From Vibrio pomeroyi (GTDB lineage Bacteria; Pseudomonadota; Gammaproteobacteria; Enterobacterales; Vibrionaceae), in contig NZ_AP025506.1 of the NCBI RefSeq assembly GCF_024347595.1, positions 2,046,001 through 2,110,000 on the forward strand: a stretch of DNA of 64,000 nt. Direction: 5' to 3'. The notes under the pieces were generated by a model. The model ran no database searches, was not told where the DNA came from, and worked only from the letters and a program-made list of their open reading frames with translations. Shown here in pieces: positions 1-64,000 of the stretch. Each line of letters opens with the position of its first letter. Positions within the stretch are counted from its first letter, which is position 1. A program made the position numbers and the translations under genes.

Positions 1-498
1 TTATTGCTGCACACACCAGAGGCTTTGTTTACTCAATCTGTGCCTTGGTTGTTACTGTTTGCCGCCCTTCTTTTCACCTTTGGTGGAACGTTGAATAAAT
101 GGCTGAAACAAGCAACAGCAAAACATAAACACGCCACCAGCGCTGGCGCCTTCTTTTCCGCTTTATTGCTTTTGATCGTGTGTATCTATGGCGGCTACTT
201 TAATGCAGGGTTGGGAATCGTCACATTGAGCTACTTGGCTCTGGCGGGTTACACCAATATCAACGTAATGAATGGTATAAAGCTGCTCGTGTCAGCTTGT
301 GCATCACTTGCGGCGATCGTGTTATTTATCATAAATGGCTCGATTGATTGGCCATCAGGCATGGCTGTTTTGATGGGGACCTTAGTTGGTGGGTATTACT
401 CGGCAAAAATCTCTCGCCGAATCCCACAACAGTATGTTCGTAACACAGTGATCATCGCGAGTTTCTTAATCACCGCTTACTTTTTCTATACTAACTAG
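1..498 (+). CDS. TSUP (TauE/SafE) family permease, C-terminal part
   Basis: The reading frame is already open at base 1, so the 5' end lies outside the window and about 165 residues remain. What is visible is a run of hydrophobic segments with the half-repeat typical of the second half of TauE/SafE (TSUP) transporters: a YGGYFNAGLG stretch, where family members usually carry a G-G-x-G motif at the start of a repeat, and the terminal pattern of a GGYYSAKISRRI loop followed by a last membrane helix. The family moves sulfite, sulfonates or other small anions across the inner membrane; the substrate cannot be told here. A second, complete TSUP gene lies at 48716-49525. The stop codon sits at the start of a 16-bp periodic stretch described separately. 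Confidence 0.8.
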   Translation, partial: LLLHTPEALFTQSVPWLLLFAALLFTFGGTLNKWLKQATAKHKHATSAGAFFSALLLLIVCIYGGYFNAGLGIVTLSYLALAGYTNINVMNGIKLLVSACASLAAIVLFIINGSIDWPSGMAVLMGTLVGGYYSAKISRRIPQQYVRNTVIIASFLITAYFFYTN

Positions 499-569
499 GC
501 TTTATACTAAGTCGGTTTGACACTAATTAAACCCGAGACTGAATCTAATTCTAACTGGAAAACACAGCG
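490..569. repeat. Degenerate 16-bp tandem repeat at the TSUP stop codon
   Basis: Five units begin with ACT at positions 490, 506, 522, 538 and 554, exactly 16 bp apart. The first three share ACTAA and the fourth has ACTGA. The TSUP stop codon TAG (496-498) is inside the first unit. The later units are weakly conserved, so this is an old or decayed repeat. Confidence 0.45.
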
Positions 570-753
570 GGAAAGCTGACTCTCACATTACCTATGTCGC
601 TATTTTATTGCTTATAAAATAACCGTATCGATATATGTGAGACGAGTCCTTTAATTAGTAAATTTGATAACAATTTAGACTGTTTTTTAGCCTTTCTTTT
701 ACGGAAAGTGGGATAATTCTCCTGTCGAAAGTGAGACTTCATTAGGAGGCGTT

Positions 754-945
754 ATGAACATTAAACTCGGTCATGTCATGTCATCAAGTCGACTCATTTG
801 CTTTGTCGCTTTTCTCGCTGCCACATTCGCGTGGATTCTAAAAATGCCCGCTCTGTTTTCTGTGTCAGCGCTCTTCTTGCTTATCAGTGCTATCGTTTAT
901 GTCACCGATCTTTGGAAGAATCAAAGAAAGAACCGCGAAGCTTAA
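754..945 (+). CDS. Small two-helix membrane protein
   Basis: A 63-residue protein preceded by a perfect Shine-Dalgarno (TTAGGAGGCG ending 5 bases before the ATG), which makes translation very likely. Two hydrophobic stretches are seen (about residues 11-28 and 32-50), followed by a basic C-terminus (KNQRKNREA). This is the shape of a small inner-membrane hairpin protein with its ends in the cytoplasm. I do not recognise a family. It stands alone, with a terminator about 45 bases downstream. Function unknown. Confidence 0.7.
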   Translation: MNIKLGHVMSSSRLICFVAFLAATFAWILKMPALFSVSALFLLISAIVYVTDLWKNQRKNREA

Positions 946-990
946 GACTCAAGTACAACAAGCTTTACACGCTTGAACTAAGTACACACG

Positions 991-1028
991 TTAAAAAAGG
1001 AGCACTTAGGCTCCTTTTGTATTTTTTG
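991..1028 (+). terminator. Rho-independent terminator
   Basis: Stem AAGGAGC / GCTCCTT with a six-base loop, preceded by an A-run and followed by TTGTATTTTTT. It ends the unit of the small membrane protein at 754. Confidence 0.75.
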
Positions 1029-1049
1029 CTTATCGCTTTTGGCTGATTA

Positions 1050-1101
1050 GACGGCGTTATTAATGACGCGTCTTTATTAGCGACGCCTGTTCTTAACGAC
1101 G
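1050..1101 (-). repeat. Degenerate tandem repeat spanning the VF530-protein stop codon
   Basis: Read on the minus strand, contiguous units CGTCGTTAAGAACAGG, CGTCGCTAATAAAGACG, CGTCATTAATAACGC and a final CGTC share CGTC-N-N-TAA. The gene's TAA stop (1093-1095) lies in the first unit, so each full unit carries a copy of the codon context around the stop. Confidence 0.5.
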
Positions 1102-1506
1102 AAAGTTACGACCGTTACCGCCACGGCGAGCTTTAAATGCCGATGCCGCTTTAGCTTGAGAAGCCTGGATAGACTCAACCGTTAATTCCATTGGCTCACG
1201 AGGTTCTAACCCGTGACGGAATGTACGTGAACGCGGAGGCATCTGGTATTCGATGTCTGATGCTTTAGGCATACGCTTAAAACGGTAAAGGTAGAAGTTT
1301 TCAACCTTCTCACGAGCCCATTCCGTCTTCTTCAGATATTTAACAGCGCTTGCTACAGTCGGCTTAGTGTTAAAGCAGTTCATGCGCATTGCCGCATCCA
1401 AAATTTCCCAACCATAGTGATCCACTAACTCAGTGATCATGGTCTCAAGCTTTAAGCCGTGTAGAGGGTTATTTTGTTGCAGTTCGATTCTTTCTTCTTC
1501 AGTCAT
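1093..1506 (-). CDS. VF530-family DNA-binding protein
   Basis: A 137-residue protein whose N-terminal 70 residues (NPLHGLKLETMITELV, then HYGWEIL, NCFNTKPTV and KTEWAREKVE) match the small helical VF530/DUF2132 family, a conserved gammaproteobacterial domain with a reported DNA-binding fold. The C-terminal half is an extension rich in Arg, Gly and Ala that ends in RRGGNGRNFRR, a likely nucleic-acid-contacting tail. Typical VF530 proteins are only about 75-90 residues, so this tail is an addition. I chose the ATG at 1506 rather than one nine codons upstream because AAAAGG lies at a good distance before it. Function beyond DNA binding is unknown. Confidence 0.75.
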   Translation of the reverse strand: MTEEERIELQQNNPLHGLKLETMITELVDHYGWEILDAAMRMNCFNTKPTVASAVKYLKKTEWAREKVENFYLYRFKRMPKASDIEYQMPPRSRTFRHGLEPREPMELTVESIQASQAKAASAFKARRGGNGRNFRR

Positions 1507-1907
1507 AACATTACCTTTTTCAAGGCAGCTCACGGCCTTGAATATACTCTAGAACACCGTCATCACTGACCGCTTCTAGCTCAATCACTTAGGCATTACA
1601 TCCATTGCCCTTATTTATGCCTTTATGATGGCATAAAGCATGCACGTTATCCTATTTATCTTTTCATTTAATTTCAAAATGGTCACTTAACGCCTGAATT
1701 ACCATCAACCTCTTTCCCTTTTTTCAGATCCAAGAACCGATAAAAGTACCAGTTAACAAAAATGAGGGTAATACAATGAAATAACCATTTATATCGTAAT
1801 GATATTGTATTTTATCAGAACGCAATGCTATTTTTTAATCGATACTAAAAATAACAAATAACTCGAATAAACAATGATATAACTATAAATAAAGGTTGGC
1901 TTGTAAC
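1507..1907. other. Intergenic region with a perfect inverted repeat
   Basis: This divergent gap separates the VF530-like gene and the HD-GYP gene. It holds one clear feature, a perfect 8-bp inverted repeat TTTATGCC / GGCATAAA at 1614-1637 with an 8-base spacer, no U-tract and therefore more like an operator than a terminator. The rest is AT-rich and may contain the HD-GYP promoter; I see no gene. Confidence 0.4.
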
Positions 1908-3056
1908 ATGTTTGACTACTCCCAGCTCAACAGAGTAGCCGCTCAAGATAAGGACATTATCGCCATTGTTGATGACCTTTTTCGGCTAGCTCGTGAACAT
2001 TACCCCACATTATCTCGGCTTTCCGTTGTACTATGCAGCGAAAACAGAGCATCGAATTACTTTGTTTCAGACACGCTGTGCCAAGAAGCAGAACATCGCT
2101 ACGTAGAACAAGAACTTAAACCAGAATCAGCTTTATCGCGAATGGCTGAATCTCTCGATACTCGAATCATCCACGATCTCACCTCGATCAAACCGACCAA
2201 ACAAATTTCACACTTACTCCAACTCGGGCACCAAAGCAGCTATACAACGCCCATTCACTATCAAGAAAGTAATCTTGGATTTGTGTTTATCAATGCATCG
2301 TCAACGGACTTTTTTGCTAAGGAATATATCCAGTGTGATATTGCCTATATCTCTCAGCTCATCTCGAGTTTGTTTGTTCAGTTGTTTGAAAGGCAACGTC
2401 ACTTTCAGTCGTCATTAGCGATCGCCTTAAACATGGGACACGCTCGCGACCCTGAAACCAAAGAGCATCTGATTCGCATGGGGAAATACAGTGAACAGAT
2501 CGCTAGAACGATGTCCCAGAGTAATAATGAAATCACACACCAGTTCATTCATCGTATTCGTTTATACGCCCCCTTCCACGACATAGGAAAATATCGAATC
2601 CCTGATAACGTGTTGTTCAGCACGTGCCGTTTTTCAGCAGAAGAAAGAGCCATCATGAACAATCACACTTTGTATGGTGAAGAGATGATTAACGATGTCG
2701 TGTCCCTCTCCCACCACTGCTCTATGTGTTCTGATGAAATTCAGTTCATTAAGAATATTGTGCGTCATCACCACGAACGGTTTGATGGTTCCGGATTACC
2801 CGATGGGTTAAGTCATACTGCGATTCCACTTGAAGCACGAATTGTAACGCTCGCGGATGTATTTGATGCGCTCATGAGTAAAAGAGCCTACAAGCACGCA
2901 TGGTCACTCGATGAAGTCATGGAATACATTGAAGCGCACAACGGTTCAATGTTCGACCCTGAATGTGTTGAGGCGCTTAAACAGAACCTAGACGGCTTTA
3001 TGGCAATTCGGGAGCAATACAACGACGATGTAAAACCCCAAGCCATGATGGCTTGA
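1908..3056 (+). CDS. GAF-like/HD-GYP cyclic-di-GMP phosphodiesterase
   Basis: The protein has about 382 residues. The first 170 look like a GAF-type sensory domain. The rest is an HD-GYP domain with HDIGK around residue 225 and HHER-x-DGSGLP around residue 290, then the conserved LADVFDALMSKRAYK segment. HD-GYP proteins hydrolyse cyclic di-GMP (some act on cGAMP). The signature GYP is GLP here: the Tyr is Leu, while the metal-binding HD and HH residues are present. No membrane segment is seen, so it should be cytosolic. I chose the ATG at 1908 over the TTG at 1896; AAAGG lies upstream of both. It is monocistronic, with a bidirectional terminator downstream. Confidence 0.85.
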   Translation: MFDYSQLNRVAAQDKDIIAIVDDLFRLAREHYPTLSRLSVVLCSENRASNYFVSDTLCQEAEHRYVEQELKPESALSRMAESLDTRIIHDLTSIKPTKQISHLLQLGHQSSYTTPIHYQESNLGFVFINASSTDFFAKEYIQCDIAYISQLISSLFVQLFERQRHFQSSLAIALNMGHARDPETKEHLIRMGKYSEQIARTMSQSNNEITHQFIHRIRLYAPFHDIGKYRIPDNVLFSTCRFSAEERAIMNNHTLYGEEMINDVVSLSHHCSMCSDEIQFIKNIVRHHHERFDGSGLPDGLSHTAIPLEARIVTLADVFDALMSKRAYKHAWSLDEVMEYIEAHNGSMFDPECVEALKQNLDGFMAIREQYNDDVKPQAMMA

Positions 3057-3096
3057 ACTGTGACGCCTTGAACTGTAACGCTTTGGTTGTGTAGAC
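3052..3096 (+). repeat. 15-bp tandem repeat containing the HD-GYP stop codon
   Basis: Units CTTGAACTGTGACGC and CTTGAACTGTAACGC differ at one base, followed by a decayed third unit. The stop TGA (3054-3056) lies in unit 1, and because the period is a multiple of three, an in-frame TGA recurs in unit 2. Confidence 0.6.
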
Positions 3097-3114
3097 CAAA
3101 GAAAACGCGAGCCA

Positions 3115-3150
3115 ACAAAAAAGGATGCCAATTGGCATCCTTTTATTTTC
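3115..3150 (+). terminator. Bidirectional rho-independent terminator
   Basis: The perfect palindrome AAGGATGCCAATTGGCATCCTT, written here as AAGGATGCCA and TGGCATCCTT arms, has A-runs on one side and TTTTATTTTC on the other. It serves both the HD-GYP gene and the convergent gnd operon. Confidence 0.85.
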
Positions 3151-3201
3151 TAGTTTTCAGCTGAAAGAACAAACACGTTCTTAACTGATTCTAACTAACG
3201 A

Positions 3202-4650
3202 TTATACGTCGTAAGTTGTAGAAGCAGTGTCGCCGCCTGTACCAGTCCAGTTTGTGTGGAAGAATTCACCACGTGGACGGTCAGTACGCTCGTAAGTGTG
3301 AGCACCGAAGTAGTCACGTTGAGCTTGAAGCAGGTTCGCTGGTAGACGTGCTGTTGTGTAACCGTCTAGGAAAGATAGCGCAGAAATCGTACATGGCATT
3401 GGGATACCAGACTCTAGAGATTTCGCTGCTACTTTGCGCCATGCTACTAGGCTGCCTTGTAGGATGTTTTTGAAGTACTCGTCAGAACCTAGGAACGCGA
3501 TGTCTGGATTTGCTTCGTACGCATCACGGATGTTGCCTAGGAATGCAGAACGGATGATACAACCACCACGCCACATAAGAGCTACGTTACCGTAGTTTAG
3601 GTCCCAGCCGTTTTCGTTCGACGCTTCACGCATTAGCATGAAACCTTGAGCGTAAGAAATGATCTTAGAAGCCAGTAGAGCTTGACGTAGTGCATCAACC
3701 CACTCTTGCTTGTCGCCTTCAACTGGAGTGATTGTTTTCTCAAACAAAGCTTCAGCTTCAACACGTTGGTCTTTAAGAGCAGACAGGCAACGAGAGAATA
3801 CAGACTCAGAGATTAGAGTTAGTGGGATACCTAGGTCTAGAGCGTTGATACCAGTCCACTTACCCGTACCTTTTTGGCCTGCAGTGTCTAGGATCTTCTC
3901 AACTAGCGCTTCACCGTCTTCATCTTTGTAGCCAAGGATGTCAGCAGTGATTTCAACTAGGTAGCTGTCTAGCTCAGTCTTGTTCCAGTCAGCAAATACT
4001 GCTTGCATCTCGTCCGCAGACATACCTAGACCATCTTTCATGAACTGGTATGCTTCAGTGATAAGCTGCATGTCACCGTATTCGATGCCGTTATGTACCA
4101 TCTTAACGAAGTGACCAGCACCGTCGTTACCAACCCAGTCACAACAAGGCTCGCCAGCGTCAGTTTTTGCAGAGATACCTTGGAAGATTGGCTTAACCGC
4201 TTCCCAAGCTTCAGCCGCGCCGCCTGGCATGATTGAAGGACCGAAACGAGCACCTTCTTCACCACCAGATACACCAGTACCGATGAAGTGGATGCCTTTC
4301 TCACGACAATGCGCTACACGACGGTTAGTGTCAGGGTAGTTAGTGTTACCACCATCAATGATGATGTCGCCTTCGTCTAGAAGTGGGATTAGGTTTTCGA
4401 TGAACGTGTCTACAACATCACCAGCACGAACCATAAGCATCACTTTACGTGGCGCTTCTAGCTTTTCAACTAGCTCTTCTAGAGAGTAAGCACCAACAAT
4501 GTTAGTACCTTTAGCTGGGCCTTCTAGGAACTCGTCTACTTTCGCAGCAGTACGGTTGTGAGCCACAACTTTGAAGCCGTGGTCGTTCATGTTTAGGATA
4601 AGGTTCTGACCCATTACTGCTAGGCCAATTACACCGATATCACCTTTCAT
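3202..4650 (-). CDS. gnd: 6-phosphogluconate dehydrogenase, decarboxylating
   Basis: This cytosolic enzyme oxidises 6-phosphogluconate to ribulose 5-phosphate and CO2 with NADP, the last oxidative step of the pentose phosphate pathway. The 482-residue length is normal. The Rossmann motif GVIGLAVMGQNL is at residues 6-17, the catalytic region has HFVKMVHNGIEYGD, and the C-terminal substrate loop reads HTYERTDRPRGEFFHTNW. The start ATG has AAGGAGAT eight bases upstream. It is the last gene of zwf-pgl-gnd; the 29-bp gap to pgl supports co-transcription. No missing key residue was seen. Confidence 0.97.
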   Translation of the reverse strand: MKGDIGVIGLAVMGQNLILNMNDHGFKVVAHNRTAAKVDEFLEGPAKGTNIVGAYSLEELVEKLEAPRKVMLMVRAGDVVDTFIENLIPLLDEGDIIIDGGNTNYPDTNRRVAHCREKGIHFIGTGVSGGEEGARFGPSIMPGGAAEAWEAVKPIFQGISAKTDAGEPCCDWVGNDGAGHFVKMVHNGIEYGDMQLITEAYQFMKDGLGMSADEMQAVFADWNKTELDSYLVEITADILGYKDEDGEALVEKILDTAGQKGTGKWTGINALDLGIPLTLISESVFSRCLSALKDQRVEAEALFEKTITPVEGDKQEWVDALRQALLASKIISYAQGFMLMREASNENGWDLNYGNVALMWRGGCIIRSAFLGNIRDAYEANPDIAFLGSDEYFKNILQGSLVAWRKVAAKSLESGIPMPCTISALSFLDGYTTARLPANLLQAQRDYFGAHTYERTDRPRGEFFHTNWTGTGGDTASTTYDV

Positions 4651-4679
4651 TATTTATATCTCCTTGCGGCTATTCGCAC

Positions 4680-5414
4680 TTATGCGATAGCACTTGCTGC
4701 ATTTGAATCTAGGAACCACTCTGTCTCGCCTGTTTTAGACTGGATTTTCGCTGCCGGGTAAGGCAACTCTGAAGCAGGAGTAGTATGAATTTCTTTAACG
4801 ATCTCAACTTTACCTGCACCCAGTACTAGGTAGCTGATTCGTTTTGCTGCTTCTAAAACTTTTGCGGTTTTAGAAACACGGATTTGACCAGACTCAGGGT
4901 GAGAAGCCAGTACAGACAGGTTCTCATCTTGGTAGTTGGTTGCACCCGGGAATAGTGAGGCTGTGTGGCCATCAGCGCCAACACCTAGCAGAATCCAATC
5001 GAAAACTGGCGTGCCGTTTTCTGTTGGGATTACGTCTGCCATCTCTTTTGCGAAACGCTCTGCTTCTGCTTTAGGTTCATCTTCACCACGGATGCGGTGG
5101 ATGTTTTCAGCAGGAAGGTTCACTTGAGTAAACTCTTTTAGTTTCGAAAATAAGAGCGCGTTAGCTTCACCGAAGTTGCTTTCAGCGTCGTCTGGTGCAA
5201 CGCAACGTTCGTCGCCCCACCAGAAGTGAAGGTTATTCCATTGAATGCCTTCTGCGTATGGTGCTTGAGCTAAAAGCTTAAAAAGCATTTTTGGCGTGCT
5301 GCCACCAGACAATGAAATGTGAACAGGTTTACCCTGCTCGCTGTACGCTTTCATTTCGTTTGCTAGAGTTTCAACAACCAATTCTGGCGTTGCAAAGATC
5401 TTGTGATTGATCAT
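4680..5414 (-). CDS. pgl: 6-phosphogluconolactonase
   Basis: Hydrolyses 6-phosphogluconolactone to 6-phosphogluconate, between Zwf and Gnd. The 244-residue protein has the sugar-phosphate isomerase-like fold marks of this family: [12 protein letters not shown] at about residues 34-45, WGDERCV near residue 66 and [16 protein letters not shown] near residue 143. Its ATG overlaps the zwf stop codon by four bases (ATGA at 5411-5414), so the two are translationally coupled. Unlike Escherichia coli, where pgl is elsewhere, here all three steps sit in one operon. Confidence 0.95.
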
Positions 5415-6913
5415 AGTTCACAGTAGTCCGTATCTGTTAAGTTTTTGCATGGGAAACGCCATGCGCGGCCATCACGTTGCAGAAGTTCATCCGCTTCCTG
5501 TGGGCCCCAAGTACCACAAGCATAGCCAAACAGTGCTTGAGGATCTTGCTTGAAGTCTAAGATTGGTTGAACGTACTTCCAACACGCTTCTACTGCATCG
5601 GTACGTGCAAACAGAGTTGCATCGCCGTTAAGTGCATCAAGAAGAAGACGCTCGTAAGCCGTTAGCATTTGAGTTTCAGGCAAGTCAGAGTAAGAGAAGT
5701 TCATTTTCACTTCTTTTGCTTTGAAGCCTGCGCCCGGCTCTTTCAAGCCAAAGCTCATCTGAATACCTTCGTCCGGTTGGATACGGATAATCAGTTTGTT
5801 CTCTGGTGCATCTTGACCAAATACTGGGTGTGGCGTGTTCTTAAAGTGAATCACGATTTCCGTGACGCGCGTTGGTAAGCGTTTACCCGTACGAACGTAG
5901 AAAGGAACACCATTCCAGCGCCAGTTGTTGATGTGCGCTTTAAGACCAATGTACGTTTCAGTACGAGAATCGTCTGCTACACCCGGCTCTTCACGGTAAC
6001 CAAGCAAGTGCTGGCCGCGAACGTCTGAAGCTGTGTATTGACCAAGAACGAGATCTTTACGTAGATCATCTTCCTCAAGAGGTTTCAGACATTGAAGTAC
6101 TTTAACCACTTCGTCACGAATTGAATCCGCATTGATTTGAGCAGGTGGCTCCATACCAACCATCGCTAACACTTGTAACAGGTGGTTTTGGAACATGTCA
6201 CGAACTGCACCAGAACCGTCGTAGTATCCGCCACGTTCTTCAACGCCAAGGAACTCAGCACCTGTGATTTCAACGTATTCAATAAAGTTACGGTTCCACA
6301 GTGGTTCAAACATCGCGTTTGAGAAACGAAGCACTAGAAGGTTTTGTACCGTTTCTTTACCAAGGTAGTGGTCGATACGGTAGATCTGGTGTTCTTGGAA
6401 GTGATGATGGATCTCTTCATCTAACGCTTGAGCAGAAGCTAGGTCGTAACCAAATGGCTTCTCGATGATCAGACGACGCCAGCCGTTCGTTTCATCGTTC
6501 AGGCCATGCGCAGCAAGGTTTGCTGGGATCACACCGTATAGGCTTGGCGGCGTTGCCAAGTAGAACAGTGTGTTATGGTTTTCGAATTGGTAGTCTTGCT
6601 CAAGCTTGTCTAGACGTTGTGCTAAACGAGCGTAATCTTCGACATCTGAAGTGTTGATCGCTTGGTAATGCAAATGTTCAATAAATGCATTCAGCGTCTC
6701 AGGTTCAGTTTGTTCCATTTCCTGAAGAGACTTCTTCAGCTTCTCACGGTAAGACTCATCGCTGTACTCAGTACGGCTCACTCCAAGAATCGCAAAGGAT
6801 TCTGGTAGTTGATTGCTAGCATACAGGTGGTACAAAGCAGGAATTAACTTGCGGTAAGTTAGATCTCCCGACGCACCAAAAATAACGATGCTGCTGTTTT
6901 CAGGTATTACCAT
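5411..6913 (-). CDS. zwf: Glucose-6-phosphate 1-dehydrogenase
   Basis: Oxidises glucose 6-phosphate to 6-phosphogluconolactone with NADP, the entry step of the oxidative pentose phosphate and Entner-Doudoroff routes. The nucleotide-binding motif [11 protein letters not shown] is near the N-terminus and the active-site signature [13 protein letters not shown] is present. I chose the ATG at 6913 (500 residues, starting [12 protein letters not shown]) because AGGAAAG precedes it at a good spacing. A longer frame reaching 6967 would add 18 residues that glucose-6-phosphate dehydrogenases normally lack. First gene of the operon. Confidence 0.96.
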
Positions 6914-7265
6914 CATCTTTCCTATAAAAACAAGGTTTTTAGTATTCGCCAACGGTATCAGCGACATACGAAAATAGATAATAGGTCTTAGCTATTACAT
7001 CAATAGCGAGTGCCTATTACACTTGAGAATGCGTTTGGTAAACGAGGGTGAATGCTATCACCTCTATTCGGGACAGTATTGTCTATGAGTATTTGATTTA
7101 CATCAACCACTGTGAAAGCAATCGATTAAATATTGACTCATTTCGAACAAATTCTAATCGATAGCTCAGTTCACAAAGGTAGAAATAGCAGCAAATCGGC
7201 ATTCTCAAACATTGTAGTCAAGAAAGAATGGCATCTGGTCTGTGGAGTGACTTGTGGATGTTAAA
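6914..7265. other. Upstream region of zwf, no gene seen
   Basis: The gap lies between the minus-strand response regulator and zwf and must hold the zwf-pgl-gnd promoter, reading leftward. It is AT-rich. I cannot assign a convincing -35/-10 pair or operator. Confidence 0.3.
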
Positions 7266-7303
7266 AGGGAAACTAAAACCAGCTTATTCAACTGGTTTTA
7301 CAG
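7266..7303 (-). terminator. Terminator of the CitA/CitB-like operon
   Basis: On the minus strand, AAAACCAG and CTGGTTTT arms are separated by TTGAATAAG and followed by AGTTTCCCTTTT, about 55 bases after the response regulator stop. Confidence 0.7.
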
Positions 7304-7355
7304 TTTACTTGGAATGTAAAGGCGTCTTCGGATGAAGAGAGCTTCTTGCGCGACC

Positions 7356-8051
7356 TTATCTTTTTGCTTTGTTATAGCAACGTTCAGGACGACCAACGGT
7401 GCCGTAGTTTAAATCGGCAACCAATTCACCGGTCGTGATCAAGAATTCTAGGTAGCGTCTGGCAGTGGTTCGGCTTGCACCAATACGCTCCCCCGCTTCA
7501 TCAGCCGTGATATTCGTCGCGTCAACTTGTTGAAATATCGCACGAATCTTATCGAGTGTTACACCGTCGATCCCTTTGGGTAACGTCGATACTTTCGCTG
7601 AGTCTGCTTTCGCATTGGCTTGCAACATCTTGTCGACCAAGTCTTGGTTAAGGTCAGACACGCTTTCAAATTCTTGCTGCTGTGATTGGTACTTTTTCAG
7701 CGCCGCTTCCAAGCGAGGAAACATTACAGGTTTGAGTAGATAGTCGACGACTCCGCCACGCATCGCTTGCTGCAAAGTATCGACGTCACGTGCTGCGGTA
7801 ATCAAAATAACATCACAGCCTTGATTGCTGCCGCGAACGTGATTAAGAATATCGAGCCCACACCCATCCGGCAGATAAACATCCAAAAGCACCAAATCAG
7901 GCTTCAAGATATCGAGCTGCATTAAGGCTTCAGACTGTGTGGTCGCGATACCAACCACATCAAAGCCTCCCATCTGTTCTAAATAACGATGGTGAAGCTC
8001 TGCAATCGCAATATCATCTTCAATGACCATGACTCTCGTGATTGCGTTCAT
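7356..8051 (-). CDS. CitB/DcuR-type response regulator
   Basis: The 231-residue protein has an N-terminal receiver with acidic pair ED11-12, phospho-acceptor D57 (LVLLDVYLP), the switch residue in LITAAR and the lysine in LLKPV. The C-terminal helix-turn-helix (ADEAGERIGASRTTARRYLE, about residues 180-199) is of the CitB/DcuR/DpiA kind. These regulators activate di- and tricarboxylate transport and catabolism genes. Its kinase partner lies 69 bp upstream. No carboxylate transporter is adjacent, so the regulated target is not evident; the DASS transporter at 59457 is far away and has its own two-component pair. Confidence 0.88.
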   Translation of the reverse strand: MNAITRVMVIEDDIAIAELHHRYLEQMGGFDVVGIATTQSEALMQLDILKPDLVLLDVYLPDGCGLDILNHVRGSNQGCDVILITAARDVDTLQQAMRGGVVDYLLKPVMFPRLEAALKKYQSQQQEFESVSDLNQDLVDKMLQANAKADSAKVSTLPKGIDGVTLDKIRAIFQQVDATNITADEAGERIGASRTTARRYLEFLITTGELVADLNYGTVGRPERCYNKAKR

Positions 8052-8120
8052 TTATGTTCTTCCTTTAACCATTGTATTCCTGTCACGATGATCGTCACTC
8101 GATCGTTTCGTGCTTAATTA

Positions 8121-9773
8121 TTATTGTTCTTCTTTTGGTAGATAAACCGTCATGCGTGAACCAAAGTCAGGGTTATCAACCATTTCTAATAGCCCTTGGT
8201 AGCGGTCGGCTAACTGCTTAATCAAATATAAGCCGACACCACGATTCTGTTTCGCTTTGCTCGACACGCCTTTTTCAGTCAAGTCATTGGTAGCCAAGTG
8301 TTTTGGTAAACCACAACCTTTATCTTCCACTTCAACGATGATTTCATTGCCAAAATCACTGATAGACACATCAATCACGCGGCGCGCAGGGGCTATTTGC
8401 CCTTCTTGTTTAATCGCCATCATGGTGGCATCAAACGCGTTATCGATCAGGTTACCGAGAATAGTGACAACGTCATCCGCATTTAAACGGCTTGGCAGCG
8501 CCTCAAGCCTCGAACCTTCTTCGACTTTAAGCTCTAAACCAATCTCACGTGCGCGTTCTGTTTTGCCTAACAACATGCCCGCAATCAGTGGGTCTTTGAC
8601 CGTTTCTCTTAAGAACTCGATCAGGCTTTGATAGTGGGCCGTTTCTTGTCCAATCAACTGCTGAACAGATTCCAACTCACCCATCTGAATCAAGCCGCTA
8701 ATGGTATTCAACTTGTTCTGGTGTTCATGTGTTTGCGAACGCAATAGATCCGCATATTCTTTAGTTTGAGATAGCTGATCCGTTAAGTCATTAATCTCAT
8801 CTCGTAAACGGAAACTGGACACCGCGCCAACCACTTCACCAGCTACAATAATCGGGCTACGGTTAGCAATGATTCGTTTGTTATTCAGGTAAAGCTCAAC
8901 ATCATGATCAGTATCACCCGTCGATAACAGCTGCTCTAAATCACTGCCAGCTAACACATCTGAAAGACGCTTCTGGTTGAGCGCTTTATCTCTATCAATA
9001 GACAAGATATCGCAGGCACTCTTGTTTATTGAGCGCAAAATACCGTTCTTATCGATACTTAAAATACCCTCTTTCACGGTACTCATGGTCACATCGAGCT
9101 CAACGTATAAACGGCCTATCTCTTCTGGCTCAAAGCCCAAAATAGCACGCTGAAAGCGACGAGACACATAGCTTGAAATCAATGCGTTAACGGCAACCAC
9201 CAGCAAGGCCATCACGATCAAAAAGGCTAAATAAGGTTCAATTCTGTCTTGCAGCGAATCTAAGAGATAACCAACCGATACCACGCCGATGACAGCATCA
9301 TTCGAGTCTTTGACGGCCGATTTACCACGAACTGAAAACCCGAGCGAACCTTTTGCCGTCGATACGTAAGACTCACCCAATACCAATGCTTTCTGGTTAT
9401 CTCCGCCACGCATGGGTTTACCCAACCTGTCGTCGTATGGGTGAATCAAGCGAATGCCTTTCTCATCACCGACAACAATAAACGCCGCACCAATTAACTG
9501 CGTGAGGTTTCGAAACTTTACTTGGGTCTCTTCAGATAAAACGTGAGGAATGCCATCAGCATCCAAGGTTCCATTTTCTTGAATAATGCGGGTGACTAGC
9601 GGTGATTCGGAGAGAAATTCGGCCACACCGAGCGCTTTCAAACCCATCTCTTGCTCTTGAGATTGTTTGATATAAGAAAAACCTGCCGCTGAGAGTATCA
9701 ACAGCTCAACGAGGCCAGTGACCGTCATGATAATCAGTAACCTTTTACGGAAACTGATGCTACTCCATTTCAT
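8121..9773 (-). CDS. CitA/DcuS-type sensor histidine kinase
   Basis: The 550-residue membrane kinase has TM1 at about residues 13-34, a periplasmic single-Cache domain with FSVRGKSAVKD and GVVSVGYLLDSL, TM2 at 181-201, a cytoplasmic PAS domain (about 225-320), an H-box with phospho-acceptor H349 (SQTHEHQNKLNTISGLIQ), and a C-terminal ATPase with N-box, VEDKGCGL and GVGLYLIKQL. This architecture is that of CitA, DcuS and DpiB, which sense citrate or C4-dicarboxylates. The ligand cannot be read from sequence alone. It forms an operon with the downstream regulator. Confidence 0.9.
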   Translation of the reverse strand: MKWSSISFRKRLLIIMTVTGLVELLILSAAGFSYIKQSQEQEMGLKALGVAEFLSESPLVTRIIQENGTLDADGIPHVLSEETQVKFRNLTQLIGAAFIVVGDEKGIRLIHPYDDRLGKPMRGGDNQKALVLGESYVSTAKGSLGFSVRGKSAVKDSNDAVIGVVSVGYLLDSLQDRIEPYLAFLIVMALLVVAVNALISSYVSRRFQRAILGFEPEEIGRLYVELDVTMSTVKEGILSIDKNGILRSINKSACDILSIDRDKALNQKRLSDVLAGSDLEQLLSTGDTDHDVELYLNNKRIIANRSPIIVAGEVVGAVSSFRLRDEINDLTDQLSQTKEYADLLRSQTHEHQNKLNTISGLIQMGELESVQQLIGQETAHYQSLIEFLRETVKDPLIAGMLLGKTERAREIGLELKVEEGSRLEALPSRLNADDVVTILGNLIDNAFDATMMAIKQEGQIAPARRVIDVSISDFGNEIIVEVEDKGCGLPKHLATNDLTEKGVSSKAKQNRGVGLYLIKQLADRYQGLLEMVDNPDFGSRMTVYLPKEEQ

Positions 9774-10405
9774 ATAAAACCGTCCCTAGTGCTTAACGAT
9801 TAATGTTAACACCAAGTTAATCTTATGACCTTTGCGCTTATACGAATTTGTGACTGTTACTCAACTAAATAATTGACCAGATTATTAATTGATATTCCTT
9901 TACGTTATACGGCCCAAACAATCGCTCACTTTTAGAACGGATTAGCTTAAAAAGACAAATAAACGAATAAATATCGAGCTAGATCACTAAGCTTTTAGGT
10001 GTTTTTTAGGTTGTTTAAAATAAATACAATTATAATGGTTGCATATGAAGGAGTTTATTGTTGCCAAGCTATACGTTGCAATTTTTAGACAGCGTTTAAC
10101 CCGGAACTTCGGTTAACATAAAAGCAACAAACCCTCACTCGCTGGACGTACCGATAAGTAAAAGTTGCGCGCTCGCCGTTACGAATGATGAACAAACGGA
10201 TTAACTATTCTCCCCTATTCATCCATCGCTATTTGACACTCGGATAGTTAGACAACCGGCTAGTTAGACAACGAAGAGGTGACTGATAAAAGCAGCACCC
10301 AATAATAAAGCATTGATGAGCAGGAAGTATCGATCAGTGGCAACGTCCAATAGAAACAGGATAAAAAACATAACCTATAAACATTGTTGAAAAGGAAACC
10401 AGGCA
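9774..10405. other. Long intergenic region, possible transcribed leader
   Basis: About 630 bp lack a convincing long gene. A perfect -10 hexamer TATAAT (10031-10036) is followed by a hairpin (TTAACC / GGTTAA around 10097-10114) and then GC-richer, structured-looking sequence that runs up to the small ORF at 10406, which has its own terminator. This could be the long leader of that small gene or a small RNA. No homology is claimed. Confidence 0.35.
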
Positions 10406-10633
10406 ATGAAACGCGATAATTTTGGAATCTGCCTAACAAAGGCTATGTTGTTCAAAAACTTACAATCTACTTTCACTCATGTCAGAGCATATGAGAAGAA
10501 CGAGACATCCCCTCTCGATCTAAAAGTATTGTTAGCTTTCCCGCAAATGTCAGGTAGAGATTTACTACAAACGATGCAAGGTTCAAGACAATTGGTGTGG
10601 CGCGCCGATCACCATTGTCCAAGCTTTAAATAG
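10406..10633 (+). CDS. Small protein of unknown function
   Basis: A 75-residue frame with a plausible ribosome site (AAAGGAAACCAGG) upstream of its ATG and a strong terminator about 40 bases after its stop. The sequence is mixed, slightly basic and lacks a signal peptide, a membrane helix or a metal motif; it contains two cysteines. I do not recognise it. The isolated unit, with an upstream TATAAT and a terminator, argues that something here is transcribed, but it could be a non-coding RNA with a chance frame. Confidence 0.4.
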   Translation: MKRDNFGICLTKAMLFKNLQSTFTHVRAYEKNETSPLDLKVLLAFPQMSGRDLLQTMQGSRQLVWRADHHCPSFK

Positions 10634-10670
10634 CGCCAATCAATTTGTAGTAAACCCTTCTATACTGAAC

Positions 10671-10708
10671 TTAAAGAGCACGATTCGTCGTGCTCTTTTT
10701 GTTTCTTT
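10671..10708 (+). terminator. Rho-independent terminator
   Basis: AAAGAGCACGA and TCGTGCTCTTT arms with a very short loop, followed by TTTGTTTCTTTT. It is one of the strongest terminators in the window and marks the end of the 10.0-10.6 kb transcript. Confidence 0.85.
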
Positions 10709-10847
10709 TCTCCAACCATTAAACCCTTAATAGCATTCACATTATATTAACGAGCGGCTATGCTAATTGTTCATATGAGGTAATCTGTTCAAGACAAATG
10801 ATTATCCCCCTGTTAACATTAGAGCTAATACTCTAATTTGGTATTTA

Positions 10848-12305
10848 ATGCAGATGACCAAACCGACATTCCGACGCCTTGCGATTGCCAGTATTCTTAT
10901 CGGTGCTATCAGTTCGCCAAGCTATGCTGCCCCGCTCACTTTTTCTGAGGCGTGGCAAATACTCCAAGAGAACAACAACTCTCTTGCAGCTCAACAAGCT
11001 AATGTTGAGCGTTATCAACACCTTCAAAATGCAACTGGAAGCCTTAACCTGCCTTCTGTCACGCTTGGCGCTAACTACACTCACCTTGATAGTGACGTGA
11101 CCATCAATGGCGAACAGTTTGCAGATAGCCTAAGTGGCGTACCAGCTGGCTTATCTGGTATTGGAGCCATTGCTCCCGGGCTAGTTTCATCTCTCGGAGG
11201 TATCACCTCCACCATCACCGAACAAGACATCTTCAGCTCTTCAATTCGCGCAGTTTGGCCTATTTTTACAGGCGGACGAATTAACGCAGCACAAACCGCA
11301 GCTGAAGGTAAAAGCGAAGAAGCGCAAAGCCAACTCTTGATGGAAAAGCAGGCTCGCTACGAAGACTTAAGCAAATACTACTTCTCAGTAATCTTAGCGG
11401 AAGACGTTGTGAAAACGCGTCAGGCCGTAGAAGCAGGCTTAACTCAGCACCGAGATTTCGCCATCAAGATGGAACAACAAGGGCAAATCGCACGAGTTGA
11501 ACGTTTACAAGCGGATGCCTCTTTAGATAAAGCAGTCGTTGAACGTACTAAGGCTGAAAATGACCTCAAGATTGCTCAGTTAGCACTGACTCAAATTCTT
11601 GGCCAAAGCCAGAGTGTTGAACCTTCAGAGCAACTGTTTATCAACAAGAACCTTCCTCATATGGATGTGTTCATTGATCAAACACTGATGACCTACCCCG
11701 GCCTTAAGATCCTTGATGCGAAAGAGAAACAAGCAAGCAGCTTAATCAAAGCTGAAAAAGGCAAATACTACCCAGAAGTCTACCTTTACGGTGATTACAG
11801 CCTTTACGAGGACGACTCGTTGGCGAGTGAAATGAAACCGGATTGGTTAGTCGGCATTGGTGTGAACGTACCGCTGATCGATACCTCTGGACGCTCTGAT
11901 AAGGTAGCCGCTGCGCACAGTGCAGTTTCACAGGTGCAATTCCTTAAGTCACAAGCCAAACAAGACTTAACCGTTTTGGTACAAAAGACCTATCTTGAAG
12001 CGAAGCAAGCGATTGAAGAGGTTCAAGGGCTCAATTCTAGCTTGTCGTTAGCTCAAGAGAATCTATCTCTTCGCAAAAAAGCGTTCACTCAAGGGCTGTC
12101 TAACTCGTTAGAAGTGGTTGATGCAGAGCTATACCTTGCGAGCATTAAGACACAGCAATCTGCTGCGCGATTCAAATATCTTATCTCCCTCAACAAGCTT
12201 TTGGCGCTCACCAGCGAAATGAATGCTTACTCAAGTTACTTAACTTCTTCTGTTACGTCTGATTTCGACTCAAAAACAGACACCGCTAGCCAGTCAAAAG
12301 GATAA
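10848..12305 (+). CDS. TolC-family outer-membrane efflux protein
   Basis: A 485-residue outer-membrane factor with a signal peptide (hydrophobic core at residues 10-22, likely cleavage after SYA27) and two repeats of long coiled helices rich in Gln, Ala and Glu, typical of the TolC/OEP fold. It would form the outer-membrane exit duct for the HlyD-type adaptor encoded three bases downstream. The start could be the ATG at 10848 or the one two codons later; the ribosome site is weak for both. It heads the four-gene export operon ending at 15707. Confidence 0.9.
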   Translation: MQMTKPTFRRLAIASILIGAISSPSYAAPLTFSEAWQILQENNNSLAAQQANVERYQHLQNATGSLNLPSVTLGANYTHLDSDVTINGEQFADSLSGVPAGLSGIGAIAPGLVSSLGGITSTITEQDIFSSSIRAVWPIFTGGRINAAQTAAEGKSEEAQSQLLMEKQARYEDLSKYYFSVILAEDVVKTRQAVEAGLTQHRDFAIKMEQQGQIARVERLQADASLDKAVVERTKAENDLKIAQLALTQILGQSQSVEPSEQLFINKNLPHMDVFIDQTLMTYPGLKILDAKEKQASSLIKAEKGKYYPEVYLYGDYSLYEDDSLASEMKPDWLVGIGVNVPLIDTSGRSDKVAAAHSAVSQVQFLKSQAKQDLTVLVQKTYLEAKQAIEEVQGLNSSLSLAQENLSLRKKAFTQGLSNSLEVVDAELYLASIKTQQSAARFKYLISLNKLLALTSEMNAYSSYLTSSVTSDFDSKTDTASQSKG

Positions 12306-12308
12306 CTC

Positions 12309-13283
12309 ATGAAACCTATTAAGCCCCTTCTTCTATCTATAGTTGGTATCGGCATTATTGGCTGGGTCGGATACAGTTTTTACCAAGCGTATCAGCCTCA
12401 ACCGGTTAAGCTTCAAGGCCAAATCGATGCGCAGCAATACAGCATCTCTTCTAAAGTACCAGGCCGAATTGACCAAGTATTCGTGCGCAAAGGCGACTCT
12501 GTTGAGAAAGGTGAATTGATCTTCTCTCTACTTAGCCCAGAGATCGACGCTAAATTAGAACAAGCGAAAGCTGGCCAGAAAGCCGCTGGCGCATTAGCTC
12601 AAGAAGCCGAAAATGGCGCACGTACTCAGCAAATCCAAGCCGCTAAAGACCAATGGCTGAAAGCTAAAGCTGCTGCCGATCTGATGAACAAAACCTACCA
12701 ACGTGTAAATAACCTTTACAACGATGGTGTCGTCGCTGAACAAAAGCGTGACGAAGCCAAAACACAGTGGCAAGCCGCGAAATACACAGAAAGTGCTGCC
12801 TTCCAGATGTACCAGTTGGCGCAAGAAGGTGCTCGTGATGAAACCAAAGTTGCTGCTGCTCAAAAAGCCTTAATGGCTGCAGGTGCAGTGGCAGAAGTTG
12901 AAGCCTACGCAAAAGACACACAGATCCACAGCTGGTTTAGTGGTGAAGTGTCTCAAGTATTGCTAAGCAGTGGTGAATTAGCGCCGCAAGGTTTCCCTGT
13001 TGTCACCGTTATCGATACTCAAGACGCATGGGCGGTACTTAACGTTCGTGAAGACATGTTGAAGCACTTTGAAAAAGGCACGCAGTTTGATGCTTACCTC
13101 CCTGCTCTAGACAAATCACTGACCTTTAAAGTGACTCATATTGCCGTAATGGGTGATTTCGCGACTTGGCGTTCAACCGATGCATCGCAAGGCTTTGATT
13201 TACGTACATTCGAAGTAGAAGCACGCCCTGTCGACACAGACGAAACACTGCGCATGGGTATGAGCCTTGTGGTTGAGCTTTAG
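12309..13283 (+). CDS. HlyD-family membrane fusion protein
   Basis: A 324-residue periplasmic adaptor anchored by one N-terminal helix (about residues 7-28). The biotinyl-lipoyl half motifs (KVPGRIDQVFVRKGDSVEKG and later FSGEVSQVLLSSGE) flank an alpha-helical hairpin rich in Ala, Gln and Lys. The strong site AAAGGATAACTC lies before the ATG, three bases after the TolC-like stop. It should bridge the inner-membrane ABC-2 permeases encoded next to the outer-membrane duct. The family resembles YbhG and YhiI adaptors. Confidence 0.9.
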   Translation: MKPIKPLLLSIVGIGIIGWVGYSFYQAYQPQPVKLQGQIDAQQYSISSKVPGRIDQVFVRKGDSVEKGELIFSLLSPEIDAKLEQAKAGQKAAGALAQEAENGARTQQIQAAKDQWLKAKAAADLMNKTYQRVNNLYNDGVVAEQKRDEAKTQWQAAKYTESAAFQMYQLAQEGARDETKVAAAQKALMAAGAVAEVEAYAKDTQIHSWFSGEVSQVLLSSGELAPQGFPVVTVIDTQDAWAVLNVREDMLKHFEKGTQFDAYLPALDKSLTFKVTHIAVMGDFATWRSTDASQGFDLRTFEVEARPVDTDETLRMGMSLVVEL

Positions 13284-13290
13284 GTGACTT

Positions 13291-14535
13291 ATGTCTGCTA
13301 ACTTTCGATCTACAGGAGCACAATCTACAGGCTCTTATTCACCTGATCATCACAAGGTGACGAGTACCTTGCTTAGACAGTGGGCGATAGTTCGCAAAGA
13401 CAAGTGGTTGTTGTCGTGTCTAACTTGGATACCCTTGCTGCTTGCAGCGAGTATTTGGCTGATTTTCTCGCAAGGCATCGCTCGTGATTTACCCGTCGCT
13501 GTGGTTGATCTTGAACACAGTCAAATATCGCAACAGTTCACTCGTCTTGTTGATGCGTCACCTACCCTACAAGTGACTCAGAAATACAGTTCAGTGAGCG
13601 AAGCCGCTAAGGCGATGATTGAGCGCGATATCTACGGTTACGTTGTGATACCAAAACACTTCGACCGCGATCTCTACCTAGGTTTGAACCCTCAAGTGTC
13701 TGTGTTCTACAACAGTCAATTCATCTTGATAGGTAAACTGGTCAACTCAGCGCTGTTACAAGCTCAAGGGACTTTTAACGCTCAGCTTGAAGTCGTTAAA
13801 CAGCTTTCACACGGTGATACCACGGTGCAATCAGCATTGGGGCAAGCTGTCACGGTACAAAGCCAAATCACCCCATTGTTTAACAAGAACACTAGTTACG
13901 CTCAGTTCTTGGTATCTGCCGTTATTCCTGCTTTATGGCAAATCATGATTGTGGTCGGCACGATACTGGTGTTAACTGCAAACGTTCGAGCTCGTGGGCT
14001 AAAGGCATGGCTTTCACACTCTCCTGCGAAGTCGTTAGTTTCAACGTTAACCCCTTACGTGGCTCTGTTTTTAGCGTTTGGTATTGCGTTTAGCTTTTGG
14101 TTCTATCGTCTGCTCGACTGGCCATTTAACGGCAGCTTCATGGCTTTAACGGTTGCTCAACTACTAACGGTTGTCAGCTGTATCATTATGGGTTGCTTGT
14201 TCTTCTTCTTGACGCTCGATCCAGCAAGAGCGATGAGTTTCGCCGGTGCCTTTACAGCACCAAGCTTCGCTTTCATGGGGATTACTTTCCCAGTAACCGA
14301 CATGAACACGGCAGCTCAAGTTTGGAGAAGCTTACTGCCAGTGAGTCACTACATCGAAGTACAAACGGCTCAGTCCAGTTATGGCGTGAGCGCAGCACAA
14401 TCGTTAATCAGCCTCACTTCTATGTTGTGGTATGCGGTTCCTGCATTGGTGGTTATGTTGTTAATTAAGAAACATCTAGCGCAAGCATCACTCTCAGCTA
14501 AAGCACAAGATGCAGAACAAGGAGTAAAACAATGA
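13291..14535 (+). CDS. ABC-2 type permease (YbhS/YbhR-like), first subunit
   Basis: A 414-residue integral membrane protein with one N-terminal helix (about residues 38-58), a large periplasmic loop (VAVVDLEHSQISQQF onward, typical of drug-type ABC-2 permeases), then five helices from about residue 205. It starts seven bases after the adaptor. No ATP-binding domain is present in it. It should pair with the second permease that overlaps its end by four bases. The transported compound is unknown; relatives export drugs or toxic organic compounds. Confidence 0.88.
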   Translation: MSANFRSTGAQSTGSYSPDHHKVTSTLLRQWAIVRKDKWLLSCLTWIPLLLAASIWLIFSQGIARDLPVAVVDLEHSQISQQFTRLVDASPTLQVTQKYSSVSEAAKAMIERDIYGYVVIPKHFDRDLYLGLNPQVSVFYNSQFILIGKLVNSALLQAQGTFNAQLEVVKQLSHGDTTVQSALGQAVTVQSQITPLFNKNTSYAQFLVSAVIPALWQIMIVVGTILVLTANVRARGLKAWLSHSPAKSLVSTLTPYVALFLAFGIAFSFWFYRLLDWPFNGSFMALTVAQLLTVVSCIIMGCLFFFLTLDPARAMSFAGAFTAPSFAFMGITFPVTDMNTAAQVWRSLLPVSHYIEVQTAQSSYGVSAAQSLISLTSMLWYAVPALVVMLLIKKHLAQASLSAKAQDAEQGVKQ

Positions 14536-15707
14536 GCTTTACTCAACTGCTAAAACAAGAACTGTTAGCGGTACTTCGCAACCCAGTTGTCTTGCTCACC
14601 GTATTTGGTGGCGTGGTCTTCTATTCATTCTTGTATCCGTTGCCTTACGCAAATCAAGTACCTCAACAATTGAAAGCGTCGGTGGTGAACCTAGATAAGA
14701 GCCAAAGCAGCTACCAGTTAGAAAGAATGGTCGATGCGACCTCACAAATCGATTTGGTTCGTCGAGATTCCACCATTGAAGATGCGAAACAAGCTGTGTT
14801 GAACCAAGAGATTGGCGGGTTCATCGTCATCCCAGAAGATTTCTATAAAGATCTACTTCTTGGAAAGAGCCCTACGCTCTCTTATGCGGGTGATGCGTCT
14901 TACTTCTTAGTGTACGGAACCATTGTTGAAGGGTTAGCCAAAGCCGGAGGCACGTTAGCCGCACAAGTTAAAGTCAGCCACTTGCTAGTCGAAGGTGTGC
15001 CGTTAGAGTCAGCAGCCAAAGGTTACAGCGCCTTTAGCTTGAACCTAAAACCAACCTTCAATAGTCGCATGGGATACATCGATTATGTTGTGCCTGCTGT
15101 ATTTGTGTTGATTCTGCAACAAACCTTAGCCATGGCTTCTGGTTTAGTTGCTGCAACGCAAAATGCTCAATCCACATTCGGCTATTGGAGCAGAATTCAT
15201 CCAGCCAAACTAATCCTTGCTCGCTGTTGCACCTTAGTAGGCATCTACTACTTATTATCGATGTACTACTTCGGCGCCAGCTTTTCGATGTACGGGATTA
15301 ACCTACTCGCCTCAATCTCACAGATTTTAACCTTGTTACTGCCCTTCTTATTGGCCAGCTGTTTGATTGGCATTTTTATCGGTGAGTTAGTGCCACGAAG
15401 AGAGTTAGTCACGGTTGTTGTGTTAATCAGTTCAATGCCGCTTATCTTCTCGTCTGGATTTATCTGGCCTGTTGAAATGATGCCACAGTGGTTGGTAATG
15501 CTATCAGAACTATTCCCAAGTACCCCTGCTATTCAAGGTTTCTTGGCGCTGAATCAGATGGGCGCTTCATGGCAAGAAGTCGCACCTCAATGGACGCTGT
15601 TATGGGGACAAGTTGCTCTATGGGGTTCGTTGTTAGCACTTAAGCTCTACCACAAATCGAGTAAAAGCGTCGTTATCAGTAGTACGAGTACCAGCAACAG
15701 TAGTTAA
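14532..15707 (+). CDS. ABC-2 type permease (YbhS/YbhR-like), second subunit
   Basis: The 391-residue paralogue of the preceding permease has the same layout: one N-terminal helix, a periplasmic domain (ASVVNLDKSQSSYQLE) and five C-terminal helices. Its ATG overlaps the previous stop (ATGA), so the two are coupled. It is the last gene of the operon, with a terminator 25 bases downstream. As in the first subunit there is no nucleotide-binding domain, and none is encoded anywhere in the operon. Confidence 0.88.
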   Translation: MSFTQLLKQELLAVLRNPVVLLTVFGGVVFYSFLYPLPYANQVPQQLKASVVNLDKSQSSYQLERMVDATSQIDLVRRDSTIEDAKQAVLNQEIGGFIVIPEDFYKDLLLGKSPTLSYAGDASYFLVYGTIVEGLAKAGGTLAAQVKVSHLLVEGVPLESAAKGYSAFSLNLKPTFNSRMGYIDYVVPAVFVLILQQTLAMASGLVAATQNAQSTFGYWSRIHPAKLILARCCTLVGIYYLLSMYYFGASFSMYGINLLASISQILTLLLPFLLASCLIGIFIGELVPRRELVTVVVLISSMPLIFSSGFIWPVEMMPQWLVMLSELFPSTPAIQGFLALNQMGASWQEVAPQWTLLWGQVALWGSLLALKLYHKSSKSVVISSTSTSNSS

Positions 15708-15728
15708 GCTGTTTGACTCATCGAAAAC

Positions 15729-15764
15729 CATTAAAAAAGCTCTGATTAAGGGCTTTTTTAATGC
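15729..15764 (+). terminator. Rho-independent terminator
   Basis: TTAAAAAAGC and GGCTTTTTTAA arms with a loop of about nine bases, ending the export operon. Confidence 0.8.
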
Positions 15765-16289
15765 CTTCAAGTTTCAAGCTCGTTAACTATCGAATGGTTA
15801 GAAGCCGCCAAAAACATATCAAGTATTCAAACTTCCTTCACTCTCTTCCATCAGGTTTAGAGCGATTTGATCGTGAATCACACCTCAAGATCTAAGGAAT
15901 CGCTTTAAACAAGGATAAACCGCCTTCCTAACAAAATTCACCTGCCGCTATTGCCATCACTGCATATGCCTTTTCAAACTCGAAAATCATCGACTTATTC
16001 CAAAATGATGACAAAACCCGAATAATTGTAAATTTATTGTAAAAATTTCTTTGATGACATTATTTTTATGTATAGGGTTATCAATAAGACTTGATAAGCC
16101 GAATATCATAGTCTCATTGATGGACGTACCGAAAGGATCTCCATATAAAACGTGATTAGTAGTTATATTTATTTCGCATTTTGACTTAGCAACAGAGCTT
16201 TTGTCGCTACCAAAGAAATATATAAGCTATTGAAATACAAAACAAACACAACAGCAACAAACATAATTTAATAAAAAGCAGGGAAAACC
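15765..16289. other. Long upstream region of the first AGCS gene
   Basis: About 525 bp of AT-rich sequence without a convincing gene. It must carry the promoter of the AGCS symporter at 16290. I looked for a second glycine riboswitch here and did not find one. Confidence 0.3.
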
Positions 16290-17831
16290 ATGAAAAACAT
16301 AAGAGAATTATTTTTTGGGTTTATATTATTGTTTAGTTCCAGTGCATTTGCAGAAGAAGGGTCATTTAATCAAGCCATTAGCAACTTAAGCCAAAGTGTT
16401 GATGGATTTTTCAACGAGTACACAGGATGGTTCGTTGGATTAATATTTAAAAGCGTGCCAGTAGGTGAAGCCAACTTCCCGATTATTGTTGGGTGGCTAT
16501 TACTTGCTGCACTCATCTTTACTGTTTATTTTGGCTTCGTTCAATTTAAACGTGTCGGCATGGCTATCGACATCATTAAAGGTAAGTACACCGACCCTAA
16601 ATCGAAAGAAGATGGCGAGGTTTCTCACTTTCAAGCTCTAACAACCGCTCTTTCAGGAACGGTAGGTCTTGGTAACATTGCTGGTGTAGGTGCCGCGCTT
16701 GCGATTGGTGGCCCTGGGGCAACATTCTGGATGATCTTGTGTGGCATCCTCGGGATGGCTTCTAAGTTCTGTGAGTGTACCTTAGGTGTGAAATACCGAA
16801 CTATCTTACCGTCAGGCGTTGTTTCAGGTGGTCCTATGTACTACCTAAGCCAAGGTCTTGGTGAAAGAGGTTTAGGTGGACTCGGTAAGGTACTGGCTAT
16901 CGGTTTCGCACTGATGTGTATCTTGGGTTCTTTGGGTGGCGGTAACATGTTCCAAGCCAACCAAGCTCATGCAATGTTGACTTATGCTTTTGATATTCCA
17001 AGCGAATACGGTGTTATCACTGGCCTTGTGTTAGCCGCTTTGGTTTTCTCTGTAATTGTTGGTGGTATGCCTTCTATTGCATCGGTAACTGAAAAAGTTG
17101 TGCCTTGGATGGCTGCGCTATATATCGGTATGGCTGTGATTGTTATCGGTTCTAACCTTGATCAAGTTGGCCCTGCGTTCAGTGCAATCTTTACAGGTGC
17201 ATTTACTGGTGAAGGTGTGGTTGGTGGATTCATTGGTGCGTTAATTCAAGGCTTGAAACGTGCGACGTTCTCGAATGAAGCAGGTGTTGGTTCAGCAGCT
17301 ATTGCTCACTCAGCGGTTAAAACAAAAGAGCCAATCACTGAAGGTCTAGTATCACTATTAGAACCGTTCGTTGATACGGTAATCATTTGTACAATGACAG
17401 CATTGGTTATCACTATCGCAGGCCTAAACACAGGTCCATTCGATGGTACAGGCCTAACGGGTGTAACCCTAACTGCAGCATCATTCACTGAAACTGCAGG
17501 CTTCTTCAAATACACACTAGCCCTAGCCGTTATCATGTTTGCGTTCTCTACCATGATTTCTTGGTCGTACTACGGTCTTAAAGCATGGACTTACCTATTT
17601 GGTGAAGGAAAGGCAACAGAACTCGTATTCAAAGTGATGTTCTGTGTGTTCGTTGTGATTGGCGCGACCATTCAATTTGGCGCGGTAATCGACTTCTCTG
17701 ATGCAGCTATCTTTGCAATGTCTATCTTTAACATCCTAGGTCTATACTTCTTGATGCCTGTTGTTAAGAAAGAACTGCAATCATTTGTTGCTCGCGTGAA
17801 ATCTGGCGAAATCAAAACTTACGAGAAATAA
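16290..17831 (+). CDS. AGCS alanine/glycine:cation symporter with N-terminal signal-like segment
   Basis: A 513-residue inner-membrane symporter of the AGCS (SLC-like, AlsT/DagA) family, which imports alanine or glycine with sodium. Family marks are LSGTVGLGNIAGVGAALAIG, GPGATFWMILCGILGMASKF, the VSGGPMYYLS segment and RATFSNEAGVGSAAIAH. It is longer than the second AGCS gene here because of about 55 extra N-terminal residues that begin with what looks like a cleavable signal peptide (cleavage near AFA21). The start has GCAGGGAAAACC before the ATG. The stop is followed by a terminator shared with the small gene on the opposite strand. Confidence 0.9.
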   Translation: MKNIRELFFGFILLFSSSAFAEEGSFNQAISNLSQSVDGFFNEYTGWFVGLIFKSVPVGEANFPIIVGWLLLAALIFTVYFGFVQFKRVGMAIDIIKGKYTDPKSKEDGEVSHFQALTTALSGTVGLGNIAGVGAALAIGGPGATFWMILCGILGMASKFCECTLGVKYRTILPSGVVSGGPMYYLSQGLGERGLGGLGKVLAIGFALMCILGSLGGGNMFQANQAHAMLTYAFDIPSEYGVITGLVLAALVFSVIVGGMPSIASVTEKVVPWMAALYIGMAVIVIGSNLDQVGPAFSAIFTGAFTGEGVVGGFIGALIQGLKRATFSNEAGVGSAAIAHSAVKTKEPITEGLVSLLEPFVDTVIICTMTALVITIAGLNTGPFDGTGLTGVTLTAASFTETAGFFKYTLALAVIMFAFSTMISWSYYGLKAWTYLFGEGKATELVFKVMFCVFVVIGATIQFGAVIDFSDAAIFAMSIFNILGLYFLMPVVKKELQSFVARVKSGEIKTYEK

Positions 17832-17923
17832 CTTCTCTTCAGTGCTTATCGTCAAATAACACTGTTCTAAAAATTTTTGTAATACCCTTTGCTTGAGAAA
17901 GCGAGAACAGTACTGCAATAACC

Positions 17924-17968
17924 TAAAATCCCTACTGGCTTAAGGTTTAGCTCGTAGGGATTTTTGTA
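17924..17968. terminator. Bidirectional terminator
   Basis: AAAATCCCTAC and GTAGGGATTTTT arms with a loop of about 19 bases. It ends the AGCS gene on the plus strand, and its right arm overlaps the 3' end of the convergent 58-residue gene on the minus strand. Confidence 0.75.
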
Positions 17969-18123
17969 TCTGGCTTTTCTTGTTCAAGCCGTTCGGGATC
18001 TTGGCTTAGTTTTTTACGATCCACCAGCTCTTCTACTTCAATCATTTCTCGTTGCGCTAATGGCGAATTACAATCATCAAAACAATAGGCTACGGTGCAG
18101 TTCTCACACAGATATTCATTCAT
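17947..18123 (-). CDS. Small cysteine-rich protein, 58 residues
   Basis: A short minus-strand gene that begins MNEYLCENCTVAYCFDDC and continues with an acidic and basic helical tail (EMIEVEELVDRKKL) ending in TKIPTS. The four cysteines (C6, C9, C14, C18) are spaced C-x2-C-x4-C-x3-C, suggesting a small zinc- or metal-binding knuckle. The ribosome site CAGGGATT lies eight bases before the ATG, and the bidirectional terminator at 17924-17968 sits at its 3' end. Good codon content supports a real gene. No family recognised; function unknown. Confidence 0.65.
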   Translation of the reverse strand: MNEYLCENCTVAYCFDDCNSPLAQREMIEVEELVDRKKLSQDPERLEQEKPDTKIPTS

Positions 18124-18384
18124 GGTTTAATCCCTGTCCATTGAGATGGTCTAATCACAGAATGACAACAGACCGCGTGTTCATCCTAGAACATCGCTAT
18201 TATGCTGTTTCTCAACCTTATAAATATGCGTGCAAAGTCACCAAGTATTCAATTGATCACATATTAAAACCATTTTACGGCTCTAATCACGAATAACTTG
18301 GTAATAGTGTGAAAACGGGTCTTCAACGTATAACTCTCCTGGCTAGTCATACATTGAACTAATCCCCTACAAAAGTAGCCGGGA
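18124..18384. other. Intergenic region, no gene seen
   Basis: The gap between the small cysteine-rich gene and the terminator of the coiled-coil gene. A plus-strand frame across 17964-18296 is antisense to the cysteine-rich gene and has no ribosome site, so I do not accept it. Confidence 0.3.
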
Positions 18385-18424
18385 ACGAAAAACGCCCACA
18401 CCATTAACATGATGTGGGCGTTGG
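18385..18424 (-). terminator. Terminator of the coiled-coil membrane protein gene
   Basis: On the minus strand, AACGCCCACA and TGTGGGCGTT arms are followed by TTTCGTTCC. It lies 40 bases after the stop at 18464. Confidence 0.75.
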
Positions 18425-18463
18425 AATAGTTATAGCTAAAGACGATGAATTAAAGGTTTGAGC

Positions 18464-19198
18464 TTATAAACCCATCTCTTCGGTTAGTGTTTTGATTTGC
18501 TTAAGATCCATGGTGTGGACTTCAATCATTTGTCTGATGTCACTTAGGCGAGAGTTCGCGTTATCTTGCTTCTCACACGCGTCAGATTTCGCATCCCATG
18601 AGGTGCCATCTAAGAACACATCACACGCTTTCTTAAGTGAACCAAGGTTCTGTTCAAGCTCGTCTCTTTCCTTCTCAAGCTTTTCAAGCTCTTGAGATAT
18701 TTGTAATTCTTTACGGAACAGCTCACGAGAGCGTTCAAACAAGGTCGACTGCATATCCGCCTGACGGTTTAGCTTCTGGTTATCTTGCTCGGTTTTGTCT
18801 AGCGTTTGCTTTTGTTCGTTTAACTGCTGTTCTAACGAGTAATTCGCTTTCTCTAAAACTGCAGATTGTTTCGCTAACTCTTGGAGTTCTTTTTGGTGTT
18901 CTTCAGCCTGCTTAGCTAGCGCAACTTCTACTTTGGCGTCGATCTCGGTATCGACTTTTGCCACCTTAGCTTCAACCGACGTCATCAATTCTGTTTTGCT
19001 GTCGCGCACTTCTTGATAACGGGTTTCGAGTACCTGATAAGTGGACTCCCACTTCGAAGCCGTCACTGTCGAACCGATTAAGCCACCCAATGCTAAACCT
19101 ATAACCGCAGCAATGCCGATATAGAGCTGACTGCGCTTATCGCGTTCTTCAATAACAACCACTTCATCTTGTTCGCTTTGTCCAGATTGCTGGTTCAC
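18464..19198 (-). CDS. Membrane-anchored coiled-coil protein
   Basis: A 244-residue protein with an acidic N-terminal tail, one transmembrane helix (about residues 25-46, IGIAAVIGLALGGLIGS), then a long, highly charged coiled coil (about residues 50-185) and a short C-terminal region with two cysteines. It has no catalytic motif. The shape resembles Vibrio proteins often labelled vaguely as chromosome-partitioning or hypothetical; I do not trust such a function. It is probably an inner-membrane protein with the coil in the periplasm or cytoplasm (orientation not determinable). Confidence 0.75.
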   Translation of the reverse strand: MNQQSGQSEQDEVVVIEERDKRSQLYIGIAAVIGLALGGLIGSTVTASKWESTYQVLETRYQEVRDSKTELMTSVEAKVAKVDTEIDAKVEVALAKQAEEHQKELQELAKQSAVLEKANYSLEQQLNEQKQTLDKTEQDNQKLNRQADMQSTLFERSRELFRKELQISQELEKLEKERDELEQNLGSLKKACDVFLDGTSWDAKSDACEKQDNANSRLSDIRQMIEVHTMDLKQIKTLTEEMGL

Positions 19199-19346
19199 TA
19201 GCGGGTACTCCCAAAAATATGTTTAACGTTACGCGGTCACTGGCACTAATACCAATACTGATTATGTAGGTTCAGTTAAACCTATCGCTCAAGTCAGAAG
19301 CACTTGCGCTTTACTAACACGTTCATCCCATCTGCTCACAGACGGT

Positions 19347-19505
19347 TTAACGCGTTAACTCCGAAATCATCAAGCAGGCAGTATACAAAAGGAAGCTGCT
19401 AACGATAACTATCACTACCCATTTTTGCAGTTTTTCGTTGGTCCGGTAACGAAACAATACAAATGCCAAAGCCAATAAAAAAACAATCGCTATTAGTCGA
19501 GTCAT
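19347..19505 (-). CDS. Small two-helix membrane protein, 52 residues
   Basis: A short protein with two hydrophobic helices (residues 3-19 and 29-46) joined by a basic loop (RYRTNEKLQKW). The ATG at 19505 has a perfect AGGAGG seven bases upstream, so I prefer it to a longer frame reaching 19577. Function unknown. It lies upstream of, and divergent from, the glycine riboswitch unit. Confidence 0.65.
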   Translation of the reverse strand: MTRLIAIVFLLALAFVLFRYRTNEKLQKWVVIVIVSSFLLYTACLMISELTR

Positions 19506-19689
19506 AACTCCTCCTTGTTTCCCTATTTTATACCATTTAAATAAGCAAGTTACGTCAGAGTCGCGTTGTTTGATCATTTAGTTGAACAACATTTGTGCAA
19601 ACAGATATTTTGTAGCTGACATCACATTTTATATGATCTAGGATACGCTTACAGATTACCTAATTATTTAGGTAATTGTTCCGATGAAG

Positions 19690-19923
19690 ACTGCAGGAGA
19701 GTGGTTTTTAACTAAACTTTAACATTTAGTTAGATTGACCCGCCGAAGAAGTAAATCTTTCAGGTGCTTTATGCTGGAGAAATCCAGAAAAGTGAGGACT
19801 GTCGTTGGAGGAACCTCTGGAGAGAACCGTTAGATCGGTCGCCGAAGGAGCAAGCTTAGTGCCCGTTACTTATCTATAAGTGATTCGCTAAGTGAAACTC
19901 TCAGGCAAAAGGACAGAGGAGTG
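19690..19923 (+). ncRNA. Tandem glycine riboswitch
   Basis: Two consecutive glycine aptamers. The first runs from GGAGAGTGG (about 19695) through CCGCCGAAGAAG, ATCTTTCAGG and AGGACT near 19800. The second runs from CTCTGGAGAGAACCG (about 19815) through TCGCCGAAGGAGCAAG and ACTCTCAGGCAAAAGGACAG to about 19920. These conserved blocks, the kissing CCGAAG and CAGGxAAAAGGAC elements and the short linker are diagnostic of the class known from Vibrio cholerae. It lies about 130 bp before an AGCS symporter gene, so glycine most likely controls expression of that transporter. Confidence 0.95.
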
Positions 19924-20056
19924 GAAAGCAACAAGCCTTAATTAACAAAAGAATTCTATCTAGAAATCCGTATGTATTAAGTAGTGATACCGATCCCTGT
20001 GATCTGCACTGCCTTCCCTCTTCTCCTTAAATTTTTTAATTTATTAAGGGGAATCT

Positions 20057-21427
20057 ATGAACCACCTACAAGCTACACTACAAACCATCAACCAATTCGT
20101 TTGGGGACCACCACTACTTATTCTGCTAGTGGGTACAGGTATCTACTTTACTTTTCGCTTAGGCTTACTCCAGTTTAGACACCTCCCAACCGCGCTAAAA
20201 ATGGTATTCAGCAAAGACAAATCCGGTACGGGTGACGTATCAAGTTTTGCCGCTTTGTGTACCGCGCTTTCAGCGACCATTGGTACTGGTAACATCGTTG
20301 GTGTAGCGACCGCAATCAAGATTGGTGGCCCTGGTGCCCTATTCTGGATGTGGCTTGCCGCTGTATTTGGCATGGCGACCAAATACGCAGAATGTCTACT
20401 TGCTGTTAAATACCGCAGAACCGATAGCAATGGCGAAATGGTTGGCGGCCCTATGTACTACCTTCAATACGGTGTGGGCTCAAGAATCTTGGCGGTAATG
20501 TTCGCTGTGTTCGCTTTGGGTGTTGCCTGCTTCGGTATTGGTACCTTCCCACAAGTTAACGCTATTTTGGACGCTACTGAAATATCATTTGGCGCTTCGC
20601 GTGAGATGTCTGCTGTTGTTCTAACGATATTGGTGGCAGTGGTAACGCTTGGTGGTATTCAATCTATTGCTAAGGTTGCAGGAAAAGTGGTTCCGACCAT
20701 GGCGGTTATGTACATTGTCGCGTGTTTGAGCGTTTTGGTTTCAAATGCAGACCAACTACTGAATGCCATTACCCTTGTTGTTACCTCTGCGTTTACTAAT
20801 ACAGCGGCGACAGGCGGTTTCTTTGGTGCGAGCATCATGCTTGCTATCCAATCGGGTATTGCTCGTGGTGTATTCTCTAATGAATCTGGTTTAGGTAGCG
20901 CACCAATGGCTGCTGCGGCGGCAAAAACAGATTCATGCGTGAAACAAGGCCTTGTCTCTATGACAGGTACTTTCTTCGACACCATCATCATTTGTACGAT
21001 GACTGGTTTGGCGCTTATCTTAACCGGCGCTTGGCAGACTGACCTTTCAGGTGCTGCGATGACCACTCATGCATTTGCTATTGGTCTGAACGCAGACACG
21101 CTTGGCCCAATGCTGGTTTCTGTTGGCCTAATCTTCTTTGCGTTTACTACGATTTTAGGTTGGAACTACTACGGCGAGCGTTGTGTTGTTTTCTTGCTAG
21201 GTACTAAAGCAGTCCTACCTTACAAGATCATCTTCATTGCGTTGGTGGCTTCTGGTGCATTCTTGAAGCTCGACATGATCTGGATAATGGCAGATATCGT
21301 GAACGGCCTGATGGCAATTCCAAACCTAATCGGCCTTATCTTGCTACGCCACGTGGTTATCGAAGAAACAAAACTATTCTTCAAACCTTTAACGTCTTCA
21401 AACAATTGTGAAGCTGTTAAAGCATAA
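20057..21427 (+). CDS. AGCS glycine/alanine:cation symporter under a glycine riboswitch
   Basis: A 456-residue inner-membrane symporter of the AGCS family with about eleven helices. Motifs include LSATIGTGNIVGVATAIKIG, GPGALFWMWLAAVFGMATKY, VGGPMYYLQYG and RGVFSNESGLGSAPMA. It should import glycine (or alanine) with sodium or protons; the glycine riboswitch directly upstream argues that glycine is the physiological ligand. TTAAGGGGAATC precedes the ATG. It is a different branch from the AGCS gene at 16290, which lacks the riboswitch. Confidence 0.93.
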   Translation: MNHLQATLQTINQFVWGPPLLILLVGTGIYFTFRLGLLQFRHLPTALKMVFSKDKSGTGDVSSFAALCTALSATIGTGNIVGVATAIKIGGPGALFWMWLAAVFGMATKYAECLLAVKYRRTDSNGEMVGGPMYYLQYGVGSRILAVMFAVFALGVACFGIGTFPQVNAILDATEISFGASREMSAVVLTILVAVVTLGGIQSIAKVAGKVVPTMAVMYIVACLSVLVSNADQLLNAITLVVTSAFTNTAATGGFFGASIMLAIQSGIARGVFSNESGLGSAPMAAAAAKTDSCVKQGLVSMTGTFFDTIIICTMTGLALILTGAWQTDLSGAAMTTHAFAIGLNADTLGPMLVSVGLIFFAFTTILGWNYYGERCVVFLLGTKAVLPYKIIFIALVASGAFLKLDMIWIMADIVNGLMAIPNLIGLILLRHVVIEETKLFFKPLTSSNNCEAVKA

Positions 21428-21445
21428 TCAGAATTGATTGAACCA

Positions 21446-21476
21446 AAGCCCGCATTCAAATGCGGGCTTTTTTATA
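21446..21476 (+). terminator. Rho-independent terminator
   Basis: AAAGCCCGCA and TGCGGGCTTT arms with a short loop followed by TTTTATA, 18 bases after the AGCS stop. Confidence 0.85.
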
Positions 21477-21819
21477 TCTATTCAATACTTAAACTGACTA
21501 ATTTATTACTATCTTTTACCCACAAATAAAATAAGACTTTAATTGGAGCACTGTTCTAATTAATTTATAGACAAAGATTAATCCAAAAATCTCTAATTAA
21601 AAGCTCACTAATAAAACTAACACTTAATTAGATATTACTTATATTTAATAGATTATGACTAAATGGTAGAGTTTCTTTCATAAACAAATAAGGAGCGATT
21701 TTGTTTTGACCACTCAAAAACACACCAGAATAAAACATGTGACTTTAATTCATATAATAGTCAGTTTATAGTCATTTAAATTGTTGAGAGAATTATAATA
21801 AAAATAAAACGTTGGCTAT
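21477..21819. other. AT-rich upstream region of the ToxR-like gene
   Basis: About 340 bp, strongly AT-rich, with no gene seen. It presumably holds the promoter of the regulator pair at 21820-23084. The start codon of the regulator has no clear Shine-Dalgarno. Confidence 0.3.
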
Positions 21820-22626
21820 ATGATCAGATTCGACCCGATTAAAAACCGTATTTATAACGACGAACGTTCTATTAAAATAGGATATCGTGAGACTCGCGTT
21901 TTAGAGTTATTACTTAAAAACTCGCCCGAGATTGTGAACAAACAAGATATTATTAGTTTCGCATGGGGAAGTGAGTTCATTGGGGATACGTCACTGGCGA
22001 AGTGTATCAGCTTACTTCGCCAAGGGTTCGTTAAGCTTGGCATCAGAGAAACACCCATCGTCACGGTGCCAAAGGTAGGTTACCGACTTATTGATGAATG
22101 CGTCTTTATTGACTCGCAACCACAAAGCGAAACCACTGTTCCTCTCACTCCTGTGAGTGACAAAGTCCCACTCAGTCAAAGTAATATTGCTGCCTCTATT
22201 GCTAACAACGATACACCTGAATCCAAATCGACTTCACTTGCCTATTCTCAGGTCAGCTTATACAAAAACAGACTGTGTTACTTCATAACGGGCTGTTTGC
22301 TGTTGTCCTCGGCACTGTTGGCTTTTGCTAAGGTTCACGATAAAAGCCTTGGTGATATCACCCCCTTTAACCGACTTAATGAGCAATGGGTTGGGCAGGT
22401 ACAAGTTTTTCAAGAAACAGAGATGTCCTTGAGTCCAGAACTCGAAGCCATTCTCTACAAATACCAATGCGATTGCGTCGCCTACATCAGCGATGAGCCA
22501 GGCTATTCAGAACTCTCCATGCTCAACAAGACAACACGTCAGTCCATCAATATCTTTTACACAGCCACGCAATTAGATCGAGCGAGTGAAGAGATAGAAT
22601 TATTCCTAAAGAGAGGCCAATTATGA
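21820..22626 (+). CDS. ToxR-like transmembrane transcriptional regulator
   Basis: A 268-residue regulator with a cytoplasmic OmpR/PhoB-type winged helix (residues 1-92, including SLAKCISLLRQGF and the wing VTVPKVGYRLID), a low-complexity linker, one transmembrane helix (about residues 152-170) and a 98-residue periplasmic domain with a C-x-C pair (YQCDCVAYI). This is the layout of ToxR, TcpP and VtrA. The next gene overlaps its stop by four bases and encodes a membrane-anchored periplasmic protein, as in ToxR-ToxS and VtrA-VtrC. I infer that it senses an envelope or host signal and controls the aerolysin gene downstream; that link is not shown by the sequence. Confidence 0.87.
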   Translation: MIRFDPIKNRIYNDERSIKIGYRETRVLELLLKNSPEIVNKQDIISFAWGSEFIGDTSLAKCISLLRQGFVKLGIRETPIVTVPKVGYRLIDECVFIDSQPQSETTVPLTPVSDKVPLSQSNIAASIANNDTPESKSTSLAYSQVSLYKNRLCYFITGCLLLSSALLAFAKVHDKSLGDITPFNRLNEQWVGQVQVFQETEMSLSPELEAILYKYQCDCVAYISDEPGYSELSMLNKTTRQSINIFYTATQLDRASEEIELFLKRGQL

Positions 22627-23084
22627 TGCCATTTCTAGCTCTGTTTTCCTCGCTAGCCTTATTGATTGGTATATGGAGTATTCCTTCATCTCCGCCCCAA
22701 GAAGAGCACCGTTATCAACATAGCGTGGTAGATCTTGTGTTAGATGGAAATGTATTACGAACCGATGGGCTCACCAAAATAAGTGATAACAAGGTTCTGC
22801 ATCTTATGTCCGTCCAAGATAACAACATGCCCGACCCGATTGTTCTACGATTTAGAGGAGAAGCTGGTCCTTCTCAATCCCTGTTCTTTTCAATAGCCGG
22901 CACTATCGACTTAGTCTCCGTGCAAAAAATAAATAAAACCATGAATGACAGCTTATTGTCGCCCTACCTACTTATCAACAATGACCCTTTAACATTGAAG
23001 GTTGATATATTAAGTTCAAATGATTTATTTGCCATCATTCGAACATGTAATACAGGAAGAACACAACTTTTGGCTAAACGATAA
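22623..23084 (+). CDS. Membrane-anchored periplasmic partner of the ToxR-like regulator (VtrC/ToxS-like position)
   Basis: A 153-residue protein with an N-terminal transmembrane anchor (residues 2-20) followed by a periplasmic domain rich in beta strands (VVDLVLDGNVLRTDG, IVLRFRGEAG). Its ATGA overlap with the upstream gene means coupled translation and equal dosage. ToxS and VtrC, the partners of ToxR and VtrA, occupy the same place and have about this size. VtrC forms a lipocalin-like dimer with VtrA that binds bile salts; whether this protein does the same cannot be told from sequence. No direct similarity to ToxS is claimed. Confidence 0.7.
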   Translation: MMPFLALFSSLALLIGIWSIPSSPPQEEHRYQHSVVDLVLDGNVLRTDGLTKISDNKVLHLMSVQDNNMPDPIVLRFRGEAGPSQSLFFSIAGTIDLVSVQKINKTMNDSLLSPYLLINNDPLTLKVDILSSNDLFAIIRTCNTGRTQLLAKR

Positions 23085-23634
23085 TTTATCTCCGTTTGGC
23101 CACCAGCTGAATTCACTTCGTTTTAATTAACACCGTTCTGAATATTACACATAAAAAACGGATGGTTATATTTATTACTACATCAATAAACATCTCTTGT
23201 ATTTTGAGAATTCAATTAATCGAATGTTTAAAACACTGGATTAAATTTTAAAATCCCAGTCTCATTTATCGCTCTCCTGTTGATATTTACATCAAATAAA
23301 AGCGATGTGAATAATATGTCTTCTCTCGTACTTAACCATTCATTTCACCCGCGATAGACCACGTTAAAAACTATTTGACGTGAATGTATCAATCATCACG
23401 CCTCATTTTTCTAAAAACGGTTTGAGCCCTATCAAAGAATTTCTTTTCAATTACAGCCTCTTTCACCGAATAAACAAATAAAACAATACAAGCCATTGAA
23501 TTAACAGGGTAATTTAATTCAACCCTTTTCAGTATCTATCTATTTATCAACATGAAAAAGTGAACTTGTCTTGTTAACTGCACGGCACAAAAAACGTTAT
23601 CAAAATAGAAAAATTACAAATGAGGGAATTGTTA
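23085..23634. other. Upstream region of the aerolysin gene
   Basis: About 550 bp with no gene. It is very AT-rich and contains clustered TTAAA-type words (for example 23227-23252), which resemble the loose T-N-A-A-A repeats bound by ToxR, but in such AT-rich DNA these are expected by chance. It must hold the toxin promoter. Confidence 0.3.
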
Positions 23635-25113
23635 ATGATCCGAATAAACAGAAGTCTCTTAGCAACCGCAGTGTTGTCTGTTCTATCTACTGGCGTAAAC
23701 GCAAAAATTTACCCAGACCAAATAGTCCATGACCAACTTGGTGACGATGTATGTCGCTCTGGCTATCGCCCGTTAGACCGTTTTGAAGCCGAAGAGCAAA
23801 AGAGCGCTTTGCTGGCTAGAATGGGCACTTGGCAGATCACAGGCTTAAAAGGAAACTGGGTGATCATGGGCCCGGGATACAATGGCCTTATTAAACAAGA
23901 CACAACCAACGGCAAAACGTTCTGTTATCCGAACAATGACCAGTCTGAAATTCCAAACTACTCTGCTAAATCGGTTCCAGAAGGCAGCGAGTTGGATGTT
24001 CAATATGAGCTGGTCAATAACCGTAATGATTTTGTTCGTCCGTTAAGCTATTTGGCTCATAACCTAGGTTACGCATGGGTTGGCGGCAATAATAGTCAGT
24101 ACGTGGGTGAAGACATGACGATCAACCGCTCTGGCGACAGCTGGGTGATACAAGGAAACAATGGTGGTTCTTGTAGTGGTTATCGCTGTGGGGAAAAAAC
24201 TAAAATCACCGTCGATAACTTTGCCTACACCGTTAACGACGACAACTTTTGGCATGGCGATGTTATCGAATCAGACCGTGAACTAGTGAAGACGGTTTAC
24301 GCGACGGCAAGAAACAACAGTAATATCGCTCAGCAAGTGGTTGTCGACCTGAAAGTGGATGAATCAACAAACTGGTCGAAAACGAACAGCTACGGATTCT
24401 CACAAAGTGTTCAAACAGAGAATACGTTTAAGTGGCCTCTTGTTGGCGAAACTAAGCTCACCGTTAAATTTGAAGCCAACCAAAGCTTCTCTAAATCCAA
24501 TGGCGGCTCTACTAGCGAACAAGTGACACTTCAAGCGCGCCCAATGGTTCCAGCCAACTCAGAGCTGCCGATTCGAGTCGAGTTGTATCGTTCAAGTATC
24601 TCCTACCCGTACCGATTCAACGCTGATATTAGTTACGATGTTGAGTTTAACGGCTTCCTTCGTTGGGGTGGCAACGCATGGCATACACATCCGGACAACC
24701 GCCCTTACAAAGGTCACACCTTCACTATGGGTCGCGGTGGTGAGAAATCTGCAGACATTCGCTACCAATGGGATCACCGATACATTCCAGGTGAAACCAA
24801 ATGGTGGGATTGGGGTTGGGCAATCAAAGAAGCGGGCTTATCTAGCATGCAATACGCAACAGGCGGAAGCTTACGTCCATTCCACTCTTACGTGTCGGGT
24901 GATTTCTACGCAGACTCTCAATTTGCAGGCACCATTGAGATTGGCCAAGCAACACCGATTACCAACAATCTACGCAGCAAAAGAAGTACCGACTCCGTCA
25001 ATGAAACGACTGAACGCATTGGCGATATTGAAGTTACCACCAACTTCAATGCTGATGAGTTGAGTGACTTAGGTTTCGAAGGTGCTGAGATGAACATCAG
25101 CGTCGTTGAATAG
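23635..25113 (+). CDS. Proaerolysin-type pore-forming toxin
   Basis: A 492-residue secreted protoxin that matches Aeromonas aerolysin along its length. It has a 23-residue signal peptide (cleavage after VNA) and then IYPDQ at the mature start. Conserved cysteine pairs C40/C97 and C180/C185 are present, as are GNWVIMGPGYNG, SQYVGEDM, TNWSKTNSYG with KWPLVGET in the membrane-stem region, and the C-terminal block SIRYQWDHRYIPGE-like with KWWDWGW. A dibasic KR (449-450) in the loop before the last 42 residues is a likely activation-cleavage site. Aerolysin binds GPI-anchored glycoproteins and forms heptameric beta-barrel pores; export from the cell is by type II secretion in Aeromonas. GAGGGA before the ATG at 23635 decides the start. 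An aerolysin-like enterotoxin has been reported in Vibrio splendidus. Confidence 0.96.
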   Translation: MIRINRSLLATAVLSVLSTGVNAKIYPDQIVHDQLGDDVCRSGYRPLDRFEAEEQKSALLARMGTWQITGLKGNWVIMGPGYNGLIKQDTTNGKTFCYPNNDQSEIPNYSAKSVPEGSELDVQYELVNNRNDFVRPLSYLAHNLGYAWVGGNNSQYVGEDMTINRSGDSWVIQGNNGGSCSGYRCGEKTKITVDNFAYTVNDDNFWHGDVIESDRELVKTVYATARNNSNIAQQVVVDLKVDESTNWSKTNSYGFSQSVQTENTFKWPLVGETKLTVKFEANQSFSKSNGGSTSEQVTLQARPMVPANSELPIRVELYRSSISYPYRFNADISYDVEFNGFLRWGGNAWHTHPDNRPYKGHTFTMGRGGEKSADIRYQWDHRYIPGETKWWDWGWAIKEAGLSSMQYATGGSLRPFHSYVSGDFYADSQFAGTIEIGQATPITNNLRSKRSTDSVNETTERIGDIEVTTNFNADELSDLGFEGAEMNISVVE

Positions 25114-25171
25114 TTAGATTGTGAATAGCTAGACTGTAAATAACTACGTTGTGAAGAACTAGGTTGTTTAA
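25112..25171 (+). repeat. 15-bp tandem repeat directly after the aerolysin stop
   Basis: Four contiguous units: AGTTAGATTGTGAAT, AGCTAGACTGTAAAT, AACTACGTTGTGAAG and AACTAGGTTGTTTAA. In the toxin frame they read as L-D-C-E-stop, L-D-C-K-stop, L-R-C-E-E, L-G-C-L, so the stop codon context has been copied in frame. Confidence 0.6.
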
Positions 25172-25205
25172 TAAGAGCGACACAAAGTTCTACAAACAAC
25201 AAAAC

Positions 25206-25236
25206 GCAAAAGCCCACGACACGTCGTGGGCTTTCA
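25206..25236. terminator. Bidirectional terminator
   Basis: AAAGCCCACGAC and GTCGTGGGCTTT arms with almost no loop, between the convergent aerolysin and LysE-type genes. The U-tracts are short on both sides. Confidence 0.7.
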
Positions 25237-25259
25237 TATGTTCTATTAAAAAAGGTGAA

Positions 25260-25895
25260 CTACACAGGTTCTTCCATCAGAAGCTTAACACCCAGTCCCA
25301 CCAGCACCATGCCAGTCACACCTTCCATCCACTTCATAAAGCTCGCATTCTTTAGTAAGTTTTTAGCCGAGTTAAGCGCGCCAGCTAAGCCACATTGCCA
25401 CACCATCGCAATCATAAAGTGGACCGAAGCCATCAACATAGATTGTAATAACGGCGAGCCTTCAGGGTTTACGAATTGAGGCAGAAAAGCCAAGTAGAAA
25501 ACCGCCGTTTTCGGGTTAAGCACATTAGATAAGAAACCTTCACGCAAAGAACGTTTTGCACTGTAGGCTTGATGAGCTTGCTCGCCAACCTTCAACCCAC
25601 CACCATTTTTCATCAAAGCGCGTAAACTGCTTAAACCAAGCCAAATCAGGTAAACCGCACCCACCATTTTAACGGCTTGAAAGAGTTCAGCTGATTGAGC
25701 AAGAATCGCAGAGATACCCACTGCAGAGAAAAAGGCGTGCACATAAAGACCGCTACAGATACCAAAGCTGGTCATCACACCGTCAGATAAGCCAGAACGG
25801 CTCGTATTACGAATTACCAATGCCGTGTCTAAACCCGGCGTTAGCGTTAAAATAGTGATGGCAATCAGAAATGCCTCAAAGTTCAAAATATCCAT
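25260..25895 (-). CDS. LysE/RhtB family amino-acid exporter
   Basis: A 211-residue inner-membrane protein with about six helices. It begins MDILNFEAFLIAITILTLTPG, where the TPG is the N-terminal mark of the LysE/RhtB family, and has the SFGICSGLYVH and FLSNVLNPKTAVFYLAF segments usual for the family. Members export lysine, threonine, homoserine lactones or other amino acids; the substrate is not clear. I took the ATG at 25895 because the extra 35 residues of a longer frame are not membrane-like and are absent from the family. Ribosome site weak. Confidence 0.85.
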   Translation of the reverse strand: MDILNFEAFLIAITILTLTPGLDTALVIRNTSRSGLSDGVMTSFGICSGLYVHAFFSAVGISAILAQSAELFQAVKMVGAVYLIWLGLSSLRALMKNGGGLKVGEQAHQAYSAKRSLREGFLSNVLNPKTAVFYLAFLPQFVNPEGSPLLQSMLMASVHFMIAMVWQCGLAGALNSAKNLLKNASFMKWMEGVTGMVLVGLGVKLLMEEPV

Positions 25896-26200
25896 ATCAT
25901 TGTCATTCTTGTTCAGCGATCTATCATCAATACCGTGTATCTGAACAATTCGCAAGCAACAATTGCCGTCAGCTATACAACTCACTGATTTTGTGCACAA
26001 TGGTACAGTTTAATTTGTTAACAAATAGTAAATTACTGGCATATCACTGCCCTATCTTGTTTAGGCTATATCTTCTACTGAGAAGAACAGCCTCAAAAAC
26101 AAAGTGAAGTGACCAACTTCAAAGTACTAAACATCGAGATGCCCCTTAAACTGATGCAGCCTTATGGGTCATTTAAAGAAACCAAATTAAGAGTAGTCAA
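25896..26200. other. Divergent intergenic region, no gene seen
   Basis: About 305 bp between the LysE-type gene and the carboxypeptidase gene. It should hold both promoters. No operator or hairpin stands out. Confidence 0.3.
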
Positions 26201-27673
26201 ATGAGCGCATTCAAAAAACTAGTCGAACACTCTCAAAAATGTTCACGCTTTCAACACCTAGCTTCTATTTGTGGTTGGGACCAAGCTTCCATGATGCCAG
26301 CTGGCGGTAACCAAGCTCGCAGTGAAGCGATGGCCGAGCTTTCTGTTCATATTCACGGCTTGATGACTCAGCCACAACTTGGCGATTGGATTGCAGACGC
26401 TGAAAACGAAGCACTGAACAACGACCAACAATCATCACTTCGTGAAATAAAACGCCAATGGCAACAAGCTAACCTACTTCCAGAAAAACTGGTTGAAGCG
26501 AAATCTCTAGCGGGTTCAAAGTGTGAGCATGCGTGGCGTAGCCAACGTGGAGAAAACGACTGGGTTGGTTTTGAAAAGAACTGGCGTGAAGTGGTTGAGC
26601 TATCACGTGAAGAAGCACAAATTCGCGCAGATGCTGCTAACTTAACTCCTTATGATGCGATGCTGGACATCTATGAGCCGGGCACCAGTTCTGCTTCACT
26701 GGATATCTTATTTGCAGACGTTAAAACTTGGCTACCAAGCCTGATTGACGAAGTGATCGAAAAGCAATCAAGCGAGCAATTTAACGCGCCATCGGGTATC
26801 TACTCGACAGAGAAACAGAAAGCACTTGGCCTAGAAGTCATGAAGCTACTTCAATTCGATTTTGAACACGGCCGATTAGATGAAAGTGTTCACCCATTCT
26901 GTGGCGGTGTACCGTCAGACGTGCGTATCACGACTCGCTACGATGAAGCCGAATTCGTTCAAAGCTTAATGGGCATCGTCCACGAAACAGGTCACGCACG
27001 TTATGAGCAAGGCTTACCTAAACACCTAGCTGGCCAACCCGCAGGTGAAGCTCGCTCTATGGGTATCCATGAATCTCAGTCTTTGTTCTTCGAGATGCAA
27101 GTTGGCCGCAGCGATCCGTTCATCGGGCACTTGGCGAATCTAGCTGGACGACAGTTCTCTGGTTCTGAGTTTGAGAAAGATAACTTCCAGAAGATCTACA
27201 CTCGCGTGAAGAAAGACTTCATCCGTGTTGATGCCGATGAGCTGACCTACCCTGCACACGTTATCTTACGTTACGAGATTGAACGTGACCTGATAAACGG
27301 CAAAATCAAACATACTGATGTCCCTGAACTTTGGAATACTAAGATGCAGTCTTACCTTGGTTTAAGCACTCAAGGCAACTTCACTAATGGCTGTATGCAA
27401 GACATCCACTGGACAGACGGCGCATTCGGCTACTTCCCGTCTTACACACTAGGTGCGATGTACGCGGCTCAGTTCATGGCTTCAATGAAGAAAACAATCG
27501 ATGTGAACTCAGTAATTGAAAGCGGTGACCTATCCCCTATCTTCACTTGGTTAGAGTCGAATATTTGGAGTAAAGGCAGCCTACTCACCACTGATGATTT
27601 GGTGAAAGGCGCAACAGGTGAAACCTTGAATGCACAGTACTTTAAAGATCACTTGAGAAGCCGTTACCTTTAA
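26201..27673 (+). CDS. M32-family metallocarboxypeptidase
   Basis: A 490-residue cytosolic enzyme of the Taq carboxypeptidase (M32) family, which removes C-terminal residues from peptides. The zinc motif HETGH is at residues 261-265, with the third-ligand glutamate in GIHESQSLFFE around residue 291. Other family blocks are IRADAANLTPYDAMLD near residue 141 and VRITTRYDE near 241. The N-terminal lid helices around CGWDQASMMP are typical. It is a single gene, with a terminator 15 bases downstream. Confidence 0.93.
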   Translation: MSAFKKLVEHSQKCSRFQHLASICGWDQASMMPAGGNQARSEAMAELSVHIHGLMTQPQLGDWIADAENEALNNDQQSSLREIKRQWQQANLLPEKLVEAKSLAGSKCEHAWRSQRGENDWVGFEKNWREVVELSREEAQIRADAANLTPYDAMLDIYEPGTSSASLDILFADVKTWLPSLIDEVIEKQSSEQFNAPSGIYSTEKQKALGLEVMKLLQFDFEHGRLDESVHPFCGGVPSDVRITTRYDEAEFVQSLMGIVHETGHARYEQGLPKHLAGQPAGEARSMGIHESQSLFFEMQVGRSDPFIGHLANLAGRQFSGSEFEKDNFQKIYTRVKKDFIRVDADELTYPAHVILRYEIERDLINGKIKHTDVPELWNTKMQSYLGLSTQGNFTNGCMQDIHWTDGAFGYFPSYTLGAMYAAQFMASMKKTIDVNSVIESGDLSPIFTWLESNIWSKGSLLTTDDLVKGATGETLNAQYFKDHLRSRYL

Positions 27674-27687
27674 TGGAATAAATCGAT

Positions 27688-27722
27688 AGAGGCTGATCAG
27701 TTTATTGATTCAGCCTTTTTAA
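27688..27722 (+). terminator. Rho-independent terminator
   Basis: AGGCTGA and TCAGCCT arms around a loop of about 13 bases, followed by TTTTT, ending the carboxypeptidase gene. Confidence 0.75.
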
Positions 27723-28067
27723 TCACATTTTCAAAACATACTTAGGTTGATTTGAAGGATTTATCCCTTCATCGAACTTAACAATCACAGAATATTCTGA
27801 TACCTACTAGAACGGAATTGGACAAAACTAAGTTATACGGGTTGCTAAATTAGCATTTAACGAATGACTTAAACTATAGCAAGACCTTTAATCTAGTGGC
27901 CAAACTTTCTTATCCACTAAACATTTAACGGTGTATGTTAAGTATCCAAAACAACGTGAAAGATGACTAGAGAATGTTAGATGGCTATTCAAGCTGCTAA
28001 GTTTAACCAATCTACAACAGATTGGCTAAACTCCTTTATCTACTACATCTATAGTCGATTTGTAATG
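27723..28067. other. Convergent intergenic region, no gene seen
   Basis: About 345 bp between convergent genes, AT-rich. I see no frame, hairpin or repeat that I would defend. Confidence 0.3.
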
Positions 28068-29099
28068 TTAAATTGCTGATAAGTAAGCTTTGTAAGATTT
28101 AAGCCTAACCGTTGCTGCACCGATAATATCCATGAAACCAAGCATTGGATGAGGTTTTGTTGCAGAAACCCATCCGGAACCAGTAGCCCCAATTGGAATG
28201 TTGTATCCCTCTGGTTCATCAAATTCAATCACAATTGTTCGGCCATGATCGTTCATATTGTTCCCAACGTGTTGGCGTACATGTTGCGAACCATTCATGA
28301 CAGAAACACGTGCTTCACCCGTACCAGTGGTTAAACTATGTACACGGCCACGGAATATCTCACCTGGGTATGCATTCACATAAAACTCTGCAAATTGACC
28401 GACTTTGAGTCCGCGATAGGTTTGGTCAGCAATACGCATTTCTACAAATTTCTTATTAGTGTTGTATAAGTGCATGTTACCTACACGCGTACCATCAACA
28501 ATGTTCGAGATTGAAAGCTGCCCATCAAAAGGAGCACGAACTTCTCTTCGCTCATTTTGCCATTCTGCTGTTGCAATCTGAGCCTCAATACTCAAAATTT
28601 TTGCATTGGCTGACGCAATTTGAGCGTTAGTAGTGTCGATACGTGTCCGTAGGTTATCTCGTTCTGATTCTTGTGAAAAGTCACCAAGTTGGGTTAAACG
28701 ATCAAGGTTCTTTTCATCGTTAGCAATCTGATGAGTGAGTGCGAGTATTTCAGCTTTTGCCGCCTTCTTCTCTGCGTCTAATCCTATCATTTGAGATTCA
28801 GTGTCAACCGAACGCAGGGTGTATATTAAATCGCCTTTTTTGACTACCTGATTATGATCCACGAAAACTTGTTCAACTTCTTGTCCAATTAATGGACTTA
28901 AAACGGCATGTGGCGCTTTCACTGTCGTACTATCGGTTAGATCTGCAGGAGACCAAAATCGGTGTGCCGTAAACAAAGCAAACGCGAGCGTCAAACCTAT
29001 CGCAACAATGATTGTAGCGTTACGTAGCGTCCATTTAACGACACCTATTTTAACTAAGATCCAACAAACTAGAATATATGGAAGCATTATTTCTTTCAT
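28068..29099 (-). CDS. HlyD-family membrane fusion protein (EmrA/YibH-like)
   Basis: A 343-residue protein with a short N-terminal hydrophobic stretch, a main transmembrane helix (about residues 27-45), and the adaptor plan: lipoyl half (LIGQEVEQVFVDHNQVVKKG), coiled-coil hairpin (EKKAAKAEILALTHQIANDE onward), second lipoyl half (RAPFDGQLSISNIVDGTRVG) and a beta-barrel domain. It begins one base after the stop of the upstream membrane gene, with GGAGCAG as ribosome site inside that gene's end. A transporter or an outer-membrane partner is not adjacent, so the pair resembles the orphan YibH/YiaV type, whose role is uncertain. Confidence 0.85.
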   Translation of the reverse strand: MKEIMLPYILVCWILVKIGVVKWTLRNATIIVAIGLTLAFALFTAHRFWSPADLTDSTTVKAPHAVLSPLIGQEVEQVFVDHNQVVKKGDLIYTLRSVDTESQMIGLDAEKKAAKAEILALTHQIANDEKNLDRLTQLGDFSQESERDNLRTRIDTTNAQIASANAKILSIEAQIATAEWQNERREVRAPFDGQLSISNIVDGTRVGNMHLYNTNKKFVEMRIADQTYRGLKVGQFAEFYVNAYPGEIFRGRVHSLTTGTGEARVSVMNGSQHVRQHVGNNMNDHGRTIVIEFDEPEGYNIPIGATGSGWVSATKPHPMLGFMDIIGAATVRLKSYKAYLSAI

Positions 29100-29100
29100 C

Positions 29101-29613
29101 TTACTGCTCCTTATTCGTAGAGATCACAGTACGACCATTTCGAATTATGGACGAAATCGCTTCGGCTAATACGTCCCAACGCGCAAAAGCAATGATGATG
29201 GCTAAAACCCACCACGTTTTATCTATAAACAGACCACACAGTGAAAGAGCAAATACAATTTGTGTGTGAGCACTCGACATTTTCGCGGACTTATGCACTG
29301 CAATTTCATGCAATTCCCAAAGCAGATAAAGGACATACACAATAATGGCGACGGTTACAAAAAATACAAATCCCATAAATACTTCAGAATCAAGCAGCTT
29401 CAAAATAGTGGGATAACCATCAATAAAGTAGTTCTCAGGAAGAGTTTTTCCATGGATAGTACCAAGCTTAGACAAACCAATTGAACTTCCAATTAATACC
29501 GCCAATATCACAATAGCTTTTATCAACCACATTGCGAACCCGATGATTTTATTGCCTTTGTTTGCTTCCTCGACCCCATCCCTAGTATCGTTTTTCACTT
29601 TGCTACGAGACAT
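29101..29613 (-). CDS. Multi-helix inner-membrane protein paired with the HlyD-type gene
   Basis: A 170-residue protein with about four hydrophobic segments (roughly residues 26-47, 76-97, 117-133 and 135-148), a basic N-terminal tail and a polar C-terminus. I do not recognise a family. The one-base gap to the HlyD-type gene implies a functional pair at the inner membrane. The ribosome site AAGGTAAA lies before the ATG, and a 6-bp GC hairpin precedes it (29630-29651). Confidence 0.6.
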   Translation of the reverse strand: MSRSKVKNDTRDGVEEANKGNKIIGFAMWLIKAIVILAVLIGSSIGLSKLGTIHGKTLPENYFIDGYPTILKLLDSEVFMGFVFFVTVAIIVYVLYLLWELHEIAVHKSAKMSSAHTQIVFALSLCGLFIDKTWWVLAIIIAFARWDVLAEAISSIIRNGRTVISTNKEQ

Positions 29614-29629
29614 ACATTTTACCTTCGTA

Positions 29630-29651
29630 AGCGCCCCATATTTGAGGCGCT
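29630..29651 (-). terminator. Hairpin between katA and the membrane pair
   Basis: AGCGCC and GGCGCT arms around about ten bases, without a U-tract. It lies after katA (gap of about 90 bp) and just before the ribosome site of the next gene, so it may be a weak or rho-assisted terminator, or a leader structure. Confidence 0.35.
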
Positions 29652-29739
29652 GTAGACTTACCTTAGACCATTACTTCACAAATATTGCGGCTGAACAAGT
29701 GTAAACCCCAACGATTCCGGGAAACTAAAAAACCATCCA

Positions 29740-31224
29740 TCATACTTCCACGTCACTTTGAGCAATAACATGCTCCCCCTCCATCTCGGAGAGTTCAAAA
29801 CCCAATAATTTCGCTAAGCCTTGCGCGTAATTACGATCGGCGAGAAGTGCATGTTGAACATGTTTCAGTTGCACTTTCCTAGAGGCAGAGCTAATTGAAC
29901 GTGCTGTATTTTCAAATAGACTCTTCTGTTCACTCGATGTCATAATTCGGAACAAATTGCCTGCTTGAGTGAAGTAATCCGTGTCTTCACGATGATCCCA
30001 ATGGTTCACTTCGCCCTCTAGTTCTAGCGCAGGTTCAGCATGCTCTGATTGCTGTGCCCATTCTCCATACTGGTTCGGCTCATAGCCTTTGGTTGAACCA
30101 AAGTTGCCGTCAACACGCATCGCACCATCACGATGGTAGCTATGCACAGGGCAACGTGGCGCATTCACTGGAATTTGATGATGATTAACGCCCAAACGGT
30201 AACGCTGCGCATCACCGTAAGCAAATAAACGACCTTGCAACATTCGGTCTGGAGAGAATCCAATTCCGGGTACGATAGCGGCAGGGTTAAATGCTGATTG
30301 CTCAACTTCTGCAAAGAAGTTTTCTGGATTGCGGTTGAGCTCAAGCTCCCCGACTTCAATCAACGGAAAACGCGCATGAGGCCATACTTTTGTTAGATCA
30401 AATGGGTTGAACTCAACGTCGTTCGCTTCTTTCTCTGTCATCACTTGGATTTGCATCGTCCATTTCGGGAACTCTCCATTTTCGATGCTATCGTAGAGAT
30501 CACGATGATGGCTTTCTCGGTCTTGACCAATCAGTGTCTCTGCTTCTTGATCCGTCAGGTTCTTGATTCCCTGCTGTGTTTTGAAGTGGAACTTCACCCA
30601 AACACGTTCGTTGTCTGAATTGATCATACTGAAGGTATGGCTACCGTAACCATTCATATGACGGTACGTTGCTGGAAGACCTCGATCACTCATCACAATC
30701 GTCACTTGATGGAATGCTTCAGGAAGTGACGTCCAAAAGTCCCAATTATTTTCGGCGCTGCGCATATTAGTGCGCGGATCGCGCTTTACCGCGTGATTCA
30801 AGTCCGGAAACTTGAGTGGATCTCGTAAAAAGAATACCGGAGTGTTGTTACCCACTAAGTCCCAGTTTCCCTCTTCTGTATAGAACTTAAGTGCGAAACC
30901 ACGAATATCACGCTCAGCGTCTGCAGCTCCTCTCTCGCCTGCAACCGTTGTAAAGCGAGCAAACAGTTCGGTTGTTTTGCCAATTTCAGAGAAAATTGAC
31001 GCCTTCGAATACTTGGTAATATCGTTAGTCACTGTGAATTTGCCATAAGCCCCAGAACCTTTCGCATGCATTCGACGTTCAGGAATCACTTCACGGTCAA
31101 AATGTGCAAGCTTTTCCAAAAACCAGACATCTTGCAAAAGCATCGGACCACGTTTACCCGCAGTCATTACATTTTGGTTATGTGCAACAGGACAACCTGC
31201 TGCTGTGGTGAGTTTATTTTTCAT
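29740..31224 (-). CDS. katA: Monofunctional heme catalase
   Basis: This 494-residue small-subunit (clade 3 type) catalase converts hydrogen peroxide to water and oxygen. It has the distal catalytic H53 ([13 protein letters not shown]), the conserved Asn in [10 protein letters not shown] (about 126-127), and the heme-ligand Tyr in [14 protein letters not shown]. No signal peptide, so it is cytosolic. It starts only 43 bases after the stop of the sulfatase maturase gene in the same direction with no obvious terminator between, so read-through from the maturase promoter is plausible. The symbol follows the usual name for this type. Confidence 0.93.
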
Positions 31225-31267
31225 TGACTTCGTTCCTTAATGATTGAAAATTAACACTTACTCAAAA

Positions 31268-32455
31268 CTACGCCGTAATACGCTTTACGAACATGGGATA
31301 AACTGCAGCCGGGTGTCCTAGCTTGATTGCCTCTAGCATTGCGGCAAAATAAGGCATTGCGTGCACAAAGAATTTTTTATATCCAAAACATAAATGATTT
31401 AAACCCGGCTCAAGGTCTGCGGTAAGAGAAGTACGCTCTTTTGGGCAGCCGCCATTGCACATTGGTCTGAAATCGCACTCTCGGCACCGCTTAGGCAGTG
31501 ACTTCCACTTGTTTAAACCAAATTCAACTTGCTTCGAGGAGGATGCTAGAGCGCCTAAATCTACCGATTCTATATCGCCAACTTTATGATTTTCATAGCT
31601 ATAGTGGTCACAAGAGTAAATACTGCCATCATGTTCTAGCATCATTTGTTGGCCACAAGTTTCCGAATGGAAACACATTTGACTTGGTTGACCCGCAAGA
31701 ATACCGAGCGTGTTCTCAAAAAACTGAATGTGTACTTTCCCCACGTCTTCTTTGCGCCACTCATCGAATACATCACACAAAAAGTGCCCCCACTGATGTG
31801 GGGTCAAAGACCAGTCTTTTTCCCCACGACGATCAAGGGAGTGCTCAACGCAAGGCTGAAACTGAATGACGTTAGAACCTAATTTTTTGAGTGTCTGATA
31901 GGTTTGCTTACCTAGATGCGCGTTGTCGTTATGCACAACGGTCAAGGTATTGAACTGTACTTTATGTTTTTGCAGCTTGGAGAGGCCACGTAATACTCGT
32001 GAGTAGCTGCCATTCCCTTTTACGTCAGGTCGGCCTAAGTCATGATTTAGCTCGTCACCATCAATACTAAGTCCGATCAAGAAATTATTCTTTTTGAAGA
32101 ATTTCGCCCATTTCTCGTTGATCAGAGTTCCATTACTTTGGAATGTGTTTGAGATCGTCATACCTGAACGAGCATATTTTTTCTGCAGTTCTACAGCTCT
32201 TTCGTAAAATTCAAGACCGCGCAGTGCAGGCTCCCCACCTTGCCAACTGAAATCAACAAATTTGATGTGTTTTGGCTGAGCAGCGATGTATTGCTGGACA
32301 TATGTTTCCAAGAGAGCGTCTGACATCTGCATTGTCGCACCTGACTGATAACGCTCTTCTTTTCTCAAGTAGTAACAATAGTGACAATCTAAGTTACATT
32401 TTGAGCCAACAGGCTTAACCAAAAGGTGGAATGGGTGTGGTGATGTCATCGTCAT
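31268..32455 (-). CDS. Anaerobic sulfatase-maturating radical SAM enzyme (anSME)
   Basis: A 395-residue radical SAM/SPASM protein that converts the active-site Ser or Cys of sulfatases to formylglycine. The SAM cluster motif is C20-x3-C24-x2-C27 (CNLDCHYC), followed by FSWQGGEPALRG and LSIDGDELNHD. The C-terminal SPASM cysteines lie in CRECDFRPMCNGGCPKER and nearby. The family (AtsB/anSME) uses two auxiliary iron-sulfur clusters. The likely client is the Ser-type sulfatase at 34500. The ribosome site AGGAG lies eight bases before the ATG. A TAGGA-N4-TCCTA dyad sits 57 bases upstream of the start codon. Confidence 0.93.
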   Translation of the reverse strand: MTMTSPHPFHLLVKPVGSKCNLDCHYCYYLRKEERYQSGATMQMSDALLETYVQQYIAAQPKHIKFVDFSWQGGEPALRGLEFYERAVELQKKYARSGMTISNTFQSNGTLINEKWAKFFKKNNFLIGLSIDGDELNHDLGRPDVKGNGSYSRVLRGLSKLQKHKVQFNTLTVVHNDNAHLGKQTYQTLKKLGSNVIQFQPCVEHSLDRRGEKDWSLTPHQWGHFLCDVFDEWRKEDVGKVHIQFFENTLGILAGQPSQMCFHSETCGQQMMLEHDGSIYSCDHYSYENHKVGDIESVDLGALASSSKQVEFGLNKWKSLPKRCRECDFRPMCNGGCPKERTSLTADLEPGLNHLCFGYKKFFVHAMPYFAAMLEAIKLGHPAAVYPMFVKRITA

Positions 32456-32476
32456 ATCTGCGCTCCTGTTGGATTT

Positions 32477-32490
32477 AGGATAATTATCCT
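32477..32490. promoter_or_regulatory. Perfect 14-bp palindrome before the maturase gene
   Basis: AGGATAATTATCCT is a perfect palindrome 22 bases upstream of the maturase start codon. It shares AGGA and TCCT ends with the larger dyad at 32513 and may be a second half-spaced site, or simply an AT-rich -10 region. Confidence 0.4.
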
Positions 32491-32512
32491 TAGGCGGCCT
32501 AAATTAGACCAC

Positions 32513-32526
32513 TAGGACATTTCCTA
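32513..32526 (-). promoter_or_regulatory. TAGGA-N4-TCCTA dyad before the sulfatase maturase
   Basis: On the minus strand the site reads TAGGAAATGTCCTAGT, with a perfect TAGGA / TCCTA inverted repeat. It is 57 bases upstream of the maturase start codon, the same spacing as the dyad before the sulfatase gene. It is a candidate binding site for the NarL-type regulator encoded next door. Confidence 0.55.
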
Positions 32527-32563
32527 ACGGGAGGAGATATGGATTAGAGAGGTGGCGGGTAAG

Positions 32564-33157
32564 TTAGATGAACTTTCGACTGTGAGCCCAAGCAATAAGC
32601 TCAGATGCACTAGCAAGTTCAAGTTGTTCGATCATCTTGTATTTGTGGTATTCGACCGTTTTAGAAGAAATATTAAGCTCCAAAGCCACTTTCTTCGCAG
32701 AAAAACCTTGAGCTAATAGTTTAAGGATATCAACTTGTCTGGCGGTCAAATCCGTCTTTTGCTCAATAATGCTTTTCAACTCATCTGGTATGTAGCGTTC
32801 TCCGGCGAGTACATTTTTCATCGTCGCTGCTAGCTCAAAACCGGCTTGATGTTTCAGTACATACCCGTCAGCACCATATTGATATGCAGCCTTAACGATC
32901 TCTGGTTCATCATGCATAGATAAGCAAACAAGTTTACTGTTTGGCGAAGTTCGCTTAAGCAGTGAAAGCGTAGTGTTTAGCTGCATACCAGGCATAGAAA
33001 TATCGGTAATAATTAAGTCGGGCTGATGTTGCTTAACAAGCTGAAGTAGCTCTGTTGCGTCAACGCTAATCCCGACAACTTGGTGGGTTAAGTCCACTAA
33101 GCGGGCAATACCTTCACTGACTATCTGGTGGTCATCTGCAATTACAACGGTTGCCAT
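32564..33157 (-). CDS. NarL/LuxR-type response regulator
   Basis: A 197-residue regulator: receiver with D8-D9 and phospho-acceptor D52 (LIITDISMPG), and a C-terminal LuxR-type helix-turn-helix (LTARQVDILKLLAQGF through SSKTVEYHKYKM, about residues 136-185). It starts directly after the kinase stop (TAAATG), so the two are co-translated. The neighbouring sulfatase and maturase promoters carry a dyad of the kind NarL/FixJ-type dimers bind, which makes them the most likely targets; this is inference. Confidence 0.9.
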   Translation of the reverse strand: MATVVIADDHQIVSEGIARLVDLTHQVVGISVDATELLQLVKQHQPDLIITDISMPGMQLNTTLSLLKRTSPNSKLVCLSMHDEPEIVKAAYQYGADGYVLKHQAGFELAATMKNVLAGERYIPDELKSIIEQKTDLTARQVDILKLLAQGFSAKKVALELNISSKTVEYHKYKMIEQLELASASELIAWAHSRKFI

Positions 33158-34330
33158 TTATACCTCACTTGTTTTTATGGATAATTTAACTGTAGTTCCT
33201 GCTTTTGGATCATTACGTTTAATAACCAATTCTCCACCAATCAATTCTCCGCGTTCAATCATAGATTGAAGACCTAGCGAAGGAGATTGAGTATATGTTT
33301 GCTCTTGATCGATTCCGATACCGTCGTCTCGAATCGACAATTCTACGCGCCCGCAGCTATATGGCTTTAACGTGATTGTTACTGCAGAAGCATTTGCGTG
33401 TTTCACAATGTTGGATAACGCTTCTTGGATAATGCGATAGACATGCAATGAAACATCATTGTTAAAAGAAGTATCGTCATCAAGCTCAATCGATAAGTAC
33501 AACCCTGAGCGTTCGGCTACTTGTTCAGCATGAGATTGGATAGCGGCATTAAGCCCTACTCTTTCTATGACCACTGGGTGCAAATGACGAGACAGATGCT
33601 GAACATCTTTGGTGATTGATGCGAGTTCATTGGCGCACTTCATTAGCGCAGGTCTTGTGGTTTCATCACAAATACTAGAGACAAGACTGAGCTCGATCCC
33701 TAAAGAAGCAAGGCGTTGGCTGAAATCATCATGTAAATCGCGCGCAATATTCTGTCGTTCTCTTTCTCGTTCTCCAATGATGCGTTTGTTTCTCTCAACT
33801 ACATCTTGGCGGCTTTTTATTAGCTGCTCATAATGACGTACACGCTCAATACTGGATGCAATCATATTACCCAGCACTGTCGCCGCGTTTATAAACTCTT
33901 CTGAATAGCCGTCTACCTCACTAAAATTTGCACAGGCCAATAAGCCCCATGGTTTCCCCATAGCAGTTATTGGAACCAATATATGACGCAGCGGATTTTC
34001 ATCCTGTAAGTGACTAGCGAGCTCAAGCAGTTCTGGTGATTCCTCACTTGATACAACAACTCCCGCTTGGATATGCCGACGATATTCTAAAACCAAGGAT
34101 TCCGGAAGTTGAGATTTGACTCTGGGAACGCCTTCTCCCGCAGCCTCATAAAATCGCCAGTCACGTATTCTGGTTTGTTCAATAGGCAAGCATGATATAC
34201 GGTCGACTTTTAAAGCAATTCGACATTCATGTAGCGTCTCTATGATGGTTTCTTCCATTTGTGCTGTTGGAGAATTTAATAACCGACTAGACATGGATAT
34301 TAATGCTGAAGTGATTGAATCAGATAGCAT
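33158..34330 (-). CDS. GAF-domain histidine kinase of the NarX/DegS (HPK7) class
   Basis: A 390-residue kinase without membrane helices. An N-terminal GAF domain (about residues 20-165) precedes a dimerisation and phospho-acceptor region (ERQNIARDLHDDFSQRLASLG, His in the second half) and a HATPase_c domain with YRIIQEALSNIVKHA and IRDDGIG. The HisKA_3 type pairs with NarL-type regulators, as here. Being soluble, it senses a cytosolic or diffusible signal (GAF ligand, redox or nucleotide). I chose the ATG at 34330 because AGAGG precedes it; an upstream ATG at 34348 has no ribosome site. Confidence 0.9.
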   Translation of the reverse strand: MLSDSITSALISMSSRLLNSPTAQMEETIIETLHECRIALKVDRISCLPIEQTRIRDWRFYEAAGEGVPRVKSQLPESLVLEYRRHIQAGVVVSSEESPELLELASHLQDENPLRHILVPITAMGKPWGLLACANFSEVDGYSEEFINAATVLGNMIASSIERVRHYEQLIKSRQDVVERNKRIIGERERERQNIARDLHDDFSQRLASLGIELSLVSSICDETTRPALMKCANELASITKDVQHLSRHLHPVVIERVGLNAAIQSHAEQVAERSGLYLSIELDDDTSFNNDVSLHVYRIIQEALSNIVKHANASAVTITLKPYSCGRVELSIRDDGIGIDQEQTYTQSPSLGLQSMIERGELIGGELVIKRNDPKAGTTVKLSIKTSEV

Positions 34331-34381
34331 TTGTAAACCTCTTTTCATTAATGAACTTCATTACCATAAACAGCAACACCC

Positions 34382-34401
34382 AAAATACCTAGTAGTATTT
34401 T
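34382..34401. promoter_or_regulatory. Inverted repeat in the kinase-sulfatase divergent region
   Basis: AAAATAC and GTATTTT arms around CTAGTA form a perfect dyad 51 bases upstream of the kinase start codon. It includes CCTAGT, a word shared with the dyads of this region, and may be an autoregulatory site. Confidence 0.4.
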
Positions 34402-34428
34402 AAGTAAGTAGCTCAACTTCAATTCGTT

Positions 34429-34442
34429 TAGGAATTGTCCTA
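34429..34442 (+). promoter_or_regulatory. TAGGA-N4-TCCTA dyad before the sulfatase gene
   Basis: TAGGAATTGTCCTA, within CGTTTAGGAATTGTCCTAGT, is 57 bases upstream of the sulfatase ATG. It shares CGTTTAG-N-AAT-N2-TCCTAGTTCA with the site before the MoxR operon (36091). Confidence 0.6.
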
Positions 34443-34499
34443 GTTCAGTTCATTTTGGAAAAAAAACATACTGTGCTCATCTTATTTCAGGAGCATCTT

Positions 34500-36023
34500 A
34501 TGAAAACCCTTTCTAAAAGCTTACTAAAGAAAACCGTGCTCAGCACTGCTGCATTAGCTACCGTTGCTGCAGCACCAGCAATAGCAAAAAACACTTCAGA
34601 GAAACCAAATATACTCGTCATCATGGCCGATGACATAGGTTGGTCAAACACCTCTGCCTACAACCTGGGCATGATGGGCTACAAAACGCCAAACATCGAC
34701 CGTATCGCAAATGAAGGCATGCTTTTCACTGACCACTATGGTCAACCAAGCTCAACTGCTGGTCGTGCAGCATTCCTAACTGGCCAACTTCCTGTTCGTA
34801 CAGGTCTTCTAAATGTGGGCCTGCCAGGCTCTCCGGTCGGTATTCACCAAGATGATCCAACGCTGGCTGAAGTGCTTAAAGAGCAAGGTTACTTCAATGT
34901 ACAACTTGGTAAAAATCACCTTGGTGACCGTGAGCACATGATGCCTCACCGCCGCGGTTTTGATTTCTTCTATGGCAACCTCTACCACCTAAACGCTGAA
35001 GAAGAGCCAGAACACCCGGATTACCCACAAGATCCAGAGTTTTTCGAACGCTTCGGCCCTCGTGGTATTGTCACGGGCACAGCCGATGGCCCAACTGAGT
35101 CGGCAGGACCTCTCACTAAGAAGCGCATGGAGACCATCGACCGTGAACTAACGGACATGGCTCTGGATTACCTAGAGGACTTTGCCAAGACCGATGACCC
35201 ATTCTTCATGTGGTATAACCCATCTCGAATGCACGTATGGACTCACCTAAGCGAAGAGTGGCAAGGTAAAACTGGCTACGGTCTGTACGCAGATGGTATG
35301 GCTGAACTAGACCACTACGTGGGTGAGATTCTAGAAAAGCTAGAGGAAACCGGTCAACGTGACAACACAGTTATCATCTTCACTACCGACAACGGTGCAG
35401 AGAAGATGTCTTGGCCAGATGGCGGTAACACACCGTTTAAAGGTGAGAAAGGCCTGACGTCTGAAGGTGGTGTGCGTGTACCATTCATGGTTAGCTGGCC
35501 CGGTCACATCCCTGAAGGTGCTCGTAACAACGGTATCCAGTCTCATGAAGACTTGTTTACTACTCTAGCAACAATTGCTGGTGTTAAAGATGTTCAAGAG
35601 TCGTTCAAGACAAAACATGACGTTTACATTGATGGCTACGACCATACTAACGCGTGGTTCAACAACGAAGACACTGAACGTAACGAGATTTTCTACTTTG
35701 CTGAAACAGGTAACTTAGAAGCGGTTCGCGTTGGTAAGATCAAAGCAACCTTTATCCATCCAACAGAAGAGAGCTGGTTCGCTCCACGTCTAGCCTCTAC
35801 TTGGCCAGAACTGGTTGACCTACGTGCAGACCCATATGAGGAAGCGCCAGAACACTCAGGGATGTACCTACGTTGGTACGCAGAACGTATGTTCCACTTC
35901 GTTCCAATCCAAGTTGAAGTGGCAGGCCTACTACAGACGTTTAACGAATTCCCACTGCGTCAGGAGCCAACTGCATTCAACTTAGACCGAGTGCTGTCTT
36001 CTCTACCTTATCGCGAGGAATAA
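34500..36023 (+). CDS. Secreted Ser-type sulfatase
   Basis: A 507-residue sulfatase with a signal peptide (hydrophobic core about 12-27, cleavage near AIA29). The N-terminal metal site is MADDIGW (D44-D45). The modification motif S85-T-A-G-R89 followed by AAFLTG fits the S-x-A-x-R form of Ser-type sulfatases such as Klebsiella AtsA, in which anSME makes formylglycine from Ser. Later metal and active-site residues lie in GKNHLGD and FTTDNGAEK. It hydrolyses sulfate esters, probably in the periplasm or outside; the natural substrate is unknown. CAGGAGC before the ATG at 34500 decides the start. The adjacent maturase and two-component genes support a dedicated unit. Confidence 0.93.
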   Translation: MKTLSKSLLKKTVLSTAALATVAAAPAIAKNTSEKPNILVIMADDIGWSNTSAYNLGMMGYKTPNIDRIANEGMLFTDHYGQPSSTAGRAAFLTGQLPVRTGLLNVGLPGSPVGIHQDDPTLAEVLKEQGYFNVQLGKNHLGDREHMMPHRRGFDFFYGNLYHLNAEEEPEHPDYPQDPEFFERFGPRGIVTGTADGPTESAGPLTKKRMETIDRELTDMALDYLEDFAKTDDPFFMWYNPSRMHVWTHLSEEWQGKTGYGLYADGMAELDHYVGEILEKLEETGQRDNTVIIFTTDNGAEKMSWPDGGNTPFKGEKGLTSEGGVRVPFMVSWPGHIPEGARNNGIQSHEDLFTTLATIAGVKDVQESFKTKHDVYIDGYDHTNAWFNNEDTERNEIFYFAETGNLEAVRVGKIKATFIHPTEESWFAPRLASTWPELVDLRADPYEEAPEHSGMYLRWYAERMFHFVPIQVEVAGLLQTFNEFPLRQEPTAFNLDRVLSSLPYREE

Positions 36024-36049
36024 ACCTCCTCAATCATTGGGTACATAAA

Positions 36050-36079
36050 CAAAGGTGCGCTTAATGCGCACCTTTTCTC
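36050..36079 (+). terminator. Rho-independent terminator
   Basis: AAAGGTGCGC and GCGCACCTTT arms with a five-base loop followed by TCTCG, 27 bases after the sulfatase stop. It separates the sulfatase from the MoxR operon, which has its own dyad. Confidence 0.8.
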
Positions 36080-36094
36080 GTTCTGAAGCTCGTT

Positions 36095-36108
36095 TAGTAA
36101 TACTCCTA
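36095..36108 (+). promoter_or_regulatory. TAGKA-N4-TCCTA dyad before the MoxR operon
   Basis: TAGTAATACTCCTA, within CGTTTAGTAATACTCCTAGT, is 90 bases upstream of the GTG start. One arm has a single mismatch to TAGGA, but the flanks match the sulfatase site closely. Confidence 0.5.
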
Positions 36109-36198
36109 GTTCATCACCACCTTCACAGTTATTACTCTAACAGCTTTGAATAGTTCTACTTCAGCCTTCGGGCTAAACTACGCCCCCAAGGAGATAGC

Positions 36199-37158
36199 GT
36201 GAGCGTACAAAACAACCACTTTATTACGTTACAAGAGAAAATTAATTTGCGCGTGCTTGGCCAGGAAAAGCCTGTTGAGCAGTTAGTCATCGCTCTGCTT
36301 GCCAACGGTCATGTTCTTCTCCAAGGTTTACCTGGTCTCGCTAAAACCCGCAGTGTAAGCGTAATGGCTAGCCAATTAGATTCCGATCTAAACCGCATTC
36401 AGTTCACACCGGATATGCTTCCTGCTGACATCACGGGTAGCGAAGTTTACGAAAGTAATACTCAATCGCTGACATTCAAAAAAGGTCCTGTATTTACTCA
36501 CCTTTTGCTGGCCGATGAAATCAACCGAGCTCCAGCTAAGGTGCAATCAGCACTGCTTGAAGCGATGGCAGAAAAACAAGTTTCGATAGCAGGAGAAACA
36601 CACAAATTACCAGAACTGTTCATGGTTCTCGCCACACAAAACCCAGTTGAACAAGAAGGTACCTACCCACTGCCTGAAGCGCAGATGGATCGTTTCTTAA
36701 TGCAGATCTTGATTGATTATCCAAGCAAAGACGCTGAAAAAAACATGCTCAAACTCTTGCGGATTGAGAACCAAGACTCCACTAGGAGCGAACCGCTCAT
36801 GACCATCGAACAAGTGCTAGAGGCACGCCGTCATATTGATAATATTCATGTCGCCGAACATGTAGATCAATACATTGTCGACCTAATCGATGCGACTCGC
36901 TACCCAGACAAGTGTGACGAACAGCTTAGCCAGTGGATTGAGTTGGGGGCTAGCCCTCGTGCAACTATCGCGTTAGACAAATGTTCACGTGCTCACGCAT
37001 GGTTAAACGGTCAAGATTACGTGACGCCGGACAACGTAAGAGCGGTGGCCCATTCAGTACTTCGCCACCGCTTGGTATTGAGTTTTACTTCTCAAAATCA
37101 AGGAGTAGATGCTGAGCAAGTCATCGATCAACTTCTAAATTGCGTTGCATTTTCTTAA
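36199..37158 (+). CDS. MoxR-family AAA+ ATPase
   Basis: A 319-residue cytosolic ATPase: Walker A GLPGLAKT (residues 43-50), Walker B LLLADEINRAPAKVQSALLE (about 98-117), sensor region VLATQNPVEQEGTYPLPEAQ and a C-terminal lid with GASPRATIALDK. MoxR ATPases act with VWA-domain partners in maturation or assembly of protein complexes, often in the envelope. The start is GTG with AAGGAGAT before it. It is the first of six tightly packed genes to 42444, of which two encode VWA proteins. Confidence 0.93.
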   Translation: MSVQNNHFITLQEKINLRVLGQEKPVEQLVIALLANGHVLLQGLPGLAKTRSVSVMASQLDSDLNRIQFTPDMLPADITGSEVYESNTQSLTFKKGPVFTHLLLADEINRAPAKVQSALLEAMAEKQVSIAGETHKLPELFMVLATQNPVEQEGTYPLPEAQMDRFLMQILIDYPSKDAEKNMLKLLRIENQDSTRSEPLMTIEQVLEARRHIDNIHVAEHVDQYIVDLIDATRYPDKCDEQLSQWIELGASPRATIALDKCSRAHAWLNGQDYVTPDNVRAVAHSVLRHRLVLSFTSQNQGVDAEQVIDQLLNCVAFS

Positions 37159-37173
37159 TCGCGAGGAGGCTTT

Positions 37174-38088
37174 ATGACCGTCGATCTTCGTATCTATCCG
37201 ACTTCAGAAAGGCTTGCAGAGCTAACCTTGCTAGGGCGTAAGATTTCGTGGCAACCCCCTTACCAAAAGTTGACTCCTCTTACTGGTAAGCATCGCAGTC
37301 AACAACGTGGCAGAGGGTTGGATTTTGTCGAACTTCGTCACTACTACGCAGGTGATGATGTTCGCTGTATTGACTGGAAAGTAACACAACGAACGGGTCA
37401 ACCCTATTTACGAGTTTACGCTGAGGAAAACGATAAGAATATCGCTCTGCTCATCGATCTTAGAACTCGTATGTTTTTTGCGTCCGATGGCCACATGAAA
37501 TCTGCCATTGCTTGTGAAGCTGCAGCAATTGCTGCGGGCGCAGCTTGTCATCATGGCGATCGCGTAGGCGCTGTCATTCTTACCGACAGTGACATAGTCA
37601 CGTTACCATTTCGACGCGGGGAAAAAGCGCTCATGGCTCTTTTATCTGCGATCATAGATCAATCAAACAAACTCCCAAATTGGATAGTGTCTAAAAAGGC
37701 CCCCAATTTAGAAGACGCATTAAAGCACTTAGTCGATCTTGGATTAAAAGAGAGCCAGTGTTTTATTTTTAGTGACTTCAGCGACTACGACCAACGAGAT
37801 TCAAGCGTAATGATTGATAAGTTAGCTCGTCAAAATAGTCTAGTGGGCATCCGAATTACCGATCCGCTGGAAGAACAATTCCCTAAGCAGAATCTAGTCA
37901 TGGGCAATGAAAGCTATCAAGTCGAACTGAAGAAAAGCGATCGACCTATCAGAGCTCGTTATGAACAGTACGTCCAAGAGCAAAAACAATCGCTATCAGA
38001 GCACTTTATACGCCATCGTTTGGCATTGCTTGATATGACGACTCAGCAGGATGCTTGGACACAATTACTTTCACTGACCAAACAATAG
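37174..38088 (+). CDS. DUF58-domain protein
   Basis: A 304-residue soluble protein of the DUF58 family that always accompanies MoxR ATPases. Visible marks are SQQRGRGLDFVELRHYYAGD at about residues 47-66, IDWKVTQRTGQPYLRVYAEE and a Rossmann-like VWA-type region (NIALLIDLRTRMFF). It is thought to be an adaptor or VWA-like partner. It follows MoxR by 15 bases with GAGGAGG as ribosome site. Confidence 0.88.
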   Translation: MTVDLRIYPTSERLAELTLLGRKISWQPPYQKLTPLTGKHRSQQRGRGLDFVELRHYYAGDDVRCIDWKVTQRTGQPYLRVYAEENDKNIALLIDLRTRMFFASDGHMKSAIACEAAAIAAGAACHHGDRVGAVILTDSDIVTLPFRRGEKALMALLSAIIDQSNKLPNWIVSKKAPNLEDALKHLVDLGLKESQCFIFSDFSDYDQRDSSVMIDKLARQNSLVGIRITDPLEEQFPKQNLVMGNESYQVELKKSDRPIRARYEQYVQEQKQSLSEHFIRHRLALLDMTTQQDAWTQLLSLTKQ

Positions 38089-38095
38089 GCATTTT

Positions 38096-38572
38096 ATGGG
38101 TAATTTTACACAAGGCCAAATTGTCGAGTTTGGTAGTCATCTAGTAAAGCGAGCGGAATGGATTTCTCCGCCTCAAGCTATTTCGTGGTATCCACAAACG
38201 ATCACGTGGCTGTTCATTGGGCTCACAAGCATCGTTGTGGTATTTGGCTATATTGCTCATCGTTATCACCAATATCTTAAGCGTACCTACTTACGCGAAG
38301 CTTGGGCGTTGTTTCAGAAATACGAACACCAACAGAACATTGCCGCTATTGCGCAGTTAATGAAGCAGCTAGCACATCAACACTGGCCTAAGTCCGATAT
38401 CGGCACAATGACCAACCAGGAGTTTGCTCAATTCATATGTCAAAGCAGTGCTACCAAACTACATTCAGTGCAGGTCTCTCAATTAATGGAAAGCAGCTAT
38501 CGCGCATCACCCACTCTTACAGATCTCGAGCGACAAGCGATCAGACGTTGGTTTAAGGAGGTGACATGTTAA
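38096..38572 (+). CDS. DUF4381-like membrane protein
   Basis: A 158-residue protein with one transmembrane helix (about residues 38-58) and a C-terminal helical domain (AWALFQKYEHQQNIAAIAQL onward). Position and layout match the DUF4381 proteins found between DUF58 and VWA genes in MoxR operons of gammaproteobacteria. The first VWA gene overlaps its end by seven bases. Its role in the complex is unknown. Confidence 0.75.
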   Translation: MGNFTQGQIVEFGSHLVKRAEWISPPQAISWYPQTITWLFIGLTSIVVVFGYIAHRYHQYLKRTYLREAWALFQKYEHQQNIAAIAQLMKQLAHQHWPKSDIGTMTNQEFAQFICQSSATKLHSVQVSQLMESSYRASPTLTDLERQAIRRWFKEVTC

Positions 38573-39561
38573 CCCTCACTTATCCTCTATTCAGTCTGCT
38601 GATTTTGCTACCTTTAGTGATTTTTCTGAGTCCCAAACACTTCACTCGTCAGACCGCACTGCGTTTTAGTCACTTCGATAAGTTAGTTAAAGTCACAGGT
38701 TCTAAACCAACTTCTGGCGCTGTGGTGATGTCACCTATTTGGTGGCAACGTCTTCTTATTGTGGTGACATACCTAAGTTTGGTTATCGCTGCAACAAAAC
38801 CTGTTTGGCTAGGTGAGCCCGTTTCAATAGAAAAAAGTGGTCGTGAAATGATGGTGGCCGTCGATCTTTCCGGATCTATGGAGGCTCGCGATTTTGTCGA
38901 TGCAGACGGTATCAACGTTCGCCGCGTCGATGGCGTTAAGTTACTGTTGGACGAATTTTTATCACAACGCGAAGGTGATCGAATCGGCTTGATTGCATTT
39001 GGCGATGACGCCTACCTACAAGCCCCATTTACTGATGACTTCGCTATTATTGCTCAGCTACTCAATGAAATGGACGTACGAATGGCAGGAGCGGGAACCG
39101 CCCTCGGTGATGCGATTGGTGTGGCCGTCAATCACTTCGAACATTCAAACAGTGCCAACAAAGTATTGATCCTCATGACGGATGGCCGTGATACCACCAG
39201 CAACTACCCTCCCATTGACGCAGCCCATTTTGCGGGTGAAAACGACATTACTATCTACCCCATTGCCATTGGCGACGCAACCAACGTTGGTGAGGATAGC
39301 ATCGACTTAGAAATGTTAGAGCGTATTGCCAATTACACTGGCGGCCAGGTATTTGAAGCGCTCAATGGGCAAGATTTAGTTGAAGTATATAGCGCACTAA
39401 ACGAGCTCGAAGCAACGCTTTTTGATAGTTACACCATACGGCCAAAAGTCGAACTCTATTACTGGCCACTTATTGTCAGTTTATTCCTCAACCTACTGAC
39501 ATTAGTTGTTGCTGCACTTCGCGGGCAAAGTAATACGAATAAAGGAGACAAAAATGGCTGA
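38566..39561 (+). CDS. VWA-domain membrane protein (BatA-like)
   Basis: A 331-residue protein with N-terminal helices (about residues 5-20 and 62-78), a von Willebrand A domain with a complete MIDAS motif (VDLSGSMEARD for D-x-S-x-S, later GAGTALGDAIG and LMTDGRD) and a C-terminal helix (about residues 303-320). This is the BatA layout, with the VWA domain in the periplasm. It overlaps the previous and following genes, so subunit synthesis is coupled. Confidence 0.9.
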   Translation: MLTLTYPLFSLLILLPLVIFLSPKHFTRQTALRFSHFDKLVKVTGSKPTSGAVVMSPIWWQRLLIVVTYLSLVIAATKPVWLGEPVSIEKSGREMMVAVDLSGSMEARDFVDADGINVRRVDGVKLLLDEFLSQREGDRIGLIAFGDDAYLQAPFTDDFAIIAQLLNEMDVRMAGAGTALGDAIGVAVNHFEHSNSANKVLILMTDGRDTTSNYPPIDAAHFAGENDITIYPIAIGDATNVGEDSIDLEMLERIANYTGGQVFEALNGQDLVEVYSALNELEATLFDSYTIRPKVELYYWPLIVSLFLNLLTLVVAALRGQSNTNKGDKNG

Positions 39562-41137
39562 ATTTCATTTCATTCGACCATGGTTACTTTTGTTAGCCAT
39601 TCCTTTAGGCATTTTGGTCTATGTCCTCAAGAGAAAAGTAGACAACAGTGAACGGCTTCCTATCGCCGCTCACCTGTTGCCATTTCTCAATGCAGGAGAA
39701 AGCCAAACGCGTTGGTTTTCTCCTCAGAACTTGCTACCACTTTTCCTAGGTCTGCTGACTATCATTGTGGCAGGTCCAACATGGCAGCCAGAACCTGATA
39801 CCCACGCAAAAAACCATTCGCCGATTCTATTTGTGGTTGATTTATCACGTTCAATGGGTGAGTCCGATATTGCACCAAGTCGCCTTGAAAATGCCAAATT
39901 GAAGTTATCCGACCTATTAGAATACAAATCTGATGGGATTATTGGTGCGTATGTCTATGCTGGCAGCGCTCATATGCTCATTCCACCGACAGAGGATCGG
40001 GAAGTGCTTGAACTGTATCTTTCTTCTTTATCAACAAACCTCGTCCCTAGACAAGGGAAAAACCTGCCAGCTGTCTTGGATCAGATTGCCCAGCAACAGA
40101 CAGAGAGTAGCATCCCAGCAAGCATTGTCGTTGTAACAGACAGCCTCGATAACAGTGCTGCTCAAGCCATAGAGAATTATGAACGTACCTACCGTGATCA
40201 AATGATCGTTTGGAAATTTGGTTACAACGAAACTGTCGGTTCTCCCTCGGATGTCCGTCTAATTCAAAGTACTCCTGACCATAGCGACGTTCAAAGTATT
40301 AGCCGATGGATAGACAGCTTCAGTTACTTTGATCCAATGGATGAAGATATACAATGGCAAGAAGCCGGATTTTATCTCGTCTTCCCTGCTCTGCTGTTTA
40401 GTTTACTTTGGTTTCGCCGAGGCTGGAGTATCCGTTGGGTTCCTAGCGTATTGATCAGTATTGTTGCTCTCAGTGCCTTTCAACCAAGCCCGGCTTTAGC
40501 AAAGTCGTCGACTGATCTCACCACGTGTGATTCACTGTCAATGAGGCTCTTCCTCACGCCAGATCAGCAAGGACAATGGTTTTATAACCAAGGCAATTAT
40601 GCATGTGCTGCACAAGCCTTCATCGATCCTGATTGGAAAATTGAATCCCTCATGCGCAATCAGCAGTGGGAATGGGCGCTGACCATGCTCAACAATCAGC
40701 CGGACTCTCTCGAAAAACGCTACAAAGTGGCTCTTGCTTATTTGCATATTGACCGTTTTCGTTCATCAGAGCGTTGGTTTGAACAAGTATTAGAATTAGA
40801 CCCACAGCACCCACAAGCACTTCACAACCTTGATTTGCTTGAAGAGATTTTCGACCTCATGGCTGATCGTGCGCAAGGCCAAGGCACCGCCGGAGAGGAC
40901 ATGACTGCCGATGTCATTTCCACACTAGAAGAAGATATGGGAATTGAAGAACCTGAAGACAAAATTGAAGTCATCAACAGTGCAGATTTAATGGCAGAAG
41001 AGCATTTGACTAAAATTTGGCTGGAGCAAGTTAAATCCAACCCTGAAGTGTTCCTTCGCAATAAGTTCTCTATTCAACTGCAGCAAATAGACAAACCCGT
41101 TTTGGTCGGCGAGCACACCCAACAGGAGGTGAAGTAA
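39554..41137 (+). CDS. VWA-TPR membrane protein (BatB-BatC-like fusion)
   Basis: A 527-residue protein with N-terminal helices, a VWA domain with MIDAS D-x-S-x-S (VVDLSRSMGESD) and VVTDSLD, a central pair of hydrophobic segments (about residues 283-315), and a C-terminal TPR region (ALAYLHIDRFRSSERWFEQV, then LDPQHPQALHNLD) ending in an acidic tail. It joins the BatB and BatC roles in one chain. The ATG at 39554 has AAAGGAGAC before it and overlaps the previous gene by eight bases. Confidence 0.9.
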   Translation: MAEFHFIRPWLLLLAIPLGILVYVLKRKVDNSERLPIAAHLLPFLNAGESQTRWFSPQNLLPLFLGLLTIIVAGPTWQPEPDTHAKNHSPILFVVDLSRSMGESDIAPSRLENAKLKLSDLLEYKSDGIIGAYVYAGSAHMLIPPTEDREVLELYLSSLSTNLVPRQGKNLPAVLDQIAQQQTESSIPASIVVVTDSLDNSAAQAIENYERTYRDQMIVWKFGYNETVGSPSDVRLIQSTPDHSDVQSISRWIDSFSYFDPMDEDIQWQEAGFYLVFPALLFSLLWFRRGWSIRWVPSVLISIVALSAFQPSPALAKSSTDLTTCDSLSMRLFLTPDQQGQWFYNQGNYACAAQAFIDPDWKIESLMRNQQWEWALTMLNNQPDSLEKRYKVALAYLHIDRFRSSERWFEQVLELDPQHPQALHNLDLLEEIFDLMADRAQGQGTAGEDMTADVISTLEEDMGIEEPEDKIEVINSADLMAEEHLTKIWLEQVKSNPEVFLRNKFSIQLQQIDKPVLVGEHTQQEVK

Positions 41138-42444
41138 TGGGCACGTTCAAACGTTTCATCGATGATATAGGGACCGCCATCGCTTTTGGCATGATACTCA
41201 TGGCAAGTTTAAGTGCTCAAGCATCCATCTCTACAAATGATCCACTGTCGCTTGCATCTTCTCAACCGCCAAACACAGTGAATACGCAGTACCATGCCCG
41301 CTGGGCTCTAGGTAGTGAAACCTTTACAGAGAGGCAACGCCATACCGTTTTCCTAGAACTTCTCAGTGACGCAGCCATTACTGATGTCATCAACGTTGAA
41401 ACGATTTCAGCCAAAGATCTCTTTTTTGAGCAAACCACCACATTTTGGCAATACACTAGGCCAACAGAAAACGGCAAACGTGTTGAAAAAGCAGCATTAA
41501 AGTTAGAACTATTTCCAGCTAAACCTGGAGAGTTCACTTTACCAGGTATCAACATCACCCTTGGCCGTAGTGACAACGTGGTTACTATTCCAACACAGCC
41601 ATTGAAGATCACGGTAAAAGCACTTCCTGAGGCTGCGAAAGGTAAGATTGCCTCTCCTAACGTCACAGTAGAGCAAACTGTCAGTGACGTAGAGATCACT
41701 GAAGGCGGCGCGGTAACCCGTTCAGTCTCTCTCAATGTTGCTGATTTGCCAGGGCACTATATTTCAGAACTGCCATTGATTAACCAGATTGAAGACGTTG
41801 AAATTCGTACTGGCAATAGCCAAACGACAACCCAAACATTCCGCGCAGATATGACTGGCACACGCATTACAGATATTCACTATCGATTTGTTCACAAAGG
41901 GCAATACACCCTACCTGAACTGTCATTCCAGTGGTGGAACACAACAAAACGTAAAGTAGAGAAAATTTCGCTGCCAGCCATAACGGTGGAGGTCAACTCT
42001 GCACCACCTTTGCCTTTAGATCAGCGTATTGAGCTATGGAGTTCAAATATAAAGCTGTGGTTGGAAGAACAACGTAAAACACTCATTTTAGGGTTGTTAG
42101 TTGTGCTTGGCTTATGGCGTTTACGTTTTAAGTTTTCTCACTTATGGAAAGTGTTAAAAGTGCAGAATCAAACTGCCCTTCACTCTTCTTTTGTAAAACG
42201 CTTAATAACCATTTTTTGGGTTGCTGTAGGGACAAAAAAATGTGCCAGCCAAGCACTTTATCAATGGTTTTCATATCATGGAATTTATGACCTAAACCAT
42301 TACCCAACACTGAAAAATGGCATCCGTACTAACAAACAAGGTCAGTGGCATTTAAAACGCTACATAGTTGTTTGGGTGTTAACGAATGAAGTCAGACAAC
42401 AATGGCGAGTAAAGTACCGATTAAAGCCGATCAATCCTGCGTAA
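41137..42444 (+). CDS. BatD-like protein
   Basis: A 435-residue protein with an N-terminal signal or anchor (about residues 10-30), an extracytoplasmic beta-rich region (ARWALGSETFTERQRH, KLELFPAKPGEFTLPGINIT, TDIHYRFVHKGQYTLPEL), one transmembrane helix (about residues 312-330) and a basic cytoplasmic tail. The KPGEFTLP and KGQYTLPEL strands are those of BatD (oxygen-tolerance) proteins. Its start overlaps the previous stop (TAATG). It is the last gene of the MoxR operon. Confidence 0.85.
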   Translation: MGTFKRFIDDIGTAIAFGMILMASLSAQASISTNDPLSLASSQPPNTVNTQYHARWALGSETFTERQRHTVFLELLSDAAITDVINVETISAKDLFFEQTTTFWQYTRPTENGKRVEKAALKLELFPAKPGEFTLPGINITLGRSDNVVTIPTQPLKITVKALPEAAKGKIASPNVTVEQTVSDVEITEGGAVTRSVSLNVADLPGHYISELPLINQIEDVEIRTGNSQTTTQTFRADMTGTRITDIHYRFVHKGQYTLPELSFQWWNTTKRKVEKISLPAITVEVNSAPPLPLDQRIELWSSNIKLWLEEQRKTLILGLLVVLGLWRLRFKFSHLWKVLKVQNQTALHSSFVKRLITIFWVAVGTKKCASQALYQWFSYHGIYDLNHYPTLKNGIRTNKQGQWHLKRYIVVWVLTNEVRQQWRVKYRLKPINPA

Positions 42445-42454
42445 ATTCGTAAAG

Positions 42455-42476
42455 CTAGGACTAGGGAAAGTCCTAG
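42455..42476 (+). promoter_or_regulatory. Dyad after batD and before the small secreted protein gene
   Basis: CTAGGACT and AGTCCTAG arms around AGGGAA give a perfect 8-bp inverted repeat. Inside it, TAGGGAAAGTCCTA (42462-42475) matches the TAGGA-N4-TCCTA consensus with one mismatch and is 69 bases upstream of the ATG at 42545. It could also fold as a terminator hairpin for the MoxR operon, but no U-tract follows. Confidence 0.5.
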
Positions 42477-42544
42477 TTAATCTCTTTTAGTAATCAATGT
42501 AATGTTTGAGTTACTTACACGGTCAACCACAAAGAGTTGTTAAT

Positions 42545-42922
42545 ATGAAATTTAACAAAATCCTATTTTTTTTTGCCGCATTAACCTGCACGAATGCACT
42601 TGCAAAAGATACCGCTACGCCTGAAGCAGAAGAAAAGCGGCCAAACAAACCATTCGTTATTACTGGGGATGAAATTCAACCACTCTCAGATACTCATTGG
42701 CGAATTAAAGTCTCCTACGCAGAAGCCGTCAAAGTTCGTTGCATCGCGTTTGATGAAAAAGAACAAGCCGTTGCAATCGATTCTATCGCTGTGATTCCGC
42801 CTTTTTCTGTGTCTGATATGTATACACGAGAAGACGATGGCAAGATCGAGGAAGTAAAATGTTGGATCACCAGTACCCGCTCGGAAGATCTAGCCAAAGA
42901 CTACATTCGTCATGATACTTAG
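42545..42922 (+). CDS. Small secreted protein of unknown function
   Basis: A 125-residue protein with a signal peptide (MKFNKILFFFAALTCTNALA, cleavage near residue 20) and a mature domain of about 105 residues with two cysteines (VRCIAFDEKEQ and EVKCWITST) that may form a disulfide. No family recognised. The ATG at 42545 gives the signal peptide; a longer frame from 42506 would bury it. The upstream dyad links it to the sulfatase regulon, and the PafA-like phosphatase gene follows 114 bases later. Confidence 0.7.
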   Translation: MKFNKILFFFAALTCTNALAKDTATPEAEEKRPNKPFVITGDEIQPLSDTHWRIKVSYAEAVKVRCIAFDEKEQAVAIDSIAVIPPFSVSDMYTREDDGKIEEVKCWITSTRSEDLAKDYIRHDT

Positions 42923-43036
42923 AATGCACCAAAGCAGTTAGTGATTGGACACGATTACAGCATGCAGTGATGAATCTGAACGTAGAGAGAAAAGCTCGTT
43001 TTGGAGCGTAACCATATCGAAAACTGGATTAACAAT

Positions 43037-44728
43037 ATGAAGAACCTTGTCGTTAGTACCCTTGCACTCAGCATGTTATTTTCTTCAGGTGCTGTCATCG
43101 CAAACGAAACCCAGCCAAAACTCATTCTGCAGCTTACCGTTGACGCGCTGCGTGGTGACTTACCCAATCGATTTAAACACAATTTTGGTGAAGGTGGTTT
43201 TAGGCTGCTCTTAGATGAGGGCGTTCACTATACGAATGCACACTACCAACATGCGAACACAGAAACGATTGTAGGACACGCAGCCCTTGCTACAGGCGCA
43301 CCTCCCGCAGTAAACGGCATGATTGGTAATGTATGGTACGACCGAGCTCAAGAACGTGTGGTGTACAATATCGAGGATACTAACTACAACTTATTGGCAA
43401 TCGATGCTGACATCGATCAATCAACAGAGATCGATTCTACCCAACGCGCAGCACAAGGCGATGGTCGGTCACCGTTAAATATCCACACTTCTACAATTGG
43501 AGACGAAATTGTTAAAGCCTATCATGGTAAGTCTCGCGCCTTTTCTGTCTCTTTTAAAGACAGAGGGGCTGTGTCTTTAGGCGGTGAATTAGGCAAAGCT
43601 TTTTGGTTCTCTAAATCTGCCGGCGCATTTGTAACGAGTGATTATTACTACGACAAGAACCCAGCTTGGGTTAACGAGTGGAATGCCAAGGATTTTACTC
43701 AACAGTACAGCGGTAAGCGATGGGAACTCACTCTACCCCAAGAAAAGTATCTATTTTCTGATGATGGTGATGTCGAATATAAAATTGACTTAGCCAGTTT
43801 TAGTCGTAGCTTCCCTCACCCTTATGGTCCAGCTAACTACCCATACTTCACTACACTATTGAGCGTAAGCCCAGCAGGCGATGAGATCGTTGCAGATTTT
43901 GCAAAATCTGTCATTGACTCAGAAAGTTTAGGTCAAGGTGAATACCCCGATTACCTTTCGGTTAGTTTCTCAGCGACTGATTATGTCATCCATATGTATG
44001 GCCCTTCTAGTATCGAGGCAGAAGACAACCTAATACGTCTTGACCGCACATTAGAGGATCTATTCGCTCATGTGGACAAAACGGTTGGGCTTGATAACAC
44101 ACTTATAGTGTTGTCAGCAGATCACGGAGCCCCTGACGTCCCGGGCTACGTGAATGCGTTAGGTGGGAATAAAGCTGACTATTTTGGCATTGAAAAAATG
44201 AAACAGTCAGGCGTTTTTGAAGTGGTAAAGAAGCGTTTTGGATTAGGTGAGGATGTTGTTCGCCAATATGCCGATCCCTACCTATACCTGAACCATGAAC
44301 TGATTGAATCAAAAGGCTATAAAGTGTCAGAGGTTCAGACTGCTATCGCCCGCGCATTAGAAAACATCGATGGTATTAATCAAACAATTACAGCGACAGA
44401 TATTATGAAAGGTCAACTTTCAGATACGCGTATTAATCGACTAGTGGCTAACAACCATCACCCCACTCGTTCTGGAGATATCTATGTGGTTTACAACCCA
44501 AATGTTTACATCAACAACTTTGATGGTTTGAAAGTAGCTTCAGTTCACGGGTCTCCATGGCGCTATGATACTTTCGTTCCTATCTTTTTTGCAGGAATGG
44601 ATATCAAAGGTGCTAAAGTTCACCGGGAAGTCACCCCTTATGATATCGCGCCAACTATCTCTCAATTTATGGAAATCAACTTTCCGTCAGGTTCGACAGG
44701 AAGCGTACTCACAGAGGTCGTTCCTTAA
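43037..44728 (+). CDS. Secreted PafA-like alkaline phosphatase superfamily enzyme
   Basis: A 563-residue enzyme with a signal peptide (cleavage near VIA21-22). It carries the alkaline-phosphatase superfamily metal sites: LTVDALRGD, a nucleophile Thr in ANTETIVGHAALATG, SFSATDYVIHMYGP, LSADHGAPDVPG and SVHGSPWRYDTFVP. A Thr nucleophile followed by GHA is typical of PafA-type phosphomonoesterases and of nucleotide phosphodiesterases. Its place after a sulfatase and a MoxR operon is notable, because PafA and sulfatases share a fold. It does not need formylglycine. The ribosome site is weak. Confidence 0.88.
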   Translation: MKNLVVSTLALSMLFSSGAVIANETQPKLILQLTVDALRGDLPNRFKHNFGEGGFRLLLDEGVHYTNAHYQHANTETIVGHAALATGAPPAVNGMIGNVWYDRAQERVVYNIEDTNYNLLAIDADIDQSTEIDSTQRAAQGDGRSPLNIHTSTIGDEIVKAYHGKSRAFSVSFKDRGAVSLGGELGKAFWFSKSAGAFVTSDYYYDKNPAWVNEWNAKDFTQQYSGKRWELTLPQEKYLFSDDGDVEYKIDLASFSRSFPHPYGPANYPYFTTLLSVSPAGDEIVADFAKSVIDSESLGQGEYPDYLSVSFSATDYVIHMYGPSSIEAEDNLIRLDRTLEDLFAHVDKTVGLDNTLIVLSADHGAPDVPGYVNALGGNKADYFGIEKMKQSGVFEVVKKRFGLGEDVVRQYADPYLYLNHELIESKGYKVSEVQTAIARALENIDGINQTITATDIMKGQLSDTRINRLVANNHHPTRSGDIYVVYNPNVYINNFDGLKVASVHGSPWRYDTFVPIFFAGMDIKGAKVHREVTPYDIAPTISQFMEINFPSGSTGSVLTEVVP

Positions 44729-45035
44729 CCCATAAGTTTCAGTTATGAGATACGTAGCGGATAAGAAAGCCTGGCCACATGGCTAGAGAATTTGTCATTA
44801 GAAAAAACAAGTCAAATTGTACAACTTAAAGTCAGGTTCAATCTTGCTCTGGCGCACAATGGGGCATGAATGAGCTACAGCTTCCCCTAAATTAACAATT
44901 CAGAGATAACTAAAGGTATGGAAAGTCGCTTAACGTAGCGTCCAGTATTGATGGTGCAGATCACTGACAAGTATGCGGGTCTTCAGACAATATGCTTTTT
45001 TCAAATATTTAAAATCATGTTCTCTACTGCCTCTC
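44729..45035. other. Convergent intergenic region, no gene seen
   Basis: About 305 bp after the phosphatase gene with no clear terminator for it and no convincing gene. A plus-strand frame over 44973-45245 overlaps the convergent nuclease gene and has no ribosome site. Confidence 0.3.
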
Positions 45036-45066
45036 AATAAAAAAGCCCAAACAAAGGGTTGGGCTC
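45036..45066 (-). terminator. Terminator of the secreted endonuclease gene
   Basis: On the minus strand, AGCCCAA and TTGGGCT arms followed by TTTTTTATT, 45 bases after the stop at 45111. Confidence 0.8.
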
Positions 45067-45110
45067 AATTCAATAATCATGAAACCATTGTCACGGTGGT
45101 TATATTCCGA

Positions 45111-46727
45111 TTAATTTCCCCAGATTTGGCTTACAAACTCTGGATGGTCAATAAACGGATTACGATTCCCTTGAAAATCATGTACCGCCTTATTTCGATC
45201 GATTTCTTTTTGGCTTACTGGGTCATCAGAATGCCAACGCTTTAGCATAGTAAGTAGCCAAGGTTCAAAAACGGTTGTATTGGTTCCATCCAGAACGGCG
45301 TCAGAGCTTGTTGAGTTCCCTTCCCAATTAGCGATTTCATTTTCATAGCGTGTTGCCATGTAGAAATATGCTCTTGCGAAATCACCTTTAAACTCATCAA
45401 TTGGCTCAAACACCGTACCCACATAACCAAGAGAGTTCGCTGCATTGCCTAACTTAGAACCATTGCTTGATGTGTATGTCGCGCTACTCACCTCACCAAA
45501 TGGCCAATTACTACGTTTCGAGTTAACGTAGCCGTCAGTGGCAAATAAATGGTGACCGTCAGAGTTCATTGGCTCGACTTTCCCACCAAACCAGCTTTTC
45601 GGGAATGAGTGCTCACGGTTGTAGCAATCACCTTCTTTTCTGTATTGACCACATTGATCGGCCACCTTAGTAAATTGGATTGAATCTGAGCCTGAAGGTT
45701 TCTCCGAATACATATCGAGAATCGACCCATCAGTGTCATAGTATGCGTCTAGGTCAGCCTCAGACACCAACGTCCAAATAGCGGTGTAACCCTGACTACT
45801 ATGATTATCAATAATTTGATACAAGGCCGTTTTTAACGCAAAGCCCATTTTGCCTTCAGCGTCTTTGTAATACTCACCTAACACTGGAGGTTCAGTTGGT
45901 GGTGTAGTTGAGCTACCAATCGTAAATTCTGTACTCTGACTTGCTTGGAAATCACCACCAGATGCCACAACGGTTCCGTTTACCGACAAACTGTATGAAC
46001 CATTCCCCACACTGCAGCACATTCCATCCCCATAAGAGTCTGAGACTTCTAGGATGTAGCTACCATCCGCTAAACACATTTCCACTTCATTGATGGTGTT
46101 ACTTTGATAATCTGAACCAGAAAAAAGAGTTTGAGAAACTGAGTTTTTGAGAGACCAACTGGTTTCAGAACCATAGTTATCCGTCGCTAGCGTGAGTGCG
46201 GCACTTGTGTCATTGCAGCTTTGTGTTGGTGGAGTCTCCGTAGGCTGAAAGTTATCTAAATACACCACTTCCGAACCTTCAAAACCTGCATCATCATAAA
46301 ATCGTACGCCCACAACGATATCTTTAGTGCTCGTAGCGTTGTACGAGTGAGTCAATACTTGCCACTGATTCGTTAAACCATTATTCGAGTAACCTAAATA
46401 GCCATCAACAAAAAGGCGAGCTTTCACGTTGCCTTCCGTGTGGTAAACATCGACAGAGAAATCATAAGTTTTCCCTTGTTCAACACGTATCGTTTGAAGA
46501 AAATCGGTATTACTTTGAGTACTTGTATTCACTGTTACTTGTGCTGAAGAACTGCCGTTATTTACAGGATCGGTAGAGAGCGAAAGTGCAATGCCGGAGT
46601 CAATCACACTCCAACCAGATGGTACGTTTCCTTCCCAGTTTTCGAAACTTCCATTTTGCATTTGCGCATGTGCACTCGTTGAACAAAGTAATGCAACGCC
46701 ACTTAGTGTTATTATTCTATTTATCAT
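45111..46727 (-). CDS. Secreted modular endonuclease I
   Basis: A 538-residue exoprotein with a signal peptide (cleavage after AHA21). Residues about 22-165 form a carbohydrate-binding-like jelly roll (GSFENWEGNVPSGWSV, VYLDNFQP). Residues about 172-280 form a second beta domain with a SYGDGMCCSVGNGSY motif and four or more cysteines. From about residue 288 comes an endonuclease I (EndA/NucM) domain with CYNREHSFPKSWFGG, DGHHLFATDG and NSKRSNWPFG, where the H of REHSFP is catalytic. It should cleave DNA and RNA outside the cell; the extra modules suggest binding to a surface or biofilm polymer. Simple EndA proteins are about 230 residues. Confidence 0.9.
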   Translation of the reverse strand: MINRIITLSGVALLCSTSAHAQMQNGSFENWEGNVPSGWSVIDSGIALSLSTDPVNNGSSSAQVTVNTSTQSNTDFLQTIRVEQGKTYDFSVDVYHTEGNVKARLFVDGYLGYSNNGLTNQWQVLTHSYNATSTKDIVVGVRFYDDAGFEGSEVVYLDNFQPTETPPTQSCNDTSAALTLATDNYGSETSWSLKNSVSQTLFSGSDYQSNTINEVEMCLADGSYILEVSDSYGDGMCCSVGNGSYSLSVNGTVVASGGDFQASQSTEFTIGSSTTPPTEPPVLGEYYKDAEGKMGFALKTALYQIIDNHSSQGYTAIWTLVSEADLDAYYDTDGSILDMYSEKPSGSDSIQFTKVADQCGQYRKEGDCYNREHSFPKSWFGGKVEPMNSDGHHLFATDGYVNSKRSNWPFGEVSSATYTSSNGSKLGNAANSLGYVGTVFEPIDEFKGDFARAYFYMATRYENEIANWEGNSTSSDAVLDGTNTTVFEPWLLTMLKRWHSDDPVSQKEIDRNKAVHDFQGNRNPFIDHPEFVSQIWGN

Positions 46728-46881
46728 ATAACCTTCTGTTTAATTGGATAAAAACCAACTAAGCTTAGAAAGTAATCAAAAAATGAATGGAGATATACAT
46801 CACATTTATAAATGTAAGCATTATGGGTTTTATTAATATATGTGATGTAAAGCTATATAACTTCGACCAGTTAAATAAACG

Positions 46882-46921
46882 AAAAAAAAGCTGACCAGCT
46901 TATCTGGCTCAGCCTTTTTAC
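46882..46921 (-). terminator. Terminator of the YdjM-like gene
   Basis: On the minus strand, GCTGAGCCAG and CTGGTCAGC arms (one mismatch) around ATAAG, followed by TTTTTTTTCG. Confidence 0.85.
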
Positions 46922-46939
46922 TCTCAAGATCTCTAACCA

Positions 46940-47941
46940 TTAATCGCCTTTCAACATATCTAAAAAGATCTGTCTCGATTCAGGTGTGTTGTCCCTGTGG
47001 GTTTCGTACTTTATGTGTGCCTCCGCATCGGCAGATTGAGACAACTTGATGCTCCAAAGTGCTTGCAGTTGGTTTGGAACAATCGAATATCGAACATCGA
47101 TAACACGTAGCTCATCCATTGGATCTTGTGCCACGTAACCATTTGAGAACCAGCGAAAACGCTCAATGTCTTTTGCTTGTTGTGAATTAGGGTCAAGCCA
47201 CGGGAAATCCAGACGCACATTCAGTTTAGCAATAGAGTCTCCAGGATAGATTTTAGCAGAAGTGCCGACTCGAACAGCATCTACGTAGTATCGAGATTCT
47301 GTTTCGTAAACCACTTTCCACACTAAGATATTTGCAAAGCTCGGCTTAGCCTCTAAACGAATAGGTGCATGCTGGCGTTCTTGTGCTAATTGCCATCCTA
47401 TCGCTTCTGCCCTATCCCTTTGTATCATGCCTAACGTTGGATAAATCAAAGCCCACAGAAACGCAATACGAGCTAACCAAGGGACTCGCTTCCATGTTGC
47501 AAACACAAGCAATATTAAGATGGGAAGTGTATAGACAGGGTCGATAATCGAAATGGTATTCCAAGCATAACGTTCATTGGTGAGCGGCCAGAACAGTTGG
47601 GTGCCATACGTAGTACAAGAATCGAGTAAAGCATGTGTGCCATAGCCTAACGCGCAATACAACCAACTCTGTTTAAATGAGAGACCCCGCCTTTTTGCAA
47701 TCAAAGGGTACAAAACCAGAGCGCAAATCAAGCTGCCAATAGGAATAAATAAAAGTGAGTGAGTAAACTGTCGATGGAACTCCAATGCGAGTAAAGGATC
47801 ACTCTCCGATCGAATAAACGCATCTAAATCTGGCGCCATTCCTGAGAGCAAACCTAAAACCCCAGCGACCACCAAATGTTGTTTTTTACTCGCCGATTGT
47901 GACAAAGAAGCACCTAGTACGCCCTGCGTTAACGGATCCAT
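46940..47941 (-). CDS. YdjM/DUF457-type membrane-bound metal-dependent hydrolase
   Basis: A 333-residue inner-membrane protein starting MDPLTQGVLGASLSQS, with the family marks SGMAPDLDAFI (metal-binding Asp), FHRQFTHSLLF and YGTHALLDSCTTYGTQLFWPL, which supply His and Asp ligands. About five helices lie in the first 190 residues, followed by a soluble C-terminal domain. The YdjM family is annotated as membrane-bound hydrolase from its metal residues; its substrate is not known to me. Single gene. Confidence 0.87.
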   Translation of the reverse strand: MDPLTQGVLGASLSQSASKKQHLVVAGVLGLLSGMAPDLDAFIRSESDPLLALEFHRQFTHSLLFIPIGSLICALVLYPLIAKRRGLSFKQSWLYCALGYGTHALLDSCTTYGTQLFWPLTNERYAWNTISIIDPVYTLPILILLVFATWKRVPWLARIAFLWALIYPTLGMIQRDRAEAIGWQLAQERQHAPIRLEAKPSFANILVWKVVYETESRYYVDAVRVGTSAKIYPGDSIAKLNVRLDFPWLDPNSQQAKDIERFRWFSNGYVAQDPMDELRVIDVRYSIVPNQLQALWSIKLSQSADAEAHIKYETHRDNTPESRQIFLDMLKGD

Positions 47942-48063
47942 AAATCACCCACTTTTTGCATTCCCTTGAACTGAACAAGTACATTTAGCTATAGCAGTGA
48001 ATCCAGTTAAACAACAAGATTTTGTCAACATACTCATAGACATAATCGTATAAATGTAGACTG

Positions 48064-48100
48064 ACAAACAAAAAAGAGCAGCCTGATGACTGCTCTTATT
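48064..48100 (-). terminator. Terminator
   Basis: On the minus strand, AGAGCAG and CTGCTCT arms around eight bases, followed by TTTTTGTTTG, 25 bases after the stop at 48125. Confidence 0.8.
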
Positions 48101-48124
48101 CGGCTCTCATTAACTCGTATCTGA

Positions 48125-48517
48125 TCAGCGTGATTGTGTCGCCTTACTCAACAACAGATCCCAATCAGATAGCTCAACCTGCCCTTTGCGAATATTCACC
48201 TTGTGGTAACCTTTTTCGGTTAAGGATTTCACTTCAATAAAGGAATAACCGAACAAAGACTTTTTAACCACTAGGTTCGCCTTAATACCATGCAAATACA
48301 CGTTCCCATCGTCTAAGCACAAGTGGCTTTTCGTGAGCCTTGAGGCAAACATGTAAACCAAAGTCATGAGGGTAATTGAGGTGATGAAAGGAAAAAGCTG
48401 CAATTCAGTTTGATACAAGAAACTGATCATCAGAGATACGATCGCATAGGTTATCGTCATTGATAAAACAACGTTCCATTGCGGCCCATTACTTTTAAAT
48501 GAGATTTCCCGTGCCAT
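48125..48517 (-). CDS. Two-helix membrane protein with a C-terminal PH-like domain, copy 1
   Basis: A 130-residue protein with two hydrophobic segments (about residues 15-35 and 42-60) and a beta-rich tail (LCLDDGNVYLHGIKANLVVKK through QVELSDWDLLLSKAT). Length and plan match the gene at 53169-53561, which I take to be a paralogue: both have the GxVxLxG, LxKSLFxY or LQRSFLPF and W-x-x-x-L positions. The ATG at 48517 has AAGGA at a good spacing. Function unknown. Confidence 0.65.
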   Translation of the reverse strand: MAREISFKSNGPQWNVVLSMTITYAIVSLMISFLYQTELQLFPFITSITLMTLVYMFASRLTKSHLCLDDGNVYLHGIKANLVVKKSLFGYSFIEVKSLTEKGYHKVNIRKGQVELSDWDLLLSKATQSR

Positions 48518-48715
48518 CATAGATTCCTTTGAGTAAATGCTTGAGTACATTCGAGATATTTATAAAACGGGATAAGTTTATTATGAATGGTGATGCATTC
48601 AAAGGACTGAATTACACTATTGAAGGGCTCAGATCGCAATTAGACATTTACGTGGTGTTTCACACATAAATATCTAATTAAGTCATCAGCCGAATAGATC
48701 ATGAACTGTCTGAAA

Positions 48716-49525
48716 TTAACGAGCCACCATACTTCCCGCGATAACAACCAACAGTACTGAGAAGATCTTCTTGATGGTTGGAACGGGTAAATGGTTTGTC
48801 GCTTTTGCACCTAAAGGTGCGGTGAACCAAGACGTACACACGATACCCAACAGCGCTGGTAAATAAACAAAACCTGCAAAGCCATCAGTTAGAGCAAAGT
48901 GGCTACTGCCCGACGTGATGTAGCCGATAGAGCCAAATAGCGCGATGACAATGCCACACGCAGACGCACAGCCAATCGCCTTTTTCATATCGACCGAAAA
49001 GAACGTAAGCAATGGAACGAGTAATGCACCGCCACCAATCCCTATCATTGCAGACAAGCCACCCGTAATGGTTGTCAGAACTGTTAATACGCCTTTATTC
49101 GGTAGCTTTCGCTCTTTAGGCGCGTCGCTTTTGCTGCTTAAGAACATCTTAATCGCGATAAGAACCACGCTCACAGCAAACACGATACGAACAACCTTTT
49201 CCGGTAATAACGCCGCCATAAAACCACTAACCAAAGCACCAAGGGCAACGCCCAACATGATCCAAGGTGCTAAATCCCAAGGCACGTTACCGTTCTTGTG
49301 GTGAGCGAGCGCAGATGAGGTTGAAGTAAATAGAATCGAAGCCAGTGAGGTCGCAATCGCAGCGACAACAACTTGGTCTGATGGTAAAACGTCCAAATAA
49401 AGTAAAATGCTGCTTAACACTGGAACTATAATCAGCCCTCCACCAATGCCCAAAAGCCCGGCAAGAAAACCAACACCACTGCCTAATAACGCACAGTAGA
49501 AAATCAACAACAGCAATTCACTCAT
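48716..49525 (-). CDS. TSUP (TauE/SafE) family permease
   Basis: A 269-residue inner-membrane transporter with about eight helices and the two-fold repeat of the family: GFLAGLLGIGGGLIIVPVL in the first half and GLSAMIGIGGGALLVPLLTF in the second. Members export or import sulfite, sulfonates, thiosulfate or sulfoacetate. It is divergent from the mesX-mesD methionine genes over about 318 bp that hold a MetR-like box, so a role in sulfur supply is plausible but not shown. The start may be here or three codons earlier. Confidence 0.88.
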   Translation of the reverse strand: MSELLLLIFYCALLGSGVGFLAGLLGIGGGLIIVPVLSSILLYLDVLPSDQVVVAAIATSLASILFTSTSSALAHHKNGNVPWDLAPWIMLGVALGALVSGFMAALLPEKVVRIVFAVSVVLIAIKMFLSSKSDAPKERKLPNKGVLTVLTTITGGLSAMIGIGGGALLVPLLTFFSVDMKKAIGCASACGIVIALFGSIGYITSGSSHFALTDGFAGFVYLPALLGIVCTSWFTAPLGAKATNHLPVPTIKKIFSVLLVVIAGSMVAR

Positions 49526-49843
49526 TTCATCCATCTCTTATTCAATTAATTATCTTAAATAACACAACATTAATGTGGTTATATTTCCATTAAGCTAATT
49601 AATATAACTGACACCGACTTGAATATTCAAACATATAGATCATGAAAATTCTTCATGATGAATGTGAAGTAATACCATTATTAATCCCACTCCCATCAAC
49701 GTATAAAAACCTTAAGCAAATAAATTAATACGAAACTTTTAGTGAAGACAGCCTCGATTCTTAATCCGGTCACACGCAAAAATAAAGCACTTAAATATTA
49801 AAGACCGAGAGAATCAGACAACGAATTGGGATACCAGATCAAC
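49526..49843. other. Divergent region between the TSUP and methionine genes
   Basis: About 318 bp. The one defined element is the MetR-like box at 49641-49657. No MetJ-type AGACGTCT repeats were seen. The remainder is AT-rich and holds no gene. Confidence 0.4.
49641..49657 (+). promoter_or_regulatory. MetR-like operator
   Basis: The core TGAAAATTCTTCA (49643-49655) fits the MetR consensus TGAA-N5-TTCA exactly, and the dyad extends to CATGAA / TTCATG. It is about 190 bases upstream of the mesX start. MetR is the LysR-type activator of methionine synthase genes and responds to homocysteine. Confidence 0.65.
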
Positions 49844-50821
49844 ATGAATAATGAATTTAACTTTACGATTAAGAGCATTAGCCTCGACGAAAACTACCAG
49901 CCTGCAGACAGCACGCGTATCACAACTAACTTTGCTAACTTGGCTCGTGGCGACAGCCGTCAAGCGAACTTACGTAACGCACTACAGATGATTGACAACA
50001 GTTTCAATGCCTTAGCACACTGGGACAACCCAAAGGGCGACCGCTACTCTGTAGAGCTTGAAATCATTTCTGTCGATATGGACATTGAAAGCAACGGCGA
50101 AGCCTTCCCTTCAATTGAAGTGCTGAAAACAAACATCCTGGACCACAAAACGAACGAGCGCATTGAAGGTATTATCGGGAATAACTTCTCTTCTTATGTT
50201 CGTGATTATGACTTCAGTGTATTACTTTTAGATCATAATAAAGGCCAAGATAAATTCAGTATTCCAGCCGATTTTGGTGATTTACACGGCAAGCTGTTTA
50301 AATATTTCGTAAACTCTCAAGCATACAAAGAGAACTTTAAGAAACCACCGGTTATTTGTTTGAGTGTTTCAGATAATAAAACTTATTACCGTACTGAAAA
50401 TCAACACCCTGTATTAGGCTTTGAATACCAACCGAATGAGTCTTCTTTAACTGAACAATATTTCAAGAAGATGGGATTACAGGTTCGTTATTTCATGCCG
50501 CCAAATAGTGTTGCTCCTCTGGCTTTCTATTTCTTTGGTGATCTGCTGAACGATTACTCTAACCTAGAGCTTATCAGCACCATTAGCACTATGGGTACTT
50601 TCCAGAAGATCTACCGCCCTGAGATCTACAACGCGAACGCTGTTGCGGGTAACTGCTACCAACCAAACTTGAAAAACTTGGATCACTCACTGACTCAAAT
50701 CGTGTATGACCGAGAAGAACGAAGCAAGCTAGCTGTTGAACAAGGTAAGTTCGCAGAAGAGAACTTCATTAAGCCATACCAGTCGGTACTAGAAAACTGG
50801 TCTGCCAACTACGCGCTGTAA
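49844..50821 (+). CDS. mesX: DUF1852 protein, partner of core methionine synthase
   Basis: A 325-residue soluble protein of the DUF1852 family. It begins with NNEFNFTIKSISLDENY and contains TRITTNFANLARGDSRQANLRNAL and an internal segment VRYFMPPNSVAPLAFYFFGD. Published work on folate-independent methionine synthases showed that MesD needs DUF1852 and oxygen in vivo; the biochemical role of DUF1852, perhaps making or delivering the methyl donor, is unknown. It precedes mesD by 69 bp. I prefer the ATG at 49844 over a TTG at 49826. Symbol from memory of that work. Confidence 0.85.
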   Translation: MNNEFNFTIKSISLDENYQPADSTRITTNFANLARGDSRQANLRNALQMIDNSFNALAHWDNPKGDRYSVELEIISVDMDIESNGEAFPSIEVLKTNILDHKTNERIEGIIGNNFSSYVRDYDFSVLLLDHNKGQDKFSIPADFGDLHGKLFKYFVNSQAYKENFKKPPVICLSVSDNKTYYRTENQHPVLGFEYQPNESSLTEQYFKKMGLQVRYFMPPNSVAPLAFYFFGDLLNDYSNLELISTISTMGTFQKIYRPEIYNANAVAGNCYQPNLKNLDHSLTQIVYDREERSKLAVEQGKFAEENFIKPYQSVLENWSANYAL

Positions 50822-50890
50822 TCGTTCTACTTTACGCGCATTAGGAAACGTACGATCCACTATGGGAATCTAAGGACAGGCAGAATTATT

Positions 50891-51919
50891 ATGAAAACAC
50901 TATTACCGACTTCAACTGCAGGCAGCTTGCCAAAGCCATCTTGGCTAGCACAACCAGAAACACTTTGGTCTCCATGGAAACTGGAAGGCGACGAATTAAC
51001 GGATGGCAAACAGGATGCACTACGAGTGTCTCTGCATGAACAACAACAAGCCGGCATCGATATCGTGAGTGATGGCGAACAAACCCGTCAGCACTTTGTA
51101 ACGACCTTCATTGAACACCTGAATGGTGTCGATTTCGAGAAGCGTGAAACGGTTAAGATCCGCGACCGCTACGATGCGAGTGTACCGACGGTTGTTGGCC
51201 CAGTTTCTCGTCAGAAATCGGTGTTTGTTGAAGATGCTAAATTCTTACGCCAGCAAACAGACCAACCGATCAAATGGGCTTTGCCGGGGCCGATGACCAT
51301 GATTGATACACTTTACGATGCGCATTACCAAAGCCGTGAAAAACTGGCGTGGGAATTTGCAAAGATCCTCAACGAAGAAGCCAAAGAACTTGAAGCTGCA
51401 GGCGTGGATATTATTCAGTTCGATGAACCCGCATTTAACGTGTTCTTTGATGAAGTGAATGATTGGGGAATCGCTTGTTTGGAAAGAGCCATTGAAGGGC
51501 TTAAATGCGAAACCGCTGTACACATTTGCTATGGCTACGGCATTAAAGCAAACACAGATTGGAAAAAGACATTGGGCACTGAGTGGCGCCAATATGAAGA
51601 AGTATTCCCTAAGCTGCAGCAATCAAATATCGATATCATCTCGTTAGAGTGCCACAACTCTCATGTACCTCTTGAATTGCTTGAACTTGTTCGCGGTAAG
51701 AAAGTAATGGTTGGCGCAATTGATGTTGCTACAGACTCTATTGAAACACCGGAAGAAGTGGCTAGCACTCTCAGAGAAACACTTAAGTATGTTGATGCAG
51801 ACAAGCTCTATCCTTGTACTAACTGCGGTATGGCTCCCCTGCCTCGCGACATTGCTTCAGCTAAGCTGAATGCACTCAGCGCTGGCGCAGAGATCGTTCG
51901 TAAAGAGCTTTCAGCGTAA
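50891..51919 (+). CDS. mesD: Folate-independent core methionine synthase (MesD type)
   Basis: A 342-residue enzyme equal to the catalytic C-terminal half of MetE, without the folate-binding N-terminal half (MetE is about 750). It methylates homocysteine to methionine. The zinc ligands sit in VHICYGYG and YPCTNCGMAPL; other marks are TSTAGSLPKPSWL, DGEQTRQHF, ALPGPMTMIDT and IIQFDEPAFN. Next to DUF1852 it fits MesD, which needs neither cobalamin nor methyltetrahydrofolate. The upstream MetR-like box and a downstream terminator define the unit. Confidence 0.9.
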   Translation: MKTLLPTSTAGSLPKPSWLAQPETLWSPWKLEGDELTDGKQDALRVSLHEQQQAGIDIVSDGEQTRQHFVTTFIEHLNGVDFEKRETVKIRDRYDASVPTVVGPVSRQKSVFVEDAKFLRQQTDQPIKWALPGPMTMIDTLYDAHYQSREKLAWEFAKILNEEAKELEAAGVDIIQFDEPAFNVFFDEVNDWGIACLERAIEGLKCETAVHICYGYGIKANTDWKKTLGTEWRQYEEVFPKLQQSNIDIISLECHNSHVPLELLELVRGKKVMVGAIDVATDSIETPEEVASTLRETLKYVDADKLYPCTNCGMAPLPRDIASAKLNALSAGAEIVRKELSA

Positions 51920-51947
51920 CGGCTGATCTGAATAGAAAAACTAAATC

Positions 51948-51986
51948 TTGAAGCCTAAGTATCGAATGATGCTTAGGCTTTTCTCG
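51948..51986 (+). terminator. Terminator of mesX-mesD
   Basis: AAGCCTAAG and CTTAGGCTT arms around about twelve bases, followed by TTCTCGTATT. Confidence 0.8.
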
Positions 51987-52017
51987 TATTAAGTGAGGCG
52001 TACTACTCGCAGGCTGT

Positions 52018-52500
52018 TTACCAAGTTTTATCTAAATCTTGAGCGTATAAGGTGATCGCTCGTTGGTACTCTTTGATCGCATCGCTATTGGTCGTAGACA
52101 CCAACAACTCAAGCAACAGAGACGTTGCTTCTTTATGTCGGCCTAAATTATACAGACACATCGCGTAGAAAGGCTGAACTTCAAGGGAATCAGGATACTC
52201 AGCCATCGTCTGTTCAAAATAGCTTAAAGCCTCTGCATACAGGCCGAGGCTTCGATAAGTACTCGCCAACCCGAAAAGCGCATCAAAGCGTTCTGTAGAA
52301 GTAAGCTCGCCCAAAAGAGACAGCAAATAATGCTCGATAGCCTGCTGTTCTTTACCTTGATTGTCGTAAGACCAAGCTATCTGCAAGTGCGCTTTCGCAG
52401 CATACTGTTCATCATCGAACAGTGTCGCTAACAAATTTCGTGACTCTTGATACTTGGCCTCTTTACGTAACTCGATGGCTTGTTTGATAATGGTGTCCAT
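52018..52500 (-). CDS. TPR-repeat protein
   Basis: A 160-residue all-helical protein with about four tetratricopeptide repeats (AHLQIAWSYDNQGKEQQAIEHY, then ALFGLASTYRSLGLYAEAL, then YAMCLYNLGRHKEATSLL). Soluble and probably a protein-binding adaptor. It follows the CYTH gene by 27 bases and is likely co-transcribed. Similar short TPR proteins are common next to unrelated genes; no specific partner is known. Confidence 0.8.
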   Translation of the reverse strand: MDTIIKQAIELRKEAKYQESRNLLATLFDDEQYAAKAHLQIAWSYDNQGKEQQAIEHYLLSLLGELTSTERFDALFGLASTYRSLGLYAEALSYFEQTMAEYPDSLEVQPFYAMCLYNLGRHKEATSLLLELLVSTTNSDAIKEYQRAITLYAQDLDKTW

Positions 52501-52527
52501 AACTCTCCCTACCGCTTAAGTGCTGTG

Positions 52528-53079
52528 CTATGCGTTCATTTCCTCGAACATCTGTTTGTAAGATTGAGTTTGTAGTGCTGATTGGGTAAGCCCAAACCGA
52601 CTGGCTAATAACTCCAATTCATCTTTGTAAACCGATAACTTAGACTCATCATCCGTCATGATAGCGAACTCTGCAAAATCACCGATACCCGTTAGTGAGT
52701 CGACAGTAATATGAAATTCGCCCACAAAGTAGATACTGCGTGTCTTCTGCGCTTTTAGGATCACTTCGTAACCCAAGTTCTCAAGCATGCTCTTGGCATT
52801 CGACGCATCGGTGATGTTTGTCGCTTCGCATCGGTCAGACTCTGGGCCTTTTACAATCCATAGCTTAATGCCCGACGGTTCCATTGTGCGAATACATAAA
52901 CTCTTGTTTTGAGCTTGTAAGCTTCTGTCTGGGCTATCGAAATACCAATCGCACTCAAGGTTATCTTGGAGCATCACTTCATGGGGAATAATACTCAATG
53001 TCTTCAAGAATTCTGATTTAGAATCGAGGCGATACTTAAGCTCTACTTCGTATTTACCCTGGAAATGGTCGTTAGACAT
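52528..53079 (-). CDS. CYTH-domain protein, class IV adenylate cyclase type
   Basis: A 183-residue protein of the CYTH (CyaB/ThTPase) superfamily. The N-terminal E-x-E-x-K motif is YEVELKYRL (residues 10-18), and strand residues KLWIVKGPES, RCEATNI and ITVDSLTGIGDFAEFAI supply the Arg, Lys and Glu of the tunnel barrel. CyaB-like members make cAMP; others hydrolyse triphosphates (thiamine triphosphate or inorganic). The substrate here is not determined. Cytosolic. Confidence 0.87.
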   Translation of the reverse strand: MSNDHFQGKYEVELKYRLDSKSEFLKTLSIIPHEVMLQDNLECDWYFDSPDRSLQAQNKSLCIRTMEPSGIKLWIVKGPESDRCEATNITDASNAKSMLENLGYEVILKAQKTRSIYFVGEFHITVDSLTGIGDFAEFAIMTDDESKLSVYKDELELLASRFGLTQSALQTQSYKQMFEEMNA

Positions 53080-53168
53080 ATACTAGCTCGGTGCAAAAAA
53101 ATGGATACTAGCACACCACCAGAACCTAAAATACAAACTGGCGCACAACACAAGCTAAAGCTGTGGAA

Positions 53169-53561
53169 CTATGTTCGACACGCTAACACACGCTGCCATT
53201 CTTCTTGGCTCATAGAGCCTTTAGAAAGGTAAATATTGTGTTTCTGCATCGCACCTTTTGTGTATGAAAGCTTGATGAATGAGCCAATTTCAAACGGAAG
53301 AAAGCTACGCTGTAAAGTCACGTCACAAGCAACGCCATTTAAACGTACGTGACCGTTCGTGATTTCAAATGAGCTATCGCGAAGCTTCCACCACAACATT
53401 AGAATTTTTATTAGTGGAGGAACACAAACTATCAGCCCTATGGTTAGCAACGATGAACGTTCACCGCCTGATATCCAATAGATAAGGCCTAATGCAATAG
53501 CAATAAACAGCAGCTCTGAAAATAAGTATTTAACAAAATTTAATTGGATGCGGCTAACCAT
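53169..53561 (-). CDS. Two-helix membrane protein with a C-terminal PH-like domain, copy 2
   Basis: A 130-residue protein with two hydrophobic segments (about residues 10-30 and 35-57) and a C-terminal beta domain (FEITNGHVRLNGVACDVTLQ through MSQEEWQRVLACRT), of the same length and design as the 48125-48517 gene. AAGGAAGG precedes the ATG at 53561, which lies inside the end of the upstream acetyltransferase gene (8-bp overlap). Function unknown. Confidence 0.65.
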   Translation of the reverse strand: MVSRIQLNFVKYLFSELLFIAIALGLIYWISGGERSSLLTIGLIVCVPPLIKILMLWWKLRDSSFEITNGHVRLNGVACDVTLQRSFLPFEIGSFIKLSYTKGAMQKHNIYLSKGSMSQEEWQRVLACRT

Positions 53562-54003
53562 GGTGCCTTCCTTGTTGTGAATCCAAACGTAGCTCCATTT
53601 CAACCAAGCCTTTAACCTCGGAAAGTTTGGTGAAGCCTTTTGATTGATAAAGCTTAATAGCGGGATTCTCACTGAACACACGTAGCACTAACTGAGTCGA
53701 TGCTTGATTGTTCGCATGTTCGATCACTAAATCTAAACACTTAGCACCAAAGCCTCTGCCTTGGTGTTCAGCTAATATCTGAAAGTCTCTGAGAAACGTG
53801 GTGTCACTGGTATAGCTGAATCGAATAACTCCAATACGGTTACCACCAACATAGGCTTCATAGTTATCCAACTCATCCCAACTTCGTAAAAACTGACTAT
53901 GACCCCAAGCGATGCCGCGAGCCTGATAGTAACTCGCCATATTTGTTTTGGTAATTAGCTCAGCGAATTGAGGATCTGAACCTTTGACCAGCTTTACTTC
54001 CAT
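53554..54003 (-). CDS. GNAT-family N-acetyltransferase
   Basis: A 149-residue acetyltransferase. The acetyl-CoA loop HQGRGFGAKCL follows strand FLRDFQILAE, and the C-terminal NPAIKLYQSKGFTKLSEV is the usual GNAT closing segment. Cytosolic; acceptor unknown. It overlaps the downstream membrane protein gene by 8 bp, so they are co-translated. Confidence 0.85.
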   Translation of the reverse strand: MEVKLVKGSDPQFAELITKTNMASYYQARGIAWGHSQFLRSWDELDNYEAYVGGNRIGVIRFSYTSDTTFLRDFQILAEHQGRGFGAKCLDLVIEHANNQASTQLVLRVFSENPAIKLYQSKGFTKLSEVKGLVEMELRLDSQQGRHHG

Positions 54004-54075
54004 ATTGTTTTCCTTACCTTCAAGTTGCTCCCTAATACTGCATCCAAAAATGCCATAAGTATTGAATCAAAAACG

Positions 54076-54594
54076 TTAAGAAGATTTAAGAGACATATCT
54101 GCGTCTAAAGCCTTTTCCAACCACATTGAACTGATGTATTGGCCATTTTTCTTTGCATATTCATTGAACACACCAACTTCTCGAAAGCCAAAATGCTTAT
54201 GCAGAGCGATAGATGCCTCATTAGGTAATGCCACACCGGAAAGAACTCGATGAACACCGAAATCAATGATTGATGCGAAGAGCTGAGAATACAACTTAGA
54301 GCCTATCCCTTTACCTTTTGCATCTTCAGTTAAATAAATGGTGACTTCAGCTGTATCTTCAAATGCCGATGTAGCTCTGTATTGTTGAGAGCATGCGAAA
54401 CCAAGTAGCGAGTCGTTTTCGGTTGCGACGTAAAGTTGATATTTACTATTGCTCGAGAATTGAGAGAACCATTGCTGTCGATTTTCCAACGTAAACTTCT
54501 CTTCTTCAAAGCGAGCATTGGTATGTTCAATATAAAAGTTGAAGATATCTGTAATTCCTTCAACATCAGACAATGTTCCTATTTTAATGTCCAT
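54076..54594 (-). CDS. GNAT-family N-acetyltransferase, phosphinothricin-acetyltransferase-like
   Basis: A 172-residue enzyme. It begins with the pattern DVEGITDIFNFYIEHTNARFEEE and has AEVTIYLTEDAKGKGIGSKL for acetyl-CoA and a final LHKHFGFREVGVFNEYAKKNGQY, which is the design of the PAT/MnaT group that acetylates phosphinothricin, methionine sulfone or similar amino acids. The true acceptor is not known. Not obviously in an operon with the GNAT gene downstream (72-bp gap). Confidence 0.85.
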   Translation of the reverse strand: MDIKIGTLSDVEGITDIFNFYIEHTNARFEEEKFTLENRQQWFSQFSSNSKYQLYVATENDSLLGFACSQQYRATSAFEDTAEVTIYLTEDAKGKGIGSKLYSQLFASIIDFGVHRVLSGVALPNEASIALHKHFGFREVGVFNEYAKKNGQYISSMWLEKALDADMSLKSS

Positions 54595-54679
54595 GTAATG
54601 TCCTTTTTCAATTGTGCTTAATCACCCAAACCAACACATAAAATACACAACACACGTAGATTCATCTTTGAAGGGTTAG

Positions 54680-55258
54680 CTATGTACATTCCAGCCAACT
54701 GTACTCCATTTGACGCGCAACTTTCTTGGCAAACTGTAGGCCGTTATGTACTGATACCAAATGTAAGCTCATATCTATACCTGCCGAGATACCGCCAGAT
54801 GTAGTGAATTTACCTGACGCCACCCATCGTTTATCACTGATCACATTTAAACTTGGGAATTGCTGCGCTAAGTCGAAGATGTCTTCCCAATGAGTGGTTA
54901 CTGTTAACCCCTCAAGTAAACCTGCTTTAGCTAAAAGAAATGCACCAGTACAAACAGACACGACTTGTGAGGCCAATTCTGAAACAGAAGATATCCAATT
55001 GAGCACATTTGGCTTGTTCATTTCGTCAGTATGTACACCACCAACGACCATCAACAAATCTATTTTGGGGTGGTTAGTTAACGAGTAGTCAGGCAATACC
55101 TTAAAACCGCCGCGAGCTATAACCTGTTCTGCAGTTTCGGAGATTAAAAACACATTTAGATCTTCAGCACCTAAGCGCTTTGCTGTACTGAAAACTTCAA
55201 ACGGGCCAGAGAAGTCGAGAACTTCTGCTTGATTATAAATATAGATTCCGATGTTCAT
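54680..55258 (-). CDS. DJ-1/PfpI-family protein
   Basis: A 192-residue protein of the class I glutamine amidotransferase-like superfamily. It begins MNIGIYIYNQAEVLDFSGPFEVF, the pattern of the isonitrile hydratase and AraC-associated subgroup, and carries the nucleophile C103 in VSVCTGAFLLAKAGLL. The GGVHTD elbow and TSGGISAGIDMSLHLV match this subgroup. The role may be isonitrile hydratase or a small-molecule sensor; not decided. AGGTGC lies before the ATG. Confidence 0.85.
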   Translation of the reverse strand: MNIGIYIYNQAEVLDFSGPFEVFSTAKRLGAEDLNVFLISETAEQVIARGGFKVLPDYSLTNHPKIDLLMVVGGVHTDEMNKPNVLNWISSVSELASQVVSVCTGAFLLAKAGLLEGLTVTTHWEDIFDLAQQFPSLNVISDKRWVASGKFTTSGGISAGIDMSLHLVSVHNGLQFAKKVARQMEYSWLECT

Positions 55259-55333
55259 TGCACCTCCATGTACAACTTCATTAATAACTAGAATTTACCA
55301 TAAACATCTTGTCCGGCTAATTCATACACCCCA

Positions 55334-55546
55334 TTAAGGATTCTTAACTTTACCCATTTTAGCCAGGATGCCTTTCCCCTTTTCATAAACAAGAGATAAA
55401 CCAAAGTAGACTGAAACCCACAAGACAACATCGAGAGCGGCTAACTTGATATCTAGTGGATCTGAAAAGATGTTATAGGTGTGCCCAAACTTTGCTTCAA
55501 TTGATTTAACTAAAATCACTGTAGCGATAAAAATCACAATCCTCAT
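55334..55546 (-). CDS. Small membrane protein, 70 residues
   Basis: Two hydrophobic segments (residues 1-15 and about 36-53) and a basic tail (KGKGILAKMGKVKNP). The ATG follows AAACCC with no strong ribosome site, so the start is not certain. Function unknown; the protein looks genuine from its helix spacing and codon content. Confidence 0.55.
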   Translation of the reverse strand: MRIVIFIATVILVKSIEAKFGHTYNIFSDPLDIKLAALDVVLWVSVYFGLSLVYEKGKGILAKMGKVKNP

Positions 55547-55636
55547 GGGTTTCCCTATCTATATGTTTAAACTAAATCGTACACATGCGTGTGGATATTG
55601 TTTAAGTTATTCCAAGTATATAATGCACTAACAACC

Positions 55637-56077
55637 TTACTTGTCATCGACCTTTTCTATAAACCAAGTCCCATGGCATGGGCCATTGGTTAAATGCCAA
55701 CGACCATCAAATCTCTTGCTGTTGCCAGTTGCAGAAAAACGATAATCCCACTGGCGATGTTTGGCATATAAACGTAAGTCGCCACTTTCCGTCACCCAAC
55801 CTTCTAATGGTGTTCCGTTGTAGGTAAGCCTTAGCATGGCTTTACCCTCACTAATGAATCCGGTGATGGTTGTGCGTTCACACATATTATTGCCAGTGGT
55901 GTTAATACGGCGACCTAGCCACTCACCGTCAAAATCAGTAGAAGGCACAAATTGAGGACTATTAGGAAGTTTAGGGAACGACTCAGAATTACTGGACCCG
56001 AACCATTGAAGTTCGCGGCCAACGAGGAAGAAGACAACAAAGCCAATTGATACAGCGATAACAAATCCCTTTTTCAT
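55637..56077 (-). CDS. Membrane-anchored extracytoplasmic protein of unknown function
   Basis: A 146-residue protein with an N-terminal hydrophobic anchor (residues 5-22) and a soluble domain with repeating Trp/Gly strands (FDGEWLGRRINTTG, LRLTYNGTPLEGWVTESGDL, RRFDGRWHLT-like). Two cysteines (MCERTTI and GPCHGTW) may form a disulfide. No family recognised. Confidence 0.65.
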   Translation of the reverse strand: MKKGFVIAVSIGFVVFFLVGRELQWFGSSNSESFPKLPNSPQFVPSTDFDGEWLGRRINTTGNNMCERTTITGFISEGKAMLRLTYNGTPLEGWVTESGDLRLYAKHRQWDYRFSATGNSKRFDGRWHLTNGPCHGTWFIEKVDDK

Positions 56078-56215
56078 AATCTAGTCGCCTTCTTATAAAA
56101 ATAAGAAGAACCCTAACATAATGAAAAGTAATGAGTTAGATAAAATAATATCAACTTTGATGTATAACACAGATTGAATTTGGATCTTTGTTCACTGACT
56201 AACGGATTCTGCACC

Positions 56216-56623
56216 TTAGGTTGAGCGCCCTTCTGGAAAAACGCTTAACTCGGCCTGTAATTCACACCAATTCGCTTTGTAGTTTGTATAAATCTGAGCA
56301 TCAATTTTGACAGGAATATCGACATCGAACGTTGATATCGCCAACTCGATATTTTCAAGAGGTTCACCTTGAACTCTGAAGCCAAGGCTTGATCCACAGT
56401 TGGAGCAGAATGTTCGCGTTGTGCCGTTTGATGCGACAAACTCTTTGAGTCGATCTTTGCCAGAAAGCCAGTTTAAGCCTTGTACACCAACAAGCGTCCC
56501 AAAAGCGGCACCATGGAATTTTCGGCACATTGAACAATGGCAGTTGGCGGCTTTTTCGCTGAACCCTTCAACTGAAAAACGAACACTGCCACACAAACAC
56601 GATCCTTTAAAATCTGTACTCAT
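56216..56623 (-). CDS. GFA-family (CENP-V/GFA fold) zinc protein
   Basis: A 135-residue protein with the cysteine pattern of glutathione-dependent formaldehyde-activating-like enzymes: CLCGSVRF near the N-terminus, CHCSMCRKFHGAAFG at about residues 28-42 and FCSNCGSSLGF at about 92-102. These bind one structural and one catalytic zinc. Family substrates are diverse, including glutathione adducts. Cytosolic, single gene. Confidence 0.88.
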   Translation of the reverse strand: MSTDFKGSCLCGSVRFSVEGFSEKAANCHCSMCRKFHGAAFGTLVGVQGLNWLSGKDRLKEFVASNGTTRTFCSNCGSSLGFRVQGEPLENIELAISTFDVDIPVKIDAQIYTNYKANWCELQAELSVFPEGRST

Positions 56624-56677
56624 CCTGAGTCTCCTTCCCTTTAATACAGTGTGTTAACCCACTGGCTATTGCGGCTT

Positions 56678-57178
56678 CTAACTATTTAACGCATTACGCC
56701 AATATTGCACCGTTTTATCAGAGACAGAACCATTTTCATTCGCTGCTGCGACCAAGAAGTCACATAAGTTGGTCGCAACCTCTTCATTGCCTAGCAAGTA
56801 TAAACTGCGAATAGCTCTCGTTAGTCGAAGCTGGTTATGGTCATGATTCTTCAACCATACATGGTTTGCCGGGCTAAGTGGCAATAATGACGATATCTCA
56901 CTTCCGTCTCGCTGCATGCCCCAAAATTCAAGCATCAGGTCAAGCACTTGTAGATGAGCTGTGCGAAGATCTTCTGAGTTAGCAAAAATCACCCTATCCT
57001 CTTGAGTAACCAACGGTGCATGTTGATTAAACTTAGTCCCTTCATCGATGGGGAAAAACACTTGGATATACTTATGGTCATGCTCCAACCAAAAGTGATT
57101 ATAAGCTAACAACTGTTCAATATTACGACCAAATTTATCTGGCACTACACCAGAGATAAAGCGAGTAATCTCACTCAT
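56678..57178 (-). CDS. OGFr-like domain protein
   Basis: A 166-residue helical protein whose first half (LLAYNHFWLEHDHKYIQVFF, then PIDEGTKFNQHAPLVTQED) matches the conserved N-terminal domain of opioid growth factor receptor, a domain with the H-x-Y-I-Q-x-x-F-P core that also occurs in many bacteria. The second half, LRLTRAIRSLYLLGNEE, also fits. The role in bacteria is unknown. No signal or membrane segment. Confidence 0.75.
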   Translation of the reverse strand: MSEITRFISGVVPDKFGRNIEQLLAYNHFWLEHDHKYIQVFFPIDEGTKFNQHAPLVTQEDRVIFANSEDLRTAHLQVLDLMLEFWGMQRDGSEISSLLPLSPANHVWLKNHDHNQLRLTRAIRSLYLLGNEEVATNLCDFLVAAANENGSVSDKTVQYWRNALNS

Positions 57179-57593
57179 TTTAAAATCCTACTGACTATAA
57201 ACCACCACTTGTGGGCGAATGCATTATTACGCAGTAAGCCGTGGAAAGCCTAGTCATTTACGTTGTAAGTACCGATCTGACTTCGAACTTCACATACCAC
57301 GTATTAGGAATCACTTTTGAATACATTCGACTTACTTTCCTAACAAACGACACTGGTACTCTGCGACACATTTTAGTTCTGCTGCATGTTCAGGGAATCG
57401 TTCGTGAAGAAAACACAAGGCATCCGTTGGCGTAGCGTATGAGTTTTATACTTAAGCATGCAATCAGTGTGTTAATAACTGAGTACTAAAACCTGAACGA
57501 CTAAAAGAGATAGGTAATATATGCACCGAAAGATTACATCTTTCAAAGACAAAATCCTTCAGAAAGCGTCCTTCGATGCATATAATTTCAAGC
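57179..57593. other. Intergenic region, no accepted gene
   Basis: About 415 bp. A 64-residue plus-strand frame at 57241-57435 starts with GTG and has no ribosome site or protein-like pattern that I trust, so I leave it out. No terminator found. Confidence 0.3.
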
Positions 57594-57658
57594 GACTGAC
57601 ATAAGTGACTAGCGTAAGTCGCTAACATAAGAGACTAACGCAAGCGTCTCAACACAAC
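57594..57658. repeat. 13-bp degenerate tandem repeat over the receiver-gene stop codon
   Basis: Plus-strand units GACTGACATAAGT, GACTAGCGTAAGT, CGCTAACATAAGA and GACTAACGCAAGC are contiguous, with a decayed fifth. On the minus strand each ends in or near TAG, and the gene's own TAG stop (57635-57637) is one of them. Confidence 0.55.
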
Positions 57659-58108
57659 CTGCTGGTCAAGCTCATTCTGATAGTCCGTATAATCAAGCCC
57701 TTGATCAAATATGTACTCAGTGACAAGAGTACGAATGCACTGAACTAATGTGCTTGCTTGCCAAGGCTTTTCAAAGTAACGGTCGATGCCTGCTGCATTA
57801 ATCGCATTGATGGTATCAGTATGAGTGGCCTGCCCCGTAAGAAGAATTTTCTTTGTATTCGTAAAGCGGCTGTCATGGAACACTTCCGTGAGTAACTCCA
57901 CACCCGTTTTCCCTGGCATCACATGATCAGACACGATGACGGTAATGTGTTCGCCTTCTGCGTCAAGTTCATCAATGAGATCAAGCACTTCTTGCGCTGA
58001 TTCACAATCTTCAATATTCAGCCAACTCGCCAGCGGCTCTAAATCTTGTATCACTGCGCTCAGTACTTCTCTCTGGTCATCGACACAGATTAAATTAAGC
58101 TTCTCCAT
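57635..58108 (-). CDS. Stand-alone receiver (response regulator) protein
   Basis: A 157-residue receiver with D10-D11, phospho-acceptor D61 (VIVSDHVMPG), the T in LLTGQA and K in YFEKPW. There is no DNA-binding or enzymatic output domain, only a 30-residue C-terminal extension. The ATG at 58108 has GAGGGTGAAC before it and overlaps the kinase gene by 14 bases. It likely acts by protein contact or as a phosphate sink for the adjacent kinase. Confidence 0.88.
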   Translation of the reverse strand: MEKLNLICVDDQREVLSAVIQDLEPLASWLNIEDCESAQEVLDLIDELDAEGEHITVIVSDHVMPGKTGVELLTEVFHDSRFTNTKKILLTGQATHTDTINAINAAGIDRYFEKPWQASTLVQCIRTLVTEYIFDQGLDYTDYQNELDQQVVLRRLR

Positions 58109-59450
58109 GTTCACCCTCTATTGGTAACTTGATTCTAAATACCGTTTTAGAAGCATCACTTTTCACAATGATACTTCCGCCATAACCTGCCACAATCCGC
58201 TTAACTACTGATAAACCCAAGCCCAATCCAAACGATAAACCACCTTTTTTAGTGGTGAAGTTAGGCTGAAATACCTTTCTACGAGTCGCCTCGTCTATCT
58301 CAGGGCCATTATTCGCGATCGTAACTAATATTCTTTTCTTACTTAATCTGGTTTGAATCTCTATTGCGGCATCGTCTGAATTCGACATTGCATCACAAGC
58401 ATTCTTTACAATGTTGACCCAAATCTGAACGAGCTCTGTTTTCGAGCCTTTAAAAGTCGGCAAATCTGCTGGGCTCAATCGCACAGACACTCTACGTAAC
58501 TCACTTTGTAACAACGATAAGGCATGGTTAATGGAGTCGTTAATATCAACCGCTTCTTCGGTGTCAATATCAACTCTGCCAAGTTGTTTAACCGATTTTA
58601 CGATGCCGACGGTGTGTCTAGATGCCAAACGTAAATCATGTAAATCACAGCCCATCTGCCAAAAACGAATCGCTTCTTCTGGGTTTTTCAGCCAATGCTT
58701 TGAAATAACGTCTGTTGCAGATAAAGCGTCAATTGGAATCGCCTTTGCAAGAGAGCGAGCAATGTTTTTGTCTAAACCATATTTTCTTTCAAATTGTCGC
58801 CCACGTGTTCGTGCTTCTAACGACGACGTTTTCTGACCATGCATTAACCCAAAATCGAAAAATTGACTGGCTTCTGGATGCACTTCTTCAAGTAGATCCA
58901 TGATGACCGTTTCAAGTCGACCAGATTTACTATTTACTACACCAATAGCATTGTTAAGTTCATGAGCAATCCCAGCAGCTAATTGACCCAAGGTCGTCAT
59001 TTGCTCAGCAGTATGTAACTTCTCTAGCGCTTTTTGTTTCGCGATCGCTTCCTGTGTTGCGCGGCGTTGACGACGCGACAACTCATTGACAATCACAGGT
59101 GTGAACTGTGCGGTAAGAGGACCAAATTTACGTTCATCTTCTGCAGGCGTGTCTTTATCGATCCACGCTAACTCAACATCGGTTTTAGCAACAACCGTTG
59201 AAGATGCTGTCCAATTACCAGAAAAGAAGCTATGAACGCCTATAAAAGCCCCACTCCCCGCGCTAAATACTCGCACTTGCGGTGTATTCGCATCGGAATA
59301 AAACCCTTCCAGTTCTCCACTCAACACATAATATAAACGAGTGTTTAACGCTGATTGTTCAATAATGGTGTTACCGGCACAGCACGTCACCCGACGTTCT
59401 GTGTGGTTAAAATAGCGATCGATCAGTGCTTCTAACTTTTGTTGATACAC
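58095..59450 (-). CDS. Histidine kinase with an N-terminal cyclic-nucleotide-binding-like domain
   Basis: A 451-residue soluble kinase. Residues about 10-115 are a Crp-type cNMP-binding-like beta barrel (LYYVLSGELEGFYSD, SAGSGAFIGVHSFFSGN). A coiled coil (about 120-150) leads to H163 in LAAGIAHELNNAIGVV. After a long insert (about 175-290) comes the ATPase with WVNIVKNACDAM, GLGLSVVKRIV. It begins six bases after the transporter stop, so transporter, kinase and receiver form one operon. I infer that it monitors or controls the transporter, but whether a nucleotide is bound is not known. Confidence 0.88.
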   Translation of the reverse strand: MYQQKLEALIDRYFNHTERRVTCCAGNTIIEQSALNTRLYYVLSGELEGFYSDANTPQVRVFSAGSGAFIGVHSFFSGNWTASSTVVAKTDVELAWIDKDTPAEDERKFGPLTAQFTPVIVNELSRRQRRATQEAIAKQKALEKLHTAEQMTTLGQLAAGIAHELNNAIGVVNSKSGRLETVIMDLLEEVHPEASQFFDFGLMHGQKTSSLEARTRGRQFERKYGLDKNIARSLAKAIPIDALSATDVISKHWLKNPEEAIRFWQMGCDLHDLRLASRHTVGIVKSVKQLGRVDIDTEEAVDINDSINHALSLLQSELRRVSVRLSPADLPTFKGSKTELVQIWVNIVKNACDAMSNSDDAAIEIQTRLSKKRILVTIANNGPEIDEATRRKVFQPNFTTKKGGLSFGLGLGLSVVKRIVAGYGGSIIVKSDASKTVFRIKLPIEGEHGEA

Positions 59451-59456
59451 GTATCG

Positions 59457-60875
59457 TTACCCTATGTGACCAATTGAATGTAGCACCCACACCATAACAA
59501 AGCTCAATAGCACACCAACCACACCCAAAATAATACCGATTCTGGCCATTTGATTACTTTGCACATGACCAGTGGCATGAGCCAACGCATTCGGTGGCGT
59601 ACTGATTGGTAGCGACATACCTAATGAAGCGGCAAAAGTCACAACCAGAATTAACGTTAACTCACCACCTAGTGGCGTGAGTGAAGCCATAGACGAACCT
59701 AATGCAGCCATAATTGGCATTAACAAGTTAGCCGTTGCGGTATGAGACATAAAGTTTGCCATTACCAAACACAAGAACGCCGCCCCGAACAACACCACAT
59801 AGGGTGAGTAAGCATCAAACGGAATACTGTGTACCACGAGCTTTGCTAAGCCAGTTTTATCGAGCGCTAAACCAAGCGCAATACCACCTGATACAAGCCA
59901 CAATACGTCCCAAGAAATTTTCTTCAGGTCTTCTTTATTGATGATCCCAGTAAGAGAGAACACAGCAACTGGAATCAGAGCGACGGTATAAGAGTTCATG
60001 CCATGGCTTGAGCCCATTAACCAAAGAATGATGGTGAGCGCAAAAGTGACGTACACCGCAATGGCTTTGGGTGTTTTAAGGAATTTACCTTTAATACTTA
60101 GTTCGATTTTCTTTTGGTCAGCTTTGTACATAAAGCCGATTAAAAACCACGCTAACGCCATCATAATCACGACAAACGGCACACCAAATGCCATCCATTC
60201 GCCGAACGTAATTAGGTTATCGCCAACTAAATATTTAAGTGCGATAGCGTTCGGAGGGGTACCGATCGGGGTACCAATGCCACCGATGTTAGCGGCAACA
60301 GGAATACAAAGCGCAAACGCTACACGACCGGGGTCTTTCGGACCAAACACAGCCAGCACCGGCGTTAAAATGGATAGCATCATTGCCGTTGTTGCCGTGT
60401 TAGACATAAACATCGAAAAGATACCAGTGATCAACATTAAGCCGAGCATCACAAACTTTGGGTCTTGTCCAAATGGCTTCAACAACACGCGAGCTAAGTT
60501 TACGTCTAATCGATATTTAGTGGCAGCCATCGCTAAGAAGAAACCACCTAAAAACAGCATGATGATTGGGCTAGCGAATGTCGCCATGATATCGCTGTAT
60601 TTTAACAGCTCACCAAAATGTTCTTCCCCATGATCAAACCTTAAAAAGATCAGCCCTTTATCCGACAACATCAATAATTGCAGAACGATAATAACAACAG
60701 ACGTCGCGTAAATCGGGATAGGCTCGAACACCCAGCACAATGCCGCTAATAAAAAGATCGCAATAACGCGTTGTTGAATAATCGTAAGGCCTTCAAATGG
60801 AAACGCTGATAGCGGCATTACGAGGATAATGAAAGGAATTAAAATAGGGATAATGTATTTAATATAGGGGCGCAT
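59457..60875 (-). CDS. DASS (SLC13-type) anion:sodium symporter
   Basis: A 472-residue inner-membrane transporter related to Vibrio cholerae VcINDY and CitT. It carries the first SNT motif (FMSNTATTAMML, about residues 157-168), GTPIGTPPNAIALKYLVG, and the second repeat with ISTPPNALAHATG. The second SNT of the family is replaced by SHT (NFMSHTATANLLMP, about residue 380). DASS proteins take up succinate, citrate or related dicarboxylates with sodium, or sulfate; the substrate is not determined. First gene of the operon with the kinase and receiver. Confidence 0.9.
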   Translation of the reverse strand: MRPYIKYIIPILIPFIILVMPLSAFPFEGLTIIQQRVIAIFLLAALCWVFEPIPIYATSVVIIVLQLLMLSDKGLIFLRFDHGEEHFGELLKYSDIMATFASPIIMLFLGGFFLAMAATKYRLDVNLARVLLKPFGQDPKFVMLGLMLITGIFSMFMSNTATTAMMLSILTPVLAVFGPKDPGRVAFALCIPVAANIGGIGTPIGTPPNAIALKYLVGDNLITFGEWMAFGVPFVVIMMALAWFLIGFMYKADQKKIELSIKGKFLKTPKAIAVYVTFALTIILWLMGSSHGMNSYTVALIPVAVFSLTGIINKEDLKKISWDVLWLVSGGIALGLALDKTGLAKLVVHSIPFDAYSPYVVLFGAAFLCLVMANFMSHTATANLLMPIMAALGSSMASLTPLGGELTLILVVTFAASLGMSLPISTPPNALAHATGHVQSNQMARIGIILGVVGVLLSFVMVWVLHSIGHIG

Positions 60876-61348
60876 AGCACAAAAACTCTTCCTGAGATAA
60901 CAACTACTTAGAAATTAGATTTACAGTTCTAATTTGGATCCGACAACGAATTATCGAACTCTTGTCACTATCTCACTCTCGGCTAGATCAATGATTGCGT
61001 GATCACGATATCCCCTTTTTCGATTCTGTGCGCTACCTCTACGTTTGTATGTCGTTTACTGTTGCAATTAAATTCCGAGAAACAAAAAGCAAACGTTCGC
61101 CTTTGCGTGGGAGATCCGTAAACTTCGGCGCTTGCACCGTTGCAGAGTACTCGCCTAAAACTTCAATCTCAGTTTGGTCTATCAGCTCACTCGTTTTAAG
61201 CCACACATTGTCTTATTTAGCGAAATAAGCATTCAGATAGTTCGCAGCCAAATAAGCTTTTAAAGAATGAGGTTAGTGAATGCCGGCACTGCTATAAAGT
61301 GCCTTTCCAATAGTTGGTCGCTTGTCATGTTTCCTCCGTGAAACTGAC
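60876..61348. other. Upstream region of the transporter and integron boundary
   Basis: About 470 bp between the DASS gene and the first cassette. It includes the promoter region of the DASS operon and the short minus-strand frame at 61039-61206. Upstream of that frame, another in-frame stretch (about 61213-61272) reads SLKAYLAANYLNAYFAK before a stop, which looks like a piece of decayed coding sequence. Confidence 0.35.
61039..61206 (-). pseudogene. Short coding remnant or small protein gene
   Basis: A 55-codon minus-strand frame starting with GTG: MWLKTSELIDQTEIEVLGEY, then SATVQAPKFTDLPRKGERLL, then FVSRNLIATVNDIQT. The amino-acid mix is that of a real protein, but the ribosome site is weak and a second in-frame coding-like stretch lies just upstream beyond a stop codon. 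A decayed gene broken by a stop is the simplest reading; a true small gene is possible. Confidence 0.3.
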
Positions 61349-61434
61349 CCTTAACTCTATGCTGAGAGATGGCGCCATGTGGGATGAAAATACAGCCAAA
61401 AACTAATCATTGACTCCATAGTCGTTTGTTAGGC
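61349..61434 (-). repeat. Possible degenerate terminal attC site
   Basis: On the minus strand the last cassette gene ends in GCCTAAC, an R''-type core that includes its TAA stop. A degenerate partner (GTTAAGG) lies about 80 bases on. Internal pairing is weak. If real, this is the last attC of the array; otherwise the array ends at about 61430. Confidence 0.35.
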
Positions 61435-61767
61435 GACGACTAAACCGGTGAAGAACAGGCTTTTATCAATAACACCAACCGCTACCAAACCTATCAGAGC
61501 TAGAGAAAATACAGCTAGCCAACCGTGCTTCAGAAGCAAACTATATTGCGGCCTGATACGCTCAAGCTTCAGCAAGCGGCGATACTCATAAGCCTGTGTA
61601 TAACACCAAGAACACAGAACGATAAATATCAACATTGCTAGTTTTTGACTTCCCTCAACGCTAACTAAACCACCAAAAATACCTAGAGCGACTGCCCCAA
61701 CAGTATTTGAGACACCTTTAAAGTAGTCGATAACCAATTGTTCGGAATAACTATCATATAATTTCAT
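61429..61767 (-). CDS. Cassette-encoded membrane protein of unknown function
   Basis: A 112-residue protein with about four hydrophobic segments (roughly residues 20-37, 42-58, 80-97 and 98-112) and a charged middle (RRLLKLERIRPQYS). No family recognised. The gene lies 30 bases after the attC at 61797 with little leader, and its stop overlaps an R''-like core, both usual for integron cassettes. Confidence 0.6.
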   Translation of the reverse strand: MKLYDSYSEQLVIDYFKGVSNTVGAVALGIFGGLVSVEGSQKLAMLIFIVLCSWCYTQAYEYRRLLKLERIRPQYSLLLKHGWLAVFSLALIGLVAVGVIDKSLFFTGLVVA

Positions 61768-61796
61768 ATTCAATCTTCAATATTTTCGTATTAGAC

Positions 61797-61896
61797 GCCT
61801 AACGCCGCCTTAAGTGGACTAAAATAGTGGGTTAAAATGTGCAGCGAAGCGAAACCTAACCCACTGTTTTAGTTTCGTTTAAAGTCCTTGTTAAAT
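61797..61896 (-). repeat. attC recombination site of an integron cassette
   Basis: On the minus strand the site runs from ATTTAAC (R'', fits RYYYAAC) to GTTAGGC (R', fits GTTRRRY), 100 bp. The inner arms ACTAAAACAGTGGGTTA and TAACCCACTATTTTAGT pair at 16 of 17 positions, giving the long imperfect hairpin expected of attC. Confidence 0.75.
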
Positions 61897-61902
61897 GTAT
61901 TT

Positions 61903-62292
61903 CTAGTCGAATGGAGTGAATTGAATGTCATATCCATACGGGTTTTCTCTAGGAGGCTCTTCTGGCTCAGTAGAATATATTTGAATTTCACCTGTCACCT
62001 TAAAGCCGATTTGGTTTCCAATACTTGTTACCATATATGGAGGCTCGTCAATGTCATTAGCCCACACTTTTATTCCCATAATGGCATTACCTTTGGGGCA
62101 AGAGAAGCCTTCTTTCATTTCACCACAAACGCCTTCAGCTAAAACGGTGAAATGGCTGTATGGGGTCGTTTCTCTCTCATAACGAACCTTTAACTTCCAA
62201 TCAGAATCATCATTCATACTTTCACTTTGAACACTTGTCACAATAAACATTAACGTGATTACTGCGATTAAATTAGGAATATTCATATACAT
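61903..62292 (-). CDS. Cassette-encoded secreted protein of unknown function
   Basis: A 129-residue protein with a signal peptide (hydrophobic core about 6-20, cleavage near VQS23) and a mature domain with two cysteines (GVCGEMKEGFSCPKGN). No family recognised. The first ATG overlaps the attC core directly upstream and there is no ribosome site; an ATG two codons later is an equal choice. Both features are usual for cassettes. Confidence 0.6.
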   Translation of the reverse strand: MYMNIPNLIAVITLMFIVTSVQSESMNDDSDWKLKVRYERETTPYSHFTVLAEGVCGEMKEGFSCPKGNAIMGIKVWANDIDEPPYMVTSIGNQIGFKVTGEIQIYSTEPEEPPRENPYGYDIQFTPFD

Positions 62293-62393
62293 TTAACGCC
62301 CAATTAAGGTTTGAGTAACGCTACCACAAAACTCAACCATGCCACCGTAAACACTGTACTCAAATTTAAAACCAAAAATCCCAAGCGTTAGGA
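62291..62393 (-). repeat. attC recombination site of an integron cassette
   Basis: On the minus strand, from TCCTAAC to GTTAAAT (103 bp), with TAACGC / GCGTTA outer arms and TTTGAGTA / TACTCAAA inner arms. Clearly related in sequence to the site at 63598. Confidence 0.7.
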
Positions 62394-62422
62394 ATCACTA
62401 TTAAATGCTTGTATGCCTGGTT

Positions 62423-63556
62423 TTAAACTTTATAGCCCATACTATGGGATGACTCGCCCTTATGGCCGAGATACGTAGTGTAGAACTTGGTATATTGGCC
62501 ATCGATATCTAGTAGCAGATCCACTCGTTGATAGTGTTTACGTTTTAATAACTTTCTATGCTTCCACTCATTTGCACCTGAATCATCAACATAGTGCGTA
62601 TTATCTTGTGGCTTAAAGTAATTAATCAATGTTGCTTCTGCTATTGTGATTGCATCGCTTTTCTTTATGTTTGACTGACAAGCTACAGAACCAAATATGT
62701 CACAGTACCTAAATCCAAGTAGATGGACGACATTAGCTTTGTATTCATCCCTAAGGTGAAGTGCATTTGTTTTGTTCAATTTGTCATGGGAAACCAACCT
62801 AGCAAAATCTTCCTGCTCTGTCTTTCCAATGTACAATACTTCTTGTCCACCTACATCAACTTCAAATACATTGGCAATTTGATCAACCATATACGTTGAA
62901 TTGTACTGCTCAGTAAAACCAGGAAGATTCGAGAAGTCGACTTTACTTCGTTTTTCCAAGTCCCAATCAGCATTGTTGAGGCTATATGTTTCAGGGTTCT
63001 TTCTACGATAAACTTCAGCTTTCTCATCATTAGAAGTGCATTCGATAAGGGGATCGTAAACATTTATTTGGTATGGACTATCATGAAACACACGAACCTC
63101 GGTAGAGAATACGGCTCTCATAATATAAAACAAAGCGATATTAGGTAACATGCCCTTGGCATGTAGTTTTTTAGCGATTAAAACTAGTTTTCTCTTGAAC
63201 TGGCTCTTTGGCTCGTACTGTCTATATAACAAACGAAAAAAGCAGTGATTTGGGGTAGTAAACTCCCGTTTAAAACTGGGAATTTCATATGTAAAATGAA
63301 TTAACGGAATCTTCACAGCTTTTCTTTCAAACTGTTTTAGATCTGAGTTCCCAACGAAAATCTGAGCGGATATAGTTCCATCGTAGTTAACCTTGGTCTT
63401 TTTTACATTGAAATATATCTTATTCATTCTCGTAAGCATGTATAAGTCTGCATTTATGTAATTCTTGTTTGCAGCACGTAGTTTAGCTTGCTCACCATAC
63501 ATCTGTTCTGGGGTAAAGAAAGCCCATGTAGGGCCGTCTAATTGAAATACTTTCAT
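62423..63556 (-). CDS. Cassette-encoded protein with a GIY-YIG-like C-terminal region
   Basis: A 377-residue soluble protein. The N-terminal 220 residues are not recognised. The C-terminal part has VLYIGKTEQEDFARLVSHDK (about residues 239-258) and AEATLINYFKPQDNTHYV (about 311-328), which resemble the GIY-YIG nuclease pattern Y-I-G-K-T, Arg, and E-x-x-L-I-x-x-F-x-P-x-x-N. A nuclease or DNA-repair/defence role is possible but unproven. It is the largest cassette gene in the window, and AT-richer than the neighbouring chromosome. Confidence 0.55.
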   Translation of the reverse strand: MKVFQLDGPTWAFFTPEQMYGEQAKLRAANKNYINADLYMLTRMNKIYFNVKKTKVNYDGTISAQIFVGNSDLKQFERKAVKIPLIHFTYEIPSFKREFTTPNHCFFRLLYRQYEPKSQFKRKLVLIAKKLHAKGMLPNIALFYIMRAVFSTEVRVFHDSPYQINVYDPLIECTSNDEKAEVYRRKNPETYSLNNADWDLEKRSKVDFSNLPGFTEQYNSTYMVDQIANVFEVDVGGQEVLYIGKTEQEDFARLVSHDKLNKTNALHLRDEYKANVVHLLGFRYCDIFGSVACQSNIKKSDAITIAEATLINYFKPQDNTHYVDDSGANEWKHRKLLKRKHYQRVDLLLDIDGQYTKFYTTYLGHKGESSHSMGYKV

Positions 63557-63597
63557 CCTAGCTTTTACCTAACTTGCTATAAACATGGGACGCTCTG

Positions 63598-63697
63598 GCA
63601 TATACGCCCAATTAAGGTGTGAGCCACGCTACCACAGCACTCAATTTATACACCTTAAACACTATACTAAACCCAAACCGAAAATGCCAAGCGTGGA
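63598..63697 (-). repeat. attC-like site with altered core ends
   Basis: Closely similar to the attC at 62291 (shared ACGCCCAATTAAGG, ACGCTACCACA and CCAAGCG blocks), but on the minus strand the R'' is CTCCACG instead of CCTAACG and the R' is GCGTATAT instead of GCGTTAAAT. Without the AAC and GTT triplets it may be inactive. Confidence 0.55.
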
Positions 63698-63726
63698 GAA
63701 TCACTCTTAAATTGTTTGTATGGGCT

Positions 63727-63999
63727 CTAACCCAATTTATTACCTCTATTCCTATTATTCTTTTTCTTTCTTGCGGGTGGGGTCGGAGTATAATCAATAC
63801 CGTTGACGTCAACCGTTAAGCCTTTCAAATTACTGGCTGCGACATTCTTAATAAAGTTATGTCGCTTATCTCCATGCTTGCACGACAAGATATAGTCCAA
63901 GAAGTAATCGTCTAATCTAATACTATTATTTTTGCCTTTATCCCACGATTTTTTGCTAGGTTTACCAAACCGAATAGTAGGCATAGCACCATCTTTCAT
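63727..63999 (-). CDS. Cassette-encoded small basic protein, possibly 5'-partial
   Basis: Ninety residues are visible; the ATG is one base from the window end, so the true start could lie further right. The protein is basic and polar with a KKKNNRNRGN tail and contains DDYFLDYILSCKHGDKRHNF. No family recognised. Its position after an attC-like site suggests that it belongs to the cassette array. Confidence 0.5.
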   Translation of the reverse strand: MKDGAMPTIRFGKPSKKSWDKGKNNSIRLDDYFLDYILSCKHGDKRHNFIKNVAASNLKGLTVDVNGIDYTPTPPARKKKNNRNRGNKLG

Positions 64000-64000
64000 A

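Follow-up and report, generated by a model that had tools for sequence, protein, structure and literature searches.

A MoxR/VWA operon of Vibrio pomeroyi is tied to a sulfatase, its maturase and a PafA-like phosphatase by a near-identical dyad, TTAGGAAnnnTCCTAGTT, found at four transcription units of the window (the whole 64,000-nucleotide stretch analysed). The MoxR/VWA–sulfatase link is real and is supported well beyond this block. Three other Vibrio genomes carry the dyad at corresponding positions, which gives 16 sites in four genomes. No description of the combination was found in passages from some of the papers that mention both moxr and sulfatase. We read the block as a mobile, locally regulated sulfatase/phosphatase regulon, and its Bat-type MoxR/VWA complex may have come to serve specifically the exported enzymes encoded there (Table 1).

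The ORFs of region 31268..44728 lie where a sequence-only reading had placed them. Its family names were upheld by profile searches (Pfam, TIGR03942), apart from one half of a 'VWA/TPR' protein: VWA2 has the VWA domain, and Pfam at E 1e-3 gives no TPR in it. Some TTG/GTG starts in the ORF list probably lie upstream of the true ones, and starts were chosen by us for the sulfatase (ATG 34500), VWA2 (39554), the small protein (42545) and the PafA-like enzyme (43037). The maturase scores 503 bits against TIGR03942, above the curated cut-off of 349, and carries a CNLDCHYC cluster motif (CxxxCxxC) and a Cys-rich SPASM end (PF13186); judging from its family, it would convert Ser or Cys to formylglycine. 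The sulfatase is of the Ser type, with S-T-A-G-R at residue 85 and its Ser aligned with the Cys of 7aj0. The Ala of this motif presumably stands where the usual motif has Pro, and we take the DD at 44 and the DNG at 297 to be the metal site. By Pfam, the REC-GerE regulator and the HisKA_3 kinase form a NarL-type two-component pair; no strongly hydrophobic stretch is seen in the kinase, where hydropathy over 19 residues peaks at 1.14.

The MoxR, DUF58, DUF4381, VWA1, VWA2 and BatD genes form one string with gaps of -8 to 15 nt. The DxSxS part of the MIDAS (DxSxS-T-D) is seen in both VWA1 and VWA2, and the VWA domain of VWA1 is probably periplasmic, from hydropathy and the positive-inside rule. 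The small protein has two invariant Cys residues, and its domain is modelled as rich in beta structure, with a pLDDT of about 97 in the core; despite this good model, Foldseek gave no match to a known fold at E 0.001 or below. The PafA-like enzyme, a putative phosphatase, is closest to the alkaline phosphatase PafA (5tj3; 277 bits over 537 residues), with the Thr, Asn and KDR positions aligned. We take the aligned Thr, Asn, Lys and Arg to be the PafA active-site residues.

Table 1. Features of the sulfatase/MoxR block, in window positions
Feature	Position	Strand	Basis
Anaerobic-type radical SAM/SPASM sulfatase maturase (anSME/AtsB type)	31268..32455	-	TIGR03942, Cys motifs
-10-like GATAAT, maturase unit	32483..32488	-	Fixed spacing
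Dyad, putative operator, maturase unit	32513..32526	-	PWM 26.4 bits (training set)
NarL/FixJ-type response regulator, proposed dyad binder	32564..33157	-	PF00072 + PF00196 (REC-GerE)
Soluble GAF-HisKA_3-HATPase sensor kinase	33158..34348	-	Pfam
Dyad, putative operator, sulfatase	34429..34442	+	PWM 32.4 bits (training set)
-10-like CATACT, 24 nt past sulfatase dyad	34467..34472	+	Fixed spacing
Secreted Ser-type sulfatase, STAGR active-site motif	34500..36023	+	PF00884, 193 bits
Dyad, putative operator, moxR operon, 1 mismatch	36095..36108	+	PWM 29.0 bits (training set)
-10-like hexamer, moxR unit	36133..36138	+	Fixed spacing
MoxR AAA+ ATPase (AAA_3), cytosolic, Walker A GLPGLAKT	36199..37158	+	PF07726, 214 bits
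DUF58 protein, no TM segments	37174..38088	+	PF01882
DUF4381 protein, one TM segment	38096..38572	+	PF14316
VWA1 (BatA-like), MIDAS start DLSGS	38566..39561	+	PF00092
VWA2 (BatB-like), long C-terminal part, MIDAS start DLSRS	39554..41137	+	PF13519
BatD-like protein	41137..42444	+	PF13584
Dyad, putative operator, small protein + PDE; TAGGG variant, also in three relatives	42462..42475	+	PWM 27.6 bits (training set)
-10-like TAATGT, small-protein unit	42500..42505	+	Fixed spacing
Small protein, probably exported	42545..42922	+	Sequence + structure model
PafA-like exported alkaline phosphatase-superfamily enzyme (PDE)	43037..44728	+	PF01663

That these genes share a dyad had been proposed from the sequence alone, and the dyad is real. 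TAGGAN4TCCTA with at most one mismatch has six matches in the window, four of them in the block; 1.35 were expected, and none of 100 shuffles reached six. Exact matches are confined genome-wide to the sulfatase/MoxR block, TAGGANNNNTCCTAGT occurring twice in the 5.66 Mb genome, both times inside it. A scan of 124 loci (2.37 Mb) gave nine exact dyads, all at the promoters of the four units and only in the three genomes with orthologues of the response regulator and kinase. A PWM built from the 16 sites (29.6 bits) scored the four window sites, which belong to its training set, at 26–32, followed by 11.1 (the fourth site read backwards) and 8.7. The genome matches, the 124-locus scan and the PWM scores together rule out a chance dyad. 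At up to two mismatches the genome holds 192 matches compared with 386 for a reversed control pattern, so weight is placed only on near-exact sites. A genome-wide search for a wider regulon gave none: 14 of 16 distinct one-mismatch sites lay outside the block, of which 13 fell within ORFs of 80 aa or more, and their best score was no higher than 19.1 bits against 26–32 for the block sites of the training set.

A -10-like element of the TAnnnT type lies exactly 24 nt downstream of the dyad in 16/16 cases, with the A and the T each present in all 16. In sequence terms, promoters of class II activators are laid out in this way. One dyad, within the scanned interval 42400-45150, fits a terminator-like pattern, but the dyad is read as an operator rather than an RNA terminator because its spacing to the -10 is fixed at all 16 sites. 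A homologous block in which LysR replaces the two-component pair has no dyad at zero or one mismatch. The co-occurrence of dyad and regulator, with what is known of the family, suggests that the regulator binds the dyad. The constant geometry in four genomes and the dyad-free LysR homologue strongly support, by comparison, the single, putative regulon suggested earlier.

The linkage extends across genomes. In a set of 61, a [C/S]TAGR sulfatase is found within 10 kb for 28 of 33 close VWA1 relatives (0.4 expected) and for 0 of 50 distant ones; the 215-bit line between the two groups was chosen after the gap (219.7 vs 202.7 bits) had been seen, and Fisher values for these counts ignore kinship. 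For two class-level VWA1 hits just above the line (G137, 215.5 bits; G183, 215.2 bits) no sulfatase was found in the 20 kb and 7.8 kb of DNA fetched. Loci were counted by tblastn, as an ORF overlap filter can drop genes in some DNA (e.g. the sulfatases of L244 and L245). A sulfatase is present in 20/23 sulfatase-clade (B-clade) loci compared with 0/17 generic MoxR/BatD loci, the 40 BatD-hit loci having been divided by eye. Among loci fetched by VWA1 alone it is present in 43/80 (38/60 with full flanks), a count from which L154, with a sulfatase of another type, is excluded. From the VWA1 set of 125 rows, 33 with short flanks and then near-duplicates were left out, leaving 75, and most generic loci were thereby lost. 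An rSAM gene lies within 4.5 kb of 11/11 Ser-type and 2/31 Cys-type sulfatases. In the sulfatase tree, from which near-duplicates were left out and in which 7/73 retained rows are unlabelled (short flanks), linked sulfatases are scattered, with 10 label changes, at least five forced by starred branches.

The link is one-sided: MoxR/VWA is seen at 0/17 sulfatase loci fetched from 12 further genomes of the class (pieces of 3–20 kb, nine of them with 20 kb and the rest shorter or at contig ends), and 15/19 Halieaceae operon loci, some with short flanks, lack the sulfatase. In the 61 genomes, 28 of the 67 sulfatase matches have no close VWA1 within 10 kb. These cases weigh against the proposed help of MoxR/VWA to the sulfatase. 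The co-occurrence anticipated by the sequence-only reading was borne out in Vibrio and Colwellia, where MoxR operon and sulfatase are linked, but not in three Shewanella loci, two without a sulfatase and one with only another sulfatase type.

Co-regulation could also join separate functions. In response to one condition (e.g. lack of oxygen, shortage of sulfur or phosphorus, or envelope stress), nutrients would be scavenged by the sulfatase and phosphatase, while MoxR/VWA would protect or assemble an unrelated envelope complex. This account is rather unlikely. It agrees with the sulfatases of the same subfamily that lack a neighbouring MoxR in the DNA fetched for 17/17 class-level loci, and with MoxR/Bat targets that are diverse or unknown in the passages on NorQD (PMC13036017) and Leptospira Bat (PMC3557215). 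However, the pairing is not a by-product of one regulator, because it is also found in other layouts, including LysR loci and gene strings. Layouts vary among genomes: sulfatase-maturase-moxR is one string in eight Vibrio loci (L076, L080, L145, L151, L160, L180, L182 and L184), with an rSAM-moxR gap of 2–3 nt in two of them; Hahellaceae (L115) and Oleiphilaceae (L130) MAGs have the order PafA-like-sulfatase-moxR; and moxR directly follows the sulfatase in the window block and four homologues (G006, G007, V. barjaei and A. marinus). Also against separate functions, distant VWA1 relatives in genomes owning such a sulfatase are linked in 0/24 cases.

It is improbable that MoxR/VWA mainly serves a redox protein of the envelope, namely the eight-haem TPR cytochrome encoded in related clusters, with the sulfatase a fellow traveller. 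In many such clusters a gene of this cytochrome type directly precedes moxR, and two of the eight strings (L145, L160) have one upstream; the one product searched has cytochrome and TPR domains by Pfam, and three of three checked have eight CXXCH motifs each. No such cytochrome lies between sulfatase and moxR in the window block, its four homologues above or the eight Ser-type strings, and CXXCH is absent from the short G007 form.

The block lies within a 19-kb stretch between an M32 peptidase gene and ydjM, which adjoin in G016 (74 bp between ORFs) and enclose other genes in G005 and G010. Shared mobility as the sole link, with sulfatase and MoxR genes as island cargo that do not work together, is very improbable given the common dyads at fixed geometry, the single gene strings, the repeated appearance of the pairing, in several families and with more than one sulfatase subtype, and the orthologous blocks at other genomic places.

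We judge it an even call that the block is a sulfatase/phosphatase regulon that moves horizontally, with class II activation of its four units, and in which the MoxR/VWA complex aids exported enzymes. The soluble kinase and NarL-type regulator would sense a signal, and the regulator would bind the dyad, whose centre would lie near -42 in each of four sigma70-type promoters. It would thereby act as class II activator of the maturase, the Ser-type sulfatase, the MoxR-DUF58-DUF4381-VWA-VWA-BatD operon and the unit of small exported protein and PafA-like phosphatase. In the cytosol the maturase would turn the active-site Ser into formylglycine, and the sulfatase would then be exported, as family knowledge suggests for these enzymes. 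The MoxR/VWA complex, with its ATPase in the cytosol and VWA domains probably in the periplasm, may help exported alkaline-phosphatase-superfamily enzymes to become active, e.g. by folding or metal loading. Such help to sulfatase or phosphatase, whether in these steps or in assembly or quality control, is suggested by the linkage and by analogy with NorQD.

NorQD, a MoxR/VWA pair, is described as performing metal insertion (PMC13036017). NorQ/NorD, the metal-insertion pair of nitric oxide reductase, resemble the present proteins in the MoxR-type AAA+ and a VWA partner with a DxSxS MIDAS start; however, NorD is a single VWA partner, whereas in the block the VWA proteins sit in the membrane and exported hydrolases are proposed as clients. 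Bat operons of the Bacteroides aerotolerance type share the gene set and order (MoxR-DUF58-DUF4381-VWA-VWA-BatD), an order also seen in 17 generic loci, but here the operon is a member of a sulfatase regulon and its VWA1 group is tied to [C/S]TAGR sulfatases, whereas generic operons in the same genomes are untied. Klebsiella AtsA/AtsB is a Ser sulfatase with its own anaerobic sulfatase-maturing enzyme, as is the pair described here (TIGR03942), in which, by contrast, a two-component pair, a MoxR/VWA operon and a PafA-like phosphatase share the regulon. We take the arylsulfatase regulator COG0641 to be of the maturase type. Region XII of Vibrio vulnificus, a genomic island, is described as carrying arylsulfatases and such a regulator (PMC3091676, PMC3360785); in this comparison by description only, MoxR has no occurrences in the available text of PMC3360785.

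Sulfatases are important for degrading the sulfated glycans of the sea. Bat/MoxR-VWA systems are widespread, and the abstract of a 2012 Leptospira study states that no specific Bat function had been demonstrated and that deletion left growth, morphology and oxidative tolerance unchanged (PMC3557215). A conserved, co-regulated link to a named, easily assayed enzyme supplies a specific client candidate and an inexpensive way to test it, and the switch shared with sulfatase, maturase and phosphatase suggests what this ATP-driven membrane machine may work on. Tentatively, and with the balance somewhat against it, a group of Bat-type MoxR/VWA/BatD complexes in marine gammaproteobacteria may be dedicated to activating exported sulfatases and PafA-like phosphatases with energy from ATP, probably by acting across the inner membrane to load metal or assist folding. 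If so, sulfatases would possibly have a second maturation step after formylglycine formation.

The gene content that the sequence-only reading had proposed for the block is borne out by family profile and structure-match scores (see table), and the individual protein families are all known already. A DxSxS MIDAS start is present in each of the two VWA domains. By simple hydropathy and charge rules, the VWA domains of both proteins are predicted to lie on the periplasmic side, and MoxR and the DUF58 protein in the cytosol.

Features of the block, the window and related loci. Positions are in the window unless a fetched locus (L) or compared genome (G; G000 is the window's own) is named.
Feature	Position	Strand	Remarks
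Variable stretch, 19 kb	27674-46939		HlyD-type gene and small ORF, catalase, block, endonuclease
Anaerobic sulfatase maturase		minus	TIGR03942, 503 bits (cut-off 349)
NarL-type regulator		minus	
Soluble GAF kinase		minus	
Sulfatase		plus	Ser-type motif STAGR
MoxR-DUF58-DUF4381-VWA-VWA-BatD		plus	Six-gene string, tightly packed, gaps -8 to 15 nt
Small protein		plus	Probably exported
PafA-like enzyme		plus	277 bits to PafA structure 5tj3
Endonuclease I	45111-46727		N-terminal carbohydrate-binding domain (PF02018 + PF04231)
Glycine riboswitch	19807-19926		RF00504, 69 bits; upstream of gene at 20057
Nine small ORFs in a row	52018-57178	minus	Each at least 120 aa; one has a relative close to the ydjM gene of G010
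Second sulfatase-MoxR cluster of the window's genome (L072, L223)	G000:C2:1571001-1602000		Two Cys-type sulfatases, eight-haem cytochrome-TPR protein, LysR gene, PafA-like gene; no exact dyad found
Eight-CXXCH protein between sulfatase and moxR	L072:15264-17630		TPR repeats and cytochrome c554-type domains (Pfam)
Eight-CXXCH protein between sulfatase and moxR	L118:4959-7262		FGE-fold gene additionally between sulfatase and moxR
Eight-CXXCH protein between sulfatase and moxR	L095:1963-4269		
FGE-fold lipoprotein in sulfatase cluster	L069:3889-4674		Lipobox Cys its sole Cys
Subfamily sulfatase matched as two adjacent pieces	G009:C2:1516246-1517776		Likewise in L261 (G001)

The proposed association of the MoxR/VWA operon with the sulfatase holds well beyond the block. 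Sixty-one genomes were searched with the sulfatase and with VWA1, the BatA-like first VWA protein of the operon, and the VWA1 relatives were split at 215 bits. Above this value, 28 of 33 have a sulfatase of the [C/S]TAGR subfamily within 10 kb (random placement expects 0.4), as against none of 50 below it, 24 of which are in sulfatase-owning genomes. By genome, uncorrected for kinship, 23 carry both, one VWA1 only (G014), one the sulfatase only (G009, where it is in two pieces) and 36 neither. The 40 regions fetched via BatD alone comprise 23 sulfatase-type and 17 generic loci, with a sulfatase in 20/23 and 0/17, respectively. In an independent fetch with VWA1 alone, a sulfatase is found in 43 of the 80 named loci (the best 80 of 426), and in 38/60 of those with at least 9 kb either side; among them are Vibrio, Colwellia, Luminiphilus, Hahellaceae and Oleiphilaceae MAGs, as well as a MAG that bears an Acidobacteriota label. 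A PafA-like gene is present close to VWA1 in 16 of the best 80, compared with 0/17 generic loci. VWA1 proteins with a linked sulfatase group together on a 75-row VWA1 tree (9 changes vs 17.3 when shuffled), and on the sulfatase tree the MoxR-linked enzymes are spread over several clades, with 10 changes of which at least five are forced.

The link is one-sided. In the 61-genome set, 28/67 sulfatase matches have no close VWA1 within 10 kb. Among 274 genomes of the class, the sulfatase is matched at E 1e-80 or better in 12 besides the window's own (17 matches), and tblastn finds neither MoxR nor VWA1 at any of these 17 loci (nine full 20-kb stretches, the others shorter). Two class-level VWA1 matches just above 215 bits (G137, 20 kb; G183, 7.8 kb) have no sulfatase in the fetched DNA, nor do 15/19 loci of Halieaceae name or lineage, some with short flanks. 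Conservation across Vibrionaceae and Shewanella is seen in part: the loci paired with a sulfatase include Vibrio ones, but none of three Shewanella loci has one of the subfamily. Given unlinked sulfatases and sulfatase-less related operons, each can occur without the other adjacent.

Where the two are linked, the sulfatase may be upstream of moxR, divergent from it or in the same string. Sulfatase, maturase and moxR form a single string in eight loci (L076, L080, L145, L151, L160, L180, L182 and L184), with a gap of 2-3 nt between maturase and moxR in two of them. A PafA-like-sulfatase-moxR string occurs in L115, where the PafA-like gene is two ORFs, and L130, and the blocks of G006 and G007 contain another sulfatase-MoxR module, which has a separate maturase. 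At the class-level loci L246 and L255 a PafA-like gene adjoins a sulfatase on a contig piece without MoxR. Among rows with enough flank, a radical SAM maturase lies within 4.5 kb of 11/11 Ser-type and 2/31 Cys-type sulfatases, in agreement with the known dependence of the Ser type on anSME.

Eight-haem cytochrome proteins adjoin moxR in related clusters (haem motifs in three, Pfam in one) and might instead be the client on which the MoxR complex acts. FGE-fold proteins likewise occur in related clusters; the block has neither gene. In G007 the only Cys of the FGE-fold protein is that of the lipobox, which makes oxidase activity of this protein improbable. The L069 lipoprotein resembles human SUMF2 in having no catalytic Cys. 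Two second-chromosome sulfatases of the window's genome share 98-99% identity with V. splendidus and V. lentus loci.

Four units of the block have a dyad, TAGGA-N4-TCCTA, in their upstream region: the maturase, the sulfatase, the moxR operon, and the small protein with the PafA-like gene. TAGGANNNNTCCTAGT has two exact matches in the 5.66-Mb genome, both within the block, and 16 distinct one-mismatch sites, two of them in the block. At two mismatches a control pattern outnumbers it genome-wide (386 vs 192), and such loose matches therefore carry no meaning. Four dyads occupy equivalent places in the orthologous blocks of G007, G006 and V. barjaei (L112). The nine exact dyads in 124 loci (2.37 Mb) are all at their maturase, sulfatase and moxR promoters; their fourth site is a TAGGG variant with one mismatch. 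Aliagarivorans marinus (L113) has homologous genes; a LysR-like gene replaces the kinase and the regulator, and none of the called genes is PafA-like. Dyads with at most one mismatch are absent from its locus; one of its two-mismatch sites is between the LysR and sulfatase genes.

The motif built from 16 dyad sites, of which orthologous ones are non-independent and the four promoters inside one genome independent, holds 29.6 bits and has a single orientation relative to the gene. In a window scan the four block dyads, all members of the training set, score 26-32 bits, followed by 11.1 (the fourth site read backwards) and 8.7. A -10-like TAnnnT, its A and T present in 16/16 sites, begins at a constant 24 nt past the 14-mer, which places the dyad centre at about -42. 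An activator site at such a position, overlapping the -35, is the class II layout. The shared dyads and fixed spacing support the earlier suggestion that the four units probably form one regulon.

The block behaves as mobile cargo. In the window the variable stretch is bordered by an M32 peptidase gene and ydjM; in G016 these two are adjacent, with 74 bp separating their ORFs, and in G005 and G010 different genes occupy the place. Most of the flanking genes share 90-99% identity with their counterparts in these three same-genus genomes. Catalase and block are found together again in G006 and G007, away from the ydjM relatives there. In the nearby run of nine small ORFs, a repeat search gave just one short two-copy repeat, and thus no sign of a cassette array.

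A link between MoxR and sulfatases is absent from the passages of PMC7159879, PMC2997495 and PMC545781 returned by a literature search that reached few subscription papers. Region XII of V. vulnificus, described in passages of PMC3091676 and PMC3360785 as an arylsulfatase island, holds sulfatases as the block does; MoxR is named nowhere in PMC3360785.

We propose that the kinase/regulator pair would detect a signal and switch on the four units. The maturase would form formylglycine in the cytosol, as sulfatase maturases of the anaerobic family do, and the sulfatase and PafA-like enzyme would be exported. The MoxR/VWA complex may then assist both toward their active state. Sulfatases and phosphatases of the PafA type belong to the same superfamily, and both are metal enzymes. 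NorQD, which like the block pairs a MoxR-type AAA+ protein with a VWA protein, is required for inserting metal into an enzyme (PMC13036017). Taken together, these parallels make metal loading or folding of the exported enzymes a natural guess for the role of the MoxR/VWA complex.
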